Assembly: GCA_012514145.1 (NCBI GenBank)
Contig: JAAZAV010000049.1
Coordinates: 19,510 to 83,509, forward strand
From: Clostridiales bacterium
GTDB taxonomy: Bacteria; Bacillota; Clostridia; Oscillospirales; CAG-272
DNA length: 64,000 bases
Direction of reading: 5' to 3'
The position numbers and the translations under genes are program-made. The notes beneath the pieces were generated by a model. The model ran no database searches. It was not told the origin of the DNA and saw only the letters and a program-made list of their open reading frames with translations. This document shows, piece after piece, positions 1-64,000 of this stretch; position 1 is the first letter of the stretch, and every line of letters begins with the position of its first letter.

Positions 1-113
1 CTGAATGTGTATGTAATCTTTCATATATTCCTCTGAAATCAATCGGAAACATCTGACTTCCCGCACACATTCTACCATATCCGGCGCCGCCGCGCAAGAT
101 GAGTCTGCGCAAC

Positions 114-142
114 TTGAAAAACTTAATGAACTGTGATACAAT
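114..142 (+). promoter_or_regulatory. sigma-A promoter of the rRNA methyltransferase gene
   Basis: TTGAAA at 114-119, a 17-base spacer and TACAAT at 137-142. Transcription would begin near 149, which rules out the ATG at 99 as the start of the following gene. Confidence 0.65.
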
Positions 143-185
143 CGGATCAGATAAAAACCGAATGAGAGCCTATAAAGACAATAAT

Positions 186-1985
186 ATGGACACAAGGAAA
201 GAAATAAACATCAACGACGAATACACGACCCGGGTGATTGACATGACCGCTCCGGGGGAGGGCATCTGCCGCTGTGACGGCGCGGCGGTGTTTCTGCCCG
301 GCGGCGTCACCGGGGATCTGGTGCGCCTGAGGATAGCCGCCCTGCGGCGGCGGCGCGCCGACGGCGAGCTGCTCGAAATCCTTGAGCCTTCCCCCCGTCG
401 GGTGAGCCCCGACTGCCCGGTTTACGGCGACAGCGACGGCGACGGCGGGTGCGGCGGCTGTACCCTGCGCCATGTCGACCCCGATTACGGCGCGTCGGTG
501 CGGGAGAATTTAATTCGCGCCGCCCTGCGCCGGGAGGGTGTCCGCATCGCCTGCGAAGACCGCGCCGGTGATTACGGTGTCTGCGGCAGCAAGCGCGGCG
601 TCTGCGTTGACTGCGGCAGCAAGCGCGGCGTCTGCGGTGACAGCAACGGCAAAAGCGGTGATGTGCGCCCGATCCTGCGCACCCGCGAGATCGGTTACCG
701 CAACAAGGTTACCTTTCACATCGGTTCGGACGGGCTTATCGGCTTCTATGCCCCCTCCTCCCACCGGATACTGCCCGGCTCCCATCTCTGCCCGCTCTGC
801 CCCGGGATTTTCGGCAGAATTGCCCGGTTTACAATGGATGCGATTGCCTCCTCCCTGCTTCCTCTCCCCGACGGCGGCGGTCTTGAACTGCGGATTTCAG
901 CCGCCGGATTTGTCCGCGTCATTCTCGGCGTTCCCGCGGGCTATAAAGGCGATCTCTCGCCCTATGCCGCCGCCCTTGTCTCGGAATTCGGCGCGGTGAT
1001 ATCGGGCGTGCTCTCTGCCGCCGCCGACCGCCGCGGCCGCGTCGAATATACTCTCCTCCGGGGCGAGCGGTGGCTTGACGACACAATCGGCGGCGTGCCG
1101 ATGCGGCTTTCCCCCGGCGCCTTTGCCCAGGTCAACCGCGAGGGCGCCGCCCATCTCGCCGATATCATCCTGCGGTATGCGGAGGAATATCTTACGGGCG
1201 GTGATGCCGTGTCGGGCGGCTCCATAGATGACGGCCATGGAATCCGCATACAGGATGCCCCGGGTGATGGTTCACCCGTCATCGCCGACCTTTACTGCGG
1301 CAGCGGGTTCTTCGGGCTGGCTCTGGCAAAGCGATTCCCGTCAGCCCGGGTTTACGGCATCGAGCTGAACCCCGATTCGATAGCCGACGCCGAGGTCAAC
1401 CGCTCTTTCGGCGGGCTTTCTAACATCACCTTTTTCTGCGGCGACGCCGCCGGGTTCTCCTCCCGCGTCGGCGAAAAGCCCGGTATTGTGGTGCTTGACC
1501 CGCCCCGCGCCGGGCTCAGCGACGCCATGACCGCCGATATCGTCTCGGTGCTTTCTCCCCCGATTATTGTCTATGTCTCCTGCAATCCCTCAACCCTCGC
1601 CCGGGACCTCGCCCGCCTCTGCGCCGCCGGCTACGCCCTGCGCGAAGTGCAGCCGGTGGATATGTTCCCGGGGACTGAGCATGTCGAGACGGTATGTCTA
1701 TTAGTGCGGAGAAACGGTCTACATATCAACATTTATGAGGATGTTGAGGAAATGCTACAAGAAAAACGCGGACAAGCCACTTATCCGCAGATCAAGGAGT
1801 ATGTTTTGGAGCAAACCGGGATGAAGGTCTCTTCCCTGTACATATCTCAGGTGAAACGAAAATGCGGGCTGGAGGTCGGTGACAGCTACAACAAGCCAAA
1901 GTCCGAGGACAGCCGTGTACCGCAGTGTCCGCCGGACAAAGAAAAGGCAATCATGGACGCGCTGAAGCATTTTGAGATGCTTTAA
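186..1985 (+). CDS. rlmD: 23S rRNA (uracil-C5)-methyltransferase, RlmD/TrmA family
   Basis: SAM-dependent methylation of a uracil C5 in 23S rRNA. Seen in order: an N-terminal TRAM-like region, a cysteine cluster (C-x11-C-x2-C plus a later CPLC) fitting the family's [4Fe-4S] site, a SAM motif DLYCGSG, the LDPPRAG motif, and SCNP with the catalytic cysteine. An ATG at 99 is also in frame, but the promoter at 114-142 favours 186 (or 162); no clear ribosome binding site is visible. A 30-bp tandem repeat adds a Cys/Gly-rich loop between the TRAM and catalytic parts. After the HVETVCLL motif (about 1680-1705) the DNA drops in GC and encodes a roughly 90-residue tail of a kind known from other clostridial RlmD proteins. 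The join may mark an integration event. Confidence 0.9.
   Translation: MDTRKEININDEYTTRVIDMTAPGEGICRCDGAAVFLPGGVTGDLVRLRIAALRRRRADGELLEILEPSPRRVSPDCPVYGDSDGDGGCGGCTLRHVDPDYGASVRENLIRAALRREGVRIACEDRAGDYGVCGSKRGVCVDCGSKRGVCGDSNGKSGDVRPILRTREIGYRNKVTFHIGSDGLIGFYAPSSHRILPGSHLCPLCPGIFGRIARFTMDAIASSLLPLPDGGGLELRISAAGFVRVILGVPAGYKGDLSPYAAALVSEFGAVISGVLSAAADRRGRVEYTLLRGERWLDDTIGGVPMRLSPGAFAQVNREGAAHLADIILRYAEEYLTGGDAVSGGSIDDGHGIRIQDAPGDGSPVIADLYCGSGFFGLALAKRFPSARVYGIELNPDSIADAEVNRSFGGLSNITFFCGDAAGFSSRVGEKPGIVVLDPPRAGLSDAMTADIVSVLSPPIIVYVSCNPSTLARDLARLCAAGYALREVQPVDMFPGTEHVETVCLLVRRNGLHINIYEDVEEMLQEKRGQATYPQIKEYVLEQTGMKVSSLYISQVKRKCGLEVGDSYNKPKSEDSRVPQCPPDKEKAIMDALKHFEML
581..640 (+). repeat. two tandem 30-bp units inside rlmD
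   Basis: Bases 581-610 and 611-640 match at 29 of 30 positions and are followed by a decayed partial third copy. They encode two in-frame copies of a 10-residue CGSKRGVCVD-like unit, so copy number can change without shifting the frame. Confidence 0.9.
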
Positions 1986-2415
1986 GTGGAAAGTGAGAGG
2001 AAAATATACTTTCAAAAAACCGTCGGCTCGGGAACTTCTTTCGGTCGAAATACAGACGATTTCGGATGAGCATATTCGAGCGATTAGCGTTGCTCGTGAT
2101 GTTTGCTATGATTTTCCTCAGCCTGATGAATTGACTGTTGAAGAGTTGTGGGAGAAGGATGGTCGCAGAGTGGATTGCGATTATACGCAAATTGTCAAGC
2201 CAATTAGGACCTCTGCCTTTACAGAAGATATTATTCGATTGAGCCAAGTAAAATATTCACCATTTGATAAAAACAGTAATGGTAATATGGGATATTTGTT
2301 TGAAATCAATCGTAAGCTTGCGATAATATTTATTGAGGCATCGGTAAAGAAGAATCATTATCCCAACTTAGTTGATTATATCAGCGAATTACTTGTGGAA
2401 GGGGACGATGATTGA
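1972..2415 (+). CDS. hypothetical protein at the start of the low-GC island
   Basis: The frame opens with TTG at 1972, inside the rlmD stop region; a GTG at 1993 is an alternative. Neither has a convincing ribosome binding site. I do not recognise the family: there is no signal peptide or membrane segment, and the composition is low GC like the two genes that follow. It ends 59 bases before the helicase start. It could be a genuine small partner of the nuclease-helicase, or the 3' remnant of a larger gene cut when the island joined rlmD. The reading frame is intact over 147 codons, which is the main reason to list it. Confidence 0.45.
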   Translation: MRCFKWKVRGKYTFKKPSARELLSVEIQTISDEHIRAISVARDVCYDFPQPDELTVEELWEKDGRRVDCDYTQIVKPIRTSAFTEDIIRLSQVKYSPFDKNSNGNMGYLFEINRKLAIIFIEASVKKNHYPNLVDYISELLVEGDDD

Positions 2416-2474
2416 TTTTACAATAGCTGCATGTAACGATAATATAGTAATTTCCTTTAATGGGTGAGGTAAAA

Positions 2475-4451
2475 ATGAGTAGTTTAAGAGCATATTATTC
2501 TTCTGACATTGAAGATTTTTTAAACAAATCCAATGATGAAATCCTCGGTATAATTCATAAAAATGATGTTTCTGCTGATATTATGATTCAACAACGTAAT
2601 GCATGGGAAGAGGAAATTAATATTTTAAAGAAACAGTTAGCCGGTTTCAGGAATGGACGGATTATTTTTGAATACACAATTCCAAGAATGGGAAAGCGTG
2701 TTGATGTTGTTTTTCTATATAAAAACATTGTGTTTTTGATGGAGTTTAAATGTGGGGATACTGAATATAAAGCGTCTGCTTTTGATCAGGTTTATGATTA
2801 TGCACTGGATTTACGGAACTTTCAAAAGGAAAGCCATGATAAATTGCTTGTACCAATAATGATTGCCTCCAAAGCTCCGGCTGAAGCATTGAAACTTATT
2901 GAGTTTGATAAAATTATCGAGCCGATCAAACGCAATGCTAATAATATTGCTTCTGCCATTCATACCGTTTCCGGTCAATATAGTGAACCGTATTTTGATT
3001 ATTTGTCTTGGGAAAACTCAGAATATTTACCGACACCTACGATTATAGAAGCTGCACAGGCACTATATCGGGGACATAATGTTTCAGAAATTACACGGAG
3101 TGATGCCGGTGCTGAAAATCTCACTATTACGACAGATAAGATCAATCATATTATAGAATGTAGTAAAGCGAAACAAAGAAAGTCTATTTGTTTTGTAACC
3201 GGTGTACCCGGATCAGGCAAAACATTAGTGGGTCTTAACATAGCAATTCAGCGTTCTGATGCAAAAAAAGGAGAGCATGCCGTTTTTTTATCCGGAAATT
3301 TTCCTTTAGTGACTGTCTTACAGGAAGCCCTTGCTCGTGATAAGGTCGGTCAAGCAAAAGAAAATAATGAGCATTTAACGAAAAGAGACGCTTTACGTAG
3401 TACCTCGGCCTTTATTCAGATTATTCATAAATATAGAGATTCCTTTGTCGAAAACAATCATGTTCCTCCGGAGCGTATTGTTATTTTTGATGAAGCTCAA
3501 AGAGCTTGGACTAAAGATCAAATATCCAAATTTATGCACACGAAAAAAGGAGTTTCAAATTTTGACTATAGTGAGCCGGAATTTTTGATTAGCACAATGG
3601 ATCGGCATAAGGATTGGGCGGTGATCATTTGTCTTGTAGGTGGAGGACAGGAGATTAATACGGGCGAAGCAGGCTTGCCGGAGTGGTTTGACTCTTTGAG
3701 ACGGGCATTTACTGATTGGGATGTTTATATAACACCGCAACTTAATGATGAAGAATATAGACGAAGTTACTCATGGGCAGACATGATTTCAGGACTCAAA
3801 GTTTCTGAAGTTGAAAAGTTGCATTTAAAAACATCAGTTCGATCTTTTCGTACGCCTGATTTAGCTGCTTTCGTTAAAGCTATTTTAGATGTAGACACAC
3901 AAAATGCAAAAGGCTTATTAGCAAGATTTCGGGATCAGTATCCGATTGTTCTCACTCGAGATTTAGAGAAAGCAAAAGATTGGGTGAGGGCGCAGTGTAG
4001 AGGGACGATGCGTTATGGGGTATTAACCAGTAGCGGTGGACTACGTTTAAAACCTGAAGGGATTTTTGTGAAAAATGATATTTCGGTAGCTAATTGGTTT
4101 CTTAACGGGAAGGATGATGTTCGATCCAGTTACTATTTGGAAGATGTTGTCACTGAGTTTGATATTCAAGGTTTGGAGTTAGACTATACAATTGTTGCCT
4201 GGGATGCTGATTTTCGTTTTGAAAATAACGAGTGGCATGATTATAATTTTTCAGGAACATGCTGGAACCATGTCAATTTAGATAATAAGCAGATTTATCT
4301 CAAAAATTCATATCGTGTACTGCTCACAAGAGCGAGGCAAGGAATGGCGATTTTTATTCCGAAAGGCAATAATGAGGATCAAACGCGTTTAACGAAATAT
4401 TATGACGGTATTTACAAATATCTAAAATTAGTTGGCGTGGTTGAATTATAG
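2475..4451 (+). CDS. PD-(D/E)XK nuclease-DUF2075 helicase fusion protein
   Basis: The start at 2475 is preceded by GGTGAGG at 2463-2469; the in-frame ATG at 2460 lies upstream of this site. Residues about 60-115 carry a PD-(D/E)XK-like core: a glutamate, then RVDVV, then EFK, then Q-x3-Y. Walker A GVPGSGKT lies near residue 245 and Walker B IFDEAQ near 340. Later motifs (QGLELDYTIVAWD, and SYRVLLTRAR close to the end) fit the SF1-like DUF2075 ATPases related to the Schlafen helicase domain. It is inferred to act on nucleic acid as a combined nuclease and helicase. It has no signal or membrane segment. Low GC sets it apart from the surrounding chromosome, and an NTP-cleaving NUDIX gene starts 9 bases downstream. 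A role in phage defence is an inference from this architecture and context. Confidence 0.85.
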   Translation: MSSLRAYYSSDIEDFLNKSNDEILGIIHKNDVSADIMIQQRNAWEEEINILKKQLAGFRNGRIIFEYTIPRMGKRVDVVFLYKNIVFLMEFKCGDTEYKASAFDQVYDYALDLRNFQKESHDKLLVPIMIASKAPAEALKLIEFDKIIEPIKRNANNIASAIHTVSGQYSEPYFDYLSWENSEYLPTPTIIEAAQALYRGHNVSEITRSDAGAENLTITTDKINHIIECSKAKQRKSICFVTGVPGSGKTLVGLNIAIQRSDAKKGEHAVFLSGNFPLVTVLQEALARDKVGQAKENNEHLTKRDALRSTSAFIQIIHKYRDSFVENNHVPPERIVIFDEAQRAWTKDQISKFMHTKKGVSNFDYSEPEFLISTMDRHKDWAVIICLVGGGQEINTGEAGLPEWFDSLRRAFTDWDVYITPQLNDEEYRRSYSWADMISGLKVSEVEKLHLKTSVRSFRTPDLAAFVKAILDVDTQNAKGLLARFRDQYPIVLTRDLEKAKDWVRAQCRGTMRYGVLTSSGGLRLKPEGIFVKNDISVANWFLNGKDDVRSSYYLEDVVTEFDIQGLELDYTIVAWDADFRFENNEWHDYNFSGTCWNHVNLDNKQIYLKNSYRVLLTRARQGMAIFIPKGNNEDQTRLTKYYDGIYKYLKLVGVVEL

Positions 4452-4459
4452 ATTTTATT

Positions 4460-4927
4460 GTGAGAACTACAAAAAAGATTGAGGGCTCATTGGGTGGATT
4501 GGGGAGTGTTGAATTGATTCAAGTAACTGCGGCAATTATACAAAGAAATGGAAAGCTGCTTCTGTGTCAGAGACCAATAGGAAAACGTTGTGCGTTATTA
4601 TGGGAATTTCCTGGTGGCAAGATTGAGCGTGGTGAGACGCCGGAGGAATGCTTGGTGCGCGAATGCTATGAGGAATTAGGCATAACAATCAAAACGGAAC
4701 AATTTGCTCAGGAAGTGATGTATGAGTATCCGGACATTACTGTTAATATTCACTTTTATTTTTGTGAAATTATTAGTGGAGATCCGGTCTGTATCGAGCA
4801 TAATGATGTTCAGTGGTTTTCTTTGGAAGAAGTATCAAAACTATCGTTATGTCCGGCAGATGATAAAATGTTGAGCTTGCTTTCAAAAGATATTAAAAAA
4901 TATTTGGCATCTACATCATCAAATTAA
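4460..4927 (+). CDS. NUDIX hydrolase, MutT-like (deoxy)nucleoside triphosphate pyrophosphohydrolase
   Basis: The complete NUDIX box runs from GGKIERGETPEE to REcyEELGI, matching G-x5-E-x7-R-E-x-x-E-E-x-G. The core fold begins at IQVTAAII, typical of proteins that cleave NTPs or dNTPs to the monophosphate. GTG at 4460 opens the frame, but a TTG at 4514 with GGGGAG at 4501-4506 is an equally good start and gives the usual family N-terminus. It follows the nuclease-helicase by 9 bases and is probably co-transcribed. It may be a nucleotide-pool effector of the island or a simple 8-oxo-dGTP sanitiser; the sequence does not decide. Confidence 0.88.
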   Translation: MRTTKKIEGSLGGLGSVELIQVTAAIIQRNGKLLLCQRPIGKRCALLWEFPGGKIERGETPEECLVRECYEELGITIKTEQFAQEVMYEYPDITVNIHFYFCEIISGDPVCIEHNDVQWFSLEEVSKLSLCPADDKMLSLLSKDIKKYLASTSSN

Positions 4928-5319
4928 AATAATAAGATAATGGAGCTTATCACGACAAACAATAGAACAATCTACTCAAATAATGTTGATATTTTCCTAA
5001 GATGGCAGGATAAATCGCTGATTTCTTAAAGATGAGTAGGAATTCAGAGCAGGTGACAATCGCCTTATAGAAACTATCCTCTTAAATTTAATTTAGAATA
5101 ATTTAAGACAAGCGAAGGATTTAAGCTATACGAGGAAGAAAATAAGTGATATAACCCCCAAAGAGCAGACTAGATTTTTGCTATTTCATCTGTCTACTCT
5201 CTGGGGGCATATCAGTCTCGGTTTTTGTTATTCCGAGTGTCTGTGTCCGCTACGGGGGACTGTTTATTTACAGGCAAATCAACTGCGAGTGTCGGGTTTG
5301 CCGATTGACACACATCATG
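4928..5319. other. non-coding right flank of the low-GC island
   Basis: AT-rich to about 5150 and then mixed. The only structure I see is the inverted repeat at 5155-5207. The short frame at 5178-5450 runs antisense into the deacetylase gene and has no ribosome binding site. Confidence 0.6.
5155..5207. repeat. 16-bp imperfect inverted repeat
   Basis: Bases 5155-5170 and 5192-5207 pair at 14 of 16 positions around a 21-base AT-rich loop. There is no adjacent T-run on either strand, so a terminator role for the converging transcripts is possible but not convincing. Confidence 0.55.
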
Positions 5320-6627
5320 TTATACCGCGAAGAACTCATCCCGCACAAGGTCCTGAAGGAATCGCTTTTTTACATCCAATCCCTTCGCCTTCTCAAAAAG
5401 GTCGTATCCCGCTTTCTGACAGGCGGGGCAGGCTTTTCTCGGAATGGTAAATCCGATTAGCGATGCCCCCAGGTCGTTTCGGGATTTTATCGAATCCACA
5501 CCCGGGCAGTCGGGGCACGGTCTGAACTCCTGAACCTGCGACTCGAAAATCCCGTCAGTGTCGTAGTAGACCCGGCGGTTTCTCTTGACGGACGACTTGC
5601 CCCCGAAAAGCTTTTGCCCGAGAGCCTCCCTGCGCCGCCAGATATCAAGCACTTCATCGGAGATTCGCTTAACTTCCCCGGTGATTCTTTCCGACTGCTT
5701 CCATCTTCCGAGATGATAATCCGGCTCGGCGACGCCCGAATAGTCAAGTTCCGCCATGGCGAGAATAATGCCGGTATTCACATAGGGCAGCGCGCCCTGA
5801 ATGGAATACCCGCCTTCGAGAACGGCGATATCGGGATTCAGCCGGCTGTTGAGTTTCGCATAGCCCTGAGCGGAAAAACTCATATTGGTAAGCGGGTCGG
5901 TATAGTGATTGTCCTGCCCCGCCGAGTTTATGATGAGATCCGGCTTGTACTCCTCAAGTATCGGGAGGACGGTGTTCTCGAGAACGTATTGAAATCCCTC
6001 GTCTCCGGTGCCGGGCGGGAGCGGTATGTTGACGTTATAACCGAAAGCCGACGGGCCGCCCAGGTCTTCTATCGGTCCCGTTCCGGGGTAGAGAGTCCGC
6101 CCGTCCTGATGGAAAGAGATATACAGGGTGTCGGGGTCGTTCCAGTAGATGTCTTCGGTCCCGTCCCCGTGATGGCAGTCGGTGTCAACGACGGCAACCC
6201 TCATGTCGCCGTATTTTCGCCGCGCATAAGCCAACCCTACGGCTTCGGTATTTACGATGCAGAAACCCCTGTCGCCGTAAACCACCCGCTGGGCATGGTG
6301 TCCGGGCGGACGGACGAGCGCAAATGACTTGTCGGTTTCCCCGCCTAAAACCGCGTCGAACGCCCGCATTACCCCGCCCGCCGCGATAAGATGCGACTCG
6401 GTGACTAATTCTTCCATACCGGGGTAACAGAAATGGACACGGTCGATGTCCTTTTTTGTTGCTATCAGAGGATTGAAAAAATGAATTCCCTCAACGTCCT
6501 CTATCCCTTCTTCGAGCAGCTGATCTTGGGTGTAGAGCAGTCTTTCTTCCCTCTCCGGATGGGTGGGCGATATAGCCCAGTCGAAGGCGGGGAAAAGAAT
6601 CAGTCCGAGTTTGTTTTTCGCTTTCAT
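5320..6627 (-). CDS. histone deacetylase family protein (zinc amidohydrolase)
   Basis: An arginase/deacetylase-fold enzyme that removes acetyl or other acyl groups from amines. Visible signatures are RPPGHH, DTDCHHGDGT (zinc Asp and His), SAGQD (third zinc ligand) and the catalytic tyrosine in LEGGYS. A C-terminal extension of about 130 residues carries two CxxC pairs (CPDC, CPAC) that could form a zinc ribbon, which is unusual for AcuC-like enzymes. The start at 6627 overlaps the upstream stop as ATGA, so translation is probably coupled; an ATG at 6648 would give 7 more residues. Bacterial relatives act on acetyl-polyamines or similar small amines. The substrate here is unknown, but pairing with a HyuA-like ATPase suggests amide or lactam catabolism. 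Confidence 0.88.
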   Translation of the reverse strand: MKAKNKLGLILFPAFDWAISPTHPEREERLLYTQDQLLEEGIEDVEGIHFFNPLIATKKDIDRVHFCYPGMEELVTESHLIAAGGVMRAFDAVLGGETDKSFALVRPPGHHAQRVVYGDRGFCIVNTEAVGLAYARRKYGDMRVAVVDTDCHHGDGTEDIYWNDPDTLYISFHQDGRTLYPGTGPIEDLGGPSAFGYNVNIPLPPGTGDEGFQYVLENTVLPILEEYKPDLIINSAGQDNHYTDPLTNMSFSAQGYAKLNSRLNPDIAVLEGGYSIQGALPYVNTGIILAMAELDYSGVAEPDYHLGRWKQSERITGEVKRISDEVLDIWRRREALGQKLFGGKSSVKRNRRVYYDTDGIFESQVQEFRPCPDCPGVDSIKSRNDLGASLIGFTIPRKACPACQKAGYDLFEKAKGLDVKKRFLQDLVRDEFFAV

Positions 6628-8300
6628 CCTCTTTCCGCCTTTCTGCATATCACCAGTCCGGGTTTTATCTGAGCCTTAACCCTGATGTTTTTGTATGCTC
6701 TGTATTCCTTGACCATGTTGAAGCTGCTTTCCTCGGTTATTTCGGCTCCCGGAACGTCCGATGAAATGCCCATAGCCTGACCGGCAGACTTTACTTCGCT
6801 GAGTGCCCGCTCTTTTGCCCTCCGAAGGTCATAAGTCCTGCCGATTTTTTCATACACGCCCGTCTCCGGTATGGAGAGAATCTCTCTTTCGGTGTCGGCA
6901 AGGAGGGTGATTTCCGCCGTAGGTCTTGCCAGAGCGGCGCCGATCGCGTTGGCGATCTCATGATTCGGAGGGTATTCCACCGGCAGCCCGAGTTCTCTCT
7001 CCAGATATTTTGAAAGCGCTTTTGCCGGCCCCCCTATAACGCCGACCGACCGCGGTTTTACGGTTCTGCCGTCCAGCAGCTCTTTTATCGTATATACGGG
7101 ATTTGAATTTATCTTCTTGAGCGCGTTTTCGATTGTTTCGCGTACGGATTTACAGAAATTACCTATAATCATACCGGCAAATTCCCCGGGAGGCATCCGA
7201 ATCTCTTTCGCCATGCTCTCCAGCGCTTCGGCGCTCTCACGGCTGTGTTCGGCTTCCATGACTCCGAGATACACGAGGGCGTCGGTGGGTGTGAGGTGTT
7301 TCCCGCCGAAGGCGACCGCGTGCCCCTTCCTTTCGGGGCCGATTTTCAGTTTTCCGTCTTCCATGCGGACATAGCTGTCGCCGCCCAGACCCGCGGAGGT
7401 GCTGTAAACGGCGCGCACCAGCGTTTTGTGACCGCCGATTTCGATACCCGAAGGCTCAAAAACCGGCACCCCGTCAGCGAGGAAAAACAGATCGGTGGTT
7501 GTCCCGCCTATGTCGAGCAGGCATCGGTCCGCCTCCTTCTCATCCAGAAGGGCGGTCATACCCATGAGACTGGCGGCGGGACCCGAAAGTATCGTCTCCA
7601 CGGGTTTTGCTTTGGCGCCTTTGAGACTGACGGTTCCCCCGTCGGCTTTCAGGATATAGACCGGAGCGCCGATCCCTTCGCGTCTGAGGGCTTCCTCTAT
7701 GTTCTCCGCGAACGCCTTGAATGTGGAACAGACGGCGGCGTTCAGGTATGCTGTCCGAACCCTCCTCGGGAAGTTCAATCTTCCGGAGAGGGTATGCCCC
7801 ATGGTGACCTCCCGAAAACTGTCACGCAGATATTCTTCAGCCCGTTTTTCAAATTCGGGATTCCTGGTCGAAAACTTGCCGACAACCGCGGCGGCTTCAA
7901 TGGAATTATTAAGGAAATCCGCTTTGATTTTTGTCAATTCGTCCGGATTTTCACCGCTCACCGGTATGCCCCGGTGATCCGTGCTTCCCGTGACGTCGAC
8001 CACATTCTCGCCCAGGTCGTCGAACCGCCACTTAAGTCCGGGACCCCTCTGCAGGATGACTCCCACCTTGGAGATTCTGTTCTCCACTATGGCGTTGGTC
8101 GAGACGGTGGTGCTGAGGTTGATTCTCTTTATATCTTCTTTTTCCGTCCCCCGGAGCAGCTCTTTTATACAATTCCAGATGCTCCGGAAGTAATCGCTCC
8201 TGTCCACCGGCCGCTTGACCTGTCTCACAATACGGCCGTCATGTGCGGCTATAACAACTCCGTCGATATTTGTGCCGCCCATATCTATACCGATAATCAA
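6624..8300 (-). CDS. hydantoinase/oxoprolinase family protein (HyuA-like)
   Basis: An ATP-dependent lactam or hydantoin ring-opening subunit of the N-methylhydantoinase A/acetone carboxylase beta type. The N-terminus has IGIDMGGTNIDGVV and the second nucleotide-binding element is LLDIGGTTTDLFF, both typical of ASKHA-fold ATPases; a Gly-rich SAGLGGDSYV follows. The start is a TTG at 8300 preceded by AAAGGAGG with 7-base spacing. An in-frame extension to 8480 has no family similarity at its N-terminus. No HyuB partner is present. The stop overlaps the deacetylase start by 4 bases, so the two form one translation-coupled unit. The substrate is not identifiable. Confidence 0.87.
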   Translation of the reverse strand: MIIGIDMGGTNIDGVVIAAHDGRIVRQVKRPVDRSDYFRSIWNCIKELLRGTEKEDIKRINLSTTVSTNAIVENRISKVGVILQRGPGLKWRFDDLGENVVDVTGSTDHRGIPVSGENPDELTKIKADFLNNSIEAAAVVGKFSTRNPEFEKRAEEYLRDSFREVTMGHTLSGRLNFPRRVRTAYLNAAVCSTFKAFAENIEEALRREGIGAPVYILKADGGTVSLKGAKAKPVETILSGPAASLMGMTALLDEKEADRCLLDIGGTTTDLFFLADGVPVFEPSGIEIGGHKTLVRAVYSTSAGLGGDSYVRMEDGKLKIGPERKGHAVAFGGKHLTPTDALVYLGVMEAEHSRESAEALESMAKEIRMPPGEFAGMIIGNFCKSVRETIENALKKINSNPVYTIKELLDGRTVKPRSVGVIGGPAKALSKYLERELGLPVEYPPNHEIANAIGAALARPTAEITLLADTEREILSIPETGVYEKIGRTYDLRRAKERALSEVKSAGQAMGISSDVPGAEITEESSFNMVKEYRAYKNIRVKAQIKPGLVICRKAERG

Positions 8301-8712
8301 AGTCCTGCCTCCTTTGTTGACAAACTGAAAATTTATAAAGCATATCAGAACAATTTGACCGCAAATACCTCGACATAGGGGCTCTACTGCGTGCTTCGGA
8401 ACAGAAACTTCACCCTGTCGCACCCTGTCGGAATACACAGACAGCAGCGCCTGTCGAGAGGGATCTCCCGCCGCCAACAACGGTCAGGTCGGAATATATA
8501 TTGCAAGTCATATAATTTTCCCCCGTCATTCGGTTGTCCTGCCTGTATTGTATCATCCGCGGCGGTTATTTTCAATATGACGGCAACGAAATATCAGCGC
8601 GGTACAATGAAAAGGGCATTGCGGGTTGATGAAATTCATGATAAAATGGAACAGAGACAAGCAAAGATGTTTTATATATGACATAAGGGCACATATCGCG
8701 GGGGGTGGCAGG
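8301..8712. other. divergent intergenic region
   Basis: It separates the minus-strand hydantoinase gene from the plus-strand acetyltransferase gene. TTGCGG at 8619-8624 and TAAAAT at 8642-8647 with a 17-base spacer is a weak candidate promoter for the latter. I see no repeat or RNA structure. Confidence 0.45.
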
Positions 8713-9258
8713 ATGACATACAGAATGCCGGAAGCAGGCGGCGGCGACAGAGAGATGCTTTGCGAGTATGTTCGGGAACACCGCGAAAACGGTGAGACCG
8801 ACATAAGCGCGAGCCACGGGCTGACCGGTTCCGAATATTCCGAATGGGTCGGAAAGTCGGAAAGATACATAAAAACGCTTCGGAAGGCGACGAGACATGG
8901 GGAAAATCGTTACCTGTATCTGTGCCTTGAAGGCGGCAGACTGATAGGCTTGCTCAGCATCAGGTACGGTCTGCCTGAGGAACTTTCCCGAAAATACGGT
9001 CACATAGGCTTCGGAGTAAGACCCTCCGAAAGGAAAAAGGGCTATGCGGCAGCCATGCTTGAATATGCCTTATCTGTCTGTAAAGACAAAGGAATGAACC
9101 GGGTAATTCTCGGCTGTTATAAGGATAACCCGGCATCGGCGGCGGTCATTATTAAAAACGGCGGAGTTCTGATCTCGGAAACCGGGGATTACACGGAAGG
9201 CAGAATCAGTCGGTATTATTCGATAGAACTTCAGGCGGCGGACGGCGAACCGCAATAA
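8713..9258 (+). CDS. GNAT family N-acetyltransferase
   Basis: Acetyl-CoA-dependent N-acetyltransferase. The acetyl-CoA loop is FGVRPSERKKGYAAAMLEYAL (R-x-x-x-K-G-Y-A form), followed by the beta-bulge and Asn element CYKDNPASAAVIIKNGG typical of small GNATs. I chose ATG at 8713, preceded by a G-rich GGGGGTGG; an in-frame ATG at 8626 adds 29 residues with no family similarity. The acceptor is unknown. It is flanked by the hydantoinase-deacetylase pair, so acetylation and deacetylation of a shared amine is an attractive but unproven idea. Confidence 0.85.
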   Translation: MTYRMPEAGGGDREMLCEYVREHRENGETDISASHGLTGSEYSEWVGKSERYIKTLRKATRHGENRYLYLCLEGGRLIGLLSIRYGLPEELSRKYGHIGFGVRPSERKKGYAAAMLEYALSVCKDKGMNRVILGCYKDNPASAAVIIKNGGVLISETGDYTEGRISRYYSIELQAADGEPQ

Positions 9259-9270
9259 TATATTTTCACC

Positions 9271-9299
9271 TTGTTTTTATCCTGAATATGCCGTATAAT
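9271..9299 (+). promoter_or_regulatory. sigma-A promoter
   Basis: TTGTTT at 9271-9276, 17-base spacer, TATAAT at 9294-9299, upstream of the gene starting at 9378. Confidence 0.6.
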
Positions 9300-9377
9300 C
9301 ATATCATCATCACATGTCCGGGCGCTGTTTGAAATGTTGAACGCATTCCGGCATGAAACAAACAAGGGGGTAAAACC

Positions 9378-10169
9378 ATGTTATTACGCGAAAGATTCTG
9401 GCTTTGGGGGCATCCCGAGGGGCGCTACAACAACATGTACGGCAACATGCGCATATCGCGCATGACGCCGGTGGAGGGCTGCATGTATCTCGGCATATGC
9501 AACACCTTCATGGTGCCGGTGGGGGTGGACGTCAACCGCCGCCAGTACAACAAATCCTTCAAGCCTCTGCGTCAGGTGGGGTGGGAGGTATACGACGCCG
9601 GAGTGAATCCCGAAATAATCGAGCCGTTCATAGCCGAAGCCGCCGATTTCCCCAACATAGGCTGCGTGGTCTTCGACGATTTCCAGAGGGGTGACGGCTA
9701 CAAGAAGATCCCGCCGGAAAACCTTTGGAAGATAAGGGAGCGTCTCCACAACAACGAGGTTCGCCCGCTCGACATGTGGATGGTGCTCTACACCCAGGAG
9801 TTCGGACTGGACAAAGAAAAAGACGAGGATTTCCGCCGCTACATCGAACCCTTCGACGGTATCATAATGTGGACTTGGAAGGAATCGGATGTGCCGCTCA
9901 TCAACGATAAGTTCGAGATATTCAAAGACCTGACGCCGAACAACCGCCGCATGCTGGGCTGTTATCTCTATAATTTCGGCGAAAACAAACAGGCGACAAG
10001 CGGCGCGGTCAGATGGCAGCTTGACCGGTACCGTGAGATGATCCTGTCGGGCGAAGCCGAAGGGGTGGTTCTGCACACCAATACCATGGCAGACCTGGAC
10101 TATGAAGCCTACGACACCGCCGTCGAGTGGATGGAAAAGCACGGGGACGAGATAGTCGCGGATTTGTGA
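9378..10169 (+). CDS. uncharacterised protein, probably TIM-barrel-like
   Basis: 263 residues, cytoplasmic, with AAGGGGG before the ATG. I do not recognise a named family. Features resembling TIM-barrel glycosidases are a barrel-strand-like VFDDFQRGDGY followed by alternating hydrophobic strands such as MWMVLYT, GIIMWTW and LGCYLYN. The neighbouring larger gene also looks like a glycosidase-type barrel and the two probably form a transcription unit. A carbohydrate-linked role is inferred from context only. Confidence 0.7.
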   Translation: MLLRERFWLWGHPEGRYNNMYGNMRISRMTPVEGCMYLGICNTFMVPVGVDVNRRQYNKSFKPLRQVGWEVYDAGVNPEIIEPFIAEAADFPNIGCVVFDDFQRGDGYKKIPPENLWKIRERLHNNEVRPLDMWMVLYTQEFGLDKEKDEDFRRYIEPFDGIIMWTWKESDVPLINDKFEIFKDLTPNNRRMLGCYLYNFGENKQATSGAVRWQLDRYREMILSGEAEGVVLHTNTMADLDYEAYDTAVEWMEKHGDEIVADL

Positions 10170-10278
10170 GGCTTTTCCGTCGGATGGATTTCGGGGCATC
10201 AATAACCGCAGACCGACAGTGCGGCGCGGAGGCACTTCCGCCCGGGAACAATATATTTAGGGGATACGGTATAACATC

Positions 10279-12144
10279 ATGAAAAAAGCCCACAGGATAG
10301 GGTATCACAGATATTTCACCGACAAAGAGTTCGAAAAGCACATAAAATTCATAAGCCGGAACATCGACGTGATAGACGAAGTCGCGCTGTTTGTCGAGTA
10401 TTCGCATTTCGGCTATTGGGAGCTTTCGGGTCAGCGGGAGCTTGCCGTGATACTTAAAAAGCGCCTTGACGCATACCGCGAAACCGGCGTGAGAAGCGTC
10501 GGGCTCAATGTCCTCGACACGGTAGGTCATCTCGAAGAAGCCTGGGATGTATTTCCCAAGCCTCCGATGCAGACGATGGTTTCAATAAACGGCGAGGTGT
10601 CGACAAGCTGTCTCTGCCCCAATACGAAGGAATTCAGGGATTACACCGAAGAGCGCTACGCGATACTTGCGGCGGCGAATCCCGACTTCATATGGGTTGA
10701 CGACGATCTGCGCATAGGCAACCACGGCGTCGCCGGTCCCTGTTACTGTTCGACTTGTATCGCCGAATTCAACGCAAAGACAGAACGCGGCGAAACTTTC
10801 GAAAGCCTGACCCGAGCCGTCAAAGCCGGAGACGGCGAAATAAGCGGCGCGTGGCATAAATTCTGCTATGACTCGTACGGCGAGGTGGCGGCTCTCATAG
10901 AAAAAGCGGTGCATTCGGTTGACCCGGGAATAATCCTGGGCGAGATGACGGGGAGCACCGAGCACTGGTTCGGCCCTCTGAAAGCCGAAAAGGGCAGACC
11001 GGGCGGCGGATTTTACGAAGATTCCAACCCGTACGGGATTCTTTATAAGGCATTGGCGTGCGAAAGGCAGATTCTGAGTTATCCGCCCCATGTTACCGAC
11101 ATTCAGTATGAGTTTGAGAATTTCCCCTACCAGGAGCTTGGGAAATCAAAGACCGTTATGTCGCTTGAACCCTATTTCGCGGCAATGAGCGGCTGCGGCG
11201 GGGTTGCCTTCAACACCAGCGGCCACGACAATTACCGTCTGATGGAAGTTCTGCACGAGCACAAGGCGAGATACGACACGCTGACTTCGCTGACAGAGGG
11301 AAAACACGCGTGCGGAGTCAATGTCGGAACTTATGACACCGAAATAATGAAGGTCGGCATACCGTCCACATTCGATCCGCGGCATGCCTGCGTATATATA
11401 ATAGATCAGCATGAAGCGGCGTCGGGTACCGACGAGCAGCTCAGGAAAATGCTGTCCAAAGGCGCGTTTGTGCGCCCGGCGGCACTGCCGGTTCTGGAAA
11501 AGCGGGGATATCTCGGACTGTGCGGCGTGAAGCCGGGAAACAGATACCACAGCGGCATACAGGAGAGGTTTACCGGCGATATTCTGAACGGGGACGACGC
11601 GGGTTATATACGCAACTGCTACATGAATTTCTTCAACCGGGACAGAAACAGCAATTTCGTGACGGTTCTTGAGCCCGCGGAAGGCGCGCGGGTCGTAAGC
11701 GAGGCGGTCACGGTGACCGATGCCGCGCCGATGGGGGCGTGCCTGACCGTATATGAAAACGCCCCGGGCGGACGGGTGGCGGTGACTACATATGATTACC
11801 CGAATTTCTATCTCTATTCGGCGAAAAGGCGCCAGCTGACGAGCATATTCGATTGGCTGAGCCGTTCCGCGCTTCCCGTTATCATCGGGCACGACTGCAA
11901 GGTTGTTCCCATGTTCCGCGAAGATGATAAGGGCAATTTCGTGTGTCTGCTTGCCAACATGAACTTTGACGCCACGGGCGAATTCGATGTTCTGCTGCGC
12001 ACGAAAGCCGATGTCTGCAAAATCCTCGGCAGCGACGGGATTCCGCGCGAGGCGGAGCGGCGCAATACAGACGGCGGAACCTATGTCAGGATAAGCAATA
12101 TCGAACCGTGGCAAACGGTCGTTATTTCGGGTGAAACAAGGTAA
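10279..12144 (+). CDS. uncharacterised glycoside-hydrolase-like protein
   Basis: 621 residues without signal peptide. The N-terminal two thirds read as a (beta/alpha)8 barrel: FIWVDDDLRIG has the acidic strand end seen in GH42- and GHL-type enzymes, CYCSTCIAEF resembles the cysteine site of GH42-like proteins, and ILGEMTGS and QYEFENF supply further acidic strand ends. The last ~100 residues look like a beta-rich accessory domain. A beta-galactosidase-type or related cytoplasmic glycosidase is the best guess; the family assignment is not certain. It is followed directly by a strong terminator. Confidence 0.72.
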   Translation: MKKAHRIGYHRYFTDKEFEKHIKFISRNIDVIDEVALFVEYSHFGYWELSGQRELAVILKKRLDAYRETGVRSVGLNVLDTVGHLEEAWDVFPKPPMQTMVSINGEVSTSCLCPNTKEFRDYTEERYAILAAANPDFIWVDDDLRIGNHGVAGPCYCSTCIAEFNAKTERGETFESLTRAVKAGDGEISGAWHKFCYDSYGEVAALIEKAVHSVDPGIILGEMTGSTEHWFGPLKAEKGRPGGGFYEDSNPYGILYKALACERQILSYPPHVTDIQYEFENFPYQELGKSKTVMSLEPYFAAMSGCGGVAFNTSGHDNYRLMEVLHEHKARYDTLTSLTEGKHACGVNVGTYDTEIMKVGIPSTFDPRHACVYIIDQHEAASGTDEQLRKMLSKGAFVRPAALPVLEKRGYLGLCGVKPGNRYHSGIQERFTGDILNGDDAGYIRNCYMNFFNRDRNSNFVTVLEPAEGARVVSEAVTVTDAAPMGACLTVYENAPGGRVAVTTYDYPNFYLYSAKRRQLTSIFDWLSRSALPVIIGHDCKVVPMFREDDKGNFVCLLANMNFDATGEFDVLLRTKADVCKILGSDGIPREAERRNTDGGTYVRISNIEPWQTVVISGETR

Positions 12145-12192
12145 AAGGCGATATATCACATATCTGCGGAAGATACTTTTACTTAAGCAGAT

Positions 12193-12233
12193 AAAGCCGA
12201 ACCGTCAGGTGATTCTCACGGTTCGGCTTTTTA
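12193..12233 (+). terminator. Rho-independent terminator
   Basis: A 13-bp perfect stem (12193-12205 with 12218-12230) ends in a T-run, 48 bases after the stop of the preceding gene. Confidence 0.88.
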
Positions 12234-12311
12234 TTGACTGATTATGTCGGTGTATGCTGTCTCGGTTTGTCTATATTATCCGTAAAATTGTAACTCAAAT
12301 ACTAAAAAATG

Positions 12312-12340
12312 TTGATTTGAGCAATGTGTTGTGTTATACT
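12312..12340 (+). promoter_or_regulatory. sigma-A promoter
   Basis: TTGATT at 12312-12317, 17-base spacer, TATACT at 12335-12340, within the AT-rich gap before the dehydrogenase at 12475. Confidence 0.6.
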
Positions 12341-12474
12341 GTCATAAACATAACATATTGCTGTTTGCTGTTGCGGTTCGGGATTTTCAAAAACAAATGC
12401 GGTATGTATGTCAACGCGGTGCGGTCAATAAATGTGCTGACGGAATGTAATAAAATATGATTAAGGGGACGTTT

Positions 12475-13485
12475 ATGAGATTCGGAATAATCGGATGCGG
12501 GATGATCTCTTCGGTACATGCCGGGGCGGTAAGAGCTATCGACAGCGCCGAGCTTGTCGGCGCATGCGACATGAACATCGACAGATGCCGGACATTCGCG
12601 GCGGAATACGGCATTGCCGCCTACGACAGCTATGAAGCGCTTTTAAGTGACAAAAATATAGACGCGGTGTGCATATGCACGCCCAGCGGAAGTCATGCGG
12701 CGAATGCCGTTCAGGCCGCCGAAGCCGGGAAACATATTGTCATAGAAAAGCCTATGGCGCTGACGGCGGACAGCGCGGATGAGATTATCTCCGCATGCCG
12801 GAAAAACAATGTCACCGGCACGGTTATATCCCAGCTGCGCTATTCCGCCGATATAACCAAGGTTCGGGATGCGGTAAACGACGGGAGCTTCGGAAAACTC
12901 GTGAGCTGTCACCTTGAAATGAGGTATTACCGAACGCAGGCGTATTACGACGGCAGCAGCTGGCGCGGAACCTGGGCTATGGACGGCGGCGGCGCGCTGA
13001 TGAATCAGGGAATACACGGCATTGACGCCATGAGCTATATCATGGGCGGCATCGCCTCGGTGTCGGGAGTTATAAAGACCATATGCCGGAACATTGAAGT
13101 CGAAGATACGGCGGCAGCGGCGGTGTGCTTCAAAAACGGCGCCGTCGGCACGATAAACGGTTCGGTCGCCACCTATCCAGGCTATCCGCGCCGGCTTGTT
13201 ATAAGCGGCTCACTCGGCAGCGTCGAGCTTACCGAGGAGATAATGACATATTCAGATCTGCCGGCGTTTACCGACCATAAGTTAAGCGACGGTTCTATCG
13301 GCAGCGGTTCATCCGATCCTACCAATACACCCATATACGGACACGTCAGGCAGCTGACCGATTTCATTCAGGCGGTGAAAAACAACACAAAGACCCGCTC
13401 CGATATCCTCGACGGCAGAGACACGGTGAAGATTATCGAAAGCATCTATAAATCCTCCCGGACGGGTATGCGGGTGGAGATATAG
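12475..13485 (+). CDS. Gfo/Idh/MocA family oxidoreductase
   Basis: NAD(P)-dependent sugar or inositol-type dehydrogenase. The N-terminal Rossmann motif is GIIGCGMISSVHA, the conserved EKPMALT follows near residue 95, and the C-terminal domain holds GGGALMNQGIHGID with the usual catalytic histidine position. ATG at 12475 is preceded by AAGGGG; the upstream ATG at 12457 precedes that site. About 336 residues is normal for the family. It forms a single-gene transcription unit with its own promoter and terminator. The substrate is not predictable. Confidence 0.88.
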   Translation: MRFGIIGCGMISSVHAGAVRAIDSAELVGACDMNIDRCRTFAAEYGIAAYDSYEALLSDKNIDAVCICTPSGSHAANAVQAAEAGKHIVIEKPMALTADSADEIISACRKNNVTGTVISQLRYSADITKVRDAVNDGSFGKLVSCHLEMRYYRTQAYYDGSSWRGTWAMDGGGALMNQGIHGIDAMSYIMGGIASVSGVIKTICRNIEVEDTAAAAVCFKNGAVGTINGSVATYPGYPRRLVISGSLGSVELTEEIMTYSDLPAFTDHKLSDGSIGSGSSDPTNTPIYGHVRQLTDFIQAVKNNTKTRSDILDGRDTVKIIESIYKSSRTGMRVEI

Positions 13486-13563
13486 GATATAGAATATCAA
13501 GGCGATTTCCGACATGCATTGTCCGGACGGGAACGCCGTTTTCGCCTCATAATTGCAGCCGGT

Positions 13564-13601
13564 AAAGCCCGCCGAACCGTTGCGGTTCGGCGGGCTTTGT
13601 T
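13564..13601 (+). terminator. Rho-independent terminator
   Basis: A 16-bp perfect GC-rich stem (13564-13579 with 13583-13598) with a 3-base loop, ending in CTTTGTTT. Confidence 0.9.
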
Positions 13602-13634
13602 TCGGGTCGCGGCTCACGGGTTTGCGAAGAGATA

Positions 13635-13715
13635 ATTTCAGTTTGACGCGCGAAACTGAAATAACGGAGTATAATATTGCCGTTATTTCAATTTGTCAAG
13701 CGAAACTGAAATAAC
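13635..13715. promoter_or_regulatory. paired AAACTGAAAT dyads around a TATAAT box
   Basis: The first dyad pairs 13635-13644 with 13653-13662 (ATTTCAGTTT/AAACTGAAAT). The second pairs 13682-13695 with 13701-13715 and repeats the same arm. TATAAT lies between them at 13670-13675 (a TTGACG at 13643 is 21 bases upstream, longer than ideal). This looks like an operator set, but no cognate regulator gene is adjacent. Confidence 0.55.
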
Positions 13716-13822
13716 CTCCTCAAAATCCCCGTCATATTTCATTTTCAGCCGGGGAAAGGCATCACATCCCCCTCGTATGCGCCCTCGCATGCGCCGCCCT
13801 CCGAATATGGAGAATCGGGACC

Positions 13823-13851
13823 TTGACTTGAAGTGCCGTCCATGGTAAAAT
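13823..13851 (+). promoter_or_regulatory. sigma-A promoter of the aldo/keto reductase gene
   Basis: TTGACT at 13823-13828, 17-base spacer, TAAAAT at 13846-13851; AAGGAGG precedes the ATG at 13886. Confidence 0.75.
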
Positions 13852-13885
13852 CAATATAAACACAACAATAACAAGGAGGACAGAC

Positions 13886-14899
13886 ATGAGCTACCAACAG
13901 TATATGCCCTACACGCCCGCCGACAGCCGCTACAATAAGATGCCCTACCGCAGATGCGGCAGGAGCGGGCTGAAACTGCCCGCGATCTCACTCGGACTGT
14001 GGCACAATTTCGGGGATATCACCCCCTTCGGCGTACAGCAGAAGATACTCCGCACCGCCTTCGACAGCGGCATCACCCACTTTGACCTTGCCAACAACTA
14101 CGGCCCGCCGGCAGGCGAAGCGGAGCGCAACTTCGGGGAGCACATGAGACGCGACTGGCGCCCCTACCGCGACGAGCTGATAATCTCCACCAAGGCGGGC
14201 TTCGGCATGTGGAAGGGACCCTACGGCAACGACGGTTCCCGCAAATACCTAATCGCCAGCCTCGACCAGTCGCTGAAACGCATGAATCTCGAATATGTGG
14301 ATATTTTCTACCACCACCGCCCCGACGACAACACGCCAATCGAAGAGACGATGGGCGCGCTGTACGACATCGTAAAGAGCGGCAAGGCGCTCTACGCCGG
14401 CATTTCCAACTACAATCCCGACCAGGCAAAACGCGCGATCAACTGCCTCAAGGACATGGGAATGCATATGCTCATCCATCAGCCCAACTACAATATGTTC
14501 AACCGCTCGATTGAACAGGGGCTTACAGAGCTTCTTTCGGAAGAAGGCGTCGGGATTATTGCCTTCGCTCCCCTCGCGGGCGGCAGGCTGACCGGCAGGT
14601 ACCTGAACGGCATTCCCGAAGATTCCCGCGCCGCCCACGACCCCCGGTTCCTCCGCCCCTCCGACATCGACGAAAAGCTGCTTGCCACCGTCCGTGCGCT
14701 CAACGCCGTTGCCGAAAGGCGCGGGCAGACCCTGGCGCAGCTCGCTCTCGTGTGGGCGCTCCGCGATCCTGCGGTTACCTCGGCGCTCATCGGCGCGTCA
14801 AAGCCCGAACAGGTAGCCGAAAACGTCAGGGCGCTTGACAACATGAGCCTGAGCGAAGAGGAGCTTGGGGAAATCGACACGATACTGGCGAACAGGTAA
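13886..14899 (+). CDS. aldo/keto reductase, YghZ-like (L-glyceraldehyde 3-phosphate reductase type)
   Basis: NADPH-dependent reductase with the AKR catalytic tetrad visible: Asp in HFDLANNYG, Tyr in the same motif, Lys in STKAGFG and His in IFYHHRPDD. The N-terminus YQQYMPYTPADSRY and the PAGEAERNFGEH loop are typical of the YghZ/GPR branch, which detoxifies aldehydes such as methylglyoxal or reduces L-glyceraldehyde 3-phosphate. The 337-residue length is normal. It is monocistronic, bounded by its own promoter and terminator. The exact physiological substrate is inferred from the family. Confidence 0.9.
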   Translation: MSYQQYMPYTPADSRYNKMPYRRCGRSGLKLPAISLGLWHNFGDITPFGVQQKILRTAFDSGITHFDLANNYGPPAGEAERNFGEHMRRDWRPYRDELIISTKAGFGMWKGPYGNDGSRKYLIASLDQSLKRMNLEYVDIFYHHRPDDNTPIEETMGALYDIVKSGKALYAGISNYNPDQAKRAINCLKDMGMHMLIHQPNYNMFNRSIEQGLTELLSEEGVGIIAFAPLAGGRLTGRYLNGIPEDSRAAHDPRFLRPSDIDEKLLATVRALNAVAERRGQTLAQLALVWALRDPAVTSALIGASKPEQVAENVRALDNMSLSEEELGEIDTILANR

Positions 14900-14923
14900 T
14901 ATTTGCATACGGCTTCTGTAATC

Positions 14924-14966
14924 ATATGTGTGGCATGTGTCATCGGCATGTGCCACACATATTTTT
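14924..14966 (+). terminator. Rho-independent terminator
   Basis: A 12-bp stem ATATGTGTGGCA/TGCCACACATAT (14924-14935 with 14951-14962) followed by TTTT. Confidence 0.85.
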
Positions 14967-15129
14967 ATATCAGTATACGATTTATTATAAATACATATAA
15001 AACCGAATCGTATCGCAATCGCCGCGTTTGCGGTATGTGATTAATATCAGACCCGGGGGCGGTTTCGGCGAGGCATATGTTTAATTAAAACGGGTGAGTT
15101 TCCGATAGCGGAATTATTTATAATTTTTC

Positions 15130-15191
15130 TGATTAGGTATTGACTTAATCAAAAATGTGCGCTATAATCTGATTAGACGGGAGCCTAATCA
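15130..15191 (+). promoter_or_regulatory. promoter with twin ArsR-type operators
   Basis: The promoter is TTGACT 15140-15145, 17-base spacer, TATAAT 15163-15168. Two dyads have the same half-site: TGATTAG-N8-TTAATCA at 15130-15151 over the -35 and TGATTAG-N8-CTAATCA at 15170-15191 just after the -10. They are exactly 40 bp apart, about four helical turns, which would place two repressor dimers on one face. Confidence 0.8.
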
Positions 15192-15209
15192 AATCACAGG
15201 AGGATTATC

Positions 15210-15605
15210 ATGGATAAGAAGAAGGTATTGAAAGCTGTCGCTGATGAAACCCGCATGAACATTTTGAAGCTGCTTCTGCGGCACAATTATTGTGTCCGCG
15301 CGCTGGCAAATGAAATGAACCTGACAGAAGCGACTATATCACAGCATCTGAAGGTGTTGCGGGAGGCGGGCTTGCTTGTTGGAGAAAAGCGCGGATATTT
15401 CATGCACTATACCGTAGAGCGCCCGGTATTGCTCGAACTGGCGAAGGAGATAATAGCTTTGGCAGATATCAGACAGGAAACCTGCAAACCGGAAAAACGC
15501 GCCGATTGCCCTTCCAAAGACAAGCGGGATTGCCCGAAAAAAGGCAAGTGCAGCGACGAGGTCAAGGAGTTTTGTCACGGCGCGAATCACGTCAAGGGAG
15601 AATAA
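15210..15605 (+). CDS. ArsR/SmtB family winged-helix repressor with Cys-rich tail
   Basis: Helix-turn-helix at residues 43-58 (ATISQHLKVLREAGLL) and the wing GEKRGYFMHYTV are typical of ArsR repressors. One cysteine sits in the NYCVRAL position where metal-sensing members have a Cys pair; five more cysteines are spread through the last 40 residues amid Lys/Asp-rich sequence. This suggests metal or thiol sensing but is not diagnostic. It leads an operon with an ABC exporter (next start 4 bases after its stop), and the twin operators upstream imply autorepression of the whole operon. Confidence 0.87.
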   Translation: MDKKKVLKAVADETRMNILKLLLRHNYCVRALANEMNLTEATISQHLKVLREAGLLVGEKRGYFMHYTVERPVLLELAKEIIALADIRQETCKPEKRADCPSKDKRDCPKKGKCSDEVKEFCHGANHVKGE

Positions 15606-15609
15606 GATT

Positions 15610-16563
15610 ATGGGAATGGTCAGCGTCTCAAACCTTAAAAAGACATACGGCAGCTTTACTGCTGTAAACAATATCTCTTTTGAAGTTCAAAAGGGTGAAA
15701 TATTCGGTTTTTTAGGACCGAACGGAGCGGGAAAAACATCTACTATAAACATGATGACAGGACTGTCGCGGCCGACAGCCGGAGAAGTTATAATCGGCGG
15801 CACGGATGTAAGAAAGCAGACAAAAAAGGCTCAGTCCGTTATGGGTATAGTTGCTGACGAAAGCAACCTTTACAATGAAATGAACGGCTTTGACAATCTG
15901 TGTTTCTGTGCGGCTCTGTACGGTATGGAAAAAAAGGAGCGGGAAACAAAAGCCCGACGCCTTCTGGAAGAATTCAGACTGAAAGACGCCGGCAAAAGAC
16001 CATATAAAGCCTATTCCAAGGGAATGAAACGCAAACTTACGATTGCCGCGGCACTGATACATTCTCCGCAAATCCTGTTTTTGGATGAGCCTACATCCGG
16101 CATTGATGTGGAGAGTTCAAGACAAATTCGGGGAATGATAAAGGAATTGAAAAAGCAGGGAACGACCGTTTTCCTCACCACCCACAATATAGATGAAGCC
16201 GAGCGCATATGCGACCGCATCGCTTTCATATCAAAAGGACAGATAGTAGCATTGGGTACTGTTCCGGAATTGATGGCGAGCGTCTCAACCGGTCACGCCG
16301 TTCGCTTTGTCACAAGTAAAAATGCCGAAGAACTCTCGACCGAGCTTCAAAACTGTTTTAAGGGAACCGAGGTTGCCGTTCAGCCCGATAATTCTTTGAT
16401 TATGAAATCGGATGAACCTGTTTCTTTGTTTCCGGTTATGGATTTTTTACATAATAAAGGAATCGATGTATACGAAGCCAAAGAACTGCGCCCCTCCCTT
16501 GAAGATGTGTTCGTTAAGCTCACCGGCATAGATTCTTCCGTACTGAAAAGAGACGAGAGATGA
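15610..16563 (+). CDS. ABC transporter ATP-binding protein (multidrug/NatA-type)
   Basis: ATPase of an ABC-2 exporter at the inner face of the membrane. Walker A GPNGAGKT at 36-43, signature-like YSKGMKRKL, Walker B ILFLDEP near 155-161 and the H-loop TTHNIDEAE are all intact. The ~85-residue C-terminal extension is common in DrrA/NatA-like exporters. An alternative ATG lies 6 bases downstream. It is co-transcribed with the ArsR-like regulator and the permease at 16574, so it probably exports a toxic ion or compound sensed by that regulator. Confidence 0.92.
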   Translation: MGMVSVSNLKKTYGSFTAVNNISFEVQKGEIFGFLGPNGAGKTSTINMMTGLSRPTAGEVIIGGTDVRKQTKKAQSVMGIVADESNLYNEMNGFDNLCFCAALYGMEKKERETKARRLLEEFRLKDAGKRPYKAYSKGMKRKLTIAAALIHSPQILFLDEPTSGIDVESSRQIRGMIKELKKQGTTVFLTTHNIDEAERICDRIAFISKGQIVALGTVPELMASVSTGHAVRFVTSKNAEELSTELQNCFKGTEVAVQPDNSLIMKSDEPVSLFPVMDFLHNKGIDVYEAKELRPSLEDVFVKLTGIDSSVLKRDER

Positions 16564-16573
16564 GGAGATCAAA

Positions 16574-17305
16574 ATGAAGAGTCTTATCGCTTTTTGGAAC
16601 ATTCTGAAAAAAGATATTAAAAACTACTATCTTAAACCGCCGAATATCAGCTGGGGCATAATCTTCCCGCTCTCGTGGACATTGATGCAGCTTATTCGTT
16701 CGCCGGGAGAAAACATTTTGGAATTGCTGCCCGGCCTGATGGCTATGAGCGTTTTGTTCGGTACCACATCCATGCTGGCTGTTACCATAACTTTTGAGCG
16801 CAGCGGCAGATCTTTTGATCGTCTGCTTCTGGCGCCCGTGAGCTTAAATGTCGTGGTTCTGGCGAAAATAGCGGGAACGGTTATATTCGGTATGCTGAAC
16901 GCCTTTGTTCCGGTGGTTTTCGCATGCTTCTTTACCGACCTGACTAAAGTTAAATTCGGTTTGGTATTGCCGGCTGTTTTTATGATTGCTGTCAGTTCCG
17001 CGTTGATGGGGCTGTTGATTGCCGTATCTGCCAAGCAGGTGTTTGAGGCACAAACTCTCTCAAATTTCTTTCGTTTTCCGATGCTGTTTCTTTGCGGGTT
17101 GTTCGTGCCCGTTTCAAGTCTGCCGGTGTTTCTGCGTCCCGTATCCTACTTTTTGCCACTCACATATGGAGCGGATATACTTAAGGGAGCGATTATAGGG
17201 GAAAATACTCTTAATCTGACGCTGTCTTTCGGAATGCTGCTTCTTTTCTCGGCGGCGCTGTTTCTGATCAGCCGATACAATATCAGCCGCAAGTGGATTT
17301 TATAA
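16574..17305 (+). CDS. ABC-2 type transporter permease
   Basis: 243 residues with about six hydrophobic segments (for example LLPGLMAMSVLFGTTSML, VIFGMLNAFVPVVFACFF, LTLSFGMLLLFSAALFLI) and the loop TFERSGRSFDRLLLAPVS typical of ABC-2 permeases. It has GAGGAGAT before the ATG and lies 10 bases after the ATPase gene. Together they form an exporter of unknown substrate. GC content of this operon is lower than its neighbours. Confidence 0.9.
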   Translation: MKSLIAFWNILKKDIKNYYLKPPNISWGIIFPLSWTLMQLIRSPGENILELLPGLMAMSVLFGTTSMLAVTITFERSGRSFDRLLLAPVSLNVVVLAKIAGTVIFGMLNAFVPVVFACFFTDLTKVKFGLVLPAVFMIAVSSALMGLLIAVSAKQVFEAQTLSNFFRFPMLFLCGLFVPVSSLPVFLRPVSYFLPLTYGADILKGAIIGENTLNLTLSFGMLLLFSAALFLISRYNISRKWIL

Positions 17306-17509
17306 AGGATAATATTAATCATAATACCGAAGCGAGCGGTATCGATATCATTGAAAATTCGCCATTATTCAACGAGCACGAACCCAATGAAAACCATATT
17401 AGAATTTTTCCCTTTCTCATCCCGCCGGCTATCGCGCGGCGGAGAGAAAAATAAAGCGCCGCGAAACTCAACATCTCAAAACAATCCGTATGCCACACGA
17501 AACACGCCT

Positions 17510-17543
17510 GCGGGTCAACACATGACCTGCGGGTTTTTCTTTT
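17510..17543 (+). terminator. Rho-independent terminator
   Basis: An 8-bp stem GCGGGTCA/TGACCTGC (17510-17517 with 17523-17530, one G-U pair), followed by GGG and a T-rich run. It closes the exporter operon about 200 bases after its last stop; nothing else is seen in that gap. Confidence 0.7.
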
Positions 17544-17564
17544 GTAACTATTCGATGAACTCTA

Positions 17565-17618
17565 TTGACTTTTCGCGTCTAATGGTGTAGACTGCAAGCG
17601 AAGTCTAACGAAGTAGAC
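17565..17618 (+). promoter_or_regulatory. promoter with twin BlaI-type operators
   Basis: TTGACT 17565-17570, 17-base spacer, TAGACT 17588-17593. Two identical dyads GTCTA-N6-TAGAC lie at 17577-17592 (overlapping the -10) and 17603-17618 (start of the transcript). Adjacent operators of this size fit BlaI/MecI autorepression. Confidence 0.78.
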
Positions 17619-17635
17619 ACTGAGGGACATTATAA

Positions 17636-18004
17636 ATGGAAATACCGAAAATTCACGAAAGCGAGTACCGCTTCTGTCTCATAATGTGGGAACATGAGCC
17701 GGTCACCACCGTCGAACTGGTGAAGCTCTGCCGGGAGCAGCTGGGCTGGAAGCGGACCACCACCTACACGGTCATCAAGCGTCTCGGGGAGCGCGGCGTG
17801 CTGAAGAACGAGAACGGCGAGATCACCTCGCTTGTATCGAAAGACGAAGCGCAGGCGTGGGAAATCGGCGAACTGGTCGAGAAAAAGTTCGAGGGTTCGC
17901 TGCCCGCCTTTATCGCCGCTTTCACCAGACACCGGGACATGTCAGACGGCGAACTCGACGAAATACAGCGCATGATAGACCGTATAAGGAAAGGGGGCAT
18001 ATAA
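17636..18004 (+). CDS. BlaI/MecI/CopY family transcriptional repressor
   Basis: 122-residue winged-helix repressor. The DNA-binding part ends in the family motif WKRTTTYTVIKRLGERGVL, and the second half is the dimerisation helix region. Family members are inactivated by cleavage when their M56 partner senses a signal, or by copper in CopY. The M56 gene starts one base after its stop, and twin dyads in its own promoter support autorepression of the pair. No beta-lactamase is present in the window. Confidence 0.9.
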   Translation: MEIPKIHESEYRFCLIMWEHEPVTTVELVKLCREQLGWKRTTTYTVIKRLGERGVLKNENGEITSLVSKDEAQAWEIGELVEKKFEGSLPAFIAAFTRHRDMSDGELDEIQRMIDRIRKGGI

Positions 18005-18005
18005 T

Positions 18006-19304
18006 ATGCCCGCATGGCTTACGAATATAGCGGATATAATAGAAAATATGCCTGACTTCTCCGGCATGCTGAACATAAGCATAGCGGCGGGCTGGGTTAT
18101 ACTGGCTGTGATTGCCCTGCGCTTCCTCCTGAAAAAAGCTCCGAAACGGTTTCATGCCGCGCTTTGGGGGCTTGTAGCGGCGCGCCTGCTGCTCCCCTTT
18201 TCGATTGAGAGCGAATTCAGCCTTATCCCGAGCGCCGCCATCCTGCCGGATGAAGTTTTAAGGTATGAGGGCACGCGGCTTCGGGAGCCCGCCCGCCTTG
18301 ACATTATCTCGAATCCCGTCTTTTCGGACGGCGTTTCGATAGAACTTGGGCAGACGGTCGACAACATTCAGGTGCATATGGCGGTTATGACGGTCGTATG
18401 GCTTGCGGGAATCGCCGCTCTGCTGCTCTACGCCGCAGCCGCATATATTCGTCTGCGCCGAAGGGTCGACACCGCCGTGCTTTATAAGGACAATATCTTC
18501 CGGAGCGAAAATGTTTCCTCCCCCTTTGTGTTCGGCATAGTCAGACCGAAAATCTACCTGCCCTTCAAAATGGCGGAACAGGATATCGGACACGTTGTCG
18601 CCCACGAAAAGGCGCATATCCGCAGATATGATCACCTGTGGAAGCCTCTCGGTTTCCTCCTGCTGACTCTCCACTGGTTCAATCCCCTGATGTGGCTTGC
18701 CTATATACTGTTCTGCCGCGACATCGAGCTTGCCTGCGATGAAAAGGTCATCGGCGAACTCGACAGCGGGCAGAGAGCCGATTACGCGCAGACCCTTGCA
18801 GCCTGCAGCACCGGCAAGCGTGCCGGCAAGCGGGAGGCTGCCGCCTGTCCATTCGGTGAGATCGGGGTAAAAACGCGGATCAGGTCGGTGATGAATTACA
18901 AAAAACCCGCGGTCCGGATCATAGTATTATCGGTCATCGTCTGCATAGCCGCGGCGGTGTGCTTCCTGTCCGACCCGATAAAGGGCGGCGACATGGAGGA
19001 CTGCTACTATCTCATAATCGGACAGAACGGCGTTCTCGAGATCGGAGTGTCAACACCGCAAACAAGCGGCGGCTGCAGAAACGCGGACAATTCCACTTTC
19101 GAAAAGGGCGAAAAAGTGTGGCTCGGTCATCTGAAAGGCGATACGGATCTGCGGGGCGCAGCAATCACCGCATTTAATAAGAACGGAGATGTTGTATATT
19201 CTCTCCGCATTCCCGAAAATGCGACGGACGATGAAATCGCCGAGCTTCTCAACGGCGGGAGCTGGCTGCATTCCCCCGACAAGGCGGCGAGGGTGAGCGA
19301 TTGA
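18006..19304 (+). CDS. M56 family membrane metallopeptidase (BlaR1-like)
   Basis: Integral membrane zinc protease that would cleave the preceding repressor. Membrane segments near 24-41, 125-147, 210-235 and 300-317; HEKAH at 200-204 is the zinc site, preceded by the family motif FGIVRPKIYLPF. The C-terminal extracellular part is only about 110 residues and lacks the penicillin-binding SxxK sensor of BlaR1, so it is not a beta-lactam sensor of the classical type. The signal it senses is unknown. Confidence 0.87.
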   Translation: MPAWLTNIADIIENMPDFSGMLNISIAAGWVILAVIALRFLLKKAPKRFHAALWGLVAARLLLPFSIESEFSLIPSAAILPDEVLRYEGTRLREPARLDIISNPVFSDGVSIELGQTVDNIQVHMAVMTVVWLAGIAALLLYAAAAYIRLRRRVDTAVLYKDNIFRSENVSSPFVFGIVRPKIYLPFKMAEQDIGHVVAHEKAHIRRYDHLWKPLGFLLLTLHWFNPLMWLAYILFCRDIELACDEKVIGELDSGQRADYAQTLAACSTGKRAGKREAAACPFGEIGVKTRIRSVMNYKKPAVRIIVLSVIVCIAAAVCFLSDPIKGGDMEDCYYLIIGQNGVLEIGVSTPQTSGGCRNADNSTFEKGEKVWLGHLKGDTDLRGAAITAFNKNGDVVYSLRIPENATDDEIAELLNGGSWLHSPDKAARVSD

Positions 19305-19317
19305 ATTTATGATAACG

Positions 19318-19358
19318 GAGCTGTATCAAAACTCGAACTTTGATACAGCTCTGTTTAT
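19318..19358 (+). terminator. Rho-independent terminator
   Basis: A 13-bp perfect stem GAGCTGTATCAAA/TTTGATACAGCTC (19318-19330 with 19339-19351) followed by TGTTTATT, directly after the M56 gene. Confidence 0.78.
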
Positions 19359-19399
19359 TGAGGTCGATCCACAGAGGCGGTTACTCCCTCTGCGGTGGA

Positions 19400-19925
19400 G
19401 TGCATTCCCTCCGTCACGGTTTACTCCCTCCGTCACGGCTGTCGCCGTGCCACCTCCCTCGGAGAGGGAGGCTTTTAGTGGTGAGGGAGCGGGCTTCGCG
19501 GGCTTGCGCATTCTTAGGCTTTCATTCCGCAGGCTCCCTCTCCGAGGGAGCTGTCAGCGTCAGCTGACTGAGGGAGTTATCATCTCCGTCACGGCTTACT
19601 CCCTCCGTCACGGCTGTCGCCGTGCCACCTCCCTCGGAGAGGGAGGCTTTTTGCGGTGAGGGAGCGGGCTTCGCGGGCTTGCGCATTCTTAGGCTTTCAT
19701 TCCGCAGGCTCCCTCTCCGAGGGAGCTGTCAGCGTCAGCTGACTGAGGGAGTTATCATCTCCGTCACTGGCTTACTCCCTCCGTCACGGCTGTCGCCGTG
19801 CCACCTCCCTCGGAGAGGGAGGCTTTTTGCGGTGAGGGAGCGGGATTCGCGGGCTTGCGCGTTCTTAGGCTTTCATTCCGTAGGTTCCCTCTCCGAGGGA
19901 GGCTTTTTCGGCGCGCTCCTGTGAG
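19400..19925. repeat. three tandem ~175-bp structured repeats
   Basis: The anchor GTCGCCGTGCCACC recurs at 19441, 19616 and 19792, a period of 175-176 bases; the third copy diverges at its end. Each unit holds several hairpins: CACGGC/GCCGTG, CCTCCCTC/GAGGGAGG, CTCCCTC/GAGGGAG and GTCAGC/GCTGAC. A fragment of the same element lies inverted at 52964-53035. Open frames across it are artefacts of its repeat structure. I see no transposase; a non-autonomous intergenic element is likely. Confidence 0.88.
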
Positions 19926-20008
19926 CGCACGTTCCAAGCCTCTCCGAAGGAGGCGGCGGCGGGTACCGGTGGAGATGCCGAGTGAAGACAAACTTGCCGA
20001 AAATGCCG

Positions 20009-20037
20009 TTGACCGGGGAAGGCATACATGCTAAAAT
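20009..20037 (+). promoter_or_regulatory. sigma-A promoter of the BNR/beta-helix operon
   Basis: TTGACC 20009-20014, 17-base spacer, TAAAAT 20032-20037, ahead of the gene at 20115. Confidence 0.7.
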
Positions 20038-20114
20038 AACATTGTACGGCAACGCGAACGGACGATTGCGTTAATTACATCATTTACATCATTCAAACGA
20101 AAGGTGATTATAAA

Positions 20115-21155
20115 ATGAGCATCAAACGAACCGTAACCGGGCGGGAGATTTTCGTAAATCATCAGGCGAACCGCCGCAGCGGACACATGGGTCACGCTCT
20201 GCTTGACTGCGGAGAGGGGAAGATAATCGACTTTTACTCAAATTGCGACGGCGAGCGGGTGGCAGGCCACAGCGGCTACGGCTGGATGGAATACAAGGTC
20301 AGCCGCGACTACGGCAGGACCTTCGGCGAGGCGAAAGTCCTCGAGTGCTCCCGCAAAGTCTACGACGAGGGAATACACACCGCACTTTGCGAGAAGGCGG
20401 TAAAGGCGCCCAACGGCGACATTCTGCTGTTCTTCCAGATTACCGACGCCTCAAAGCCGATTTCCTGCGAGCCCTGGTCCTCCCCCGGCATGGCAGTCAG
20501 CAGGGACAACGGCGAGACCTTCTCGGACGTCATGCCCACCGGCATGGACGCGGGGCGCATCTACGATGTTGTATGCGACGGCAAGAGCGTCTATGTCATA
20601 ATGCAGTCGAACGACGCGGCGGTGATATTCTTGGGCAACCGCCCGGAGCACTGCTACAAGCTGTACCGCAGCGACGACAGCGGAAAGAGCTTCAAGTCAT
20701 ATTTGATCTCCATCGACGCTCAGGGCAGGGGTTACGGCGCCCTTGAATTCATGGAGGACGGCGCGCTCATCGCCTATGTATACGACGCCAATCACGAGGA
20801 CGCGCCGGTGTATGCAATATCCCGCGACCGGGGCGTCACCTGGTCGGAGCCTGCCCGCGCGAGCACAAAGAAGCTTATCCGCAATCCCCAGCTTGTCCGG
20901 GTGGACAATATATGGTTCCTGCTGGGGCGCAACGGCGGCGCGGGTGACGGTCTGGTGCTCTATACCTCCGACGACGGCATAAGCTGGGACGAGGGCGAAA
21001 TGCTGGACAAACGCCCCGAGGGCGGCGGCACCGGCTATTACAGCAACATGCTTGTGATCCGGGAGCCGGGCGAGAGGCCACGGGTGCTGATGCAGTATTC
21101 CCACGTCTACGATCAGAACCGGGTGAACATCGCACACCGGTATATTCTGCTGTGA
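20115..21155 (+). CDS. sialidase-like BNR/Asp-box repeat protein
   Basis: 346 residues forming a predicted six-bladed beta-propeller. Five Asp-box motifs are visible: SRDYGRTF, SRDNGETF, SDDSGKSF, SRDRGVTW and SDDGISW. There is no signal peptide, so it should be cytoplasmic, unlike most secreted sialidases. I cannot confirm a full arginine triad, so the activity (exo-sialidase, other glycosidase or binding) remains open. The next gene overlaps its stop by one base and encodes a second protein of the same kind. Confidence 0.82.
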   Translation: MSIKRTVTGREIFVNHQANRRSGHMGHALLDCGEGKIIDFYSNCDGERVAGHSGYGWMEYKVSRDYGRTFGEAKVLECSRKVYDEGIHTALCEKAVKAPNGDILLFFQITDASKPISCEPWSSPGMAVSRDNGETFSDVMPTGMDAGRIYDVVCDGKSVYVIMQSNDAAVIFLGNRPEHCYKLYRSDDSGKSFKSYLISIDAQGRGYGALEFMEDGALIAYVYDANHEDAPVYAISRDRGVTWSEPARASTKKLIRNPQLVRVDNIWFLLGRNGGAGDGLVLYTSDDGISWDEGEMLDKRPEGGGTGYYSNMLVIREPGERPRVLMQYSHVYDQNRVNIAHRYILL

Positions 21156-22252
21156 TGTTTAACCTGCTGAAGAAAGACGCGGATTTCTCGATGCTGACCC
21201 GTCCTGCGAATGTCGAATATCATCGGGTTTTCGACACGGTGCGCGAGACGGGTTCTCCCCATTTTCTCCACGGCGCGGCGGTGACCCTGTGGCAAAATCG
21301 GCTTGCCGTCTGCTTTGCCTTCAACCGGGGCGAGGAGAACTCGGCGACCGAGGAGCTGCTGATAAGTTTCAGCGATGACCGCGGCATGACCTGGACGAAA
21401 GCCGAAAATATCGCCGCTCCCTCAGGGCGGGCCGACAGCCACGGGGTGTTTCTGCCGCGTGATGACGGGCTGTGGTGCTTTGCGTCCTCATTCAACGGTC
21501 TCGGCGAACCGCCTCTTTCGTCGAAGGGGCATCGGCTTATCCATTTCAAGGACCTGAAAATGAAAGCGCGTCGCTTTGACGGCGTACGCTGGGAGGATAT
21601 GGGGGCGGCAGCCGAGGGCTTCTGGCCGCTCGGCGCGCCCGTGCGAACGGCTGACGGGAACTGGCTGCTGGCGGGCTGCGATACCCGCTGGTACGCGGCA
21701 GCGGCACTGAGCCGGGGCGGCGACCTGACGAAATGGGACGTGGTGAAGCCCGACACCGACGGCGAGGTCTTCACCGAAGCGGGCGCTTGGGTATCGGATG
21801 ACGGCGGCAGTGTACTGCTTGTGATGCGCAATCAGTCGGTGCTCACCGACGGCAGATATCACGCCGCCGTTTCGCTCAGCACCGACGGCGGACGCAGTTT
21901 CGGCGAATGTGAGATAAGCGACCTTCCCATGGCTGCTGTGAAACCCTTCTGCGGACGGCTGTCCGACGGCAGATATTACCTGCTTTTCAACGAATCGATA
22001 CCCGGAAAGCCCGCCGCCCGCGACCGGCTTTTAATCGGAATCGGGAACGGCGGGGACTTCGGGCTTGAACGCTTTTATGTGGTGGACGAGGGCTATGCCG
22101 CTCCCTCCGGGCGGCGGCTGGCGCTGAGCTATCCCTATGCTTATGAGCATGAGGGCAGGCTGTATATAGCCTACTCATATGAGAGCGCGCCGGGCATGGG
22201 CAGAAATCACAACGACGCCATGCTTGCGGTGCTCCGAACCGACGAACTGTGA
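21155..22252 (+). CDS. second sialidase-like BNR/Asp-box repeat protein
   Basis: 365 residues, beginning at the ATG of a TGATG overlap with the preceding gene, so translation is probably coupled (a GTG at 21152 is also possible). Asp-boxes SDDRGMTW and STDGGRSF mark a beta-propeller; repeats elsewhere are degenerate. No signal peptide is seen. Pairing with the upstream propeller suggests two enzymes acting on one imported glycan, or a heterodimer. A terminator follows 34 bases later. Confidence 0.78.
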   Translation: MFNLLKKDADFSMLTRPANVEYHRVFDTVRETGSPHFLHGAAVTLWQNRLAVCFAFNRGEENSATEELLISFSDDRGMTWTKAENIAAPSGRADSHGVFLPRDDGLWCFASSFNGLGEPPLSSKGHRLIHFKDLKMKARRFDGVRWEDMGAAAEGFWPLGAPVRTADGNWLLAGCDTRWYAAAALSRGGDLTKWDVVKPDTDGEVFTEAGAWVSDDGGSVLLVMRNQSVLTDGRYHAAVSLSTDGGRSFGECEISDLPMAAVKPFCGRLSDGRYYLLFNESIPGKPAARDRLLIGIGNGGDFGLERFYVVDEGYAAPSGRRLALSYPYAYEHEGRLYIAYSYESAPGMGRNHNDAMLAVLRTDEL

Positions 22253-22285
22253 GCGATGTGACGGACAAGGCTAATCCGAATTTCA

Positions 22286-22326
22286 ATGCCCTCTTCGGCT
22301 TTCACTGCCGAAGGGGGCATATATTT
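22286..22326 (+). terminator. Rho-independent terminator
   Basis: A 14-bp stem (22286-22299 with 22307-22320, one G-U pair) followed by ATATTTATT. Confidence 0.75.
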
Positions 22327-22357
22327 ATTAATATATTTCAAAAACCGAGGCTGCGTC

Positions 22358-22386
22358 TTGACATCCCGCGCCGCGTGGATTAAAAT
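22358..22386 (+). promoter_or_regulatory. sigma-A promoter
   Basis: TTGACA 22358-22363, 17-base spacer, TAAAAT 22381-22386, upstream of the beta-helix gene. Confidence 0.8.
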
Positions 22387-22455
22387 GTATTGTGAGAAAA
22401 GACATACACCGACATAGACAGCGCGGCTGTACGCCGCATAGAAACGGAGGCATGA

Positions 22456-23559
22456 ATGATGAAAGACAAGGATTCAACCTGCGAGATACAGGCACTGCTT
22501 GACCGGGGCGGGGATGTGGAGATTCCGCCCGGCTTTTACAGAATATCTAAGACCCTGCGCGTCTCCTCGGGCACCACGCTCAGGGCGGCGCCAAACGCCC
22601 GCATCTGCCTCTGCGGCGATACGCCCCGGCGGCGCGGCGACCACCTTCTGACCAACTCCGACCACGAGGGCGGCAATCGGGATATAACCATCGACGGCGG
22701 CATATGGGACGGGAACAACTTTGACCCCAACAACAAAAAGGGCGAATTGTTTGATTCGGAGGGCTTCAGCGGCTCCGCGCTCAACTTCTTCAATGTGAAA
22801 AATCTCACCCTGCGGAACATGATAATAGCCAATTCCACCGCCTACAACATCCGCGCCGCGCGCATCGACGGCTTTGTGTTCGACAATATAGCCTTCCTCG
22901 GCGACCGTCTCCACTCGAACCAGGACGGACTGCACTTCAACGGCAATGTCCGGAACGGAAAGGTCAGCAATATCTACGCTCTGTCGAAGGGACAGACCAA
23001 CGACGATCTCATCGCCCTGAACGCCGACGACTCGATGGCGCGGGTGGAGAATCTGGGCATGGAGTGCGGCGACATCGAGAATATCACCTTTGAGAATATC
23101 TATGCCGAGGACTGCCACACGCTGGTGCGCATGCTGAGCGTCGACTCGGCTATACGAAATATCCGATTTAAGAACCTTGAAGCCGGCTGCAGGTGCTACG
23201 CAGTAAACTGCGACGCCGCCCGCTACTGCCGCACGCCGCTTTTCAGGGAGGATGACCGCCCCGGGGGCGTGGGCAATATCGAGAACGTGATTTTTGAGGA
23301 TATGACCGTTCACATGACCGCCGACCGGGGCGATTCGCCGATGATAATACTCGAGTGCAGCGCCGAAAACCTGCGTTTTAACGGCTTCGCGCGCCCCCGT
23401 GAGAAGGATGTCAGCCCGAAGTCCCCGGCCTTCACCGCGCGCAATGTCGTCGGCATGAAGGTAAGGGCAGATGGCGGGGAATATACCGCCCGGGGCAAGG
23501 GGGATGTGATCTCTCTTGACGGCTTCGGGGAACTGTGCGTGTGCAGGGAAGGGAAATAA
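22456..23559 (+). CDS. right-handed parallel beta-helix protein, GH28/pectate-lyase-like
   Basis: 367 residues. The N-terminal IPPGFYRISKTLRVSSGTTLR matches the start of many GH28 and pectin-lyase-fold proteins; repeated coils such as NLTLRNMIIANSTAYNIRAA, NSDHEGGNRDITIDGG and DIENITFENIYAEDC show the helix ladder. NQDGLHF followed by NDDLIALNADD resembles the acidic catalytic clusters of GH28. GGAGG at 22446-22450 supports ATG 22456 or 22459. It has no signal peptide. A polygalacturonase-type or related glycan-cleaving role is inferred; two solute-binding lipoproteins follow in the same direction. Confidence 0.82.
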   Translation: MMKDKDSTCEIQALLDRGGDVEIPPGFYRISKTLRVSSGTTLRAAPNARICLCGDTPRRRGDHLLTNSDHEGGNRDITIDGGIWDGNNFDPNNKKGELFDSEGFSGSALNFFNVKNLTLRNMIIANSTAYNIRAARIDGFVFDNIAFLGDRLHSNQDGLHFNGNVRNGKVSNIYALSKGQTNDDLIALNADDSMARVENLGMECGDIENITFENIYAEDCHTLVRMLSVDSAIRNIRFKNLEAGCRCYAVNCDAARYCRTPLFREDDRPGGVGNIENVIFEDMTVHMTADRGDSPMIILECSAENLRFNGFARPREKDVSPKSPAFTARNVVGMKVRADGGEYTARGKGDVISLDGFGELCVCREGK

Positions 23560-23595
23560 GAAGCAAAATAAAATATATATAAAGGAAACAACAAC

Positions 23596-25047
23596 ATGAA
23601 AATCAAGAGAATTTTAGCGGCTATGCTGCTCGGCGGTATGCTGCTTTCATCCTGCGGTCAGACGCCGCCGGACGGCGGCGACGGTATTGAAACGACAACC
23701 GCCGACACTGCGGCTGCCGAAACCGTCACCACCGACTACCTGGAGACCCTGCCCGAGACCGACTTCGAGGGCAGGACATTCACCATCCTCGCCCAGCACA
23801 CCCCCGAGCGCTTCAACTTCGCCCAGGAGGAAAAGACGGGTGACGTCATCAACGATTCGATAATCGAGCGGGATACGGCGGTGGAGGAGCTGCTCAACAT
23901 AACCTATGCCCGGCTGCCGTATACCGACCGCGGCAAGCTGAAAACCGACGCCTCAAAGACCATACTCGCCGGCGACGAGGCTTACAATCTTATCATCACC
24001 TCCATGAGCGACGGCATAAACACCCTGGCGCCCCAGGGAGTGCTCTACGACCTGAAAGAACTGCCCTATGTACAGCTTGAGAGCAGCTGGTGGAACAAAT
24101 CAATATATGACGGTATGCAGATCGAGGGACGGCTCTTCTTCACCACCGGCGCAATCTCGCCCTGCTTCTTCCTCACCCCGATAGTGTCGCTGTTCAACAA
24201 GCGGCTGGTGGAGAATTACGGTCTGGGCGACATATACGGCATGGTAAACGACGGGAGCTGGACCTTTGACAATTTTTATGACATGACAAATGATCTTACT
24301 CAGGACGTGAACAACGACGGTCTTATCACCAAAGACGACTTCTTCGGCTATATATCCGACTCGACCCTCGGCGGCGCTCTGTTCGAGGGGGCGGGACTCA
24401 AGCAGATCGAGATAAAGAACGGCGAATATAAAATGGCGCTTGACACCGAGAAGGCAATCGAAGTCATTATGAAGTACAGCAACGCCTACGGCGACAAGAC
24501 CCGCTTCATGATGGAGGAGGGGGGCAGCACGACGGTAAACCCCATGTTCAAGAACGGTCAGGCTGTCTTCACTTCGATGAACGTCTACGGCTTCGCCATT
24601 CCCTACCGCGACATGGAGGACGACTACGGCATCGTGCCGCTGCCCAAATACGATGAGAGCATCGAGGGTTACAGTGCCACCTGCAACACCTGGCTGCCCA
24701 CCGGCGTGGCTGTGCCGATAAATTGCTCCGACCCCGAGTTCAACGGTCTTGTCATGGAGGCGACGGGCTATATATCCCAGCAGTATGTTGCTCCGGCGGT
24801 CTACGAAACCGCGCTGCGGGGCAAGGCCACCCGCGACTCCGAGTCCTATCAGATACTCGAAATGATTTTCAACAACTGCTCCTTCGACATGAACACGGTG
24901 TTCAACTTCGGCGGAAGTTCCGAGCTGCTCCGCGCCTCGGTCTGCGGCATAAAGACCAACTTTGTCTCGGACTACGCCGCCATCAAGGACAAGTCTCAGA
25001 CCGCGCTGGACAATATGATAGCCATGGTGCGGGAAGTGTATAAGTAA
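23596..25047 (+). CDS. extracellular solute-binding lipoprotein (ABC sugar-uptake type)
   Basis: Membrane-anchored substrate-capture protein. It has a lipobox LLSSC with Cys20, a Thr/Ala/Asp-rich linker to about 50, and then a two-lobed binding fold. An EF-hand-like loop at residues 237-248 (DVNNDGLITKDD) probably binds calcium; a Trp pair (165-166) lies in the first lobe. It is one of six paralogues in this window with the same register. No ABC permease gene is adjacent. AAAGGAAA precedes the ATG. The ligand is unknown; the beta-helix enzyme 36 bases upstream suggests an oligouronide or related glycan. Confidence 0.88.
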   Translation: MKIKRILAAMLLGGMLLSSCGQTPPDGGDGIETTTADTAAAETVTTDYLETLPETDFEGRTFTILAQHTPERFNFAQEEKTGDVINDSIIERDTAVEELLNITYARLPYTDRGKLKTDASKTILAGDEAYNLIITSMSDGINTLAPQGVLYDLKELPYVQLESSWWNKSIYDGMQIEGRLFFTTGAISPCFFLTPIVSLFNKRLVENYGLGDIYGMVNDGSWTFDNFYDMTNDLTQDVNNDGLITKDDFFGYISDSTLGGALFEGAGLKQIEIKNGEYKMALDTEKAIEVIMKYSNAYGDKTRFMMEEGGSTTVNPMFKNGQAVFTSMNVYGFAIPYRDMEDDYGIVPLPKYDESIEGYSATCNTWLPTGVAVPINCSDPEFNGLVMEATGYISQQYVAPAVYETALRGKATRDSESYQILEMIFNNCSFDMNTVFNFGGSSELLRASVCGIKTNFVSDYAAIKDKSQTALDNMIAMVREVYK

Positions 25048-25099
25048 GCGATAGACTGTGTTATACCAGCAGAATTATCTGATATTATAGGAGGGTATT

Positions 25100-26554
25100 A
25101 TGAAAAAACTGTGCTTTGCGCTTGCCCTGCTGATGATAGCCGCCGTATTTGCTGCGTGCGGAGGAAAGGGAGACACCACATCGGCAACGACTCCTGCGGC
25201 GGATATCACGATCGCTGAGACCACCACCGGACGCTATGAGGCGGATCTGCCTGAGCGGGACTTCGGCGGTGAGTCTATAGTGCTATACGCACGAATTTAT
25301 AACGGTGTATGGGATGCCTGCGATGTGCTAGTGGAGGAAATTGACGGTGAACTCATAAACGACGCTTTGTATGAGCGGGAGGATTTCATCGAGAACACCT
25401 ACAACGTGAAGCTGGAGCTGGTGAAAAGCGGCGTTGACAATGTCACAACCAATGTAAAGACCTTCATCGCCGCCGGCGATGGCAGCTATGATGCTGTCAT
25501 CTGCAGCGCCTACAACTCGGGCGCTATCGCCCTGGAGGGTATGCTTTGCGACCTGAACGGCGTTGAGTATATAGATTTCTCACAGCCTTGGTGGTCGCAG
25601 CGTACAAACGAGTCGCTTTCGATAGGCAGAAAGCAATATTATGCCACCGGCGATATTTTTATAATCGACAACAAGGCGATACGAATGTTTTTCTTCAATA
25701 AGGATATGCCAGAGCAGTTCGGGCTTGAGAGCCCATATCAACTTGTTTTCGACGACAAATGGACCTTTGAAAAGTACATCGAGTTCAACGAAGCAGTGTC
25801 GGGCGACCTCAACGGCGACAATCAGCTTAAGCGGGAGGATGACAGATATGGTACCATGGCTCAGCCCTCCCTGGGCATTGTGCTCTACATTGGTGCGGGT
25901 CAGCAGATGACCTCGAAAGACGGAGATGATATACCATTGGCAGCTTGCAACAGCGACCTTGCAATATCGATTATGACAGGTATATCCGAGAGCATTGCCG
26001 GTCTTGATGCCATCAGTATAGACGGCATAGCCACCAAGAGCAGTGTATACCCTGACAACATGGTATACTTTATGGAGGGACGGGTGTTCTTCGCTCCTGA
26101 GGTTCTGTTGCATATCGAATCGATGCGCGGCGCTGAGATAGATATAGGCATACTTCCGCCTCCAAAGTATAACGAGAGCCAGGAGGACTACTACTGCTAC
26201 ACTGACGGATACTGTGTGAATCTGGTTTCGATTCCGGTCACCAACACCGAGACCGATAAAATCGGCTTCATCGTTGAGGCAATGTCGGCAGAGTCAATGA
26301 ATAATCTTACCCCTGCCTACTACGAGGTAGCTTTGACTAACAAGTATGTCCGTGACGCAGAATCGGTGGCGATGCTCGATCTTATTCTTGACGCATCAGT
26401 GATGGATAACGCGAATGTTTTCTCCTGGGGCAGCATTGAAGCTACTCTGAACTCGGCAATGTCGGGAGGCAAGCCCATTGCCTCGGTGGTTGAGGCAAAT
26501 ATTGAAGCGCTTGAGGCTGCAATTGCAAAGACAGTCGACGCCTTCGTGAGCTGA
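25100..26554 (+). CDS. extracellular solute-binding lipoprotein
   Basis: Paralogue of the preceding lipoprotein. Lipobox FAAC with Cys20, linker to about 48, PWW at 163-165 and an EF-hand-like loop at 236-247 (DLNGDNQLKRED) followed by RYG. GGAGGG precedes the ATG 53 bases after the upstream stop. Its DNA is less GC-rich than the neighbouring lipoprotein gene, so the two are not a recent duplication. Tandem placement suggests two ligands or a two-component receptor. No permease genes are nearby. Confidence 0.88.
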   Translation: MKKLCFALALLMIAAVFAACGGKGDTTSATTPAADITIAETTTGRYEADLPERDFGGESIVLYARIYNGVWDACDVLVEEIDGELINDALYEREDFIENTYNVKLELVKSGVDNVTTNVKTFIAAGDGSYDAVICSAYNSGAIALEGMLCDLNGVEYIDFSQPWWSQRTNESLSIGRKQYYATGDIFIIDNKAIRMFFFNKDMPEQFGLESPYQLVFDDKWTFEKYIEFNEAVSGDLNGDNQLKREDDRYGTMAQPSLGIVLYIGAGQQMTSKDGDDIPLAACNSDLAISIMTGISESIAGLDAISIDGIATKSSVYPDNMVYFMEGRVFFAPEVLLHIESMRGAEIDIGILPPPKYNESQEDYYCYTDGYCVNLVSIPVTNTETDKIGFIVEAMSAESMNNLTPAYYEVALTNKYVRDAESVAMLDLILDASVMDNANVFSWGSIEATLNSAMSGGKPIASVVEANIEALEAAIAKTVDAFVS

Positions 26555-26563
26555 TACAACACC

Positions 26564-27157
26564 ATGACACAAAAAACACTGCTCATCACCGGTTTTGACC
26601 CCTTCGGCGGCGAGACTGTCAACCCCTCCCGGGAGGCGATTAAACTGCTGCCCGACACCGTCGGCGGATACCGTCTGCATAAGTTAGAGATACCCGTCGA
26701 GTTCGGGCGGGGCGCCGAGATTGCGATAGGGGCGGCGGAGGAACTGTCGCCCGACGCCATCCTCTGCGTGGGACTGGCGGGAGGACGGCAGGCGATGACT
26801 CCCGAAGTGCTGGCAGTAAACATAAGAGACGCCGGCTCCCCCGACAACGCCGGATATAAACCCTCCTTCGAGCCGGTGGTGCCGGGAGGGCGGGAGGCAT
26901 ACTTCACGACGCTGCCTGCAAGGGAGATGACCGCCGCCATAAGCGCCGCCGGTCTGCCCGCGTCGCTCTCATTCTCCGCGGGGGTATATGTCTGCAACGA
27001 TCTTCTCTATTCCCTGCTGCACAGGTTCGCCGGCACCGAAGTCCGCGTCGGCTTCATCCATGTGCCCTTCATCCCCGAACAGGGGAAGAAGGGAAAGCCC
27101 TCGATGCCCCTCAATGACATCGCAAAGGGGCTTGCCGCCGCAATAGAAGCACTGTGA
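26564..27157 (+). CDS. pcp: pyroglutamyl-peptidase I
   Basis: Cytoplasmic cysteine peptidase (family C15) that removes N-terminal pyroglutamate. The catalytic triad is visible at the expected spacing: Glu81 in MTPEVLAVN, Cys144 in SAGVYVCN and His166 in GFIHVPF; the N-terminal TGFDPFGG is the family signature. 197 residues is slightly shorter than the usual 200-215. It starts 10 bases after the lipoprotein stop without a clear ribosome binding site, so it may be translated by coupling. Confidence 0.95.
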   Translation: MTQKTLLITGFDPFGGETVNPSREAIKLLPDTVGGYRLHKLEIPVEFGRGAEIAIGAAEELSPDAILCVGLAGGRQAMTPEVLAVNIRDAGSPDNAGYKPSFEPVVPGGREAYFTTLPAREMTAAISAAGLPASLSFSAGVYVCNDLLYSLLHRFAGTEVRVGFIHVPFIPEQGKKGKPSMPLNDIAKGLAAAIEAL

Positions 27158-27176
27158 TATCAATGATTGAAGGTAA

Positions 27177-27470
27177 ATGTCAATGTCATTAAACAGAAGA
27201 TGCCCGAGATGCGGCAGCCGCCGCGTCATGCTGACAAACGAGGAAAACAAACACGGCTGCCTCTGGACGATATTTTTCGGGATATACTATATCTGCTGGG
27301 TGTTCTTCAAATGGATTCTCGGCATATTGGTATTTATAATGTACGACTGGTGGATGGCTATAATCAAAGCCCTCATGGGCAAGGGTCATGTCTGGGTGTC
27401 GGGGAAACTGTTCTCCGGCAAACGCCGGTTTTACTACTGCCTTGACTGCTCCAATAATTTCAGCGCGTGA
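27177..27470 (+). CDS. small zinc-ribbon membrane protein
   Basis: 97 residues. CPRCG near residues 9-13 and YYCLDCSNNF near the C-terminus form a four-cysteine zinc ribbon that is split by one or two hydrophobic segments (HGCLWTIFFGIYYICWVFFKW, ILGILVFIMY). The intervening membrane segment is unusual. It begins 20 bases after pcp and is likely co-transcribed. A second ATG at 27183 has better spacing from AAGG. The function is unknown. Confidence 0.72.
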   Translation: MSMSLNRRCPRCGSRRVMLTNEENKHGCLWTIFFGIYYICWVFFKWILGILVFIMYDWWMAIIKALMGKGHVWVSGKLFSGKRRFYYCLDCSNNFSA

Positions 27471-27516
27471 CTCAGCGGATTGACCTTTCCGACAAACAAC
27501 ATCAACCGCAATAAAA

Positions 27517-27553
27517 CACCCTCCCCGAACCGTTTTACGCGGCGGGGAGGGTG
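27517..27553 (-). terminator. Rho-independent terminator of the rubrerythrin gene
   Basis: An 11-bp stem CACCCTCCCCG/CGGGGAGGGTG (27517-27527 with 27543-27553); read on the minus strand it ends in TTTTATT. Confidence 0.85.
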
Positions 27554-27583
27554 AATTTATGCCGTTATTGAACCGTCAGCGGA

Positions 27584-28138
27584 TTATTTGCCGAAGTATC
27601 TGGCGAGCAGACCTTCGAAAGCCTTGCCGTGGCGGGCTTCGTCCTTAGCCATCTCGTGGACGGTGTCGTGGATGGCGTCAAGGTTGAGCTTCTTGGCGAG
27701 CTTGGCAAGCTCGAACTTGCCGGCGGTGGCGCCTCTCTCGGCTTCTACGCGGAGCTTCAGATTCTCCTCGGTGGAAGTGGTGACTACTTCGCCCAGCAGC
27801 TCGGCGAACTTGGAGGCGTGCTCCGCCTCCTCGTAGGCTGCCTTCTCCCAGTAAAGCCCGATCTCGGGATAGCCCTCTCTGAACGCGACGCGGGCCATGG
27901 CAAGATACATGCCTACCTCGGTGCACTCGCCGGTGAAGTTGGCGCGCAGACCCTCGATTATCTCGGCGGGAACGCCCTCCGCCTTGCCTTCGCCTACCAC
28001 ATGCTCGGTGGCCCAGGCAAGGTTTTCCTCGGCGACTTCAACGAACTTCTCTGCGGGCTGACCGCATACCGGACACTTTACCGGGGGCTTCTCACCTGTG
28101 ACTATCTCACCGCAAACTGTGCATCTCCACTTTTTCAT
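27584..28138 (-). CDS. reverse rubrerythrin (rubredoxin domain N-terminal)
   Basis: Peroxide-reducing di-iron protein of anaerobes. The rubredoxin centre is at the N-terminus (Cys6, 9, 22, 25), reversed relative to classical rubrerythrin; the ferritin-like four-helix part carries [20 protein letters not shown] and DEARHGKAF as iron ligands. AAAGGAG precedes the ATG. It lies 137 bases downstream of perR on the same strand, consistent with peroxide control. Confidence 0.93.
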
Positions 28139-28275
28139 GATAAATCTCCTTTAATAATAAATATAATGATTTGGTTTTCTTAACTTATTTGATCGCCGCT
28201 GTTTCGTGTGACCGACCCGTCTGTTTACGGCATGTGCCGTTCCCCGAGGTCAGTCAGTTATACTGTGTCTCCCTT

Positions 28276-28821
28276 TCAGACACTCTGTTTATCGGGTGCT
28301 GTTGTTTCGGAATATTGTCCGTCAGCCGCGGATGCCGCCTCTTTTGCGGCGCAATCGGGACAGACGCCCATCAGCTCCAGATGGTATTTCTCCACCTTAA
28401 AGCCTCCCGCATCGTCTACCAGTCCGACAAGCCGCCGTGGCAGGTCGTCGGGGGTTTCGATGTCGCATACATAACCGCAGCGACGGCAGGTTATGTGGCA
28501 GTGGGGGTGTGTGGTAATGTCGAAGCGGTCGTCCGCCTCGGCAAGCTTGAGCCTGAGAAGGTCGCCGTCCTCGGCGGCGTTGGCAAGCATGCGGAAAACC
28601 GTCGCCCGGCTGATATCGGGGTAATTCTTATGTATTTCCTCATACACCATTCCCGCCGACGCATGACAGTTCATCTCCCGCAGCGTCCGCATAATCAACG
28701 TTTTTTGGACCGTGCTGCGCCTTGTTTCTTTCGCAGGACTTCCGCTTTTGATTTCATTCGTCTTTTTCTCTGCCGTTAAATCTGACAAGCCTCCCTTCTC
28801 ACCTTCCTTATTGTCTTTCAT
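28276..28821 (-). CDS. perR: Fur family peroxide-responsive regulator, PerR-like
   Basis: Iron- or manganese-dependent repressor of oxidative stress genes. The winged helix ends in ISRATVFRMLANAAEDG; RFDITTHPHCHITCRRCG contains the regulatory Asp/His set and the first zinc CxxC, with CPDC the second. RFD plus a rubrerythrin gene next door favours PerR over Fur or Zur. ATG at 28821 was chosen; a TTG at 28851 adds ten residues without a ribosome binding site. The N-terminal ~35 residues are a charged extension. Confidence 0.88.
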   Translation of the reverse strand: MKDNKEGEKGGLSDLTAEKKTNEIKSGSPAKETRRSTVQKTLIMRTLREMNCHASAGMVYEEIHKNYPDISRATVFRMLANAAEDGDLLRLKLAEADDRFDITTHPHCHITCRRCGYVCDIETPDDLPRRLVGLVDDAGGFKVEKYHLELMGVCPDCAAKEAASAADGQYSETTAPDKQSV

Positions 28822-28904
28822 GTGTGTCTTGCGATTTCCGATTTTTCGCAAAGAGAATAAATAATATCTGTTCCTTATTGATACTCTATCTCTTTTGCGA
28901 CTAT

Positions 28905-28933
28905 ATTATAACATAGTGTGCGCGGTATGTCAA
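28905..28933 (-). promoter_or_regulatory. consensus promoter of perR
   Basis: On the minus strand TTGACA (28933-28928), 17-base spacer and TATAAT (28910-28905). The -10 lies in an AT-rich partial palindrome (ATGTTATAATATAG) that resembles half of a PerR box, suggesting autorepression. Confidence 0.82.
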
Positions 28934-29293
28934 CAGAAAATTTAGAAAAAATCGCGAATTGTATGATGTTACAGATTACGAGGTGCAGCAGATTGTATAA
29001 TGGTGCATTTTATCCAATTAAATTTACTCAACGGAAAACCGGTATCACATGTTCATTCGGATCGGGTTTATTTTTTTACAAAAATATGATATACTCGAAG
29101 CATTAAAAATGATATTTAGACTGTACAAACATTTAAGCAACAGTTTATGTTCCGGGCAGAACGGAATCTGTAAATGAACACGAAAATGCAAAAATATACC
29201 CCATCCCACAAAAAACTGCAAAATCCGGAAAACAAAACACGCCGGCAATAATGCTTCGGGCATCTTTTGGTGTGTTTATATTGAGGTAACGAT
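28934..29293. other. AT-rich intergenic region
   Basis: About 360 bases between the divergent perR promoter and the alpha/beta hydrolase gene. A 62-codon frame at 28918-29106 lacks a ribosome binding site. I see no hairpin, repeat or RNA gene here. Confidence 0.6.
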
Positions 29294-30091
29294 ATGATTT
29301 TCAGTGCGACAGAGGGAAAAGTCCGGCTTGACAGCGGCAATGTTCCCTATATAAAGTTCGGGCGCGGAGCCGGAACGCTGGTCATGATACCCGGACTGCG
29401 CCTCTCGGATATAAGCGGCTCGGCAGGAGCCGCCGCATGGTATTACCGCATCTTCGCTAAAGATTATACCGTGTATATGTTCGACAAAAAGGACAATCTA
29501 TCAAGCGGATGTACCGTACATGACCTTGCCGGTGATGTGGCGGAAGCCATGAAGAAATTGAATCTCGGGGATGCTTGTGTGTTCGGAGCGTCGCAGGGCG
29601 GAATGATCGGGCAGGAGTTAGCAATCAATCATCCCGAATCGGTTTCAAAACTGGTATTGGCGGTCACTCTCAGCAGAACCAACGAAACGGTACAAAATGT
29701 GATAAATCACTGGATTAGTCTTGCGAAGGAAGGCGGTCTTTCCGCGGTGGCGGAGGATTATATCTATAAAGGGTACTCAGAGAAATATATAAACAGATAC
29801 AGGGCTGTTCTTCCGCTTTTCATAAAAACGCAGAAATTCATGCCCGCGGAGAGATTTATTGTCCTTGCGAAAGCCTGCCTTACCTGCAATACCTATGACA
29901 AGCTTGACAATATCAAGTGTCCCGTGCTAGTCCTCGGCGGAGGGAAGGATAAAGTTGTCACCGTTGAGGCTTCTCTGGAAATCGCCGAAAAGCTGAACTG
30001 CGAATACTATATCTATGAAGACCTTGGACACGAGGCATATAACGAAGCGAAGGACTTCAACAAGAGGATATACGAGTTTTTTGCCGATTAA
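29294..30091 (+). CDS. alpha/beta hydrolase
   Basis: 265-residue alpha/beta hydrolase fold. Oxyanion region VMIPGLRLSD, nucleophile elbow FGASQGGMIG with Ser100, acid in VLGGGKDKVV and His in EDLGHEAYNEA complete the triad. GAGGTAA precedes the ATG. The cap region between residues 120 and 190 is short and helical. The substrate is unknown. Composition is less GC-rich than the average for the window. Confidence 0.87.
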   Translation: MIFSATEGKVRLDSGNVPYIKFGRGAGTLVMIPGLRLSDISGSAGAAAWYYRIFAKDYTVYMFDKKDNLSSGCTVHDLAGDVAEAMKKLNLGDACVFGASQGGMIGQELAINHPESVSKLVLAVTLSRTNETVQNVINHWISLAKEGGLSAVAEDYIYKGYSEKYINRYRAVLPLFIKTQKFMPAERFIVLAKACLTCNTYDKLDNIKCPVLVLGGGKDKVVTVEASLEIAEKLNCEYYIYEDLGHEAYNEAKDFNKRIYEFFAD

Positions 30092-30124
30092 CCCGACTTC
30101 CCGCCGCGGGGGGATATTCACATG

Positions 30125-30164
30125 AAAAAACTCCGATGCGGCAAAACACCCGCATCGGAGTTTT
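30125..30164 (+). terminator. Rho-independent terminator
   Basis: AAAACTCCGATGCGG pairs with CCGCATCGGAGTTTT around a 7- to 8-base loop, ending in TTTTCT; it closes the alpha/beta hydrolase gene. Confidence 0.9.
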
Positions 30165-30191
30165 CTGCCGCCGCTTGTATTTCTTTAGATT

Positions 30192-30220
30192 AAAAAAGAC
30201 CCGGAAATCTCACATTTCCG
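30192..30220 (-). terminator. terminator of the tRNA-Arg transcript
   Basis: On the minus strand CGGAAAT-5-ATTTCCG followed by GGTCTTTTTTA, just downstream of the tRNA. Confidence 0.82.
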
Positions 30221-30231
30221 AGCCTTGTGTC

Positions 30232-30306
30232 TGGCACCCCCAGCGAGAATCGAACTCACAACTAACCCTTAGGAGGGGCTTGTTATATCCATTTAACTAT
30301 GGGGGC
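30232..30306 (-). tRNA. tRNA-Arg (anticodon CCU)
   Basis: A full cloverleaf is readable: acceptor GCCCCCA with TGGGGGT, D-arm, anticodon loop CTCCTAA giving CCU, T-arm with GTTCGATTC, discriminator G and encoded CCA. It decodes AGG. Confidence 0.93.
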
Positions 30307-30376
30307 GTATGGGCTGTGGGGGATATTTCCGGCGGCAAAACGGCAAAAAGCCGCCGGAAATTCAAAACCGGTGGAT

Positions 30377-30452
30377 ATTATATCACCAATCGGTGAAGAA
30401 TTCAAGTATTTTCGGGTAATCTCTTGAAATTTGTTGAGATATAGGCTATAAT
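30377..30452. promoter_or_regulatory. divergent promoters for tRNA-Arg and the LCP gene
   Basis: Minus strand: TTGAAT (30405-30400), 17-base spacer, TATAAT (30382-30377) for the tRNA. Plus strand: TTGAAA (30424-30429), 17-base spacer, TATAAT (30447-30452) for the LCP gene. Confidence 0.8.
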
Positions 30453-30518
30453 AACAGCTATTCGGCGTGCTGTGCGCCGTTTTTGACAAATATACGGAAG
30501 GGGAGGCGTTTTATAACA

Positions 30519-31532
30519 ATGGGTTCCGCGCTGAAGAATTTTATTATAACGTTTTTTGTATCGCTGCTTATATTCGGCCTTATCGCCTACATGCTTGTAA
30601 ACTACGCGGTGAATGCCATTATAAACGCCGCTCCCGAAATCACCCCCGACCCGGGCGCCGAGGTCACCGACGAAACCACAGCCGACCCGGCTGAGCCGGT
30701 TGAGACCAAACTGGACCTCAGCGCGATAGCCGGACAGACCTTTACGGCGCTTATCATAGGCACCGACTACCAGCCGGAGATTTTCACCGATTACGACCTT
30801 AAGGCGGTGAACAAGAACGCGCCGGGCTTCCCCAAGCCCGAGCGCACCATACAGGCGGACGCCCTGCTGCTGGTACGGGTCGATCGAACCTCCGCCAGCT
30901 TCGTAATATCCGCCCTGCCCGCCAACATGGTGGTAAAGTGCGACGGAGTCGACACCCAGCTCCGGGATGTTCTGGCGCTGAAGGATGTCGCCTATCTCTG
31001 CGACAAGGTGACCGCGTATACCGGCTACGCCATAGATTATTACGCCCTGTTTTCTGTCGGCGACTGCGCCGCTATACTCGAAAAACTGGGCGGGCTGCAC
31101 TTCGATGTGCCCGAGAACATGAGCTATATCGACAACAACGGCAAGCTGAAGATCAGCCTCCGCAAGGGACCTCAGCAGCTGACCGGCGACACGGCGGTGA
31201 AAATGCTCCGCTACGCCTCCTACAAGGACGGGACAGCGGGGCGGCTGCGCACCACCTCGGCTTTCGCCCGGGAACTGATACGCACCCTCACCGCTCCCGA
31301 GCACTTCAACTCGGCGGTGTCCATATACCAGGGTATCTCCGGCATGTTCGAGACCAACTTCACTCCCGAGATGCTCGCCGCCGAGATTGACCTCATCTAT
31401 ATGTTCCCCCAGCTGAACGTGGTGGAGCTGGCATACCCCGGATCCACCGTCACCGGCGTCAGCGGCGAATACTTCCAGCCCAGCGTCACATCGGCAATAG
31501 CCATGTACCGCGAATACCGCCATGTCAGATAG
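30519..31532 (+). CDS. LytR-CpsA-Psr (LCP) family protein
   Basis: Membrane-anchored phosphotransferase that attaches glycopolymers to peptidoglycan. One membrane helix at residues 8-29, a Pro/Thr/Asp-rich linker, then the LCP domain with ALIIGTD, RADALLLV-like QADALLLVRVDRTSA and GGLHFDVPENM...LTGDTAVKMLRYASY...RLRTT. The usual Arg in the active site appears as GRLRTTSAFAR. ATG at 30519 with GGGGAGG 12 bases upstream; an in-frame TTG at 30483 is less likely. The wall polymer is unknown. Confidence 0.82.
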   Translation: MGSALKNFIITFFVSLLIFGLIAYMLVNYAVNAIINAAPEITPDPGAEVTDETTADPAEPVETKLDLSAIAGQTFTALIIGTDYQPEIFTDYDLKAVNKNAPGFPKPERTIQADALLLVRVDRTSASFVISALPANMVVKCDGVDTQLRDVLALKDVAYLCDKVTAYTGYAIDYYALFSVGDCAAILEKLGGLHFDVPENMSYIDNNGKLKISLRKGPQQLTGDTAVKMLRYASYKDGTAGRLRTTSAFARELIRTLTAPEHFNSAVSIYQGISGMFETNFTPEMLAAEIDLIYMFPQLNVVELAYPGSTVTGVSGEYFQPSVTSAIAMYREYRHVR

Positions 31533-31602
31533 GCAGCGGACGACCTCACCGGTATATTTTCATTGAGACAATAATACATAACACATACAGGAGAACACCG
31601 AA

Positions 31603-32997
31603 ATGCTCAACAGCGAAAAGACAATGGACAAGATAGTCGCGCTATGCAAGAACCGCGGCTTCGTTTTCAGCGGCTCCGAGATTTACGGCGGGCTGGCAAA
31701 TTCCTGGGATTACGGCCCCCTCGGCGTCGAATACAAGAACAACTTAAAGCGCGCCTGGTGGAAGAAATTCGTCCAGGAGTCCAAGTATAACGTAGGGCTT
31801 GACGCCGCTATTCTGATGAACTCACAGGTATGGGCGGCATCCGGGCATGTCGCCACCTTCAACGACCCGCTCATCGACTGCAAAGCCTGTAAGATGCGCC
31901 ACCGCGCCGACAAGCTGCTGGAGGACTATGTAAAGGCAAACAACCTCACCGATGTGGATGTGGAGGCGATGGACAGCGAGGCGATGCTGAACTTCATCCG
32001 CGCAGAAAAAGTTCCCTGCCCGGGCTGCGGCAAGTCGGACTTCACCGACATCCGCAAGTTCAACCTGATGTTCAAGACCCATCAGGGCGTAACCGAGGAC
32101 AGCGCGAATGAGGTTTACCTCCGTCCCGAGACCGCGCAGGGCATTTTCGTCAACTTCTCCAACATTCAGCGCTCCACCCGCCGCAAGGTTCCCTTCGGCG
32201 TGGCTCAGATAGGCAAATCTTTCCGCAACGAAATAACCCCCGGCAACTTCATCTTCCGTATCCGCGAGTTCGAGCAGATGGAGCTTGAGTTCTTCTGCAA
32301 GCCGGGCACCGATCTTGAGTGGTTCGACTACTGGAGAAACTTCTGCGCCGAGTTCCTCTACAGCCTGGGCATGAAGAAGGAAAATCTCCGCCTCCGCGAC
32401 CACGGACCGCAGGAACTCTCCTTCTATTCCAAGGCGACAACCGACTTTGAGTACCTCTTCCCCTTCGGCTGGGGCGAGCTCTGGGGTATTGCCGACCGCA
32501 CCGACTATGACCTGAACTGTCATATCAAGCATTCGGGCAAGGACCTCAGCTACTTTGACCCCGAGACCAACGAGCGCTATGTGCCCTATGTGGTCGAGCC
32601 CTCCCTGGGCGCCGACCGGGCGGCTCTCGCCTTCCTGGTTGAAGCCTACGACGAGGAGGTTATCGACGAGAAGGATACCCGCGTGGTGCTGCGGTTCCAC
32701 CCCTATCTGGCTCCCTTCAAGGCGGCGGTGCTCCCGCTCTCCAAGAAGCTGGCAGCCGAGGCGGGCGAAATTGCCGACAATCTCGCAAAACTCTTCCCGG
32801 TGGACTATGACGATACCGGTTCCATCGGCAAGCGCTACCGCCGTGAGGACGAGATAGGCACCCCCTTCTGTATCACCTACGACTTCGAGTCCAAGGAGGA
32901 CGGCTGCGTGACCGTCCGCGACCGCGACACCATGGAACAGGTTCGCATTCCCATCGACAGTGTGGGCGCATATATATCCGAGAGGATAACATTCTGA
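31603..32997 (+). CDS. glyQS: glycine--tRNA ligase, dimeric type
   Basis: Class II synthetase charging tRNA-Gly. Motif 2 is [25 protein letters not shown] and motif 3 is [15 protein letters not shown]; an insertion with two CxxC-like pairs ([16 protein letters not shown]) lies near residues 95-145. The anticodon-binding domain is C-terminal. 464 residues matches the Firmicutes alpha2 enzyme. AGGAGA precedes the ATG. No T-box leader is visible in the short upstream gap. Confidence 0.97.
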
Positions 32998-33011
32998 TTA
33001 AGACTATAACC

Positions 33012-33045
33012 GTATCGCCGCGGATTTCCGCGGCGATACTTATTT
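33012..33045 (+). terminator. Rho-independent terminator
   Basis: A 12-bp perfect stem GTATCGCCGCGG/CCGCGGCGATAC with a 4-base loop (33012-33039) followed by TTATTT, after glyQS. Confidence 0.85.
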
Positions 33046-33114
33046 CCGCCCTGCCTCTGCACTGTTCCCTCTTGCTTCAACACATCCCATTTCATCAACG
33101 CGCGAAAACCGCTG

Positions 33115-33143
33115 TTGCATACCGCAGGGCGGTGTGCTATAAT
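33115..33143 (+). promoter_or_regulatory. sigma-A promoter of the GH31 gene
   Basis: TTGCAT 33115-33120, 17-base spacer, TATAAT 33138-33143. It overlaps the 5' part of a longer open frame and so argues for the start at 33181. Confidence 0.75.
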
Positions 33144-33180
33144 GCGGTCAAAGACGAAACACCCCTGCAGGGAGAACAAC

Positions 33181-35256
33181 ATGAACGAAAAGACGATACT
33201 GCAATTCGAGCGGATATTCCCGGGGATATGGCGTGCGCGCGTATGCGCGAACACCGATACCGGCGGCATGGGAACTTCGCTCACCGCCTTTTACAAGCAC
33301 GAGCCGAGGACAGAAAAACTCGACAGCCTGCCCGAAGCCGGGTTCCCCTTTGACGGCGCGCCGGGCGGGGAGGCGTTCTGCCAGTCTGACGGAGATGCAG
33401 GCACGGTTATATGCCTGCCGCTGCGTCTGTCCGAGCGGCTCTACGGTCTGGGACTGAACTATCAGCGGCTCTGCGTCAACTATGCGGCGCGTCAGCTGCG
33501 CTGCGACCACTACGGCGGGCAGGACAACGGCCGCACCCATATTCCCGCCCCCTTCTACGTGTCGGACAGAGGCTATGCGGTGCTCATAGACACGCCCGAG
33601 CCGGTGAGCTTCTACATGGGGAGCAGCGTGCGCCGGGATGCGGTGAACCCTCCCCCCGAGATACACCGGTTCCGCGAAAAGGGCTGGTCGGCGGTGACAC
33701 CTGCCGAATATGTGGAGGCTTCCTTTGCCGCCGGCGGGTGCGACGTCTATGTGTTCGCCGCATCAAAGGACAGCAAATCTCCCATGCGCGACGCGGCGGC
33801 GCGCTACAACCTGTGGAGCGGCGGCGGCTTCATCCCGCCGAAGTGGGGGCTGGGCATGTGGCAGCGGGTCAGCGGCTATGCCGACGGAGAGGACGTGAGA
33901 GCCGAGGCGGCAGCTTTCGAGGAACACGACATGCCTCTGTCGGTGATAGGACTTGAGCCGGGCTGGCAGACGGCAGCCTATCCAAGCTCCCTCGACTGGG
34001 ATGAAAAACACTTCCCGGATCACAAGTCGCTGATGGCAGAGCTTGCCTCGAAGGGAATAAGGCTCAACCTGTGGGAGAACTTCTTCATCTCGGAGAAGTC
34101 GACCCTGTACGACCCCGTTTCCCCATACTGCGGCTCTCACAAGGTGTGGAACGGCATAGTTCCCGATCTCGGCTCCCCCGAAGCGGTGGAGATACTGAGC
34201 CGGCATCACAAAAAACTGGCGGCGGAGGGAGTCTCGGGCTTCAAGGTGGACGAGTGCGATGGCTTTGACGGCTGGCTGTGGCCGGATCACGCGTCCTTCC
34301 CATCGGGACTCCGGGGAATTACCATGCGGGCGATATACGGCGCGGTGCTGCAGAGGATGCAGGACGACGCCTTCCGCTCGCTGGGACGGCGAACCTACGG
34401 ACTGGTGCGGGCTTCCAACGCGGGAGCGGCACACCTGCCCTATGTTATTTACAACGACTGCTATTCCTTCCCCCAGTTCCTCACCGGCACGGCGTCGGCA
34501 GCCTTCTGCGGCGCTCTTTGGGTGCCCGAGGTGCGGGACGCCTCCACTCCGAGGGAATGGGCGAGACGCTTCGCCCTTTCGGCGCTCTCCCCGATACTTA
34601 TGCTCAACGCCTGGGCGTCGGGCGCGAAACCCTGGAAGTTCCCCGAGATCGAGGACACGATACGCTCGATCCTCCGTTTCCGTCAATCTATCGCGCCGGC
34701 GCTCTACAACGCCTTCCGCGGCTGGTACGAGGAGGGCATACCGCCCTTCCGTCCGCTCTGCATGGACTGGGCGGGCGGCGCCTCAGAGAAGGGCGGCGAG
34801 CTGGACGACACCGAAAATCCATACAGCCTCGGCGAGCTGCTTGACGTGACCGACGAATATCTCATCGGCAGAGACCTGCTGGCGGCGCCGGTGGCGCCCG
34901 ACAGCGACACAAGGCGGATAATCCTTCCCCCCGGCGAGTGGTACGACTTCTTCACCATGGAGCGGGTCGAGAACAGCTTCACCCGGGAGTTCGCGCTTGA
35001 TGAGATCCCCCTCTATGTTCGGGGCGGAGCGGTGGTGCCGACCTTAGGCGAGGACGGCGCGCTTGTGCTGCGCTGCTGCGGCAGGGAGGGCGAAGGGATA
35101 ATCTACGACGACGACGGCGAGAGCTTCGGCTACGAGAGGGGCGAATATTCGCTTATAAAAGTGATTTTCGCCGACGGCAGGGCGGATTACACCGTAGAAT
35201 CCCACGGATATGAGCCGGGTTACGGCGATTTGCGCTTCGTTTTCTCACGGGATTAA
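33181..35256 (+). CDS. glycoside hydrolase family 31 (alpha-xylosidase/alpha-glucosidase type)
   Basis: Retaining alpha-glycosidase. Visible are an N-terminal beta-domain with LYGLGLNYQRL, the barrel entry PPKWGLGMWQ, the nucleophile region GFKVDECDG with Asp357, a downstream acid/base region, and a C-terminal beta-domain with VRGGAVVPTLGEDG. GGGAGAA precedes ATG 33181; the earlier in-frame ATG at 33115 coincides with the promoter. No signal peptide, so it should act on imported oligosaccharides. Xylosidase versus glucosidase specificity cannot be set from the motifs. Confidence 0.9.
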   Translation: MNEKTILQFERIFPGIWRARVCANTDTGGMGTSLTAFYKHEPRTEKLDSLPEAGFPFDGAPGGEAFCQSDGDAGTVICLPLRLSERLYGLGLNYQRLCVNYAARQLRCDHYGGQDNGRTHIPAPFYVSDRGYAVLIDTPEPVSFYMGSSVRRDAVNPPPEIHRFREKGWSAVTPAEYVEASFAAGGCDVYVFAASKDSKSPMRDAAARYNLWSGGGFIPPKWGLGMWQRVSGYADGEDVRAEAAAFEEHDMPLSVIGLEPGWQTAAYPSSLDWDEKHFPDHKSLMAELASKGIRLNLWENFFISEKSTLYDPVSPYCGSHKVWNGIVPDLGSPEAVEILSRHHKKLAAEGVSGFKVDECDGFDGWLWPDHASFPSGLRGITMRAIYGAVLQRMQDDAFRSLGRRTYGLVRASNAGAAHLPYVIYNDCYSFPQFLTGTASAAFCGALWVPEVRDASTPREWARRFALSALSPILMLNAWASGAKPWKFPEIEDTIRSILRFRQSIAPALYNAFRGWYEEGIPPFRPLCMDWAGGASEKGGELDDTENPYSLGELLDVTDEYLIGRDLLAAPVAPDSDTRRIILPPGEWYDFFTMERVENSFTREFALDEIPLYVRGGAVVPTLGEDGALVLRCCGREGEGIIYDDDGESFGYERGEYSLIKVIFADGRADYTVESHGYEPGYGDLRFVFSRD

Positions 35257-35302
35257 AATCAGCGCAAATTCATTCATGGGACGATATTTAACGCGCTGAC
35301 GG

Positions 35303-35331
35303 TTGAATCGCCGCTCGGGGAATGGTATAAT
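35303..35331 (+). promoter_or_regulatory. sigma-A promoter
   Basis: TTGAAT 35303-35308, 17-base spacer, TATAAT 35326-35331, upstream of the gene at 35366. Confidence 0.78.
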
Positions 35332-35365
35332 ATTCCCGTAAAAAGCTCCCGCGGAGGAAAACGAC

Positions 35366-35935
35366 TTGAATAACGATTACACATACACACCCGGACAGAC
35401 GGGCAGGACGCAGTGGCTTATCGCCGGATTGCTCTATGTCGCCGCAATCGGGCTGTACGGACTGGGCGCGACCTTCAAAAATGTGCGGCTCTTTCTGCAG
35501 CTCGGCACCATGGCGGCTGCGGTGGCGGCTTTGCAGATCACTATACGCTGGTGCCTGTCCACCCATTACTACACGCTGACGGCGCCCGATGAAGAATCGC
35601 CCTCGGGCAGTCTGGTGATAAGCCGGCTGCAGGGAGAGCGGAGGAGGATCATGGCGTCATTGTCGCTGGAAACGGCAATTGCCATGGAACCGGCGGCCGA
35701 CCGGGCGGCTATCAGAGCGCTGGAGGGCAAGCACGGAACACTGCGCCGTCTCTATGACTACCGCAGCAATATGATGTGCAAAACCGGATATCTTTACATC
35801 TTCGAGTTCAACGGCGAGACGAACGGCGTGCGCATCGAGTGTGACGATGCCTTCGCGGCTGAACTGAAGCGGCGCGGGCGGCTCATCCCGGGCAATGAGG
35901 AACCGGTATACGACCCGGCGGAACGTGAGAAGTGA
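35366..35935 (+). CDS. hypothetical membrane protein with two N-terminal helices
   Basis: 189 residues beginning at a TTG (35366) with GGAGG placed 8 bases upstream. Two hydrophobic segments lie at about 18-36 and 43-62; the remaining ~125 residues are a soluble, probably cytoplasmic domain with no family I can name. The arrangement resembles small membrane proteins with a PH-like tail, but this is a loose comparison. It is followed by a DUF1080 gene after 43 bases. Confidence 0.72.
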   Translation: MNNDYTYTPGQTGRTQWLIAGLLYVAAIGLYGLGATFKNVRLFLQLGTMAAAVAALQITIRWCLSTHYYTLTAPDEESPSGSLVISRLQGERRRIMASLSLETAIAMEPAADRAAIRALEGKHGTLRRLYDYRSNMMCKTGYLYIFEFNGETNGVRIECDDAFAAELKRRGRLIPGNEEPVYDPAEREK

Positions 35936-35978
35936 TACATTTTAATATACAATAAATATAACGGACAAGGAGAAAATC

Positions 35979-36563
35979 ATGAAAGAGATCATTCTTTTTG
36001 ACGGTTCAAGCTTTAACGGCTGGCGTTCAATCGGCGGCGGAGCGGTGAACTGGGAGCTTGCCGACGGCTGCATGACGGTGAAGCCGGGCAGCGGCAACAT
36101 CGTGTCCGAGGAAGTTTACGGCGACGCGTACATTCACCTTGAGTGGATGGAGCCGGACATGCCGGGCGCTTCGGGTCAGTCGAAGGGCAACAGCGGCGTT
36201 TACATTCAGGGGCGGTATGAGATCCAGGTTCTGGACTCCTACGGAGTGAAGAATCCGGACAAGGGCGACTGCGGCGCGATTTACGCTGTTTCGGCGCCGC
36301 TGACAAACGCCTGCAAGCCGGCGCTGGAATGGCAGTGCTACGACATCATATTCCGCGCGCCGCGATTTGACGCGGAGGGGAAAAAGACCGAGAACGCCCG
36401 GATAACCATACTGCAGAACGGCATACCCGTGCAGAATAACCTGGAACTGCCCTCCTTCACCGGCGGACCGCTGGAAGCCAATGAGACGGCGGAGGGTCCG
36501 CTTATGCTTCAGGATCACGGCGACAGGGTCAAATTCAGAAACATCAGGCTGTATAAGTTCTGA
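35979..36563 (+). CDS. DUF1080 family protein (3-keto-disaccharide hydrolase-like)
   Basis: Concanavalin-like beta-sandwich of 194 residues. The opening LFDGSSFNGWRSIGGGAVNWELADG and the later GNSGVYIQGRYEIQVLDSYG and RNIRLYKF are characteristic of the DUF1080/laminin-G-like fold, members of which cleave 3-keto-disaccharides. No signal peptide, whereas many relatives are secreted. AAGGAG precedes the ATG. Action on an imported, oxidised disaccharide is inferred from the family and the surrounding glycan genes. Confidence 0.87.
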   Translation: MKEIILFDGSSFNGWRSIGGGAVNWELADGCMTVKPGSGNIVSEEVYGDAYIHLEWMEPDMPGASGQSKGNSGVYIQGRYEIQVLDSYGVKNPDKGDCGAIYAVSAPLTNACKPALEWQCYDIIFRAPRFDAEGKKTENARITILQNGIPVQNNLELPSFTGGPLEANETAEGPLMLQDHGDRVKFRNIRLYKF

Positions 36564-36588
36564 TGCTCCGACAGGGAGAAGAAAAATC

Positions 36589-36738
36589 ATGCAATATTAC
36601 GCGATAGCGGCGGTCACGATAACGCTGATGGCGGCGATGATTTACACGGCGCTCAAGCGCCCGAAACAGCCCCCCGCCAAAGAACAAACACCCGAAATCG
36701 ACGAACAGCAAGCCGAAAATAATAATAATCAAGACTGA
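36589..36738 (+). CDS. 49-residue single-pass membrane peptide
   Basis: ATG at 36589 with AGGGAG about 10 bases upstream. One membrane helix (residues 2-20), then a basic stop-transfer KRPK and a Pro/Glu/Gln/Asn-rich tail ending in a run of Asn. It lies 25 bases after the DUF1080 stop. Function unknown; it resembles small anchoring peptides only in layout. Confidence 0.6.
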   Translation: MQYYAIAAVTITLMAAMIYTALKRPKQPPAKEQTPEIDEQQAENNNNQD

Positions 36739-36759
36739 CAAACGACAGAATCAACAACC

Positions 36760-36850
36760 AATGCCCCGGCGAGCAAAGCTCGCCGCACATAAAAGTTCTT
36801 TGCTTGCTTTCCGGCACCTGAGCTTGCTCAGGTGCTAAGAAAGAAGCCGC
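36760..36850 (+). repeat. dispersed intergenic element, copy A
   Basis: About 90 bases with two hairpins, CGGCGAG/CTCGCCG and CACCTGA/TCAGGTG, joined by AAAAGTTCTTTGC and a GCTTnCCGG segment. A close copy lies inverted at 58556-58650, and a shortened copy is at 44790-44855. Confidence 0.82.
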
Positions 36851-36872
36851 ATCCCCCCGCCGATAATATAAG

Positions 36873-36906
36873 AGAGAACCGCCCGAAATCCGGACGGTTC
36901 TCTTTC
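36873..36906 (+). terminator. hairpin terminator
   Basis: AGAGAACCG pairs with CGGTTCTCT (36873-36881 with 36895-36903), extended by CCnG pairs, and is followed by a short T-rich run. Confidence 0.6.
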
Positions 36907-36918
36907 GATGTGCAAAAC

Positions 36919-36950
36919 AGCGCCGCCCGAAAGCCGCTTCGGGCGGCGCT
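36919..36950 (-). terminator. Rho-independent terminator of thiI
   Basis: A 13-bp perfect stem AGCGCCGCCCGAA/TTCGGGCGGCGCT (36919-36931 with 36938-36950); the minus strand then reads GTTTTGC. Confidence 0.8.
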
Positions 36951-36969
36951 CTGTGTATCAACCGTAAAA

Positions 36970-38145
36970 TCAATACTTTGTGAGGGTCGTAAGAGCCTCC
37001 GCCACAAGTGTATCCACATCCACCCTTGCCTCCTGGGCGAGTACCTTTTCAAGCTCGGGGCGGGTCTTGGGGTGACGGGGAGTGAAGACGGTGCAGCAGT
37101 CCTCATAGGGCAGGATTGAGGTCTCGAAGGTGCCGATGCGGCGGGCGATGCGGACAATCTCCTCCTTGTCCATGCCGATGCAGGGGCGGAAGATCGGAAT
37201 CCCGGCGGCGTCCTCGGTGACAGCCATTGCCTGGAGGGTCTGAGACGCCACCTGCCCGAGACTTTCGCCGGTGATAAGGGCGCCGCAGCGGTACCGGCCG
37301 GCTATCTTTGTGGCGATGCGCATCATGAAGCGGCGGAGCAGCAGGGTGAAATACTCCTCGTCGCAGTTGTCGCGCAGCGCCTCCTGAATGCGGGTGACCG
37401 AGACGACGCTGAGCCGTATCTCACCGCACCAATCTTCGAGCAGCCGGGCAAGCTCGATGACCTTCTCACGGGCGCGCTCGCTTGTATAGGGAAAGCTCTC
37501 GAAGTGGAGGGCGTCAAGGGCAATACCCCGTTTAGCCATCATCCAGCCGGCGACGGGGCTGTCGATGCCGCCCGAGAGCAGCAATAGCCCGTTTCCGTTG
37601 GTGCCCACCGGCATACCGCCGGCGCCCGGCTCCTGACCGGCGCTGATGAAAGCGTATTCCTCCCGCACTTCGATGCGGAAGACCGCTTCGGGATTGACGA
37701 CGTCTACCCGCAGTTCGGGATTTATCCCGTCACGGGCGGCTCTCAGCAGGTCTCCGCCCACCTCCCGGGCTATCTCCATGGAGTTGAGGGGGAATCTCTT
37801 GTCACTGCGCTTTGCCTCGACTTTGAAACCGGAAATGCCCCGCAGAGCGGGAGAGAGATATTCGACGGCGGCGGTGCGGATGACGTCCATATCCTTCTCC
37901 ACCGCGAGAGAGCGGCTGACGGCAGCCAGCCCGAACACCCGGCGTATGGCGTCCCAGGCGCCGTCCATATCGCAGTCGTCGGACAGCGGCTCACAGGTGA
38001 TGAGGCTCCGCCCAAGCTGCACGTCGAACTCGCCGTATGGCTCCAGGCTCCGGATTATCTCGCGCCTGAGTATATTCTCGAACCAGCGCTTGTTCAGTCC
38101 TTTAAGCGCCAGCTCGCCGTATTTGCAGAGAAAAAATTCTTTCAT
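36970..38145 (-). CDS. thiI: tRNA 4-thiouridine synthase ThiI
   Basis: Adenylates and thiolates U8 of tRNA and can feed thiamine thiazole synthesis. An N-terminal ferredoxin-like/THUMP region spans about residues 50-165, the PP-loop SGGIDSPVAG starts at 191, and the catalytic Cys pair lies at 350-351 in PYEDCCTVF. There is no C-terminal rhodanese domain, as is usual in Firmicutes. The preceding cysteine desulfurase usually found beside thiI is absent here. It has its own promoter. Confidence 0.93.
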   Translation of the reverse strand: MKEFFLCKYGELALKGLNKRWFENILRREIIRSLEPYGEFDVQLGRSLITCEPLSDDCDMDGAWDAIRRVFGLAAVSRSLAVEKDMDVIRTAAVEYLSPALRGISGFKVEAKRSDKRFPLNSMEIAREVGGDLLRAARDGINPELRVDVVNPEAVFRIEVREEYAFISAGQEPGAGGMPVGTNGNGLLLLSGGIDSPVAGWMMAKRGIALDALHFESFPYTSERAREKVIELARLLEDWCGEIRLSVVSVTRIQEALRDNCDEEYFTLLLRRFMMRIATKIAGRYRCGALITGESLGQVASQTLQAMAVTEDAAGIPIFRPCIGMDKEEIVRIARRIGTFETSILPYEDCCTVFTPRHPKTRPELEKVLAQEARVDVDTLVAEALTTLTKY

Positions 38146-38180
38146 TTCACATAATTCCCCGGTAATTGGTATGGTGGAAT

Positions 38181-38209
38181 ATTATACCACACCCGGGCGG
38201 GGAAAGCAA
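38181..38209 (-). promoter_or_regulatory. sigma-A promoter of thiI
   Basis: On the minus strand TTGCTT (38209-38204), 17-base spacer, TATAAT (38186-38181). Confidence 0.72.
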
Positions 38210-38225
38210 TAGCCGGACTGACGAT

Positions 38226-39695
38226 TCAGCGCCGGCACGGCTCGCCGGTGTTATACATGCGGTTTACATCGGTAAAGGCGTCGGGCTTATGACAGAGATC
38301 CCGCTGTCCCGAACCGGTGAGGGTCAGGGAATTCCGTCCGTCGCATTCGGGGGTGCCGTATTTTGCGAACCACTCCTCAAGCTCGGCTTTCATGCCGGAG
38401 ACAAGCCCGGCATACTTCGGGTCGGCTATGAGATTCATCGTCTCGTCCGGGTCGGATACCATGTCATACAGTTCGTCATCATCTCCGATGTACCGGCGCA
38501 CCAGCTTGTAATCGCCCTTTCGAAGCATGCGCACAAAGCCGTATTCGTCATAGACGCAGACTCCGCGGCTGCCGTCGCCGCGTTCACCCGTAAGCCGCGG
38601 CAGCAGGCTCACGCCGGGCTGATATCGACCCGGCACGAAGGAAACTCCCGCGATGCCGCAGAGGGTGGGGAAGATATCGCAGTGGGAGGCGGTCATATGC
38701 ACCACCTTCCCCGGCGCGGCGATGAACGGAGCTTTGATGATAAAGGGCACCTTAACCGAGGTGTCGTACATATTCGGGGGATAGGTGGCGTTGCCCTTGC
38801 CCCAGAGACCGTGGTGCCCCATGTTCATGCCGTTGTCAGAAGTGAAGGTTATCACCGTGTCGTCGTATATGCCGAGTTCCTCAAGCCGCGCGATTATCCG
38901 CCCCACATTTGCGTCCATAGCGGTGACGGCGGCATAGTAGCCGATTAGGTTCTCGCGGCGCTTCTCGGGGGTGTCGCCCATGGGGGCTGATGTGACCTGC
39001 CGGGGATGGAGAGGCAGATTCGGGGCGGAATCAAAGGGACAGTCCCTGTAGAGCCTCAGATATTCCTCCGGGTGGTTGTCGTGGGACCAGGGTGAGTGGG
39101 GAGCATTGTAGTGCACCTCCACGCAGAAGGGGGAATCACCGGCGGCATATTCGTCGATAAACCCTATCGCGCGGTCGGTTATCAGGTCGGTGACATAGGT
39201 GCCGTGGAAGGGGATGTATTTCATTTCGGCGCCGTCGAACATCAGGGGGTGATAGTAGGCGCAGCCGCCGCCGAACATGATGTACCAGCCCTCAAAGCCT
39301 TCCTTTTTGTCCTCCTGATTGCCCAGATGCCATTTGCCGCTGAGGGCGCAGCGGTAGCCGGCTTTCGCCAGCTCGGCGATGTAGGAGGGATGCCCTTCCA
39401 GATATTCGATGCCCCTGTCGCGGAAGCCCGCGTCGGGGAAGCGGTCGGAGGAGCCGTTCCCGCCGCTGAGCCAGTCATGCACCCCGTGAGCAGAGGGCAT
39501 TTCGCCGGTAAGCAGAGAGGCGCGGGCTGGACTGCACACCGGAGAGGCGCAGTAAAAGTTGTCGAACCGGACGCCCTCGGCGGCAAGCCGGTCGAGATTC
39601 GGTGTTACTATCTCATCATTGCCGGCGCAGCGCATAGCCCAGGCGCCCTGGTCGTCGGTGAGTATGTTTACAATATTCAGTCGTTTCTTTATCAT
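38226..39695 (-). CDS. type I sulfatase (cysteine type)
   Basis: Alkaline-phosphatase-fold arylsulfatase or carbohydrate sulfatase. Metal Asp14-Asp15 in ILTDDQG, and the formylglycine signature CSPAR at 54-58 with LLTG following. Cys rather than Ser at the modified position requires an anSME-type or FGE-type maturase, not present in this window. No signal peptide is seen, so it would desulfate imported glycans. It is the last gene of the minus-strand cluster that begins with the GH28 enzyme at 48794. Confidence 0.92.
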   Translation of the reverse strand: MIKKRLNIVNILTDDQGAWAMRCAGNDEIVTPNLDRLAAEGVRFDNFYCASPVCSPARASLLTGEMPSAHGVHDWLSGGNGSSDRFPDAGFRDRGIEYLEGHPSYIAELAKAGYRCALSGKWHLGNQEDKKEGFEGWYIMFGGGCAYYHPLMFDGAEMKYIPFHGTYVTDLITDRAIGFIDEYAAGDSPFCVEVHYNAPHSPWSHDNHPEEYLRLYRDCPFDSAPNLPLHPRQVTSAPMGDTPEKRRENLIGYYAAVTAMDANVGRIIARLEELGIYDDTVITFTSDNGMNMGHHGLWGKGNATYPPNMYDTSVKVPFIIKAPFIAAPGKVVHMTASHCDIFPTLCGIAGVSFVPGRYQPGVSLLPRLTGERGDGSRGVCVYDEYGFVRMLRKGDYKLVRRYIGDDDELYDMVSDPDETMNLIADPKYAGLVSGMKAELEEWFAKYGTPECDGRNSLTLTGSGQRDLCHKPDAFTDVNRMYNTGEPCRR

Positions 39696-39771
39696 TCGGT
39701 TTTCCTGACGGCAGGTGTTATACCGGCATCGTTATATACTTCTTCACTGTTGTTTACCGTTGCTTATTACT

Positions 39772-42126
39772 TCAATTCGCCCTTTCGGCAAGATACATTC
39801 CAAGCCGACGCTGCAGGTTGTCGGCGATTTTGTCGACGCCCTGATCGGAGGAGATTTCCTCCCGGTAGATGCCGTAAATATCGTTGTCGTAGCGGACGGT
39901 GCGCTCAATGCCGTCAAGCATTTTGAGCCAGCTGTCAATCATTGAATCGGTAACCTCGATGACGGTGCCTTCCCAGGGGTATTTCTCGTAATCCTCCCGT
40001 TTCTGGCTTCCGATTCTGTCGCCCCTGTTGATGAATACATAGTTCTGCCGCATGGACTCACACTTTTCCCTCTCTTCCGAGGCGAAGAAGGGCGGCATGA
40101 AGGAGCCGTAATCGTAGGTGTCTTTATGCACCATGGCGAAGTATTTCTTCAGCAGTCCCAGGGCGGCGGCTTTGTCGGCGCAGGTCTCGGATATCATAAA
40201 GGTCTCGCAAAGCGGATAGTTGCCGGCGCAGAGCCTGCGTTCCGCGTTGGGCAGTCCGATTACGGAGAAGGGTTTGCCCAGCATCGACTCAAGCCCTGCC
40301 CAGTCGCCGAAGCCGTTTACATAGGAGCTTTCGATTAGGATGATCTCGCCCTTTCTGAAAGCCTCATACATGTCGCCCGGCGTTACGGTGAGCGAGCGGT
40401 CAGCCGTCATGTCGATATTAGCCGCGTCGATGAGAGCGAGCAGCTCCTTGTAGCGGCTGAAGTCGCAGGTGCCGTTTTTAAGGTCGACGCAGTCGTCAAG
40501 CAGTGTTGCGGTCAGGAAGGATTTCAGCGAAAAATCGAAGTAGGTACAGCGCACGCCCTCGGGCAGGGAGGCGTAGATTTCGAGCAGTTCCTCGGGTGTC
40601 ACCGGACCGTCGAAGTATTCGGCGCTTCCCAGCGCCGCGCCGAATCGGGGACGAAGCGGCAGATAGTTAAGCCTGCCCTTGCTGTCGAGACAGGGCTTGT
40701 AGGTGTAGCCCAGCAGATCGTCGAAATCGAATTCGGGGTCTGCCCGCATCAGTGGTATCAGGTCGCAGAACACCCCGGCATCCGACCAGATGGAAATGTT
40801 TTTGTCGGCGTTCGACGCCTGGAAATAGAACCAGATATCGGGAGTTTTGCCCTCGGCTATGAGCATATCGGCCTTCTGCTTGCACTCGGCTTCGTCGCTG
40901 TACATCGTCATGTCGATGACCGAGATGCGGTATTCGTCGTTTGTCAGGTTGTAGTCGGCTATCGCCCGGCTGATATATACATTGTTATTGCTGCCGAGCA
41001 TAGCCATGGTGAGGTTCTTCTTTTCGACAACCTCTGCGTCGGGCACGGCTTTCAGCAGATACAGACGTATGCCGCTCCCGCTGTCAAGGGTCAATGCCAT
41101 GGTCCTCTCGTCGGCGATACATACGGTGCAGATGTCGGCGGGCACAAGGTCGGAATTGACCCAGTTAATGGTGCTCTTATAGTCGCAGCGCAGCCCGCCG
41201 CTCCCGTCGTCGCCGAAGTCCACGCCCCAGAGGGCGCTGTTGTTCCTTATGTAGAGGTCGTGTCCGCCGCCGGTATAGAAGTATTTGCCCAGAACTTCGG
41301 GAGGCAGGTCTATGGTGTCGCCCAGACTGCCGTCGTTGATATTCACCGGCTTCAGCTTCAGATCGTCCGTCTCGCCGCCCAGATAAAGCATGGTCTGACC
41401 CGTGCTTATGAGGGCGGTGGGGTTGGAGCGGTTCGAGCAGAGCCAGAGCTTCTGTCCCCGGTCGTCACAGGCGGCAAGTCCGGCGCTTGTGAGCACGGCA
41501 TAGGCGGCGCGCTCGTCGGTGGTGCCGGCGGCATAGGTGAAGGGCAGTATATTCTTCACCTCCAGCAGCTCGGCGGCCATCAGGGAAGGCAGGTCCATCT
41601 TGCGGTAGGACAGCCACTCGGGCAGGCTTTCGGTGGAGAAGATGAGCTTGCCCGTTTTGTCGCGGGCGGAGAGAATGATGCTGTAATTCTTCTCGCCGAA
41701 CAGATACTCGTATGCCGCAGAACCGCCGTCCTCGAAGTTGAAGACGCGCTGAACTATCGCCCCTTCGGCGGTTGGAGGATAGCTTTCGTCCGTTCCGACG
41801 CCGTCGCCGTCGATTATATTTCCGTCGGTGTCAAAAACCACCGTCTGTGCGTTAAGGTCCTCATAGTTGTCGTAGCGGAACACAATGGAGAACACGCCGT
41901 CCGAAAAACGGGGAGCTTCGTCGCGGAAGGGCTCATACAGCTCTCCGGGAGCGGGGATCTCAACGGCGCGGTATACGCCCTTGAGGTAATCGTTTCGGTC
42001 ACCGTCCTCGATCTTGTCGCCCCTGCCGCATGATGTCAGCGGCAGCGCCGCCGCCAGAAGCAGGGCAAGTATGGCAAACGGGATAAATACCCGAATTCGA
42101 TTGATGTGTGTTTCCATCTTTGACAT
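39772..42126 (-). CDS. 784-residue lipoprotein with C-terminal solute-binding domain
   Basis: Lipobox LPLTSC gives Cys33. Residues about 50-375 read as beta-rich, propeller-like sequence (repeated strands such as AAYAVLTSAGLAACDDRGQKLW and TMLYLGGETDDL). From NLTMAMLGSNNNVYISRAIADYN onward (about 380-784) the protein is a type I extracellular solute-binding domain with GKTPDIWF and ETFMISETCADKAAALGLLKKYF. This fusion is roughly 300 residues longer than ordinary binding proteins. It could be a receptor whose N-terminal part docks to glycan. An ATG at 42117 is an alternative start. Confidence 0.83.
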   Translation of the reverse strand: MSKMETHINRIRVFIPFAILALLLAAALPLTSCGRGDKIEDGDRNDYLKGVYRAVEIPAPGELYEPFRDEAPRFSDGVFSIVFRYDNYEDLNAQTVVFDTDGNIIDGDGVGTDESYPPTAEGAIVQRVFNFEDGGSAAYEYLFGEKNYSIILSARDKTGKLIFSTESLPEWLSYRKMDLPSLMAAELLEVKNILPFTYAAGTTDERAAYAVLTSAGLAACDDRGQKLWLCSNRSNPTALISTGQTMLYLGGETDDLKLKPVNINDGSLGDTIDLPPEVLGKYFYTGGGHDLYIRNNSALWGVDFGDDGSGGLRCDYKSTINWVNSDLVPADICTVCIADERTMALTLDSGSGIRLYLLKAVPDAEVVEKKNLTMAMLGSNNNVYISRAIADYNLTNDEYRISVIDMTMYSDEAECKQKADMLIAEGKTPDIWFYFQASNADKNISIWSDAGVFCDLIPLMRADPEFDFDDLLGYTYKPCLDSKGRLNYLPLRPRFGAALGSAEYFDGPVTPEELLEIYASLPEGVRCTYFDFSLKSFLTATLLDDCVDLKNGTCDFSRYKELLALIDAANIDMTADRSLTVTPGDMYEAFRKGEIILIESSYVNGFGDWAGLESMLGKPFSVIGLPNAERRLCAGNYPLCETFMISETCADKAAALGLLKKYFAMVHKDTYDYGSFMPPFFASEEREKCESMRQNYVFINRGDRIGSQKREDYEKYPWEGTVIEVTDSMIDSWLKMLDGIERTVRYDNDIYGIYREEISSDQGVDKIADNLQRRLGMYLAERAN

Positions 42127-42254
42127 GTCCCTTTCCTCTCTTCCTGTGTGTTTTTTCGCCTTTGACTGTCCTTTCTTTAGGTGACGTTCGCGTTCACCTT
42201 ACCATACTATACGATTTGCTTCCGTGTTTGTTGCGGCAATCCGCGTTTTTTCCG

Positions 42255-42300
42255 AAATAATTCTAAAGATAATTCTAACCGTATGCCGAGCCGGCATATC
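42255..42300. repeat. direct repeat and palindrome between two genes
   Basis: ATAATTCTAA occurs twice (about 42259 and 42273) next to the palindrome TATGCCG-AGC-CGGCATA at 42284-42300, which overlaps the stop of the aldo/keto reductase gene. Possible regulatory or processing site upstream of the large lipoprotein gene. Confidence 0.45.
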
Positions 42301-43216
42301 AGAGCGCCGCCGCCATGCTGTCGTTCAGCTGGCCGAGGGTTTTGCAGCCTATGATAGCCACGGTCGGGAAGGCGGGAGGCGCGTCGGGGGTGCCTATAAT
42401 CTCCACGAGAGCCTGCTGTGATACTGTTCGTCCGGCGGCTTCGGCGGCGGCTTTAAGCGCCGGGAGCTTTGCCCGGTTGGCGGGATTGTCGAAGATGCGC
42501 CGGGCGCTGCCCTCGAGCCGCCCTTCGTCAAGCTTGGTGTAATAGCCCAGCGCCTGGGAGGTGAAGGCGAACACAGGGAAGAAGTTCTCGGAATACCAGG
42601 CGTATTCGCCGCCGTTCATCGCAACAAGAGTGGGGTCGATGGCGTCGGGGTTGGGCTTTGCCGCCGAGTACATTATCTGGCTTGCGTACAGAGGATGCCT
42701 GCCGGCGGCCGCGGCGTATTTGTTGGCGGCGGCGATGCGCTTTGCAGTCCAGTTGGAGACAGCCGCGCAGCCTATTTTCCCGGCGGTGACAAGCCCGTCA
42801 AGGGTGTCGACAATGCCCTCAACCGGCAGAGAGGTGTCGTCGCGGTGGAGCCAGTAGATGTGAATGAAGTCGGTGCCCAGCGCCGCAAGGCTCTCCTCGC
42901 AGTCGCAGCGGATCTCCTGTGGGGCAAGCCTGCCTATGGTCATGGTCTCGAAGCGCGGATGGGCGCCCTTGGTGGAGATGAGCATCTTTCCGCTCGAATA
43001 CATGCCCCGGGACTTCATCCATTTGCCCACGGTGTATTCGCTGATGTGACCGGGGCCGCCGTAGCAGCGGGCGGTGTCAAGCACGTTCCCGCCCAGCTCG
43101 GCGTACCTGTCCATGAGGGCGAAGGAATTCTCCTCGCTGACCCCGGTGCCGAATCCCGCTGCGCCCAGCGCCAGAACGGAGGGGGTTATGGTGTCGGTAA
43201 GGTTGATTTTACGCAT
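42299..43216 (-). CDS. aldo/keto reductase
   Basis: 305-residue NADP-dependent reductase. Tetrad: Asp in NVLDTARCYGG, Tyr in the same motif, Lys in STKGAHPR and His in YWLHRDD. ATG at 43216 has GAAAGGA upstream; the frame extends to 43276 but overlaps the preceding lipoprotein gene. It differs clearly from the YghZ-like enzyme at 13886. Lying between two binding lipoproteins and a sulfatase, it probably modifies a released sugar; the substrate is unknown. Confidence 0.87.
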   Translation of the reverse strand: MRKINLTDTITPSVLALGAAGFGTGVSEENSFALMDRYAELGGNVLDTARCYGGPGHISEYTVGKWMKSRGMYSSGKMLISTKGAHPRFETMTIGRLAPQEIRCDCEESLAALGTDFIHIYWLHRDDTSLPVEGIVDTLDGLVTAGKIGCAAVSNWTAKRIAAANKYAAAAGRHPLYASQIMYSAAKPNPDAIDPTLVAMNGGEYAWYSENFFPVFAFTSQALGYYTKLDEGRLEGSARRIFDNPANRAKLPALKAAAEAAGRTVSQQALVEIIGTPDAPPAFPTVAIIGCKTLGQLNDSMAAAL

Positions 43217-43272
43217 GATTTTTCCTTTCGGTTGTTTATGATTGAGGCAATAACATGCTTTTTCGCATATCG

Positions 43273-44739
43273 TCAATCGCCCTCGTTTAAGCGGACGGCT
43301 TCGATTATCTTGTCAAAGCCTTCGGCTATCTTGGCCTCGTTTGCGGTATAGTGGGAGACGAAATCGGTGCTCTTCTTTGAGACGACAACCTGCCCTATCA
43401 TGCCGAACGCAGAGCCGGTGGCGTCGAAGTTGAAGCCGAAATCAAAAACCTTGTTCTCGTGCATCATGCGTATAACCTTGTAGGAATTATCGTCGCGGAC
43501 AGCCTTGTTCTCAAGCACGATGTCAAAGAAGGCGGGACGGATGAACTTGTAGCTGTGGTATGCCATGGACTCCATGATAACGCCGGCGCGCTCGGTATCC
43601 TCGATGTTGGAGGCGACACCGATGAGACCGGCGCCGCAGAACACACGGTAAAGCTCCTGGGTTTCATCAAGCTTGGGCATGGGGAGAATGCCGAAGTCGA
43701 ATTCAATCTCGCGCAGGTTGGGATAAAGACCGCCTATGTCAAGGGTGGCAAGGAATGCGCGCCCCTCGACAAGCATGTCTCGGTAAGTCGATGTGGGATA
43801 GGAGGCGTTGGAGTAGGAGTCAAGCTGCACGTCGCCGGAGTAGTAGAGATTGTAGAGCTTCTCCACCAGAGAAACGGTGCGCTCGTTATTGAGTGCAAGA
43901 CGGGGATAACCGTCTTCGTCGGGCACGGTGACGCGCTGACCGCAGGAATACAGATAGACATAAGAGGCGCCGCCGTTGTCAAGCAGGCCGTACTGATCGG
44001 CTTTGTCCATGACGCCGTTGCCGTCAAGATCGGCGGAGACGCCCGCGACAATCTTAGTCATATAGTCGAGAGTCCACTCGCCGTCGAATACCGTGTCGTA
44101 GAGGTCTTTTTCCAGAGCGGCAAGCTGGGGATAGGTCTTGTTGAAGAGGGTAGCCATCATGCCCTGCCACGCCATGACGATATCGCCCGAGGCATAGTAG
44201 AGATGGCCGCCGATGGAGAGGGATTCGGTCATCGCCTGATTCCACCAGGGCTTGGTGAAATCGGTGTAGGCGAGTTTGTTCCAGTCAAGCAGAACGCCGC
44301 TTGTGACCAGCCCCGCAACTCCGCTCGAGGCGTGGGGGAACACGTAATCGCAAGAATGGTCGCCTGCCATGACGGCAGTGGTGAAGACGTTGGGAGCGCC
44401 GTCGTTCTCGGTGACCTCGAAGGTGACGTTGAGCTGCTCCTCCATGGCGAGGTTGCGGTAATAGCCGGCGTCGTTCATGGCGTCGCCGTCAAGCTCCATA
44501 TCGAGCTTGAAACGGCCGTTGTAGTCTTTGAGGGTAATAATCTTAACGGCATAGCCGTCGTAGTCAACCTGGGGAATTTCAAGCTGAGGTTCGGTCTCGC
44601 CGGCGGTGGTCTCCTCGGCGGCGGCAGCGGTGGTTGCCTTGGGTGTATCGCCGCCCTTATCCCCGCCGCAGGAGGCGAGAATCAAAGAAGCGGACAGCAA
44701 AACACAGGCAAGAACAAACGAAAGAACAGACAGTTTCAT
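43273..44739 (-). CDS. extracellular solute-binding lipoprotein
   Basis: Member of the six-paralogue family. Lipobox LASC with Cys24, Thr/Ala/Glu-rich linker to about 50, PWW at 164-166 and the EF-hand-like loop DLDGNGVMDKAD at 237-248 followed by QYG. GTGAGG lies 9 bases before the ATG. No permease genes are adjacent. Gene order suggests capture of the oligosaccharide produced by the GH28 and sulfatase partners. Confidence 0.88.
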   Translation of the reverse strand: MKLSVLSFVLACVLLSASLILASCGGDKGGDTPKATTAAAAEETTAGETEPQLEIPQVDYDGYAVKIITLKDYNGRFKLDMELDGDAMNDAGYYRNLAMEEQLNVTFEVTENDGAPNVFTTAVMAGDHSCDYVFPHASSGVAGLVTSGVLLDWNKLAYTDFTKPWWNQAMTESLSIGGHLYYASGDIVMAWQGMMATLFNKTYPQLAALEKDLYDTVFDGEWTLDYMTKIVAGVSADLDGNGVMDKADQYGLLDNGGASYVYLYSCGQRVTVPDEDGYPRLALNNERTVSLVEKLYNLYYSGDVQLDSYSNASYPTSTYRDMLVEGRAFLATLDIGGLYPNLREIEFDFGILPMPKLDETQELYRVFCGAGLIGVASNIEDTERAGVIMESMAYHSYKFIRPAFFDIVLENKAVRDDNSYKVIRMMHENKVFDFGFNFDATGSAFGMIGQVVVSKKSTDFVSHYTANEAKIAEGFDKIIEAVRLNEGD

Positions 44740-44789
44740 TGCTTTACCTCACAAAAAAATGTATTGTTATAGTAAGTAAACTAACCCCA

Positions 44790-44855
44790 TACCCCGGCGA
44801 GCAAAGCTCGCCGCAAAGAAAGTTCTTTGCCAGGCTTTCTTTCAAGAAAGCCGCG
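44790..44855 (+). repeat. dispersed intergenic element, shortened copy B
   Basis: CGGCGAG-CAAAG-CTCGCCG, then AAAGTTCTTTGC and GGCTTTC-5-GAAAGCC. It lacks the second hairpin of copies A and C. The 3' end of the helicase gene, including its stop codon at 44842-44844, lies inside it. Confidence 0.78.
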
Positions 44856-47238
44856 TACCCTTATCTCTCGCGGTTTCAGGCAAGGGAGAGGCGGTGAGGT
44901 CACGGCGGCCGACATAGGCGGCTTCCTCGTCGCGCATCTCGATGAGGCGTTTTTCGGCTTCATCGGTGCGGAGGCGGTCGGCGGCATAGGCGGCGCGGAG
45001 GAGGTCACCGGGGATACAGGTATCGAACTTTTCGAAGACGGGAATTTCGGTGGAGGAAACGAGTTTTTGGCGGTCGATGCCCTCGCTTTCGACGATGGCG
45101 CAGAGGTGATGAAGCAGGTCGGCTTCGGAGCCCTTCTCCATGCGGAAGGTCATGAAGCAGCAGCCCTCGAACTCGAGGTTGGAGAGTTTGAGCTCCCGGG
45201 AGCGGGAGACGATGAACTTGCGCAGAGTCCGGAAGGAGCGGGTGCCCAGCCAGGGCAGCATACAGTATGTATAGCCGCCGAGAGGAACGAGAGAGCGGCG
45301 GGTGATGCCGGTGTTGCGGGCAAGGGCGCGGGCAACCTCGATGCGCCGGCGGGCGTTGGGCTTGAGGTAGGGATAAACGGTATCCTCCTCAAGGACGCGG
45401 CGCATGCGCTGCTGAATCCTGGTGTGGATCTCGCCGTAGTCGCCGGGCCAGCTGACCTCCATCTTGCCGGGCACGCGCCGGACATAGATAAGCCGGCGGA
45501 GCACGTCAAGCTCCTCGACCTCCCAGACCCTGCCGGCAAGGGCAAAGCGGTCGCCGACAGGGGGCGGGGTGGTGATGGTGCCGATCTCGTCGGACTCGCA
45601 GCGGACGGTGAAGTCCTCGGTGTCCTTGAAGACGGCAAGGAAGCGGAAGCTGTTTATAAGCCGCTCGCCGCGAAGTCCGACGATGAGAGGACGGCCGCCC
45701 TCCTCGCCGGCGGCGACCTGCTGAATATAGTCGTTCTTAATCATGGATATGAGCAGCGACTTGTAATATTCCTTGGGAACCTCGGAGAAGGGGGGCAGGG
45801 TCATGACGCGGGAGGCAAGCTCTTTGGGGTCAAGCCCGCCGGATGCGGCAAGGATCGAGAGGGTCTGATGAAACATCAGAGAGAAGGGGAGATGCTTAAT
45901 CTGGGGCGGCTCGATGAAGCGCTCCTCGATGTAGAGCTGGATAATGGCAATGGCGCGAAGCAGGTTCCAGGGGATAAGATTCGGCAGGGGAGCGTTGGGC
46001 AGGGCGGTTTCCTCGCGGAAAACCTCGATCATCTCGGGCGGCTGCCCCCGCCGCCCCGACCGCCCCAGCCTCTGCAGAAATGACGAAACCGAATGGGGAG
46101 AACCGAGCTGGATCACGCGCTCAAGGCGCCCGATGTCGATGCCCAGCTCAAGGGTGACGGTGGCGCAGGTGGCGTTTATCTTTTCGTCGTTTTTCAGGTC
46201 AAGTTCGGCTTCCTCGCGTATTGAGGCGGAGAGATTGCCGTGGTGGATGGAGAAAACGTCAGGTTCGCCCCGATACTCGGCGATCTGCCGCAGAGTGGCG
46301 GTTATGTACTCGGTCTCCTCGCGGGAATTGGAAAAGACGAGACATTTCCTGTCCTTGGCGCAGTCGTAGATATACTCATATCCCGCGTCAAGAGCGGCGA
46401 CATTGGAATCGCCCTCGCCGGACCGATTCGGTTCGGTGCCGGCGTCCGCGTCAGCGGTATCCGCGTCGGTATCGGGAAGCAGGTTGCCGCCGGCAAGCCC
46501 GACAGGCTCCTCGGAGGTCTGGTCGGCGGAGGGATTCTGAATGTAGAAATGCTCGAGAGCCAGCCGCCACTTCAGCCGCCCTTCGGGAACGATGGGAGCC
46601 CGGGTCTGACGGCCGGAGCCGCCGCCCAGCCACTCGGCGGCGAGACGCACATCTCCCACGGTGGCGGAAAGCCCCACCCGCCGGGGATGATAGCCGATAA
46701 GCCTGCCCAGACGGGTGAGCTGACAGATAATCTGATTGCCCCGGTCGCTGCCGGTTAGGATATGCACCTCGTCGATGATGATATAGCGCAGGTCGCAGAA
46801 GAGCCGCACAATGTCGTTTGAGCGGTTCATAAGCATTCCCTCCAGCGACTCGGGAGTTATCTGGAGGATGCCGGAGGGATTTTTCAGCGCCTTGGTCTTG
46901 TGGGACATGGCTACGTCGCCGTGCCAGTGATAGACGGGGATGCCGCTCTCGTCGAGCAGCTCCTCCATGCGTGCGAACTGGTCGTTGATGAGGCTTTTCA
47001 GCGGGGCGATGTAGAGCACCCCCACGGACGCCGAGGGCGCTTCGTGCAGCTCGGTGAGTATGGGGAGAAATGCCGCCTCGGTCTTGCCCGACGCGGTGCC
47101 CGAGGTGATGAGCAGATTGTCGTCGGTGTCAAAGAGTATGCGGGCAGCCTCAAGCTGAATCCCGCGCAGACTGTCCCAGCCCGAACGGTATATATAATCC
47201 TTTATAAAGGGCGCAAGCCGCCCGAAAATGTCGCTCAT
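44842..47238 (-). CDS. Lhr-like DEAD/DEAH-box superfamily 2 helicase
   Basis: ATP-dependent DNA or RNA helicase of 798 residues. Q-motif RGIQLEAA, Walker A TSGTASGKTEAA, Ia APLKSLINDQ, Walker B IIDEVH, SAT motif LSATVGD, and the C-terminal RecA motifs ATVTLELGIDIG and QLGRSGRRGQ are in order. A long C-terminal region follows, as in Lhr. A linker rich in Asp/Ala (about 265-300) interrupts the two RecA lobes. The last residues are encoded by an intergenic repeat. The gene starts 17 bases after the GH28 stop, an odd partner for a catabolic operon. Confidence 0.9.
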   Translation of the reverse strand: MSDIFGRLAPFIKDYIYRSGWDSLRGIQLEAARILFDTDDNLLITSGTASGKTEAAFLPILTELHEAPSASVGVLYIAPLKSLINDQFARMEELLDESGIPVYHWHGDVAMSHKTKALKNPSGILQITPESLEGMLMNRSNDIVRLFCDLRYIIIDEVHILTGSDRGNQIICQLTRLGRLIGYHPRRVGLSATVGDVRLAAEWLGGGSGRQTRAPIVPEGRLKWRLALEHFYIQNPSADQTSEEPVGLAGGNLLPDTDADTADADAGTEPNRSGEGDSNVAALDAGYEYIYDCAKDRKCLVFSNSREETEYITATLRQIAEYRGEPDVFSIHHGNLSASIREEAELDLKNDEKINATCATVTLELGIDIGRLERVIQLGSPHSVSSFLQRLGRSGRRGQPPEMIEVFREETALPNAPLPNLIPWNLLRAIAIIQLYIEERFIEPPQIKHLPFSLMFHQTLSILAASGGLDPKELASRVMTLPPFSEVPKEYYKSLLISMIKNDYIQQVAAGEEGGRPLIVGLRGERLINSFRFLAVFKDTEDFTVRCESDEIGTITTPPPVGDRFALAGRVWEVEELDVLRRLIYVRRVPGKMEVSWPGDYGEIHTRIQQRMRRVLEEDTVYPYLKPNARRRIEVARALARNTGITRRSLVPLGGYTYCMLPWLGTRSFRTLRKFIVSRSRELKLSNLEFEGCCFMTFRMEKGSEADLLHHLCAIVESEGIDRQKLVSSTEIPVFEKFDTCIPGDLLRAAYAADRLRTDEAEKRLIEMRDEEAAYVGRRDLTASPLPETARDKGTRLS

Positions 47239-47255
47239 AATGCCTTTTTTAAGAT

Positions 47256-48794
47256 TTACCTTATTACTATGTCCTTTGTGAAAGGCTCCGCCTTGACATT
47301 GATGCCGCAGCCGCTTATACGCTTGCCGTTTATAAAGATGCCCTCAACAACGACGTCGGAGGTCAGGTGATCCTCGTTGTAGCCCTCGAAGCGGATCAGG
47401 GGGCGGCGGTTCCCGCCGGTTAGAATGTCCTCCATCTCTTCGGGCATATAGAGGCGGATGCCCTCGAAGCGGAGACGGGTGTTGGAGCCGTATGCCTCGT
47501 CCTTTGACCACATGCCGTGGTAGACGTGGGCGACTATGAGGTCGGGGATAAACCCCTCCTTCCCCTCGTAGATCATGTCGTCGCTGTGCTGATAGACGGG
47601 GGCGAGCTGAGTAGGGTCGTATTCGACCCGGATGTCAGAGAAGACGATGTCGCTGACCTTGCCCCGGTCGCCGTTCTGAATGTCCATAGCGATGTGGGTG
47701 TTGTGGATAATGTCGCAGTTCTCAAAGCGCATGTTCTTCATCTCGTCGGCGCGGGTCTCGGCTCCTATTTCAAGCCCCCTGCCCCAGTCGCACCATATCG
47801 TGCAGCCCGAGACGAGGATGTTCTCGCAGTTGGGGTTATCGGCCCCCAGACCCTTTATCACCACGCAGTCGTCGAAGCAGCGCAGATAGCTGTTCATGAT
47901 GCAGCAGTTTTTGCTGTTGCAGAAGTCGATGCCGTCGGAGTTGTAGCGCCACATGCCGATTAACTTCACATTGTTGAAATACAGGTTCTCGCAGTTCTGG
48001 CAGTAGGCTGTCCAGGCGGCCGAGTCGCGGAAGGTTATATCCCGCACATCGATATTCTTAGAGTTCGCGGCGCGCAGACAGTTGCCGCCGACATCGCCCC
48101 GGGCGATGCGGCTGTTGTCGATAATCCCGCCGCCATAGATGCAGACGTCCTCTGCGTCCTCGATGATAATGCCGCCGTATAGCACGGCTCCGGCGGGGAC
48201 ATATAGCGCCTGACCGCTTGAGAGCCGAAGGGCGCCCACGTCGTAGCTGCCGGGGGCGAAGCAGATAAGACCGCTTAACGGCAGTCTTTCGCTCAGCTCT
48301 TCCCGGGTGGTGACGCAGCCCGGCGAACAGCAGCGGGAATCGGGAGGCGAGACGCAGAGCACGCCCCTGTCATCGGCGGCGAAGCGGTCGAGTTCACGGC
48401 GGTTTCTCTCGAGACCGCTCATACTGTCGGCGAAAATCGTGAGCGCCGCGTGATATCCGTCGCACTCGAGGGAGTATTGACCCGGACCGGGCAGGCTGAC
48501 TGTGAGACTGCCGTCGGCGTTCTTTACAGGCTGAGAGCAGCGGTGAAGCGGACGCAGCACGGCTTTATCAAAATCGAACAGGGGTGTGACGGTGACTTCA
48601 CTGAAACGGTCGATGTCGACCTGAACAAAGGCTGCTTTTTCGGTCTGGGAGATGGGGCGCTGGTGACCCGGCCACACGGTGTTGAAGGGGATAGCCGATA
48701 CCGTCGCCGGATATACGGTGAGATCCGCGCCGCCGGCTTCGACCCGGTAAAGCCAGTCGATGTATTCCACATGCTTTGTGAAGGGGTTTATCAT
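47256..48794 (-). CDS. glycoside hydrolase family 28 (polygalacturonase-like)
   Basis: Inverting pectin-type glycosidase. An N-terminal ~150-residue beta-domain precedes the right-handed beta-helix, with the GH28 acidic motifs NSDGID and FDDCVVIK; the usual GHG is replaced by GRGLEIG. The helix coils (CENLYFNNVKLIGM, CENILVSGCTIWCD, MKNMRFENCDIIHN) are clear. No signal peptide, implying action on imported oligogalacturonides. It is divergent from the LysR regulator at 48964 and heads the minus-strand cluster. Confidence 0.9.
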   Translation of the reverse strand: MINPFTKHVEYIDWLYRVEAGGADLTVYPATVSAIPFNTVWPGHQRPISQTEKAAFVQVDIDRFSEVTVTPLFDFDKAVLRPLHRCSQPVKNADGSLTVSLPGPGQYSLECDGYHAALTIFADSMSGLERNRRELDRFAADDRGVLCVSPPDSRCCSPGCVTTREELSERLPLSGLICFAPGSYDVGALRLSSGQALYVPAGAVLYGGIIIEDAEDVCIYGGGIIDNSRIARGDVGGNCLRAANSKNIDVRDITFRDSAAWTAYCQNCENLYFNNVKLIGMWRYNSDGIDFCNSKNCCIMNSYLRCFDDCVVIKGLGADNPNCENILVSGCTIWCDWGRGLEIGAETRADEMKNMRFENCDIIHNTHIAMDIQNGDRGKVSDIVFSDIRVEYDPTQLAPVYQHSDDMIYEGKEGFIPDLIVAHVYHGMWSKDEAYGSNTRLRFEGIRLYMPEEMEDILTGGNRRPLIRFEGYNEDHLTSDVVVEGIFINGKRISGCGINVKAEPFTKDIVIR

Positions 48795-48834
48795 GACAGA
48801 CTCCTTTCAGCGGCTGAACAGCCGGTAAAAAATA

Positions 48835-48863
48835 TTGACACGAAAGACGGATGGATATATAAT
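48835..48863 (+). promoter_or_regulatory. consensus promoter of the LysR gene
   Basis: TTGACA 48835-48840, 17-base spacer, TATAAT 48858-48863, in the gap between the divergent GH28 and LysR genes. Confidence 0.82.
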
Positions 48864-48963
48864 ATAATGAGAGAGACGGCACAGACGGCATGCGCCTGCG
48901 TATATACATAGCGGGCATACCGTGTATTCGCCCGTTTAACCCTGTGACAATTTGGTAAATGAT

Positions 48964-49899
48964 ATGATAGACAATCTTACGCTTTACAGATTCTTTCTTG
49001 AAGCCGCCCGCAGCGGCAGCATAACCGGGGCGGCGCGGCGGCTGTATGTCACTCAGCCGGCGGTATCAAGCGGCATTCAGCAGCTTGAGAGCGCCCTGGG
49101 GGTGAAACTCTTCTTCCGAACCAGCCGCGGCATAAGCCTGACCCCCGAGGGGGAACTGCTTCTCGACTATGTGAGCTCGGCTTTAGGCTATCTGGAGGCG
49201 GGGGAGGACAAACTTCGGGATATCGGCGGTCTGCACAGCGGAGTGCTGCGGGTGGGCGCCTCGGATATGACGCTGAAATACTTCCTTCTGGACTATCTCG
49301 AGCGCTTCAACGCCGATTACCCCAATGTGAAGCTCACCATAACCAACAACTCGACGCCCCAGACCCTGCGGGCGCTGAAGGACGGGCTTATCGACTTCTG
49401 TGTCATCAGCGAGCCGGTGGAGCACGACGCCGATATTATTACAAAGCCGGTGAAGCAGATACGCGACATCGTGGTCTGCTCAAATTCGCCCAGATTTGAC
49501 CGGCTGTTCACGGGAGAGCCGGTGACCTTCGAGCGGCTGGCGGAATATCCGCTGGTGATGCTGGAGCGGGAGACCTCCACCCGCACCTACATCGAGAACC
49601 ACTTCCGCGCCTGCAATGCCCCGGAGAAGCTGTCGGAGCCGTCGGTGGAGCTGGCACAGTCCGATCTGGTGCTCCAGTTCGCCCTGCGCGGCATCGGGGT
49701 CTCATTCATAGTGGAGGAGTTCGCCCGGGAAGAGCTGGCGTCCGGCTCACTCTGTGAGGTGCCGCTGCTCTATCCCTTCAAGCCCAGGCGCTTCCTTTTG
49801 GCGTATCTTAAGAAAATACCCCTGTCAGCCGCCTCGAAAAAGTTTATTTCATCAATCGCCGAGAATCTGGACACCGCCCCGGGCAGCGCCGTCGAATAG
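48964..49899 (+). CDS. LysR family transcriptional regulator
   Basis: N-terminal winged helix with GSITGAARRLYVTQPAVSSG and LESALGVKLFFRTSRGISLTPEG, then a periplasmic-binding-like effector domain (LRVGASDMTLKYFLLDYL...). 311 residues is normal. ATG at 48964 was chosen over the TTG at 48952. Divergent placement next to the GH28 gene is the classical layout for a LysR activator of that cluster; the effector may be a pectin- or sugar-acid-derived molecule. Confidence 0.92.
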   Translation: MIDNLTLYRFFLEAARSGSITGAARRLYVTQPAVSSGIQQLESALGVKLFFRTSRGISLTPEGELLLDYVSSALGYLEAGEDKLRDIGGLHSGVLRVGASDMTLKYFLLDYLERFNADYPNVKLTITNNSTPQTLRALKDGLIDFCVISEPVEHDADIITKPVKQIRDIVVCSNSPRFDRLFTGEPVTFERLAEYPLVMLERETSTRTYIENHFRACNAPEKLSEPSVELAQSDLVLQFALRGIGVSFIVEEFAREELASGSLCEVPLLYPFKPRRFLLAYLKKIPLSAASKKFISSIAENLDTAPGSAVE

Positions 49900-50308
49900 C
49901 GTTTTTCACCCCGGATTTTCCTGCTCCGGGCGGCATTTTAACACCAGCAGTTTAGCATAGAGAATATCGCTTGTCAATAGCGGGCGCCGGCTTTTTCCAT
50001 GACGCACCATGTCATTACGCGGTATTCGGAACCGGTGATATTGTGTATTGTGTACAAATCAAGAGCCGCAATTTTGTACACATAACAATTTATTTACTTC
50101 ATTGCCCTTGACATTCGTTTATATATGTAATAAAATAGTTTTGTTATGTTAAAATATACCCGGCCTGCCTTTCGCAGCGCCTACTGCATATATATTCGCT
50201 TATAAACATTACAAAGTGATAATTTACATGAATATACAGCAGTCCTGCTGCCCGTCCGCGGGCCGTGTCAGCATAATAGAATAATGAAAGCAGGAGGAAA
50301 CCCAACAA
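49900..50308. other. intergenic region with the rny promoter
   Basis: About 400 bases. Apart from the promoter at 50108-50136 it is AT-rich sequence in which I see no gene, terminator or repeat. Confidence 0.55.
50108..50136 (+). promoter_or_regulatory. sigma-A promoter of rny
   Basis: TTGACA 50108-50113, 17-base spacer, TAAAAT 50131-50136, giving a leader of about 165 bases. Confidence 0.75.
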
Positions 50309-51856
50309 GTGTTACCCGTAATTATCGGCATCCTTGTTACGCTGGTTATAGCACTGCCCTTAGGATTTATAATCGGAATAGCCTACCGTAAGAAGATCGG
50401 CGAAGCCGCCATCGGTTCCGCCGAAACAGAAGCCAAACGAATCATCGACGAAGCGGTCAAGGAGGGCGATGTCCGCCGCAAGGCGGCTCTCGTCGAGTCA
50501 AAGGAGGAAGTTCTCCGCGCAAGGAACGAAGCCGAACGTGAAATCAAAGAGCGCCGCAACGAGGTATCCCGCCTCGAAAAGCGGGCAATCGCAAAGGAGG
50601 AGAGCCTCGACCGCAAGACCGAGCAGCTTGAGCGCAAGACCGAGCAGCTGGACCGCCGCATCAAGGACGCAGACGAAAAGAACGCCCGCCTCGACGAAAT
50701 AGTGGGGCAGCATCTCGCCCGCCTGGAGGAGGTCGCCGGAATGACTTCCGAACAGGCAAAGGAGGAGCTTGTCAGCCGCATCGAGGATGAGGTCCGCCAC
50801 GACGCCGCCGCAAGAATAATCGAGATCGAATCACAGTTAAAAGAGGACGCCGACGAAAAGGCTCGTCACATTCTCTCGCTGGCAATTATGCGCTGTGCCT
50901 CGGATCACGCTTCGGAAGCCACCGTTTCGGTGGTTCCGCTCCCCAACGACGACATGAAGGGACGCATAATCGGCCGCGAGGGGCGCAACATCCGCGCCAT
51001 CGAGACCGCCACCGGCGTCGACCTCATAATAGACGACACTCCCGAAGCAATCACCCTGTCCAGCTTTGACCCAATCCGCCGCGAAGTCGCCCGGCTGACG
51101 CTTGAAAAACTCATCTCCGACGGCCGCATCCATCCCGCCCGCATCGAGGAAATGGTGGACAAGTCCCGCCGCGAGGTTGATACCGTTATCAAGCAGGCAG
51201 GCGAACGCGCCGTGTTCGAGCTGGGCATACACGCCATTCATCCCGAGCTTGTAAAGCTCTTAGGCCGCCTTCGCTTCAGAACAAGCTACGGCCAGAACAT
51301 GCTCATGCACTCGGTCGAGGTGGCAAACCTCTGCGGCATAATAGCCGACGAGTTAGGCGTCGATTCCGCCCTCGCCAAGCGCGCGGGGCTCCTTCATGAC
51401 ATAGGCAAAGCCATGACCCAGGAGGTGGAAGGCTCCCACGTTCAGTTGGGTGTCGATATCGCAAAGAAGTTCGGAGAGCACAAGGAGGTCATCCACGCCA
51501 TCGAGTCACATCACAACGACGTGGAGCCTCATACGATAATCGCCATGCTGGTTCAGTCGGCGGATGCCGTCTCGGCAGCCCGTCCCGGCGCCCGCCGCGA
51601 GGATCTGGAGAACTACATCAAGCGTCTCCAGAGGCTGGAGGAGATCGCCAACAGCTTCGACGGCGTTGACAAGTCCTACGCCATACAGGCAGGCAGAGAG
51701 ATCCGCGTAATGGTGAAGCCCGAGAAGATTTCCGACGAACAGATGGTTATCACCGCCCGCGATATAGTCAAGAAGATCGAAAGTTCTCTCGAATACCCGG
51801 GTCAGATCAAGATAAACGTCATACGCGAATCCCGCGCAGTCGACTACGCGAAGTAA
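50309..51856 (+). CDS. rny: ribonuclease Y
   Basis: Membrane-bound endoribonuclease that initiates mRNA decay. Start GTG 50309 with AGGAGG upstream. Residues 2-26 form the membrane anchor, about 27-190 a long charged coiled coil ([15 protein letters not shown]), a KH domain follows with [15 protein letters not shown], and the HD catalytic site is LLHDIGK near 360. 515 residues is complete. It is followed by ymdB, the gene order conserved in many Firmicutes. Confidence 0.97.
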
Positions 51857-51967
51857 AGGCTGCACCGCAGAGCGCGATGCCGGACAGCAATCTGCCGGCT
51901 TTCGGCAGACGATAACCCTTATGACAAACACTTTCGGCAGAGCCTCTGACAAACAGTGAAAGAAAAT

Positions 51968-51993
51968 GTGCGCGGGCTTCCACGTCCGCGCAC
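51968..51993 (+). other. hairpin in the rny-ymdB gap
   Basis: GTGCGCGG/CCGCGCAC (51968-51975 with 51986-51993) without a T-run; a possible partial terminator or mRNA-stabilising stem. Confidence 0.5.
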
Positions 51994-52015
51994 TATTTGT
52001 TAAAGTAATATAAGT

Positions 52016-52795
52016 ATGGAAACAAAAATACTCTGTGTCGGCGACGTTGTGGGTCCCGGAGCCGTGGATTTCGTATCTGCCCGGCTGAAATCGCTCAGAA
52101 ATTCCCTTAACGCCGACTGCGTTATACTCAACGGCGAAAACGCCGCCTCGGGGAACGGGCTTGACATAGCCTCGGCAAACGCCCTCTTAAATGCCGGCGC
52201 CGACATTGTCACCGGCGGCAACCACACCTGGAAGCGCAGGGAGATCCGCGAATATTTAGCCGTCTCCGAGCGGGTGATCCGACCCGCCAACTATCCCCCC
52301 GGCACCCCCGGCTTCGGCTACACCTTTACCGGCTGCGGAGGCTTCCGTCTGCTGGTGATAAACCTGCTGGGTCTGGTTTACATGGACCCCATGGACTGCC
52401 CCTTCCGCGCCGCCGACGCCATACTTCGCCGTGAAAAGGGTAATTTCGACCTCTGCGTCGTGGATTTCCACGCCGAAGCCACCTCCGAGAAGGCGGCGCT
52501 GGCATATTATCTCGACGGGCGGGTCTCGGCGGTCTTCGGCACCCATACCCATGTAGCCACCGCCGACGAGCGCATTCTCCCGAAGGGCACCGGATTTATC
52601 ACCGACATCGGCATGACCGGCCCCGCCGACTCGATACTCGGAATCCGCTCTGACATCATTGTCGACAAGTTTACCCGCCGGCTCCCGGTCAAGTTCGACA
52701 CCGCGCAGGGCGGTATAGTGCTCTGCGGGATACTCCTGACCCTCGACTGCGAGACCGGTCTCTGCACCGCCATCGAGAGGGTGCGGGCGGAGTGA
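52016..52795 (+). CDS. ymdB: YmdB/TIGR00282 family metallophosphoesterase
   Basis: Di-metal phosphodiesterase; YmdB of Bacillus hydrolyses cyclic nucleotides and affects biofilm choice. Motifs CVGDVVG, LNGENAASG, GGNHTWKRREI, DFHAEATSEK and FGTHTHV carry the metal ligands in the standard order. 259 residues is typical. It follows rny by 159 bases. Confidence 0.94.
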   Translation: METKILCVGDVVGPGAVDFVSARLKSLRNSLNADCVILNGENAASGNGLDIASANALLNAGADIVTGGNHTWKRREIREYLAVSERVIRPANYPPGTPGFGYTFTGCGGFRLLVINLLGLVYMDPMDCPFRAADAILRREKGNFDLCVVDFHAEATSEKAALAYYLDGRVSAVFGTHTHVATADERILPKGTGFITDIGMTGPADSILGIRSDIIVDKFTRRLPVKFDTAQGGIVLCGILLTLDCETGLCTAIERVRAE

Positions 52796-52822
52796 CAGCT
52801 ATATAGTGACAGCAATATAAAA

Positions 52823-52856
52823 AATCAGCGAAGGGCGCGCCCTTCGCTGATTCAAT
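52823..52856 (+). terminator. terminator of the rny-ymdB operon
   Basis: A 15-bp perfect self-complementary stem centred at 52837/52838 (AATCAGCGAAGGGCG and its complement); only a short T-rich tail follows. Confidence 0.75.
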
Positions 52857-52900
52857 TTGGAGAACAACCTGACAGGTAACAATCTCCCGGCGGACTGAAA

Positions 52901-52934
52901 AAACGCCTTATATAATCTATAATATAAGGCGTTT
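52901..52934. terminator. bidirectional hairpin
   Basis: AAACGCCTTATA/TATAAGGCGTTT (52901-52912 with 52923-52934) flanked by A and T residues on both sides. Confidence 0.6.
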
Positions 52935-52963
52935 GCCTAACCTTTAAGACGCGCGCCTCTCAA

Positions 52964-53035
52964 GCCTCCCTCTCAGAGGGAGGTGGCACGGCGAAGCCGT
53001 GACGGAGGGAGTACCCCATGGCAGAGGGAGTACCC
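52964..53035 (-). repeat. inverted fragment of the 175-bp repeat element
   Basis: CCTCCCTCTCAGAGGGAGG, GGCACGGCGAAGCCGTG and ACGGAGGGAG match the core of the tandem repeats at 19400-19925 in reverse orientation. This shows that the element is dispersed in the genome. Confidence 0.82.
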
Positions 53036-53098
53036 TGCGACATGTGAGCAGGCTCCTGCTCACAAATGAATGTATGCCGTAAACTTCGACTTCCTGTA

Positions 53099-53127
53099 AA
53101 ACGAACCCCCGAAATAAATCAGGGGTT
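53099..53127 (-). terminator. weak terminator of the oxidoreductase gene
   Basis: On the minus strand AACCCC pairs with GGGGTT across a 10- to 12-base loop and is followed by CGTTTT, about 28 bases after the stop. Confidence 0.45.
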
Positions 53128-53154
53128 GCCCTTCGCTGATTCTTCGCTTATCCG

Positions 53155-54333
53155 TTATTTAAGTACATTCATCTCATGCGCCGAGCAGGGGATATCTATC
53201 GGTCTCTCGGGGTCGGGGAAGGGATTCCGGTAATCGCCCCGCAGGACTTCCCGTGCCGCCTTGTCCCGGATATCGGGGATGTCATAGCTTTTGCCGTCAA
53301 GGATAGAATAAAGACCGTAGACAGCCGCGAGAGACAGGGCTGCCGCCGCGTAAATGTCAAGATACACCCCGGGGTCGCCTCCGCTGAGGTATGTGCAGGC
53401 TTTGCGGCAGATGCGCATGTCGGCGCCGCCGTGACCGCTCTTTTTCTCCTCCTCGGTGTACTGGGCTTCGGGGTCGTATTCCTCGGCAGGAGCGCCGTTG
53501 GGGCGGAAGAGCACCCTGTCCTGGTTCAGACGGGTCGTCTCGATGGTTCCCCCCTCGCAGGAGAGGCGGTACCATTTGCCGTTGGGACCGAAACCGCAGC
53601 AGCCGGTGGAGCGGAAGAGCGCTCCGTTGTCCATCTCATAGAGGGCAATCGCGCCGGGCGAACGGTTGGCTTTGAGATGCACCTTCGCGGCGTGCTTCTC
53701 GGTGTATATCTCCATTGCGGTGACCCGGCGGGGAGTCAGACCCGTCGCCGCCATAAGAACGCCCAGGGAATGCATGTTGTAATAGGTGCCCGGCAGATAG
53801 CGCCGCCAGTGGTCGATCTCGGGATAGAGGTTCGCCGCCGCCGATTCCTCGGTGTCGCCCAGGATATGCAGATACTCGGCTTCGGCGTAGAGCACCTCGC
53901 CCAGCTCCCCGGCACGGTAGCGCCTGATAAGCTCGGAGGGACCCACCATCACCGGACAGTTGGCGGCAAGGAAATACTTGCGCCCGGTGCGCTCAACGCA
54001 TTCCACAAGGTCGAGGCAATCGCCGGCTGTGGGAGCCGCGGTGGTATCGCTGATAACGTCGATGCCCGCCTCCATGGCGCGTATGGCGTAGCGGCAGTGC
54101 TCGTGGAAGTAGTTCGCCAGCACTATGACGTCGATGCCAAGCGAAACCAGTTCCTCATAGGAGGAACAGAGCGCCGTGTCCGGCTCCACTCTCGTCCGCA
54201 GGGCTTCAAGCCGCTCCGGCACCTTCTCGGCAACCCCCGCCACCCGGTAGCCCGGCTGGGCATTTATAGGCGCGTAGAAGGACATGCCCCGCTTTCCGCC
54301 GAGAATGCCCACCCGTTTGATTTTTTCGCTCAT
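53155..54333 (-). CDS. Gfo/Idh/MocA family oxidoreductase
   Basis: 392-residue NAD(P)-dependent dehydrogenase-like protein. The Rossmann start is VGILGGKRGMSFYAP, a less common variant of GxGxxG; ISDTTAAPT takes the place of the usual EKP, so the catalytic Lys is not evident. HWRRYLPGTYYNMHSLG follows in the C-terminal domain. ATG 54333 has AGAGGTGA 5 bases upstream; the GTG at 54342 lies within it. The altered EKP motif suggests a divergent or non-classical member. It sits downstream of a DMT transporter. Confidence 0.82.
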   Translation of the reverse strand: MSEKIKRVGILGGKRGMSFYAPINAQPGYRVAGVAEKVPERLEALRTRVEPDTALCSSYEELVSLGIDVIVLANYFHEHCRYAIRAMEAGIDVISDTTAAPTAGDCLDLVECVERTGRKYFLAANCPVMVGPSELIRRYRAGELGEVLYAEAEYLHILGDTEESAAANLYPEIDHWRRYLPGTYYNMHSLGVLMAATGLTPRRVTAMEIYTEKHAAKVHLKANRSPGAIALYEMDNGALFRSTGCCGFGPNGKWYRLSCEGGTIETTRLNQDRVLFRPNGAPAEEYDPEAQYTEEEKKSGHGGADMRICRKACTYLSGGDPGVYLDIYAAAALSLAAVYGLYSILDGKSYDIPDIRDKAAREVLRGDYRNPFPDPERPIDIPCSAHEMNVLK

Positions 54334-54369
54334 ATCAGTCACCTCTTGGAATAAAATTTTTGAAATCCG

Positions 54370-55338
54370 TCAGAACGCCGTCAGCAGTATAAGTCCGGCG
54401 ACAGCCAGCGCCAGCCCGCCGTACTGGAGGGGAGCCAGCTTCTCCTTGAAAATAATGCGGGTATTGAAAACCGTCAGAATTATCCCGAAGCCGGTGCCTA
54501 TCATGCAGAAGACTATCGCCGGCAGTTTCGACACGGTTATGGTGGATATATAGTTCACCGTCGAGTTGCCCAGCGCATAGAGCACCGCCCAATGCGCGCC
54601 CGTGAGTACGGGTATGCGGAAGGGCGGCTTGCCGTCCTCCGGCTCCCCCTCGACTTTCGGCGGGCGTATGAGCAGCATGACGAGGAACACCCCGGTCACC
54701 ATGACCATCGACCAGAAGAGCAGCTCCTCCCGGTAGAGTCCCGGCTGAGCCTGCTGCTGTATCTTCGCCGCCAATATGGCTATGCCGTTGCCAACGGAAG
54801 ACATGGCGCAGAACAGCCAGAAGAAGGGTTTCGGGCGCGAGCGGTCGGCGGGGGCGGAACCTTCAGGCGAACTGTTATTTGAATCGTCAGATTTCGCCGC
54901 CTTTGCCTTTGGACTGCCGCCGTAGAACAGGAGCAGCGCGCCGAAAAGCGCCGCCATTCCCGCCGCCATGGCAAGCGTCACCGGCTCCTTATAGACAATG
55001 ATGCTGTATATTATCGGTATCAGCGAGCCCATCTGGCTCACAACTATGCTTATGAGCAGAGGTCCCCGGTGCACCGCTTCAAGATAGCCTATGACCCCCA
55101 TGACGTAGCCCGCCGCCCTCAGCACCGAACAGCCGAAGACCTCCCGGTGCAAGCCTATGCCGTTTCCCGACACAAGAGAGAGAGCCGCGAAGTACAGTGT
55201 GGACACCGCCGCCAATATCAGATTGAACAGCGCCGTGGAGGAGCGGATATGCCCCGCCCGCCTGTCGTACTGCTTGACACACATGTTGGTATAGGAGCCA
55301 ATCGTGCTGCCCAGCAGTGAGAGAAGATAATATTTCAT
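54370..55338 (-). CDS. EamA/DMT-type transporter, ten-helix
   Basis: 322 residues with about ten membrane helices arranged as two EamA repeats (MKYYLLSLLGSTIGSYTNMCV at the start; GALLLFYGG before a hydrophilic middle loop of about 40 residues; PLQYGGLALAVAGLILL at the end). The frame extends upstream to 55641, but the promoter on this strand at 55416-55388 places the start at 55338. Drug/metabolite transporters export or import small metabolites; the substrate is unknown. It probably forms an operon with the oxidoreductase 36 bases downstream. Confidence 0.85.
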   Translation of the reverse strand: MKYYLLSLLGSTIGSYTNMCVKQYDRRAGHIRSSTALFNLILAAVSTLYFAALSLVSGNGIGLHREVFGCSVLRAAGYVMGVIGYLEAVHRGPLLISIVVSQMGSLIPIIYSIIVYKEPVTLAMAAGMAALFGALLLFYGGSPKAKAAKSDDSNNSSPEGSAPADRSRPKPFFWLFCAMSSVGNGIAILAAKIQQQAQPGLYREELLFWSMVMVTGVFLVMLLIRPPKVEGEPEDGKPPFRIPVLTGAHWAVLYALGNSTVNYISTITVSKLPAIVFCMIGTGFGIILTVFNTRIIFKEKLAPLQYGGLALAVAGLILLTAF

Positions 55339-55387
55339 GTCGGAACGCGGAGAAAGCCGTCCTTTCGCGCTATCCCGCCTCTCCCGC

Positions 55388-55416
55388 ATTATAGCACGGC
55401 CGGCGGGGCAATGCAA
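55388..55416 (-). promoter_or_regulatory. sigma-A promoter of the DMT transporter gene
   Basis: On the minus strand TTGCAT (55416-55411), 17-base spacer, TATAAT (55393-55388). Confidence 0.75.
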
Positions 55417-55445
55417 TACGGCTTTGCGTTTTATGCAAATAACGG

Positions 55446-55474
55446 TTGACAACTTTGCCGAAAAGTGTGATAAT
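55446..55474 (+). promoter_or_regulatory. sigma-A promoter of the lipoprotein triplet
   Basis: TTGACA 55446-55451, 17-base spacer, GATAAT 55469-55474. It confirms the GTG start at 55535. Confidence 0.78.
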
Positions 55475-55534
55475 ATGTGTGCGGATATAGGACAAAACGC
55501 CGAATCAACCGGATTGAACAGAGAGGTAAACACC

Positions 55535-56995
55535 GTGAAACAGAACATATTCAGAATTCTTGCGCTTGCCCTTGCGATTTTAATGATATCTTCATTGATT
55601 TCTGCCTGCGGCGGAGATTCCGGTTCAGCGCCCGACGTCACGACAAATGCCGTCGGCGCCGGAACCGAAGCCGAGACCGAACCCGTGCTCTCCGACGACC
55701 TGCCCGAAGCCGACTACAACGGCTACAAGTTCCGTGTGGTCACCTATCAGAAATGCATCGGCATCGAGGAGGAGGACGGCGAGGTGTTAAACGACGCCGA
55801 ATACGCCCGTGACCGCATCGTCGAGGAGCGCTTCAATGTTGATGTCGTCGCCGACTTTAAGGAAGTTTACACCGACGTCACCAAAGCCGTAAAAAATTCG
55901 GTGTCCGCCGGCAGCGACGATTACGATATGGGCATGATCCACATGGTGGAAGGCGCTTACAACGCCCCCGGCGGCTACTACTACCCTGTCAATGATCTCC
56001 CCTACATAAATCTTGAAAAGCCTTGGTGGGACGACCAGATTCAGAACGGATTCTCTATCGCCAACAAGCTTTTCCTTGCCGCCGGCGATATTCTGCCGAA
56101 CACTCTGCTGCGCACCTCCTGCATGGCGTTCAACAAGAACGAATTTGAGAACCGCGGCATCGAAGCGCCTTACGCTGTGGTTCAGGAGGGACGCTGGACG
56201 CTTGACAGGCTGTCAGAATTGACCCGGGACGTGACCGCCGACCTCAACGGCGACGGCGCCGTCAATTTCAAGGATGACTTCTACGGTCTCACCAGCTGGT
56301 ATCTCGACAGCCCCTACTCCTTCTACTACGGAGCCGGCGGCACCATAATCGAGAAGGATGCCGACGACATCCCCCACATCAATATGAACGTGGACATGAA
56401 CGTCGATATCTACAACAAGCTCTACGACGTTATCATTGTCAACAAATCCAACTTCATTACGAAAATCGATAACTATGATTACGCCTATGAGACCTTTACC
56501 GGAGGTCGTGCGCTCTTCTGCGAGATAGCCCTTACCCATCTTCGCGGAGAAAGGTGGCGCAACATGACCGCCGACTACGGCGTGGTGCCGATACCGAAAT
56601 ACGACGAGGAACAGGAAACCTACCTGGGCTTTGTCAACGGCTCCGCTCCAATGGTCTGCGTGCCCGTCACCATAAACGACGCCGACCGCACTTCCATTGT
56701 CATAGAAGCCCTTTCCTTCGCCTCCTACACCGAGGTAACCCCGGTGCTATACGAGGTTGTCGCCAAGACCAAGCACACCCGCGACGAGGAGTCGGTGGCT
56801 ATGATAGACATTATCATCCGCGAGCGCATCTTCGACTTCGGCTATACCCACCTCTATTCCAACAGCATTACCCAGTTCCACCGCGACCTGCTTGCCAAGG
56901 GAAGCACCGATGTGGCTTCAACGCTTGCCGCCGGCGAGCCCTCCCTGCAGGCCGCCCTTGAGAAGATCATACTCTCCTACGAGGAGAACACCTGA
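55535..56995 (+). CDS. extracellular solute-binding lipoprotein
   Basis: GTG start at 55535 with GAGAGG 8 bases upstream; the longer frame from 55337 crosses the promoter. Lipobox LISAC with Cys25, then a linker, PWW in the first lobe, and the EF-hand-like loop DLNGDGAVNFKD at 236-247 followed by FYG. It is the first of three tandem paralogues that end in an amidohydrolase gene. No permease genes follow. Confidence 0.88.
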   Translation: MKQNIFRILALALAILMISSLISACGGDSGSAPDVTTNAVGAGTEAETEPVLSDDLPEADYNGYKFRVVTYQKCIGIEEEDGEVLNDAEYARDRIVEERFNVDVVADFKEVYTDVTKAVKNSVSAGSDDYDMGMIHMVEGAYNAPGGYYYPVNDLPYINLEKPWWDDQIQNGFSIANKLFLAAGDILPNTLLRTSCMAFNKNEFENRGIEAPYAVVQEGRWTLDRLSELTRDVTADLNGDGAVNFKDDFYGLTSWYLDSPYSFYYGAGGTIIEKDADDIPHINMNVDMNVDIYNKLYDVIIVNKSNFITKIDNYDYAYETFTGGRALFCEIALTHLRGERWRNMTADYGVVPIPKYDEEQETYLGFVNGSAPMVCVPVTINDADRTSIVIEALSFASYTEVTPVLYEVVAKTKHTRDEESVAMIDIIIRERIFDFGYTHLYSNSITQFHRDLLAKGSTDVASTLAAGEPSLQAALEKIILSYEENT

Positions 56996-57040
56996 TACGC
57001 GCGTTCCGATAAGTAAATAAATCCATTAAGGAGTAAGCCT

Positions 57041-58555
57041 ATGAAACGCAGTCTGTCCTTTGCAATCGCCGCCCTTCTTATGTTCACAGTCTTGTTTACC
57101 GCATGCGGCGGCGGTGACGACAAAACACTTGAAACGACACTGACCTCCGACACCGCCGCCGAGACCCTCCCCGAGGATGTTGTCACCGGCCGGGAGGGAG
57201 CGAAAGACAACATCCCCGACGGGTTGAATTTCGACGGTCAGGTCGTGAACGTCGTCTACCGCAACGAGGACTGGTACCGCCAGTGGGACGTCGAGGGCGA
57301 GAACACCGGCGACCTCATTCAGGACGCCATCTGGGAGCGCAACAACAAAGTTGAGGAGCGCTTCGGCGTCGACCTTAACCTGCAGCCCACCCGGACCACC
57401 GGGTTAGGCAATGTCGCTTCCGAGCTGAAGACCATGGTGCTTGCCGGTTCCGACGAGTATGACCTGATAGTCTCCACCGCCAACACCACCATCACCCAGT
57501 CTCTTTACCCCTATCTCTACGAGATGTCCGACATGCCCCATCTCGATATAACACAGCCCTGGTGGCGCACTTCGGCTATAAACGAGCTGTCTTTTGACGG
57601 CGAGCACTACCGCTATCTAATGGGCGACAACACGCTCAACGACTACTTCAAGTGCGGCGTCGTCTTCGCCAACAAGGCTATATACGAGTCTGTTCACGGC
57701 GACCCCGACGACATGTACCGCGCCGTTCTTGACGGCGGCTGGACCTATGACCGGCTTATGGAGCTCACCACCCCCGTCTACTCCGATATAAACGGCGACG
57801 GCATCGCCGACGCCGGCGACCGCTACGGGCTTATGGTGCCCAATGGCTACAACGAGACCACCGTTCACATGATGTTCGGCTGCGATATTGTCACCTACGC
57901 CCGCACCGACGACGGCGGAATCGACCTCTCGGTGTTCAACAATGAGAAGAACGTCCGTGTCGTCGACAAGCTCATCGAGGTTCTCCACAAGACCGACGGC
58001 GTCTGGCAGTCCGACAAGAGTATCGACAACTCCACCGAGCACTTCGCCGCCGACAAGTCACTCTTCTGGACCGGCCGTCTCTCCAACGTCGTTCAGAATG
58101 TCATGCGCGAAATGACCTCCGACTATGCCATTCTCCCCATGCCCAAGTTTGATGCCGCTCAGGAGAATTATGTGACCTATATCCACGACTCCGCCACTAT
58201 CACCTGCGCCCCGATTACCCTCGCCGCCGGACGCGCCGATATGATTGGCGCCGTTCTCGAGGGCTGGGCTTCCGAGGCCTACCGCACCGTTATCACCGGC
58301 TTCATCGAGACCGCCATGAAGGTCAAGTATTCCCGCGACGAGCTGTCCGGTCAGGTTATAGATATAATCTTCGACGATCCCATGGTCGGCTTCGTCTCCA
58401 TTTTCGGCGCCAATATGAAGAATCTCTTCAACACCTGCACCCTGAACGGCATCGCCTCCGGTCAGAATAACTTCGCCTCCGGAATCGCCTCCACCCTCGA
58501 TGCCGCCCAGACCTCCATCGACCAGTACCTTGCTGATATCGCCGCCGCTAATTAA
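57041..58555 (+). CDS. extracellular solute-binding lipoprotein
   Basis: Lipobox LFTAC with Cys22; linker to about 50; PWW around residue 170; EF-hand-like loop DINGDGIADAGD at 249-260 followed by RYG. AAGGAG precedes the ATG 45 bases after the upstream paralogue. The gene's sequence is diverged enough from its neighbours to suggest different ligands. 504 residues. Confidence 0.88.
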   Translation: MKRSLSFAIAALLMFTVLFTACGGGDDKTLETTLTSDTAAETLPEDVVTGREGAKDNIPDGLNFDGQVVNVVYRNEDWYRQWDVEGENTGDLIQDAIWERNNKVEERFGVDLNLQPTRTTGLGNVASELKTMVLAGSDEYDLIVSTANTTITQSLYPYLYEMSDMPHLDITQPWWRTSAINELSFDGEHYRYLMGDNTLNDYFKCGVVFANKAIYESVHGDPDDMYRAVLDGGWTYDRLMELTTPVYSDINGDGIADAGDRYGLMVPNGYNETTVHMMFGCDIVTYARTDDGGIDLSVFNNEKNVRVVDKLIEVLHKTDGVWQSDKSIDNSTEHFAADKSLFWTGRLSNVVQNVMREMTSDYAILPMPKFDAAQENYVTYIHDSATITCAPITLAAGRADMIGAVLEGWASEAYRTVITGFIETAMKVKYSRDELSGQVIDIIFDDPMVGFVSIFGANMKNLFNTCTLNGIASGQNNFASGIASTLDAAQTSIDQYLADIAAAN

Positions 58556-58650
58556 GGGAAGACGCCTTCTTTCTTCGCAGCTGAACGAAGTTCAGGTGCC
58601 GGGAAGCAGGCAAAGAACTTTTGTGTCGGCGAGTTCGCTCGCCGTGGATA
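58556..58650 (-). repeat. dispersed intergenic element, copy C
   Basis: Reverse-oriented near copy of the element at 36760-36850, with the same two hairpins and the AAAAGTTCTTTGC core. It separates the second and third lipoprotein genes. Confidence 0.82.
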
Positions 58651-58687
58651 TGGATGTCGGATAATCCGCAGTGATATGAGGTAATTT

Positions 58688-60166
58688 ATGAGAATTCGTT
58701 TGATTTCATTGATTTTGCTTGCCGCTCTGGTTTTTACGGCATTTGCCGGCTGCGGCGGAGATTCGGGGGCTTCCGGCGGTTCTACCGACGCGGCTGCTCC
58801 CCCCGCAAACGCGGATTCGTCCGATGCCGGGACCGCCGCCGTCACCGAAATTTCTGCCTACGACCTGCATCCCGGACTTGACTATGACGGCTATTCTTTC
58901 GGTATGCTCACCTCCCAGGGCTGGTCTGTCGACATGCCCGATCAGCTGCTTCAGGAAGCCGAGACCGGAGATGTCGTCTTTGACGCCATCTTTGCCCGCA
59001 ACCGCGCCGTTGAGGACAAGCTCGACGTTAAATTCACACTCAACACCGTAACCTACGGCGACCTTGCCGGCTATCTGCAGAACCTTGTTCTCGCCGGCGA
59101 TTCGTCTTATGACCTCTGCGCCCACTCTCCCACCGCCCTCAAGGCGCTCACCACCGACGGCACCCTTGCCGACGCCGCCAAGCTGCCCAGCCTCCACTTA
59201 AATGAGCGCTGGTACTCACAGACCGCCAATGAGGAGATGACGGTAAACGGCTGTCTCTACGCTTTCCATTCCGACATTGGCTTCGTCTGGGCTTCCGCGA
59301 TTATTGTCATGCTCTTCAACCGCGACATGGCTTACAACATGTTCGCCCTCGACAACCTGCAGGAGCTTGCCCTTGACGGCGGCTGGACCCTTGACACAAT
59401 GATCGAAAACTCCCGGGGCATCTCCGAGGACCTCAACGGCGACGGCAAGCTGGATATGGAGGATCGCCACGGTCTCGCCATCGATCTCGGCGAGTATGTG
59501 ACCGCATTCCAGTACGGCGCCGATATCCGTGTAACCGAAAAGGACTCCTCGGGTCAGCCGAAGTTATCGCTGAGCAGCGAGAAGACCGTTTCCCTTGTCA
59601 ATAAGATAAATGACTATTTCCACGATACCGAACTAACCTGCATCACCTCCGGCGGCTACAAGGTGCCCCAGGAGATGTTCCGCGACGGCAAATCCCTTTT
59701 CTGTAACCTGAACATCTCCTGCATACCCAAGCGGCTGCGCGAAATGGAGGACGATTACGGCGTGCTGCCCATGCCCAAGTGGGATGAGAAGCAGGACAAA
59801 TATTACACCTCCGTCTCCCCCGGCTCTACCACTGTGTTCTGCGTCCCCGCCACCTCCTCCGACCTTGACCGCGCCTCCGCCGTCATCGACTGTCTCGCCT
59901 ACGAGGGACACGAGCGGGTCATTCCCGCCTTCGTCGAGCAGGCGGTGAAGGTGAAATATTCCCGCGACGAGTATTCCGACGCTATCTACAACATGATTTT
60001 CGACGGCGCCATACTCGACTTCGGCACCATATATGACAAGAACGGCATGAGCACTCTCTTCCGCACCCTCATTAAAAACGGCTCAAACGATTTCGCCTCC
60101 TCCTATGCCGCCCTTGAAGCCGCGGCTGCCGAGGAATACGAGCGCGTCTGGCAGCTGTTCAGTTGA
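58688..60166 (+). CDS. extracellular solute-binding lipoprotein
   Basis: Lipobox FAGC with Cys22; the Trp pair is RWY here instead of PWW; EF-hand-like loop DLNGDGKLDMED at 248-259 followed by RHG. GAGGT precedes the ATG. It is followed 21 bases later by the amidohydrolase, so the two are probably co-translated from one message. The changed aromatic pair may alter the ligand pocket. Confidence 0.88.
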   Translation: MRIRLISLILLAALVFTAFAGCGGDSGASGGSTDAAAPPANADSSDAGTAAVTEISAYDLHPGLDYDGYSFGMLTSQGWSVDMPDQLLQEAETGDVVFDAIFARNRAVEDKLDVKFTLNTVTYGDLAGYLQNLVLAGDSSYDLCAHSPTALKALTTDGTLADAAKLPSLHLNERWYSQTANEEMTVNGCLYAFHSDIGFVWASAIIVMLFNRDMAYNMFALDNLQELALDGGWTLDTMIENSRGISEDLNGDGKLDMEDRHGLAIDLGEYVTAFQYGADIRVTEKDSSGQPKLSLSSEKTVSLVNKINDYFHDTELTCITSGGYKVPQEMFRDGKSLFCNLNISCIPKRLREMEDDYGVLPMPKWDEKQDKYYTSVSPGSTTVFCVPATSSDLDRASAVIDCLAYEGHERVIPAFVEQAVKVKYSRDEYSDAIYNMIFDGAILDFGTIYDKNGMSTLFRTLIKNGSNDFASSYAALEAAAAEEYERVWQLFS

Positions 60167-60187
60167 TAATCCCGAAGGAGAATCACC

Positions 60188-61129
60188 ATGTCAAAGAAAT
60201 GCAGACTTGTAACCACCTCCATGGCGGCTATCCGCGCCGGCAAAAGTCAGCGCGGCATGATGGACGCCGGACTTGAGCTTATCGACTCGGTGGCCGGCTA
60301 TAAGCCCGACCTTATCTGCTTCCCCGAGGGCTTTCTCCGCTCGGGCGGCGACCGCTCCGCCTGGGAGGAGATAAACGCCGAGACCGAGCGCCGCTTCGGC
60401 GAGAAGGCCGCGGAGCTTGGCTGCTACATCATGTTCTCGATATACGAGCCGGCTGAGATATTCGAGGGTTATAAATATAACACCGAACTCATATACGACC
60501 GTTCCGGCAAATGCGTCCTCCGCTATCACAAGCGGCACACCGTTTACGGCGAAACCACGGTCAGCAAAGTGCTGCCCGGCCGGGAGATACCCATCGCCGA
60601 GACCGACTTCGGCCGCGTCGCCTGCCTGACCTGCTTCGATATCGGCTGGCGTGAGACCTGGGCTGAGCTGGCTCGCCGGGGCGCCGAGCTTGTGGTCTGG
60701 AACGCCGCCTACAACGGCGGAAATCTCCTTGAGACCTATGCCGCCCACAACATGTATTATGTGGCGTCCACCGTCCGTGACGACCGCGCGAAGATAGTCG
60801 ACCCAACCGGCATGACAATAGCCTCCTCCTCCCGCTGGAACGCCATATGCATGGCAGACATCAACCTTTCAACCACTATCTTCCATATAGACCGCCAGTA
60901 TCAGAAGATCGATAAGGTGCGCGCCGCCCTTGGCGACAGGGTTCACATCGTTTCCCACGGCGAGGAGAACATCTTCACCATCGCCACCAATGACGACGAG
61001 TGGCCGATAGAGCGCATCTGCCGCGAATTCGGGCTCCAGACCTACAAGGACTACCACGCCGAAGCCGCGTTCATGCAGCAGGAATGGCGCGACCGTATGA
61101 AACGCGCCGCCGCTGAAGCGGGGAAGTGA
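60188..61129 (+). CDS. carbon-nitrogen hydrolase (nitrilase superfamily)
   Basis: Amidase-type enzyme with the Glu-Lys-Cys triad in place: Glu47 in CFPEGF, Lys115 in RYHKRH, Cys149 in CLTCFDIGW. 313 residues, cytoplasmic. GAAGGAGAA precedes the ATG. Relatives cleave amides such as N-carbamoyl or omega-amide groups. Its place after three binding lipoproteins suggests the captured ligand may contain an amide or N-acyl group. Confidence 0.9.
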   Translation: MSKKCRLVTTSMAAIRAGKSQRGMMDAGLELIDSVAGYKPDLICFPEGFLRSGGDRSAWEEINAETERRFGEKAAELGCYIMFSIYEPAEIFEGYKYNTELIYDRSGKCVLRYHKRHTVYGETTVSKVLPGREIPIAETDFGRVACLTCFDIGWRETWAELARRGAELVVWNAAYNGGNLLETYAAHNMYYVASTVRDDRAKIVDPTGMTIASSSRWNAICMADINLSTTIFHIDRQYQKIDKVRAALGDRVHIVSHGEENIFTIATNDDEWPIERICREFGLQTYKDYHAEAAFMQQEWRDRMKRAAAEAGK

Positions 61130-61144
61130 AACAGATAAACATAA

Positions 61145-61190
61145 AATGAGCCGCAGCAAGGGAAATTTCCTGCTGCGGCTCATTTTTATT
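61145..61190 (+). terminator. Rho-independent terminator
   Basis: A 14-bp stem AATGAGCCGCAGCA/TGCTGCGGCTCATT (61145-61158 with 61171-61184) followed by TTTATT. Confidence 0.88.
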
Positions 61191-61283
61191 GAACCGATAT
61201 AAGAATAAACAGTAACAGACCTGTTGCGCACAAAACCGCCCGCAGAAACCGGTTGTACCCCCCAACCGCTTATCGGAAAACGC

Positions 61284-61311
61284 TTGAAAAGATACCGGAA
61301 AAAGGTATAAT
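61284..61311 (+). promoter_or_regulatory. sigma-A promoter of the LytTR operon
   Basis: TTGAAA 61284-61289, 16-base spacer, TATAAT 61306-61311. Confidence 0.72.
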
Positions 61312-61336
61312 AAGGTCAACGAAAGGGGGAACAAGA

Positions 61337-61825
61337 ATGAAGATAGAGATTAAAATCGACGAGACGGCAAGAGAGCCGAGGATAATCATCTTAACCGACA
61401 GGATAACCGATGAGGTTGAGCGGATAACGCGGCTTATCAAGGAGGCGGATACCGGACCGCCGGCTGACGGGAGCGAGTCTCCCGGCGCCGCGCCGGGATT
61501 CATCGCCGGCTTTTCGGAGGACAGGGCGGTGCTTCTGCCGACAGACTGGATAGTGCGAATCTACTCGGCGGGCGGTAAGGTCTACGCGCAGACGCGGAGC
61601 GGGGAGTTTTCCCTGCGTCTGCGGCTGTATGAACTTGAAGAGCGGCTCTGCAGCCGGGGAGAGGGCTTTGTCCGGATTTCAAATTCGGAGATCATCAATC
61701 TCAGTCAGGCGGAAAGCTTTGACCTGAGCCTTGCCGGCACTATAATGGTGGTTCTGAAAAACGGCGATACCGCGTATGTTTCACGGCGTTACGTATCAAA
61801 AATCAAGAGAGTTTTAGGAATCTGA
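61337..61825 (+). CDS. LytTR DNA-binding domain protein
   Basis: 162 residues starting at ATG 61337 with AAGGGGG upstream; the longer frame from 61253 crosses the promoter. The LytTR domain fills the C-terminal ~95 residues: DWIVRIYSAGGKVYAQT, LEERLCSRGEGFVRISNSEIINL and AYVSRRYVSKIKRVLG. There is no receiver domain; the short N-terminus is uncharacterised. With the DUF3021 partner 12 bases downstream it matches a known LytTR-membrane-partner regulatory pair. Confidence 0.9.
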   Translation: MKIEIKIDETAREPRIIILTDRITDEVERITRLIKEADTGPPADGSESPGAAPGFIAGFSEDRAVLLPTDWIVRIYSAGGKVYAQTRSGEFSLRLRLYELEERLCSRGEGFVRISNSEIINLSQAESFDLSLAGTIMVVLKNGDTAYVSRRYVSKIKRVLGI

Positions 61826-61837
61826 GGAGGTAACAAA

Positions 61838-62302
61838 ATGAAGAAGAGATTCATCCAATTCGCGCTTTTAGGCGCGCCGATAGGTCTTTCGATAACCTAT
61901 CTCATCCCGCTGTTCATATCGTTTTTCATAGGCGACGGCAAATTTCACCCTGTGGTGCCCGAACTTGCTCAGGCACTGGGCAGTGAGTTAAACGCGGTGG
62001 CGGTACAGGCGGCTGTCTCGCTCATTTACGGCGCCGTATTCGGCGCATCAAGCGCCATATGGCTGATTGAAGACTGGAGCATACTGCGCCAGACGGCGAT
62101 TCACTTCGTCGTAGTCGTTGCGGCAACTATGCCGGTGGCGTATTTCATGCGCTGGATGCACCGCAGCGTCATCGGGGTGCTGAGCTATATCGGTCTCTTC
62201 GCCGCCATATATGCCGTGATCTGGCTGGCTCAGTACGCGGCTGCAAGAAAGAAGGTCGACGAACTGAACAAAGGGCTGAAATCCGGGGCTAAAGACAATT
62301 GA
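61838..62302 (+). CDS. DUF3021 family membrane protein
   Basis: 154 residues with four hydrophobic segments (FALLGAPIGLSITYLIPLFI, SLIYGAVFGASSAIWLI, AIHFVVVVAATMPVAYFM, VLSYIGLFAAIYAVIWLA) and a short basic tail. This is the usual partner of LytTR-only regulators, which it is thought to inhibit at the membrane. GAGGAGG precedes the ATG. The signal is unknown. Confidence 0.88.
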   Translation: MKKRFIQFALLGAPIGLSITYLIPLFISFFIGDGKFHPVVPELAQALGSELNAVAVQAAVSLIYGAVFGASSAIWLIEDWSILRQTAIHFVVVVAATMPVAYFMRWMHRSVIGVLSYIGLFAAIYAVIWLAQYAAARKKVDELNKGLKSGAKDN

Positions 62303-62319
62303 TTCGGGTTTTAACAGAA

Positions 62320-62366
62320 TAAACAGCGGAGCAGCGGCAAACACACATTTGCCGCTGCTCCGTTAT
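62320..62366. terminator. bidirectional terminator between convergent genes
   Basis: A 15-bp perfect stem CGGAGCAGCGGCAAA/TTTGCCGCTGCTCCG (62327-62341 with 62348-62362). Confidence 0.8.
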
Positions 62367-62428
62367 GTTATCAAGTTACTGTCATTTAACGAAAAATCGA
62401 ACTGTCCGAATCAACCGCCGGCTTTGTG

Positions 62429-63658
62429 TCAGCTTATGCGGTAGACCTTCATCTCGCCGGGAGCAAGCCAGTCGCCGCCGATAATCTCGGTGTCGGTCTC
62501 GTTCCAGAAGGCGTCGTGATGGTAGTGGCGTATCGGGGAGTAGCTGTGGTTCCAGTTGAAGCGCTCGAGAACCGGGTGATCCTTTGCGAAGTGGAGCCGG
62601 AACTGACCGCTCTCCCGGGTGGAGTTGTTCACCACCGCCACATGCCGTCTGCCCTCCCGCTCGAAGAAGGAAACAATCGCCGGCAGATTGTGGGGACAGG
62701 TGATCTTGCGCAGCGCCGGGTCGGTTACCCCGTCCTCGAACAGCGGATAGCCGCCGTAAGCCGTCACGGTGCAGAAGGTGCCGAGGTGCTTCGCCTCCAT
62801 GAAGAAGTCGCCGAAGTGGTGCGCGAAATGGCGGTTGACCCGCGACAGCCGCTCGAAGGTCTCGGAGCGCTCGCCGAACTCGTCGATGGGCGCCAGACGG
62901 TAGTTTGAATGGGGCTCCCGCATGTAGATGAAGAACCAGAGGATTCCACGCATGCCGCAGGCGGCGGCGGTGTTTATCTGCCAGCGGAAATCGTCCTCAT
63001 TCGGCACACGGTAGCGGAAGTGGCCTACCGACAGCAGGGTCGTCCAGGGCTCGATGCCCGCCGCCTCGGCAGCCTCGGCGAACTTGCGCAGGTTGGTGAA
63101 ATACTGATCCACCCCCTCGTCGTTGGGGTTCATCTGGCAGTAGCAGTCGTAGCAGAGGATTCGAAGGTCCGCCTTCTCAACCATGGACTTCGCCCAGTCG
63201 GCAAAGGTGGGCGCCTTGAGTATGCTCTGCTCGATGCCCTTCCAGTAGGGCAGGAAGTTCAGATGAGGGGTCAGATGGGGAGCCATCTCAAGCTGAATGC
63301 GGTGGGAGGTGATGCAGTCGGCAAAGGATTCCTCATTTGTCGGCTCGTCCCCCACATGGAAGCCCATCACCGCCGGATGGGAACCGAAATCGGCAAGGGC
63401 GGCGGCGAAACGCTCTCTGTATTTCTCGGGCTCTTTGGCGGCGCCGTACCAGCGGGCGCGCCGGTCGCTCATTATCACCTTGACGCCGGCTTCGGCGCAG
63501 GCGTCAAGCAGCGGCAGCATCAGGGCGGGATCGGCTCCCTCGGGGAACTCGGGGCTGAGCGCCATGTTCATGCCCAGGTCGGTCCAGTCTTTGACCGCCT
63601 CGGGTCCGAGCATGCCGACGGGCGTGTAATTCCAGAAACCTATCGGATATTTTGACAT
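62429..63658 (-). CDS. uncharacterised TIM-barrel glycosidase-like protein
   Basis: 409 residues from ATG 63658 with AAGGAGG upstream. It reads as a (beta/alpha)8 barrel: GFHVGDEPTNEE has a Glu after the fourth strand as in clan GH-A acid/base sites, LRILCYDCYCQMNP and WTTLLSVGHF are later strand ends, and a beta-rich C-terminal domain follows (HVAVVNNSTRESGQFRLHF). No signal peptide. I cannot place it in a numbered GH family. The three-palindrome array in its leader implies tight specific regulation. Confidence 0.75.
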   Translation of the reverse strand: MSKYPIGFWNYTPVGMLGPEAVKDWTDLGMNMALSPEFPEGADPALMLPLLDACAEAGVKVIMSDRRARWYGAAKEPEKYRERFAAALADFGSHPAVMGFHVGDEPTNEESFADCITSHRIQLEMAPHLTPHLNFLPYWKGIEQSILKAPTFADWAKSMVEKADLRILCYDCYCQMNPNDEGVDQYFTNLRKFAEAAEAAGIEPWTTLLSVGHFRYRVPNEDDFRWQINTAAACGMRGILWFFIYMREPHSNYRLAPIDEFGERSETFERLSRVNRHFAHHFGDFFMEAKHLGTFCTVTAYGGYPLFEDGVTDPALRKITCPHNLPAIVSFFEREGRRHVAVVNNSTRESGQFRLHFAKDHPVLERFNWNHSYSPIRHYHHDAFWNETDTEIIGGDWLAPGEMKVYRIS

Positions 63659-63707
63659 AACTTCCTCCTTTTGTCGGTGTCGGGCGCCGGGCTTTCGGTA
63701 AAGATGC

Positions 63708-63761
63708 TTCGGCATGCGAATGTATTTCGACATGCGAATATATTTCGACATACGAAATATC
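63708..63761 (-). promoter_or_regulatory. three phased TTCG-N5-CGAA palindromes
   Basis: Units at 63708-63725, 63726-63743 and 63744-63761 each contain the palindrome TTCGRCATRCGAA; the period is 18 bp. They lie about 50-105 bases downstream of the promoter at 63849-63821, in the leader of the glycosidase-like gene, a position suited to a roadblock repressor or RNA-based control. Confidence 0.8.
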
Positions 63762-63820
63762 CGAAAACCCGGCGAAAGTGTTGATATTCGGAAATGTATA
63801 TACAGAGGTTTGCCGTCTTC

Positions 63821-63849
63821 AGTATACCCCCTTCGCGCTCCTCTGTCAA
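63821..63849 (-). promoter_or_regulatory. consensus promoter of the glycosidase-like gene
   Basis: On the minus strand TTGACA (63849-63844), 17-base spacer, TATACT (63826-63821); the leader is about 155 bases long. Confidence 0.8.
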
Positions 63850-63915
63850 GCCTGTTTCGGGAATTGCGCATTGCCGGCAAGTTGTAAAATGAATTGCCCA
63901 AGAGAATAAAAAAGG

Positions 63916-63937
63916 GGTTCCATTGAGGAATGAAACC
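63916..63937. repeat. imperfect inverted repeat before the truncated gene
   Basis: GGTTCCATT and AATGAAACC pair at 8 of 9 positions around GAGG. The local AT-rich sequence differs from upstream and may be the left end of an insertion sequence. Confidence 0.4.
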
Positions 63938-63980
63938 AGTTATACTTAGGCTGCGAACAAAAGCAACTGGAGGTAACTCA

Positions 63981-64000
63981 ATGGAACAGGTAGATTATAA
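63981..64000 (+). CDS. start of a gene cut by the window edge, possibly a transposase
   Basis: ATG at 63981 with GGAGGT 6 bases upstream begins a frame encoding MEQVDY before the sequence ends. The strong ribosome binding site, sudden AT-rich context and nearby inverted repeat suggest an insertion-sequence gene, but only six codons can be read. Confidence 0.4.

Follow-up and report, generated by a model that had tools for sequence, protein, structure and literature searches.

At the 3' end of rlmD, the 64,000-nucleotide stretch of DNA analysed here (the window) very probably preserves the left junction of an integrated element, which would later have lost its recombinase and right end and kept three cargo genes (Table 1). 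The most likely origin of the low-GC island at this site is an element that targeted rlmD, carried defence genes, and has since decayed. The preliminary description had suggested such a scar, with cargo kept and the recombinase gone, and this agrees with the left junction, which is of the same kind as in relatives that still carry the recombinase.

Table 1. Features at the rlmD 3' end and in the adjoining island (window positions)
Feature	Position	Strand	Basis
rlmD (23S rRNA U1939 methyltransferase), body	99–1685	+	TIGR00479 rumA match; GC 0.654
Recombination core GAGACGGT, 8 bp, codons Glu-Thr-Val; left junction (attL)	1686–1693	+	shared junctions; GC changepoint
Tail: large serine recombinase C-terminal domain, now the RlmD C-terminus	1694–1985	+	identity to recombinases
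Orphan gene, 140 aa, GTG start assumed	1993–2415	+	no family match
Nuclease-helicase, Schlafen group 3; defence candidate PDC-S41	2475–4451	+	PF09848, E 1.4e-78
MutT-like Nudix hydrolase; defence candidate PDC-S07	4460–4927 (start 4460 or 4514)	+	PF00293, E 3e-22
AT-rich non-coding stretch; presumed site of recombinase and right-junction loss	4928–5146		GC 0.309
Long hairpin, genome repeat	5147–5216		z −4.67 for 5140–5225; copies on contigs C28 and C54 at 80–84%

The rlmD product matched TIGR00479 rumA with 194.7 bits (cut-off 183.55; window 99–1982). Its start is uncertain, being placed at 99 in the list of open reading frames and at 186 in the scripts. The tail, about 95–96 residues of lower GC, is fused in frame to rlmD. 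It showed 87% identity to the recombinase P0145 and 86% to the recombinase fragment P0141, in both cases over 101 aa with the junction included, and 81% to the recombinase at locus L063. The preliminary description had the C-terminus of RlmD rebuilt by the element; judged by the identity to P0145 across the junction, it is instead swapped for the recombinase's own C-terminal domain. With a median dN/dS of 0.068, the tail is under strong purifying selection. The enzyme part of RlmD is whole by sequence, and methylation therefore likely persists in the fusion. No Pfam family matched the tail. The AF2 model (mean pLDDT 79.7, pTM 0.62) was helical, with helices 35–46 and 52–61 neighbouring, and its comparison with PDB folds gave nothing at E ≤ 0.001. 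A sequence-profile match to ribosomal eS24 (E 0.013) was taken as chance, and one to TIGR02314 (16.9 bits, cut-off 499.7) as noise.

Both halves of the exchange were seen in three relatives. Loci L073, L138, and L142 began with an RlmD-tail fusion and, 9.7, 6.9, and 13.0 kb further right, respectively, had a recombinase whose end resembles that of rlmD. The core was present at both ends as GAGAC[A/G]GT, with the ETV codons in the identical frame on both sides, and the junction in the 3' part of rlmD is common to the window and to these relatives. In two further loci (L144 and L147), recombinase-tail junctions lay about 15.4 kb behind the RlmD-tail. L143, considered as a recombinase with a native end, was a chance motif (one of six such rows) and was not counted. 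Of the presumed reciprocal exchange, the window shows the RlmD half, and the integrase half was seen in relatives only. A frame change in both proteins was not seen among the open frames searched; the window tail and those of the three relatives are in frame.

We propose that the recombinase would act on the rlmD core and on an identical core that lies, on the circular element, close to the 3' end of the recombinase gene. The two genes would exchange their 3' ends in frame; the products are seen in relatives, and the act and the circle are what we infer from them. RlmD would thereby be extended by the domain (about 95 aa), and the displaced rlmD end with its stop would pass to the recombinase. 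Loss of the recombinase half in the window would then have fixed the cargo in the chromosome.

The distribution of the tail was examined at several scales. Among 28 readable relatives, RlmD ended natively 2–16 aa past the motif in 22 and 24–52 aa past it in four; two carried the tail. Within the order, the tail was present in 73 of 394 genomes, the source genome counted. The protein database gave 7,975 matches, and the best 120 of these comprised 108 RlmD proteins (the window's own included), 11 serine recombinases, and one protein with another N-terminus; ten of the 12 non-RlmD carriers in this set were rescanned. The tail-bearing open reading frames, repeat fetches included, numbered 131: 97 of RlmD, 10 of serine recombinases (8 distinct places), and 24 of neither. 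Leaving out the 21 with no located core gave 110, of which 97 were distinct. The core GAGACGGT occurred in at least 66 of the 83 distinct RlmD-tail junctions and in four of the five recombinase-tail junctions; out-of-frame junctions would escape this count, because the core was sought in open frames only. The recombinases that bear the tail are just 33% identical overall. A search of viral contigs gave only two relatives.

The best two-changepoint fit to GC over the first 9 kb placed the steps at 1692, inside the core, and at 5233 (log-likelihood gain of 172), with GC values of 0.627, 0.378, and 0.538 for the three segments. GC was 0.367 over the 3.2 kb of the island and at least 0.463 in every 3.2-kb stretch elsewhere in the window (100-base steps, for starts over 3.2 kb away from 1700). 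The GC step at the end of rlmD and the low-GC block of about 3.2 kb with three co-directional genes, both reported in the preliminary description, were thereby reproduced. The switch to low GC had been placed right after the HVETVCLL motif of rlmD; a step does lie there, but the rlmD frame continues to 1985 and the drop has two levels, from 0.654 in the rlmD body (counted from 186) to 0.476 in the tail and 0.372 in the cargo. GC3 was 0.757, 0.602, and 0.29–0.35 for the rlmD body, the tail, and the cargo genes, respectively, and a two-step fit gained 8.4 log units over one step. The right edge of the island more likely lies in the AT-rich stretch than at 5233, because the hairpin that follows recurs elsewhere in the genome; we took this hairpin to mark host DNA. 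A GTCTC near 5213, noticed by eye, lies at the edge of the hairpin in inverted orientation. Matches resembling promoters and terminators were disregarded. The deacetylase-like flank gene at 5320 was unmatched in the 38 other relatives searched.

No recombinase was found in the window, neither at the right end of the island, where a serine integrase would be expected, nor elsewhere. A tblastn search with nine recombinase proteins gave no match in the AT-rich stretch at E ≤ 1. The draft genome (85% complete, 69 contigs) encodes one PF07508 protein, which lies on another contig and has an end without the core. A tyrosine integrase was also considered; the two PF00589 matches in the genome fall on contigs C6 and C43, with none on C44. 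For the right junction, a repeat search and a core scan near 5 kb gave nothing convincing. The only other plus-strand GAGACGGT in the window is at 8101, within the open reading frame 6624–8480; the island is thus not framed by a direct repeat, with no right-hand core nearby. The empty site that the preliminary description proposed to look for was found in part: other genera have native rlmD ends, but neither a close relative nor a conspecific showed an empty site. The lack of a right junction, of a recombinase remnant, and of a conspecific empty site counts against the proposed scar, in which the recombinase would have been lost; so do the draft state of the genome, the unmatched flank gene, and the 24 tail-bearing frames that join neither protein.

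Of the three cargo genes, two are predicted from their profile matches to be phage-defence genes. The helicase matched PDC-S41 over residues 5–658 of 658 (E 3.1e-278), and the Nudix protein matched PDC-S07 (E 1.1e-45) and TIGR00586 (101.8 bits, cut-off 97.9); both PADLOC systems are known as candidates only. The N-terminus of the helicase has what we take, by motif, to be a PD-(D/E)xK-like fold. Its residues D77, E90, and K92 were invariant in ten aligned proteins, and SLFN11 was the first fold match of its structure model. Profile searches assigned the orphan gene to no family, and 2 of 17 candidate proteins matched it at E ≤ 0.001, one of them listed as the window's own. No conjugation or mobilisation gene, the trait of an ICE or IME, was matched among the three. 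The pairing of helicase and Nudix is loose. Among 25 other helicase loci, many of which are truncated or represent fragments of a single place, three had a Nudix gene nearby: directly adjoining the helicase in L168 and L171, and at a distance of about 0.7 kb in L175. Among the other loci fetched (helicase loci with about 1.5 kb of flank), none placed the helicase or orphan gene next to a tail, in keeping with a scar; L089 is a partial exception, with a Nudix match of 36% at about 1.6 kb past a tail. Other RlmD-tails are directly followed by varied cargo, and in several relatives by restriction or defence genes. MobA/MobL matched one of the 70 cargo proteins scanned from relatives. PADLOC mad3 matched five of them, which we read as an ABC-transporter cross-match because PF00005 likewise matches five.

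The tail could be a true scar and the helicase, Nudix, and orphan genes separate gains after the element decayed, a possible but less favoured course of events. Tail and cargo are unlike in GC and GC3, so that the cargo may have come in later; the two-step fit points the same way, and the other helicase loci fetched lack the tail. Against this, the varied cargo directly behind other RlmD-tails means that mixed composition is expected within one element, and the assumed start of the orphan gene lies 8 bp past the tail stop. Far less credible is a tail that began as a native, lineage-specific domain of RlmD and was captured by recombinases. The preponderance of RlmD among the best 120 of the 7,975 carriers and the purifying selection on the tail would suit such an origin, but the native RlmD of relatives mostly lacks the tail, its distribution is patchy, the recombinases bearing it are so diverged, and both products of the exchange occur in three relatives. 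We likewise consider it very improbable that assembly or binning joined rlmD to foreign DNA: the genome is an incomplete draft in many contigs, yet the junction falls in frame and exactly at the core where many other genomes have theirs, and the hairpin repeat past the island has copies on further contigs of this genome.

Compatible with an integrated element, though tentative, is the view that the tail is more than a recombinase end and that, once integrated, the element uses the rlmD promoter to express it as its own regulator or recombination directionality factor (RDF). The strong conservation of the tail and the two neighbouring helices of its predicted structure may fit such a role, and artificial fusions of an integrase with its RDF switch direction (PMC5737554) and offer a possible analogy; the lack of a fold match at E ≤ 0.001 speaks against it.

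The 3' end of rumA/rlmD was named as a known integration site in the preliminary description, and the published sections consulted bear this out for Streptococcus. ICEs with a serine integrase insert in rumA (Ambroset 2016, PMC4701971), and IMEs use the site too (PMC5357655). According to the same sections, short repeats bound these elements, located in rumA on one side and within the integrase gene on the other. Shared with the present case is the target gene and, when the relatives of the window are included, probably also such repeats and the reciprocal swap of 3' ends. In contrast to the frame change of both proteins given in the consulted text of PMC4701971, the exchange in the present case preserves the frame, and what is exchanged is a conserved domain; also unlike the streptococcal elements as given there, the window has no integrase, no right repeat, and no transfer gene. 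We regard the island as a remnant and not a member of the rumA/rlmD-targeting serine-integrase elements. CTn5 of Clostridioides difficile 630 delta-erm, by comparison, is whole and moved between sites, as far as the available text of PMC4320837 goes; that text draws no link between CD1844A (CTn5) and an integrase C-terminus. In Dehalobacter, the rumA 3' end is a recognised hotspot in which recombinase islands are nested, according to the part of PMC11578063 covered. The integration site is common to both cases, but the region described there spans 100–400 kb and carries reductive dehalogenase genes, whereas the remnant in the window measures 3.2 kb.

What looks new is the nature of the exchanged piece: it is a conserved domain, joined in frame and under strong purifying selection, and several relatives carry restriction or defence genes downstream of it. 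No earlier statement of an exchanged end as a conserved in-frame integrase domain was found in the covered portions of PMC4701971, PMC4320837, PMC5704250, PMC5357655, PMC11578063, PMC12904643, PMC5737554, and PMC10083194 (the terms were absent from the last), a search that took in few subscription journals.

The probable scar accounts for the odd composition step in the window. Given the 7,975 matches and the make-up of the best 120 (RlmD and serine recombinases), the tail offers a simple sequence flag of integration, past or current, downstream of rlmD and of nearby cargo. Long RlmD entries with such a tail are likely to be fusions of host and element, and the nuclease-helicase and Nudix pair is, from its sequence matches, likely mobile defence cargo. 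It is conceivable, if doubtful, that integration is a domain switch, in which a single recombination moves the conserved C-terminal domain in frame from the recombinase to RlmD, locking the integrated recombinase in a tail-less form and making the RlmD-tail, expressed from the host promoter, a reporter or directionality control of the element. In the mostly clostridial genomes sampled, rlmD would then dock defence cargo that turns over, with tails remaining as traces. If the tail alters the recombinase, this would be a natural integration-coupled domain swap, and how such recombinases sense their state would become directly testable.

The GC profile that the preliminary description had proposed for this region was fitted with two changepoints over the first 9 kb, which placed the edges of the island (the lower-GC block behind rlmD, the 23S rRNA U1939 methyltransferase gene also known as rumA) at 1692 and 5233, with a gain of 172 log units. 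The left edge falls within GAGACGGT, the 8-bp core after which the window RlmD runs in frame into a new C-terminal end, hereafter the tail. The expected drop in GC directly after the HVETVCLL motif was confirmed, but the block is not uniform (GC of 0.476 in the tail and 0.372 in the cargo). The three genes behind the tail share the strand of rlmD, as had been described. Because the long hairpin recurs on two other contigs of the same genome, the right edge of the island was placed to its left, within the AT-rich stretch. The hairpin (L202, L203, and L205) resembles a host family of intergenic repeats or terminators. A search of 38 other relatives returned no match to the gene at the right flank, and this flank may itself be accessory.

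Features of the window
Feature	Position	Strand	Remark
rlmD frame	99-1985	+	GC-rich as far as the His-Val-Glu-Thr-Val-Cys-Leu-Leu codons, GC lower beyond
Tandem peptide repeat inside RlmD	~570-660		GVCxxCGSKRGVC-type units in the translation; unusual insert in the host enzyme
Core	1686-1693		8 bp
Orphan gene	1993-2415	+	cargo
Helicase	2475-4451	+	cargo
Nudix	4460-4927	+	cargo
AT-rich stretch	4928-5146		placed right edge of the island
Long hairpin	5147-5216		copies at 80-84% identity on C28 and C54, two other contigs of this genome
Right-flank gene	5320-6648		histone-deacetylase-like gene, then hydantoinase-like gene
Second lower-GC stretch	15210-19304		ArsR-type regulator, ABC transporter pair, BlaR1-like M56 peptidase

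The window RlmD extends 93 residues beyond HVETVCLL and 96 beyond the core codons, and a Pfam search found no family over these residues. For comparison, 29 rlmD loci of relatives were fetched (L003–L031); these were best matches of moderate identity, possibly including paralogues. L031 was cut, leaving 28 with a readable 3' end. RlmD ended 2–16 residues past the aligned motif in 22 of these and 24–52 residues past it in four; the tail was present in two (L009 and L012).

The tail is akin to the C-terminal domain of large serine recombinases. In a search of 5.8 billion proteins, scoring was limited to the 7,991 candidates that had the most words in common with the tail, and 7,975 passed. Among the best 120 of these, 108 (a count that includes the window's own protein) carried PF05958, the RlmD domain, 11 carried serine-recombinase domains, and one (P0137) had another N-terminus. 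Rescanning ten of the twelve non-RlmD carriers revealed PF00239, PF07508, and PF13408 together in seven and PF13408 alone in two. P0137 had none of these three domains, but its sequence, as we read it, shares the junction and contains a coiled coil of the recombinase type. Over the stretch from HVETV to the C-terminus, the proteins P0145 and P0141 aligned with the window ungapped at 87% and 86% identity, and the recombinase of locus L063 reached 81%. P0136 and P0145 are only 33% identical overall but nearly the same in the tail; therefore, tails seem to have been traded between recombinase lineages. The 131 tail ORFs in the fetched loci comprised 97 on RlmD, 10 on large serine recombinases, and 24 on neither, the last group covering tails that are short or displaced, contigs that are truncated, and frames that may be shifted. 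The ten correspond to eight distinct places, because L035 and L144 cover one and the same place, as do L058 and L147.

Both products of the exchange were observed in relatives. Loci L073, L138, and L142 each hold an RlmD-tail and a serine recombinase in one record, 9.7, 6.9, and 13.0 kb apart, respectively, and these recombinases finish with ETV, an rlmD-like end, and a stop (Pfam check on L138 and L073). The core was flanked by rlmD or a recombinase at the left and by the tail or a native-like end at the right, and all four pairings occurred: RlmD-tail (83 rows), recombinase-tail (5), recombinase-native (5), and native RlmD (16, with looser cores). A sixth recombinase-native row was attributed to chance and left out of the count. 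The search was confined to open frames and would miss out-of-frame junctions. In the tandem case, L144 and L147, an RlmD-tail is followed ~15.4 kb on by a recombinase fused to another tail. Given these pairings and tandem cases, the tail is expected to sit on the recombinase in the presumed circular form, itself not among the forms observed.

The tail is conserved. After locating the core (110 of the 131 ORFs), removing duplicates (97), and applying length and stop filters, 90 tails remained. The median dN/dS was 0.068 and every pair was below 0.5 (616 non-independent pairs with dS of 0.3–1.2, pooling tails on RlmD, recombinases, and neither); the window and L061 gave 0.17. Across the order, 73 of 394 genomes carried the tail, and a profile search across the phylum detected it in 14 of 398; both counts include the window's own genome. 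When named genomes were scanned by pattern, 157 relatives were obtained from 203 stretches and 80 were kept; most of the 80 titles named Clostridia or clostridial families, with a few others, e.g., a Spirochaetia and a Chloroflexi record. The tail was also found in 11 phage records (four from Streptococcus) and 96 plasmid records, 90 from Enterococcus, at 37–38% among the Enterococcus matches listed. In locus L106 (5681–12778), ~7 kb of sequence contains three tails belonging to two types; one sits on a long RlmD ORF, and the other two are displaced and lie on short ORFs. This arrangement looks like integrations stacked at a single rlmD site.

The window's cargo may act in defence. The helicase matched PF09848 and, over its full length, PDC-S41 (PDC, PADLOC phage defence candidate). 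Its N-terminus contains an alpha-beta-beta-beta-alpha-beta core with D77, E90, and K92 invariant in 10 aligned proteins, which we take to be a PD-(D/E)xK nuclease. The first match in a fold search was human SLFN11 (E = 3.6e-7, TM-scores near 0.3). The gene is patchy, being present in 20 of 394 genomes of the order (the window's included), with up to 74–75% identity in other families. The Nudix protein matched PDC-S07 and MutT. Among 25 other helicase loci, three have a Nudix near the helicase: directly beside it in L168 and L171, and ~0.7 kb off in L175. No fetched locus besides the window's own place combined helicase and tail. L089, with a displaced tail (9953–11995) and a 36% Nudix match ~1.6 kb behind, was the only other fetched locus pairing the tail with a window cargo type.

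Behind other RlmD-tails, L111 and L121 carry type IIG enzymes, L139 HerA, and L068 PDC-M30A. L061 (10706–19102), the tail's closest relative in genome contigs, continues with a pair of type III restriction proteins, an ATPase of PDC-S01, and a protein of 938 aa that had no PADLOC match. Eight of ten hand-picked cargo proteins matched PADLOC at 1e-5; the L138 match looks like an ABC-transporter cross-match. For a broader sample, 36 loci in which the RlmD-tail is followed by 3 kb or more were reduced to 28 (three lacked a qualifying ORF, five were near-duplicate neighbourhoods), and up to three proteins of at least 180 aa from each gave 70. PADLOC (25 of 101 families listed, E ≤ 1e-20) returned single members of restriction, HerA, Dol, and PDC families, and Pfam showed defence-type families among ABC transporters, regulators, and metabolic genes; these are raw counts, and defence enrichment is not claimed.

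Nine recombinase proteins compared with the window matched the tail region and nothing else in the island; four weak matches were scattered outside it (E = 0.18–0.82). The genome's single PF07508 protein sits on contig C20, and its end lacks the core. As the contig ends where the window does, any right end lying beyond 58 kb would not be on it.

Set beside the published systems, the window is the remnant of an element type already known. The rumA target, named as a known integration site in the preliminary description, is indeed in print, the accessible text of four papers covering target, hotspot, and 3'-end exchange (PMC4701971, PMC4320837, PMC11578063, PMC5357655). The scar proposed in that description, with cargo kept and recombinase lost, agrees with the fusion, the core, and the relatives' exchange products; its two historical steps, integration by such a recombinase in the window's lineage and later loss of the recombinase and right junction, we infer. 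RlmD methylation would persist despite the tail. More speculatively, tail loss could switch the recombinase: the available part of a streptococcal study holds that the two forms of such integrases probably differ in function (PMC4701971), and artificial RDF fusions, as far as the accessible text goes, make a switch plausible (PMC5737554). That streptococcal text reports a frame change for the Streptococcus rumA elements (PMC4701971), whereas the window and its relatives have an in-frame exchanged end. An integrase domain that is conserved, kept in frame, and shared widely, together with this contrast, makes the window a variant worth testing.
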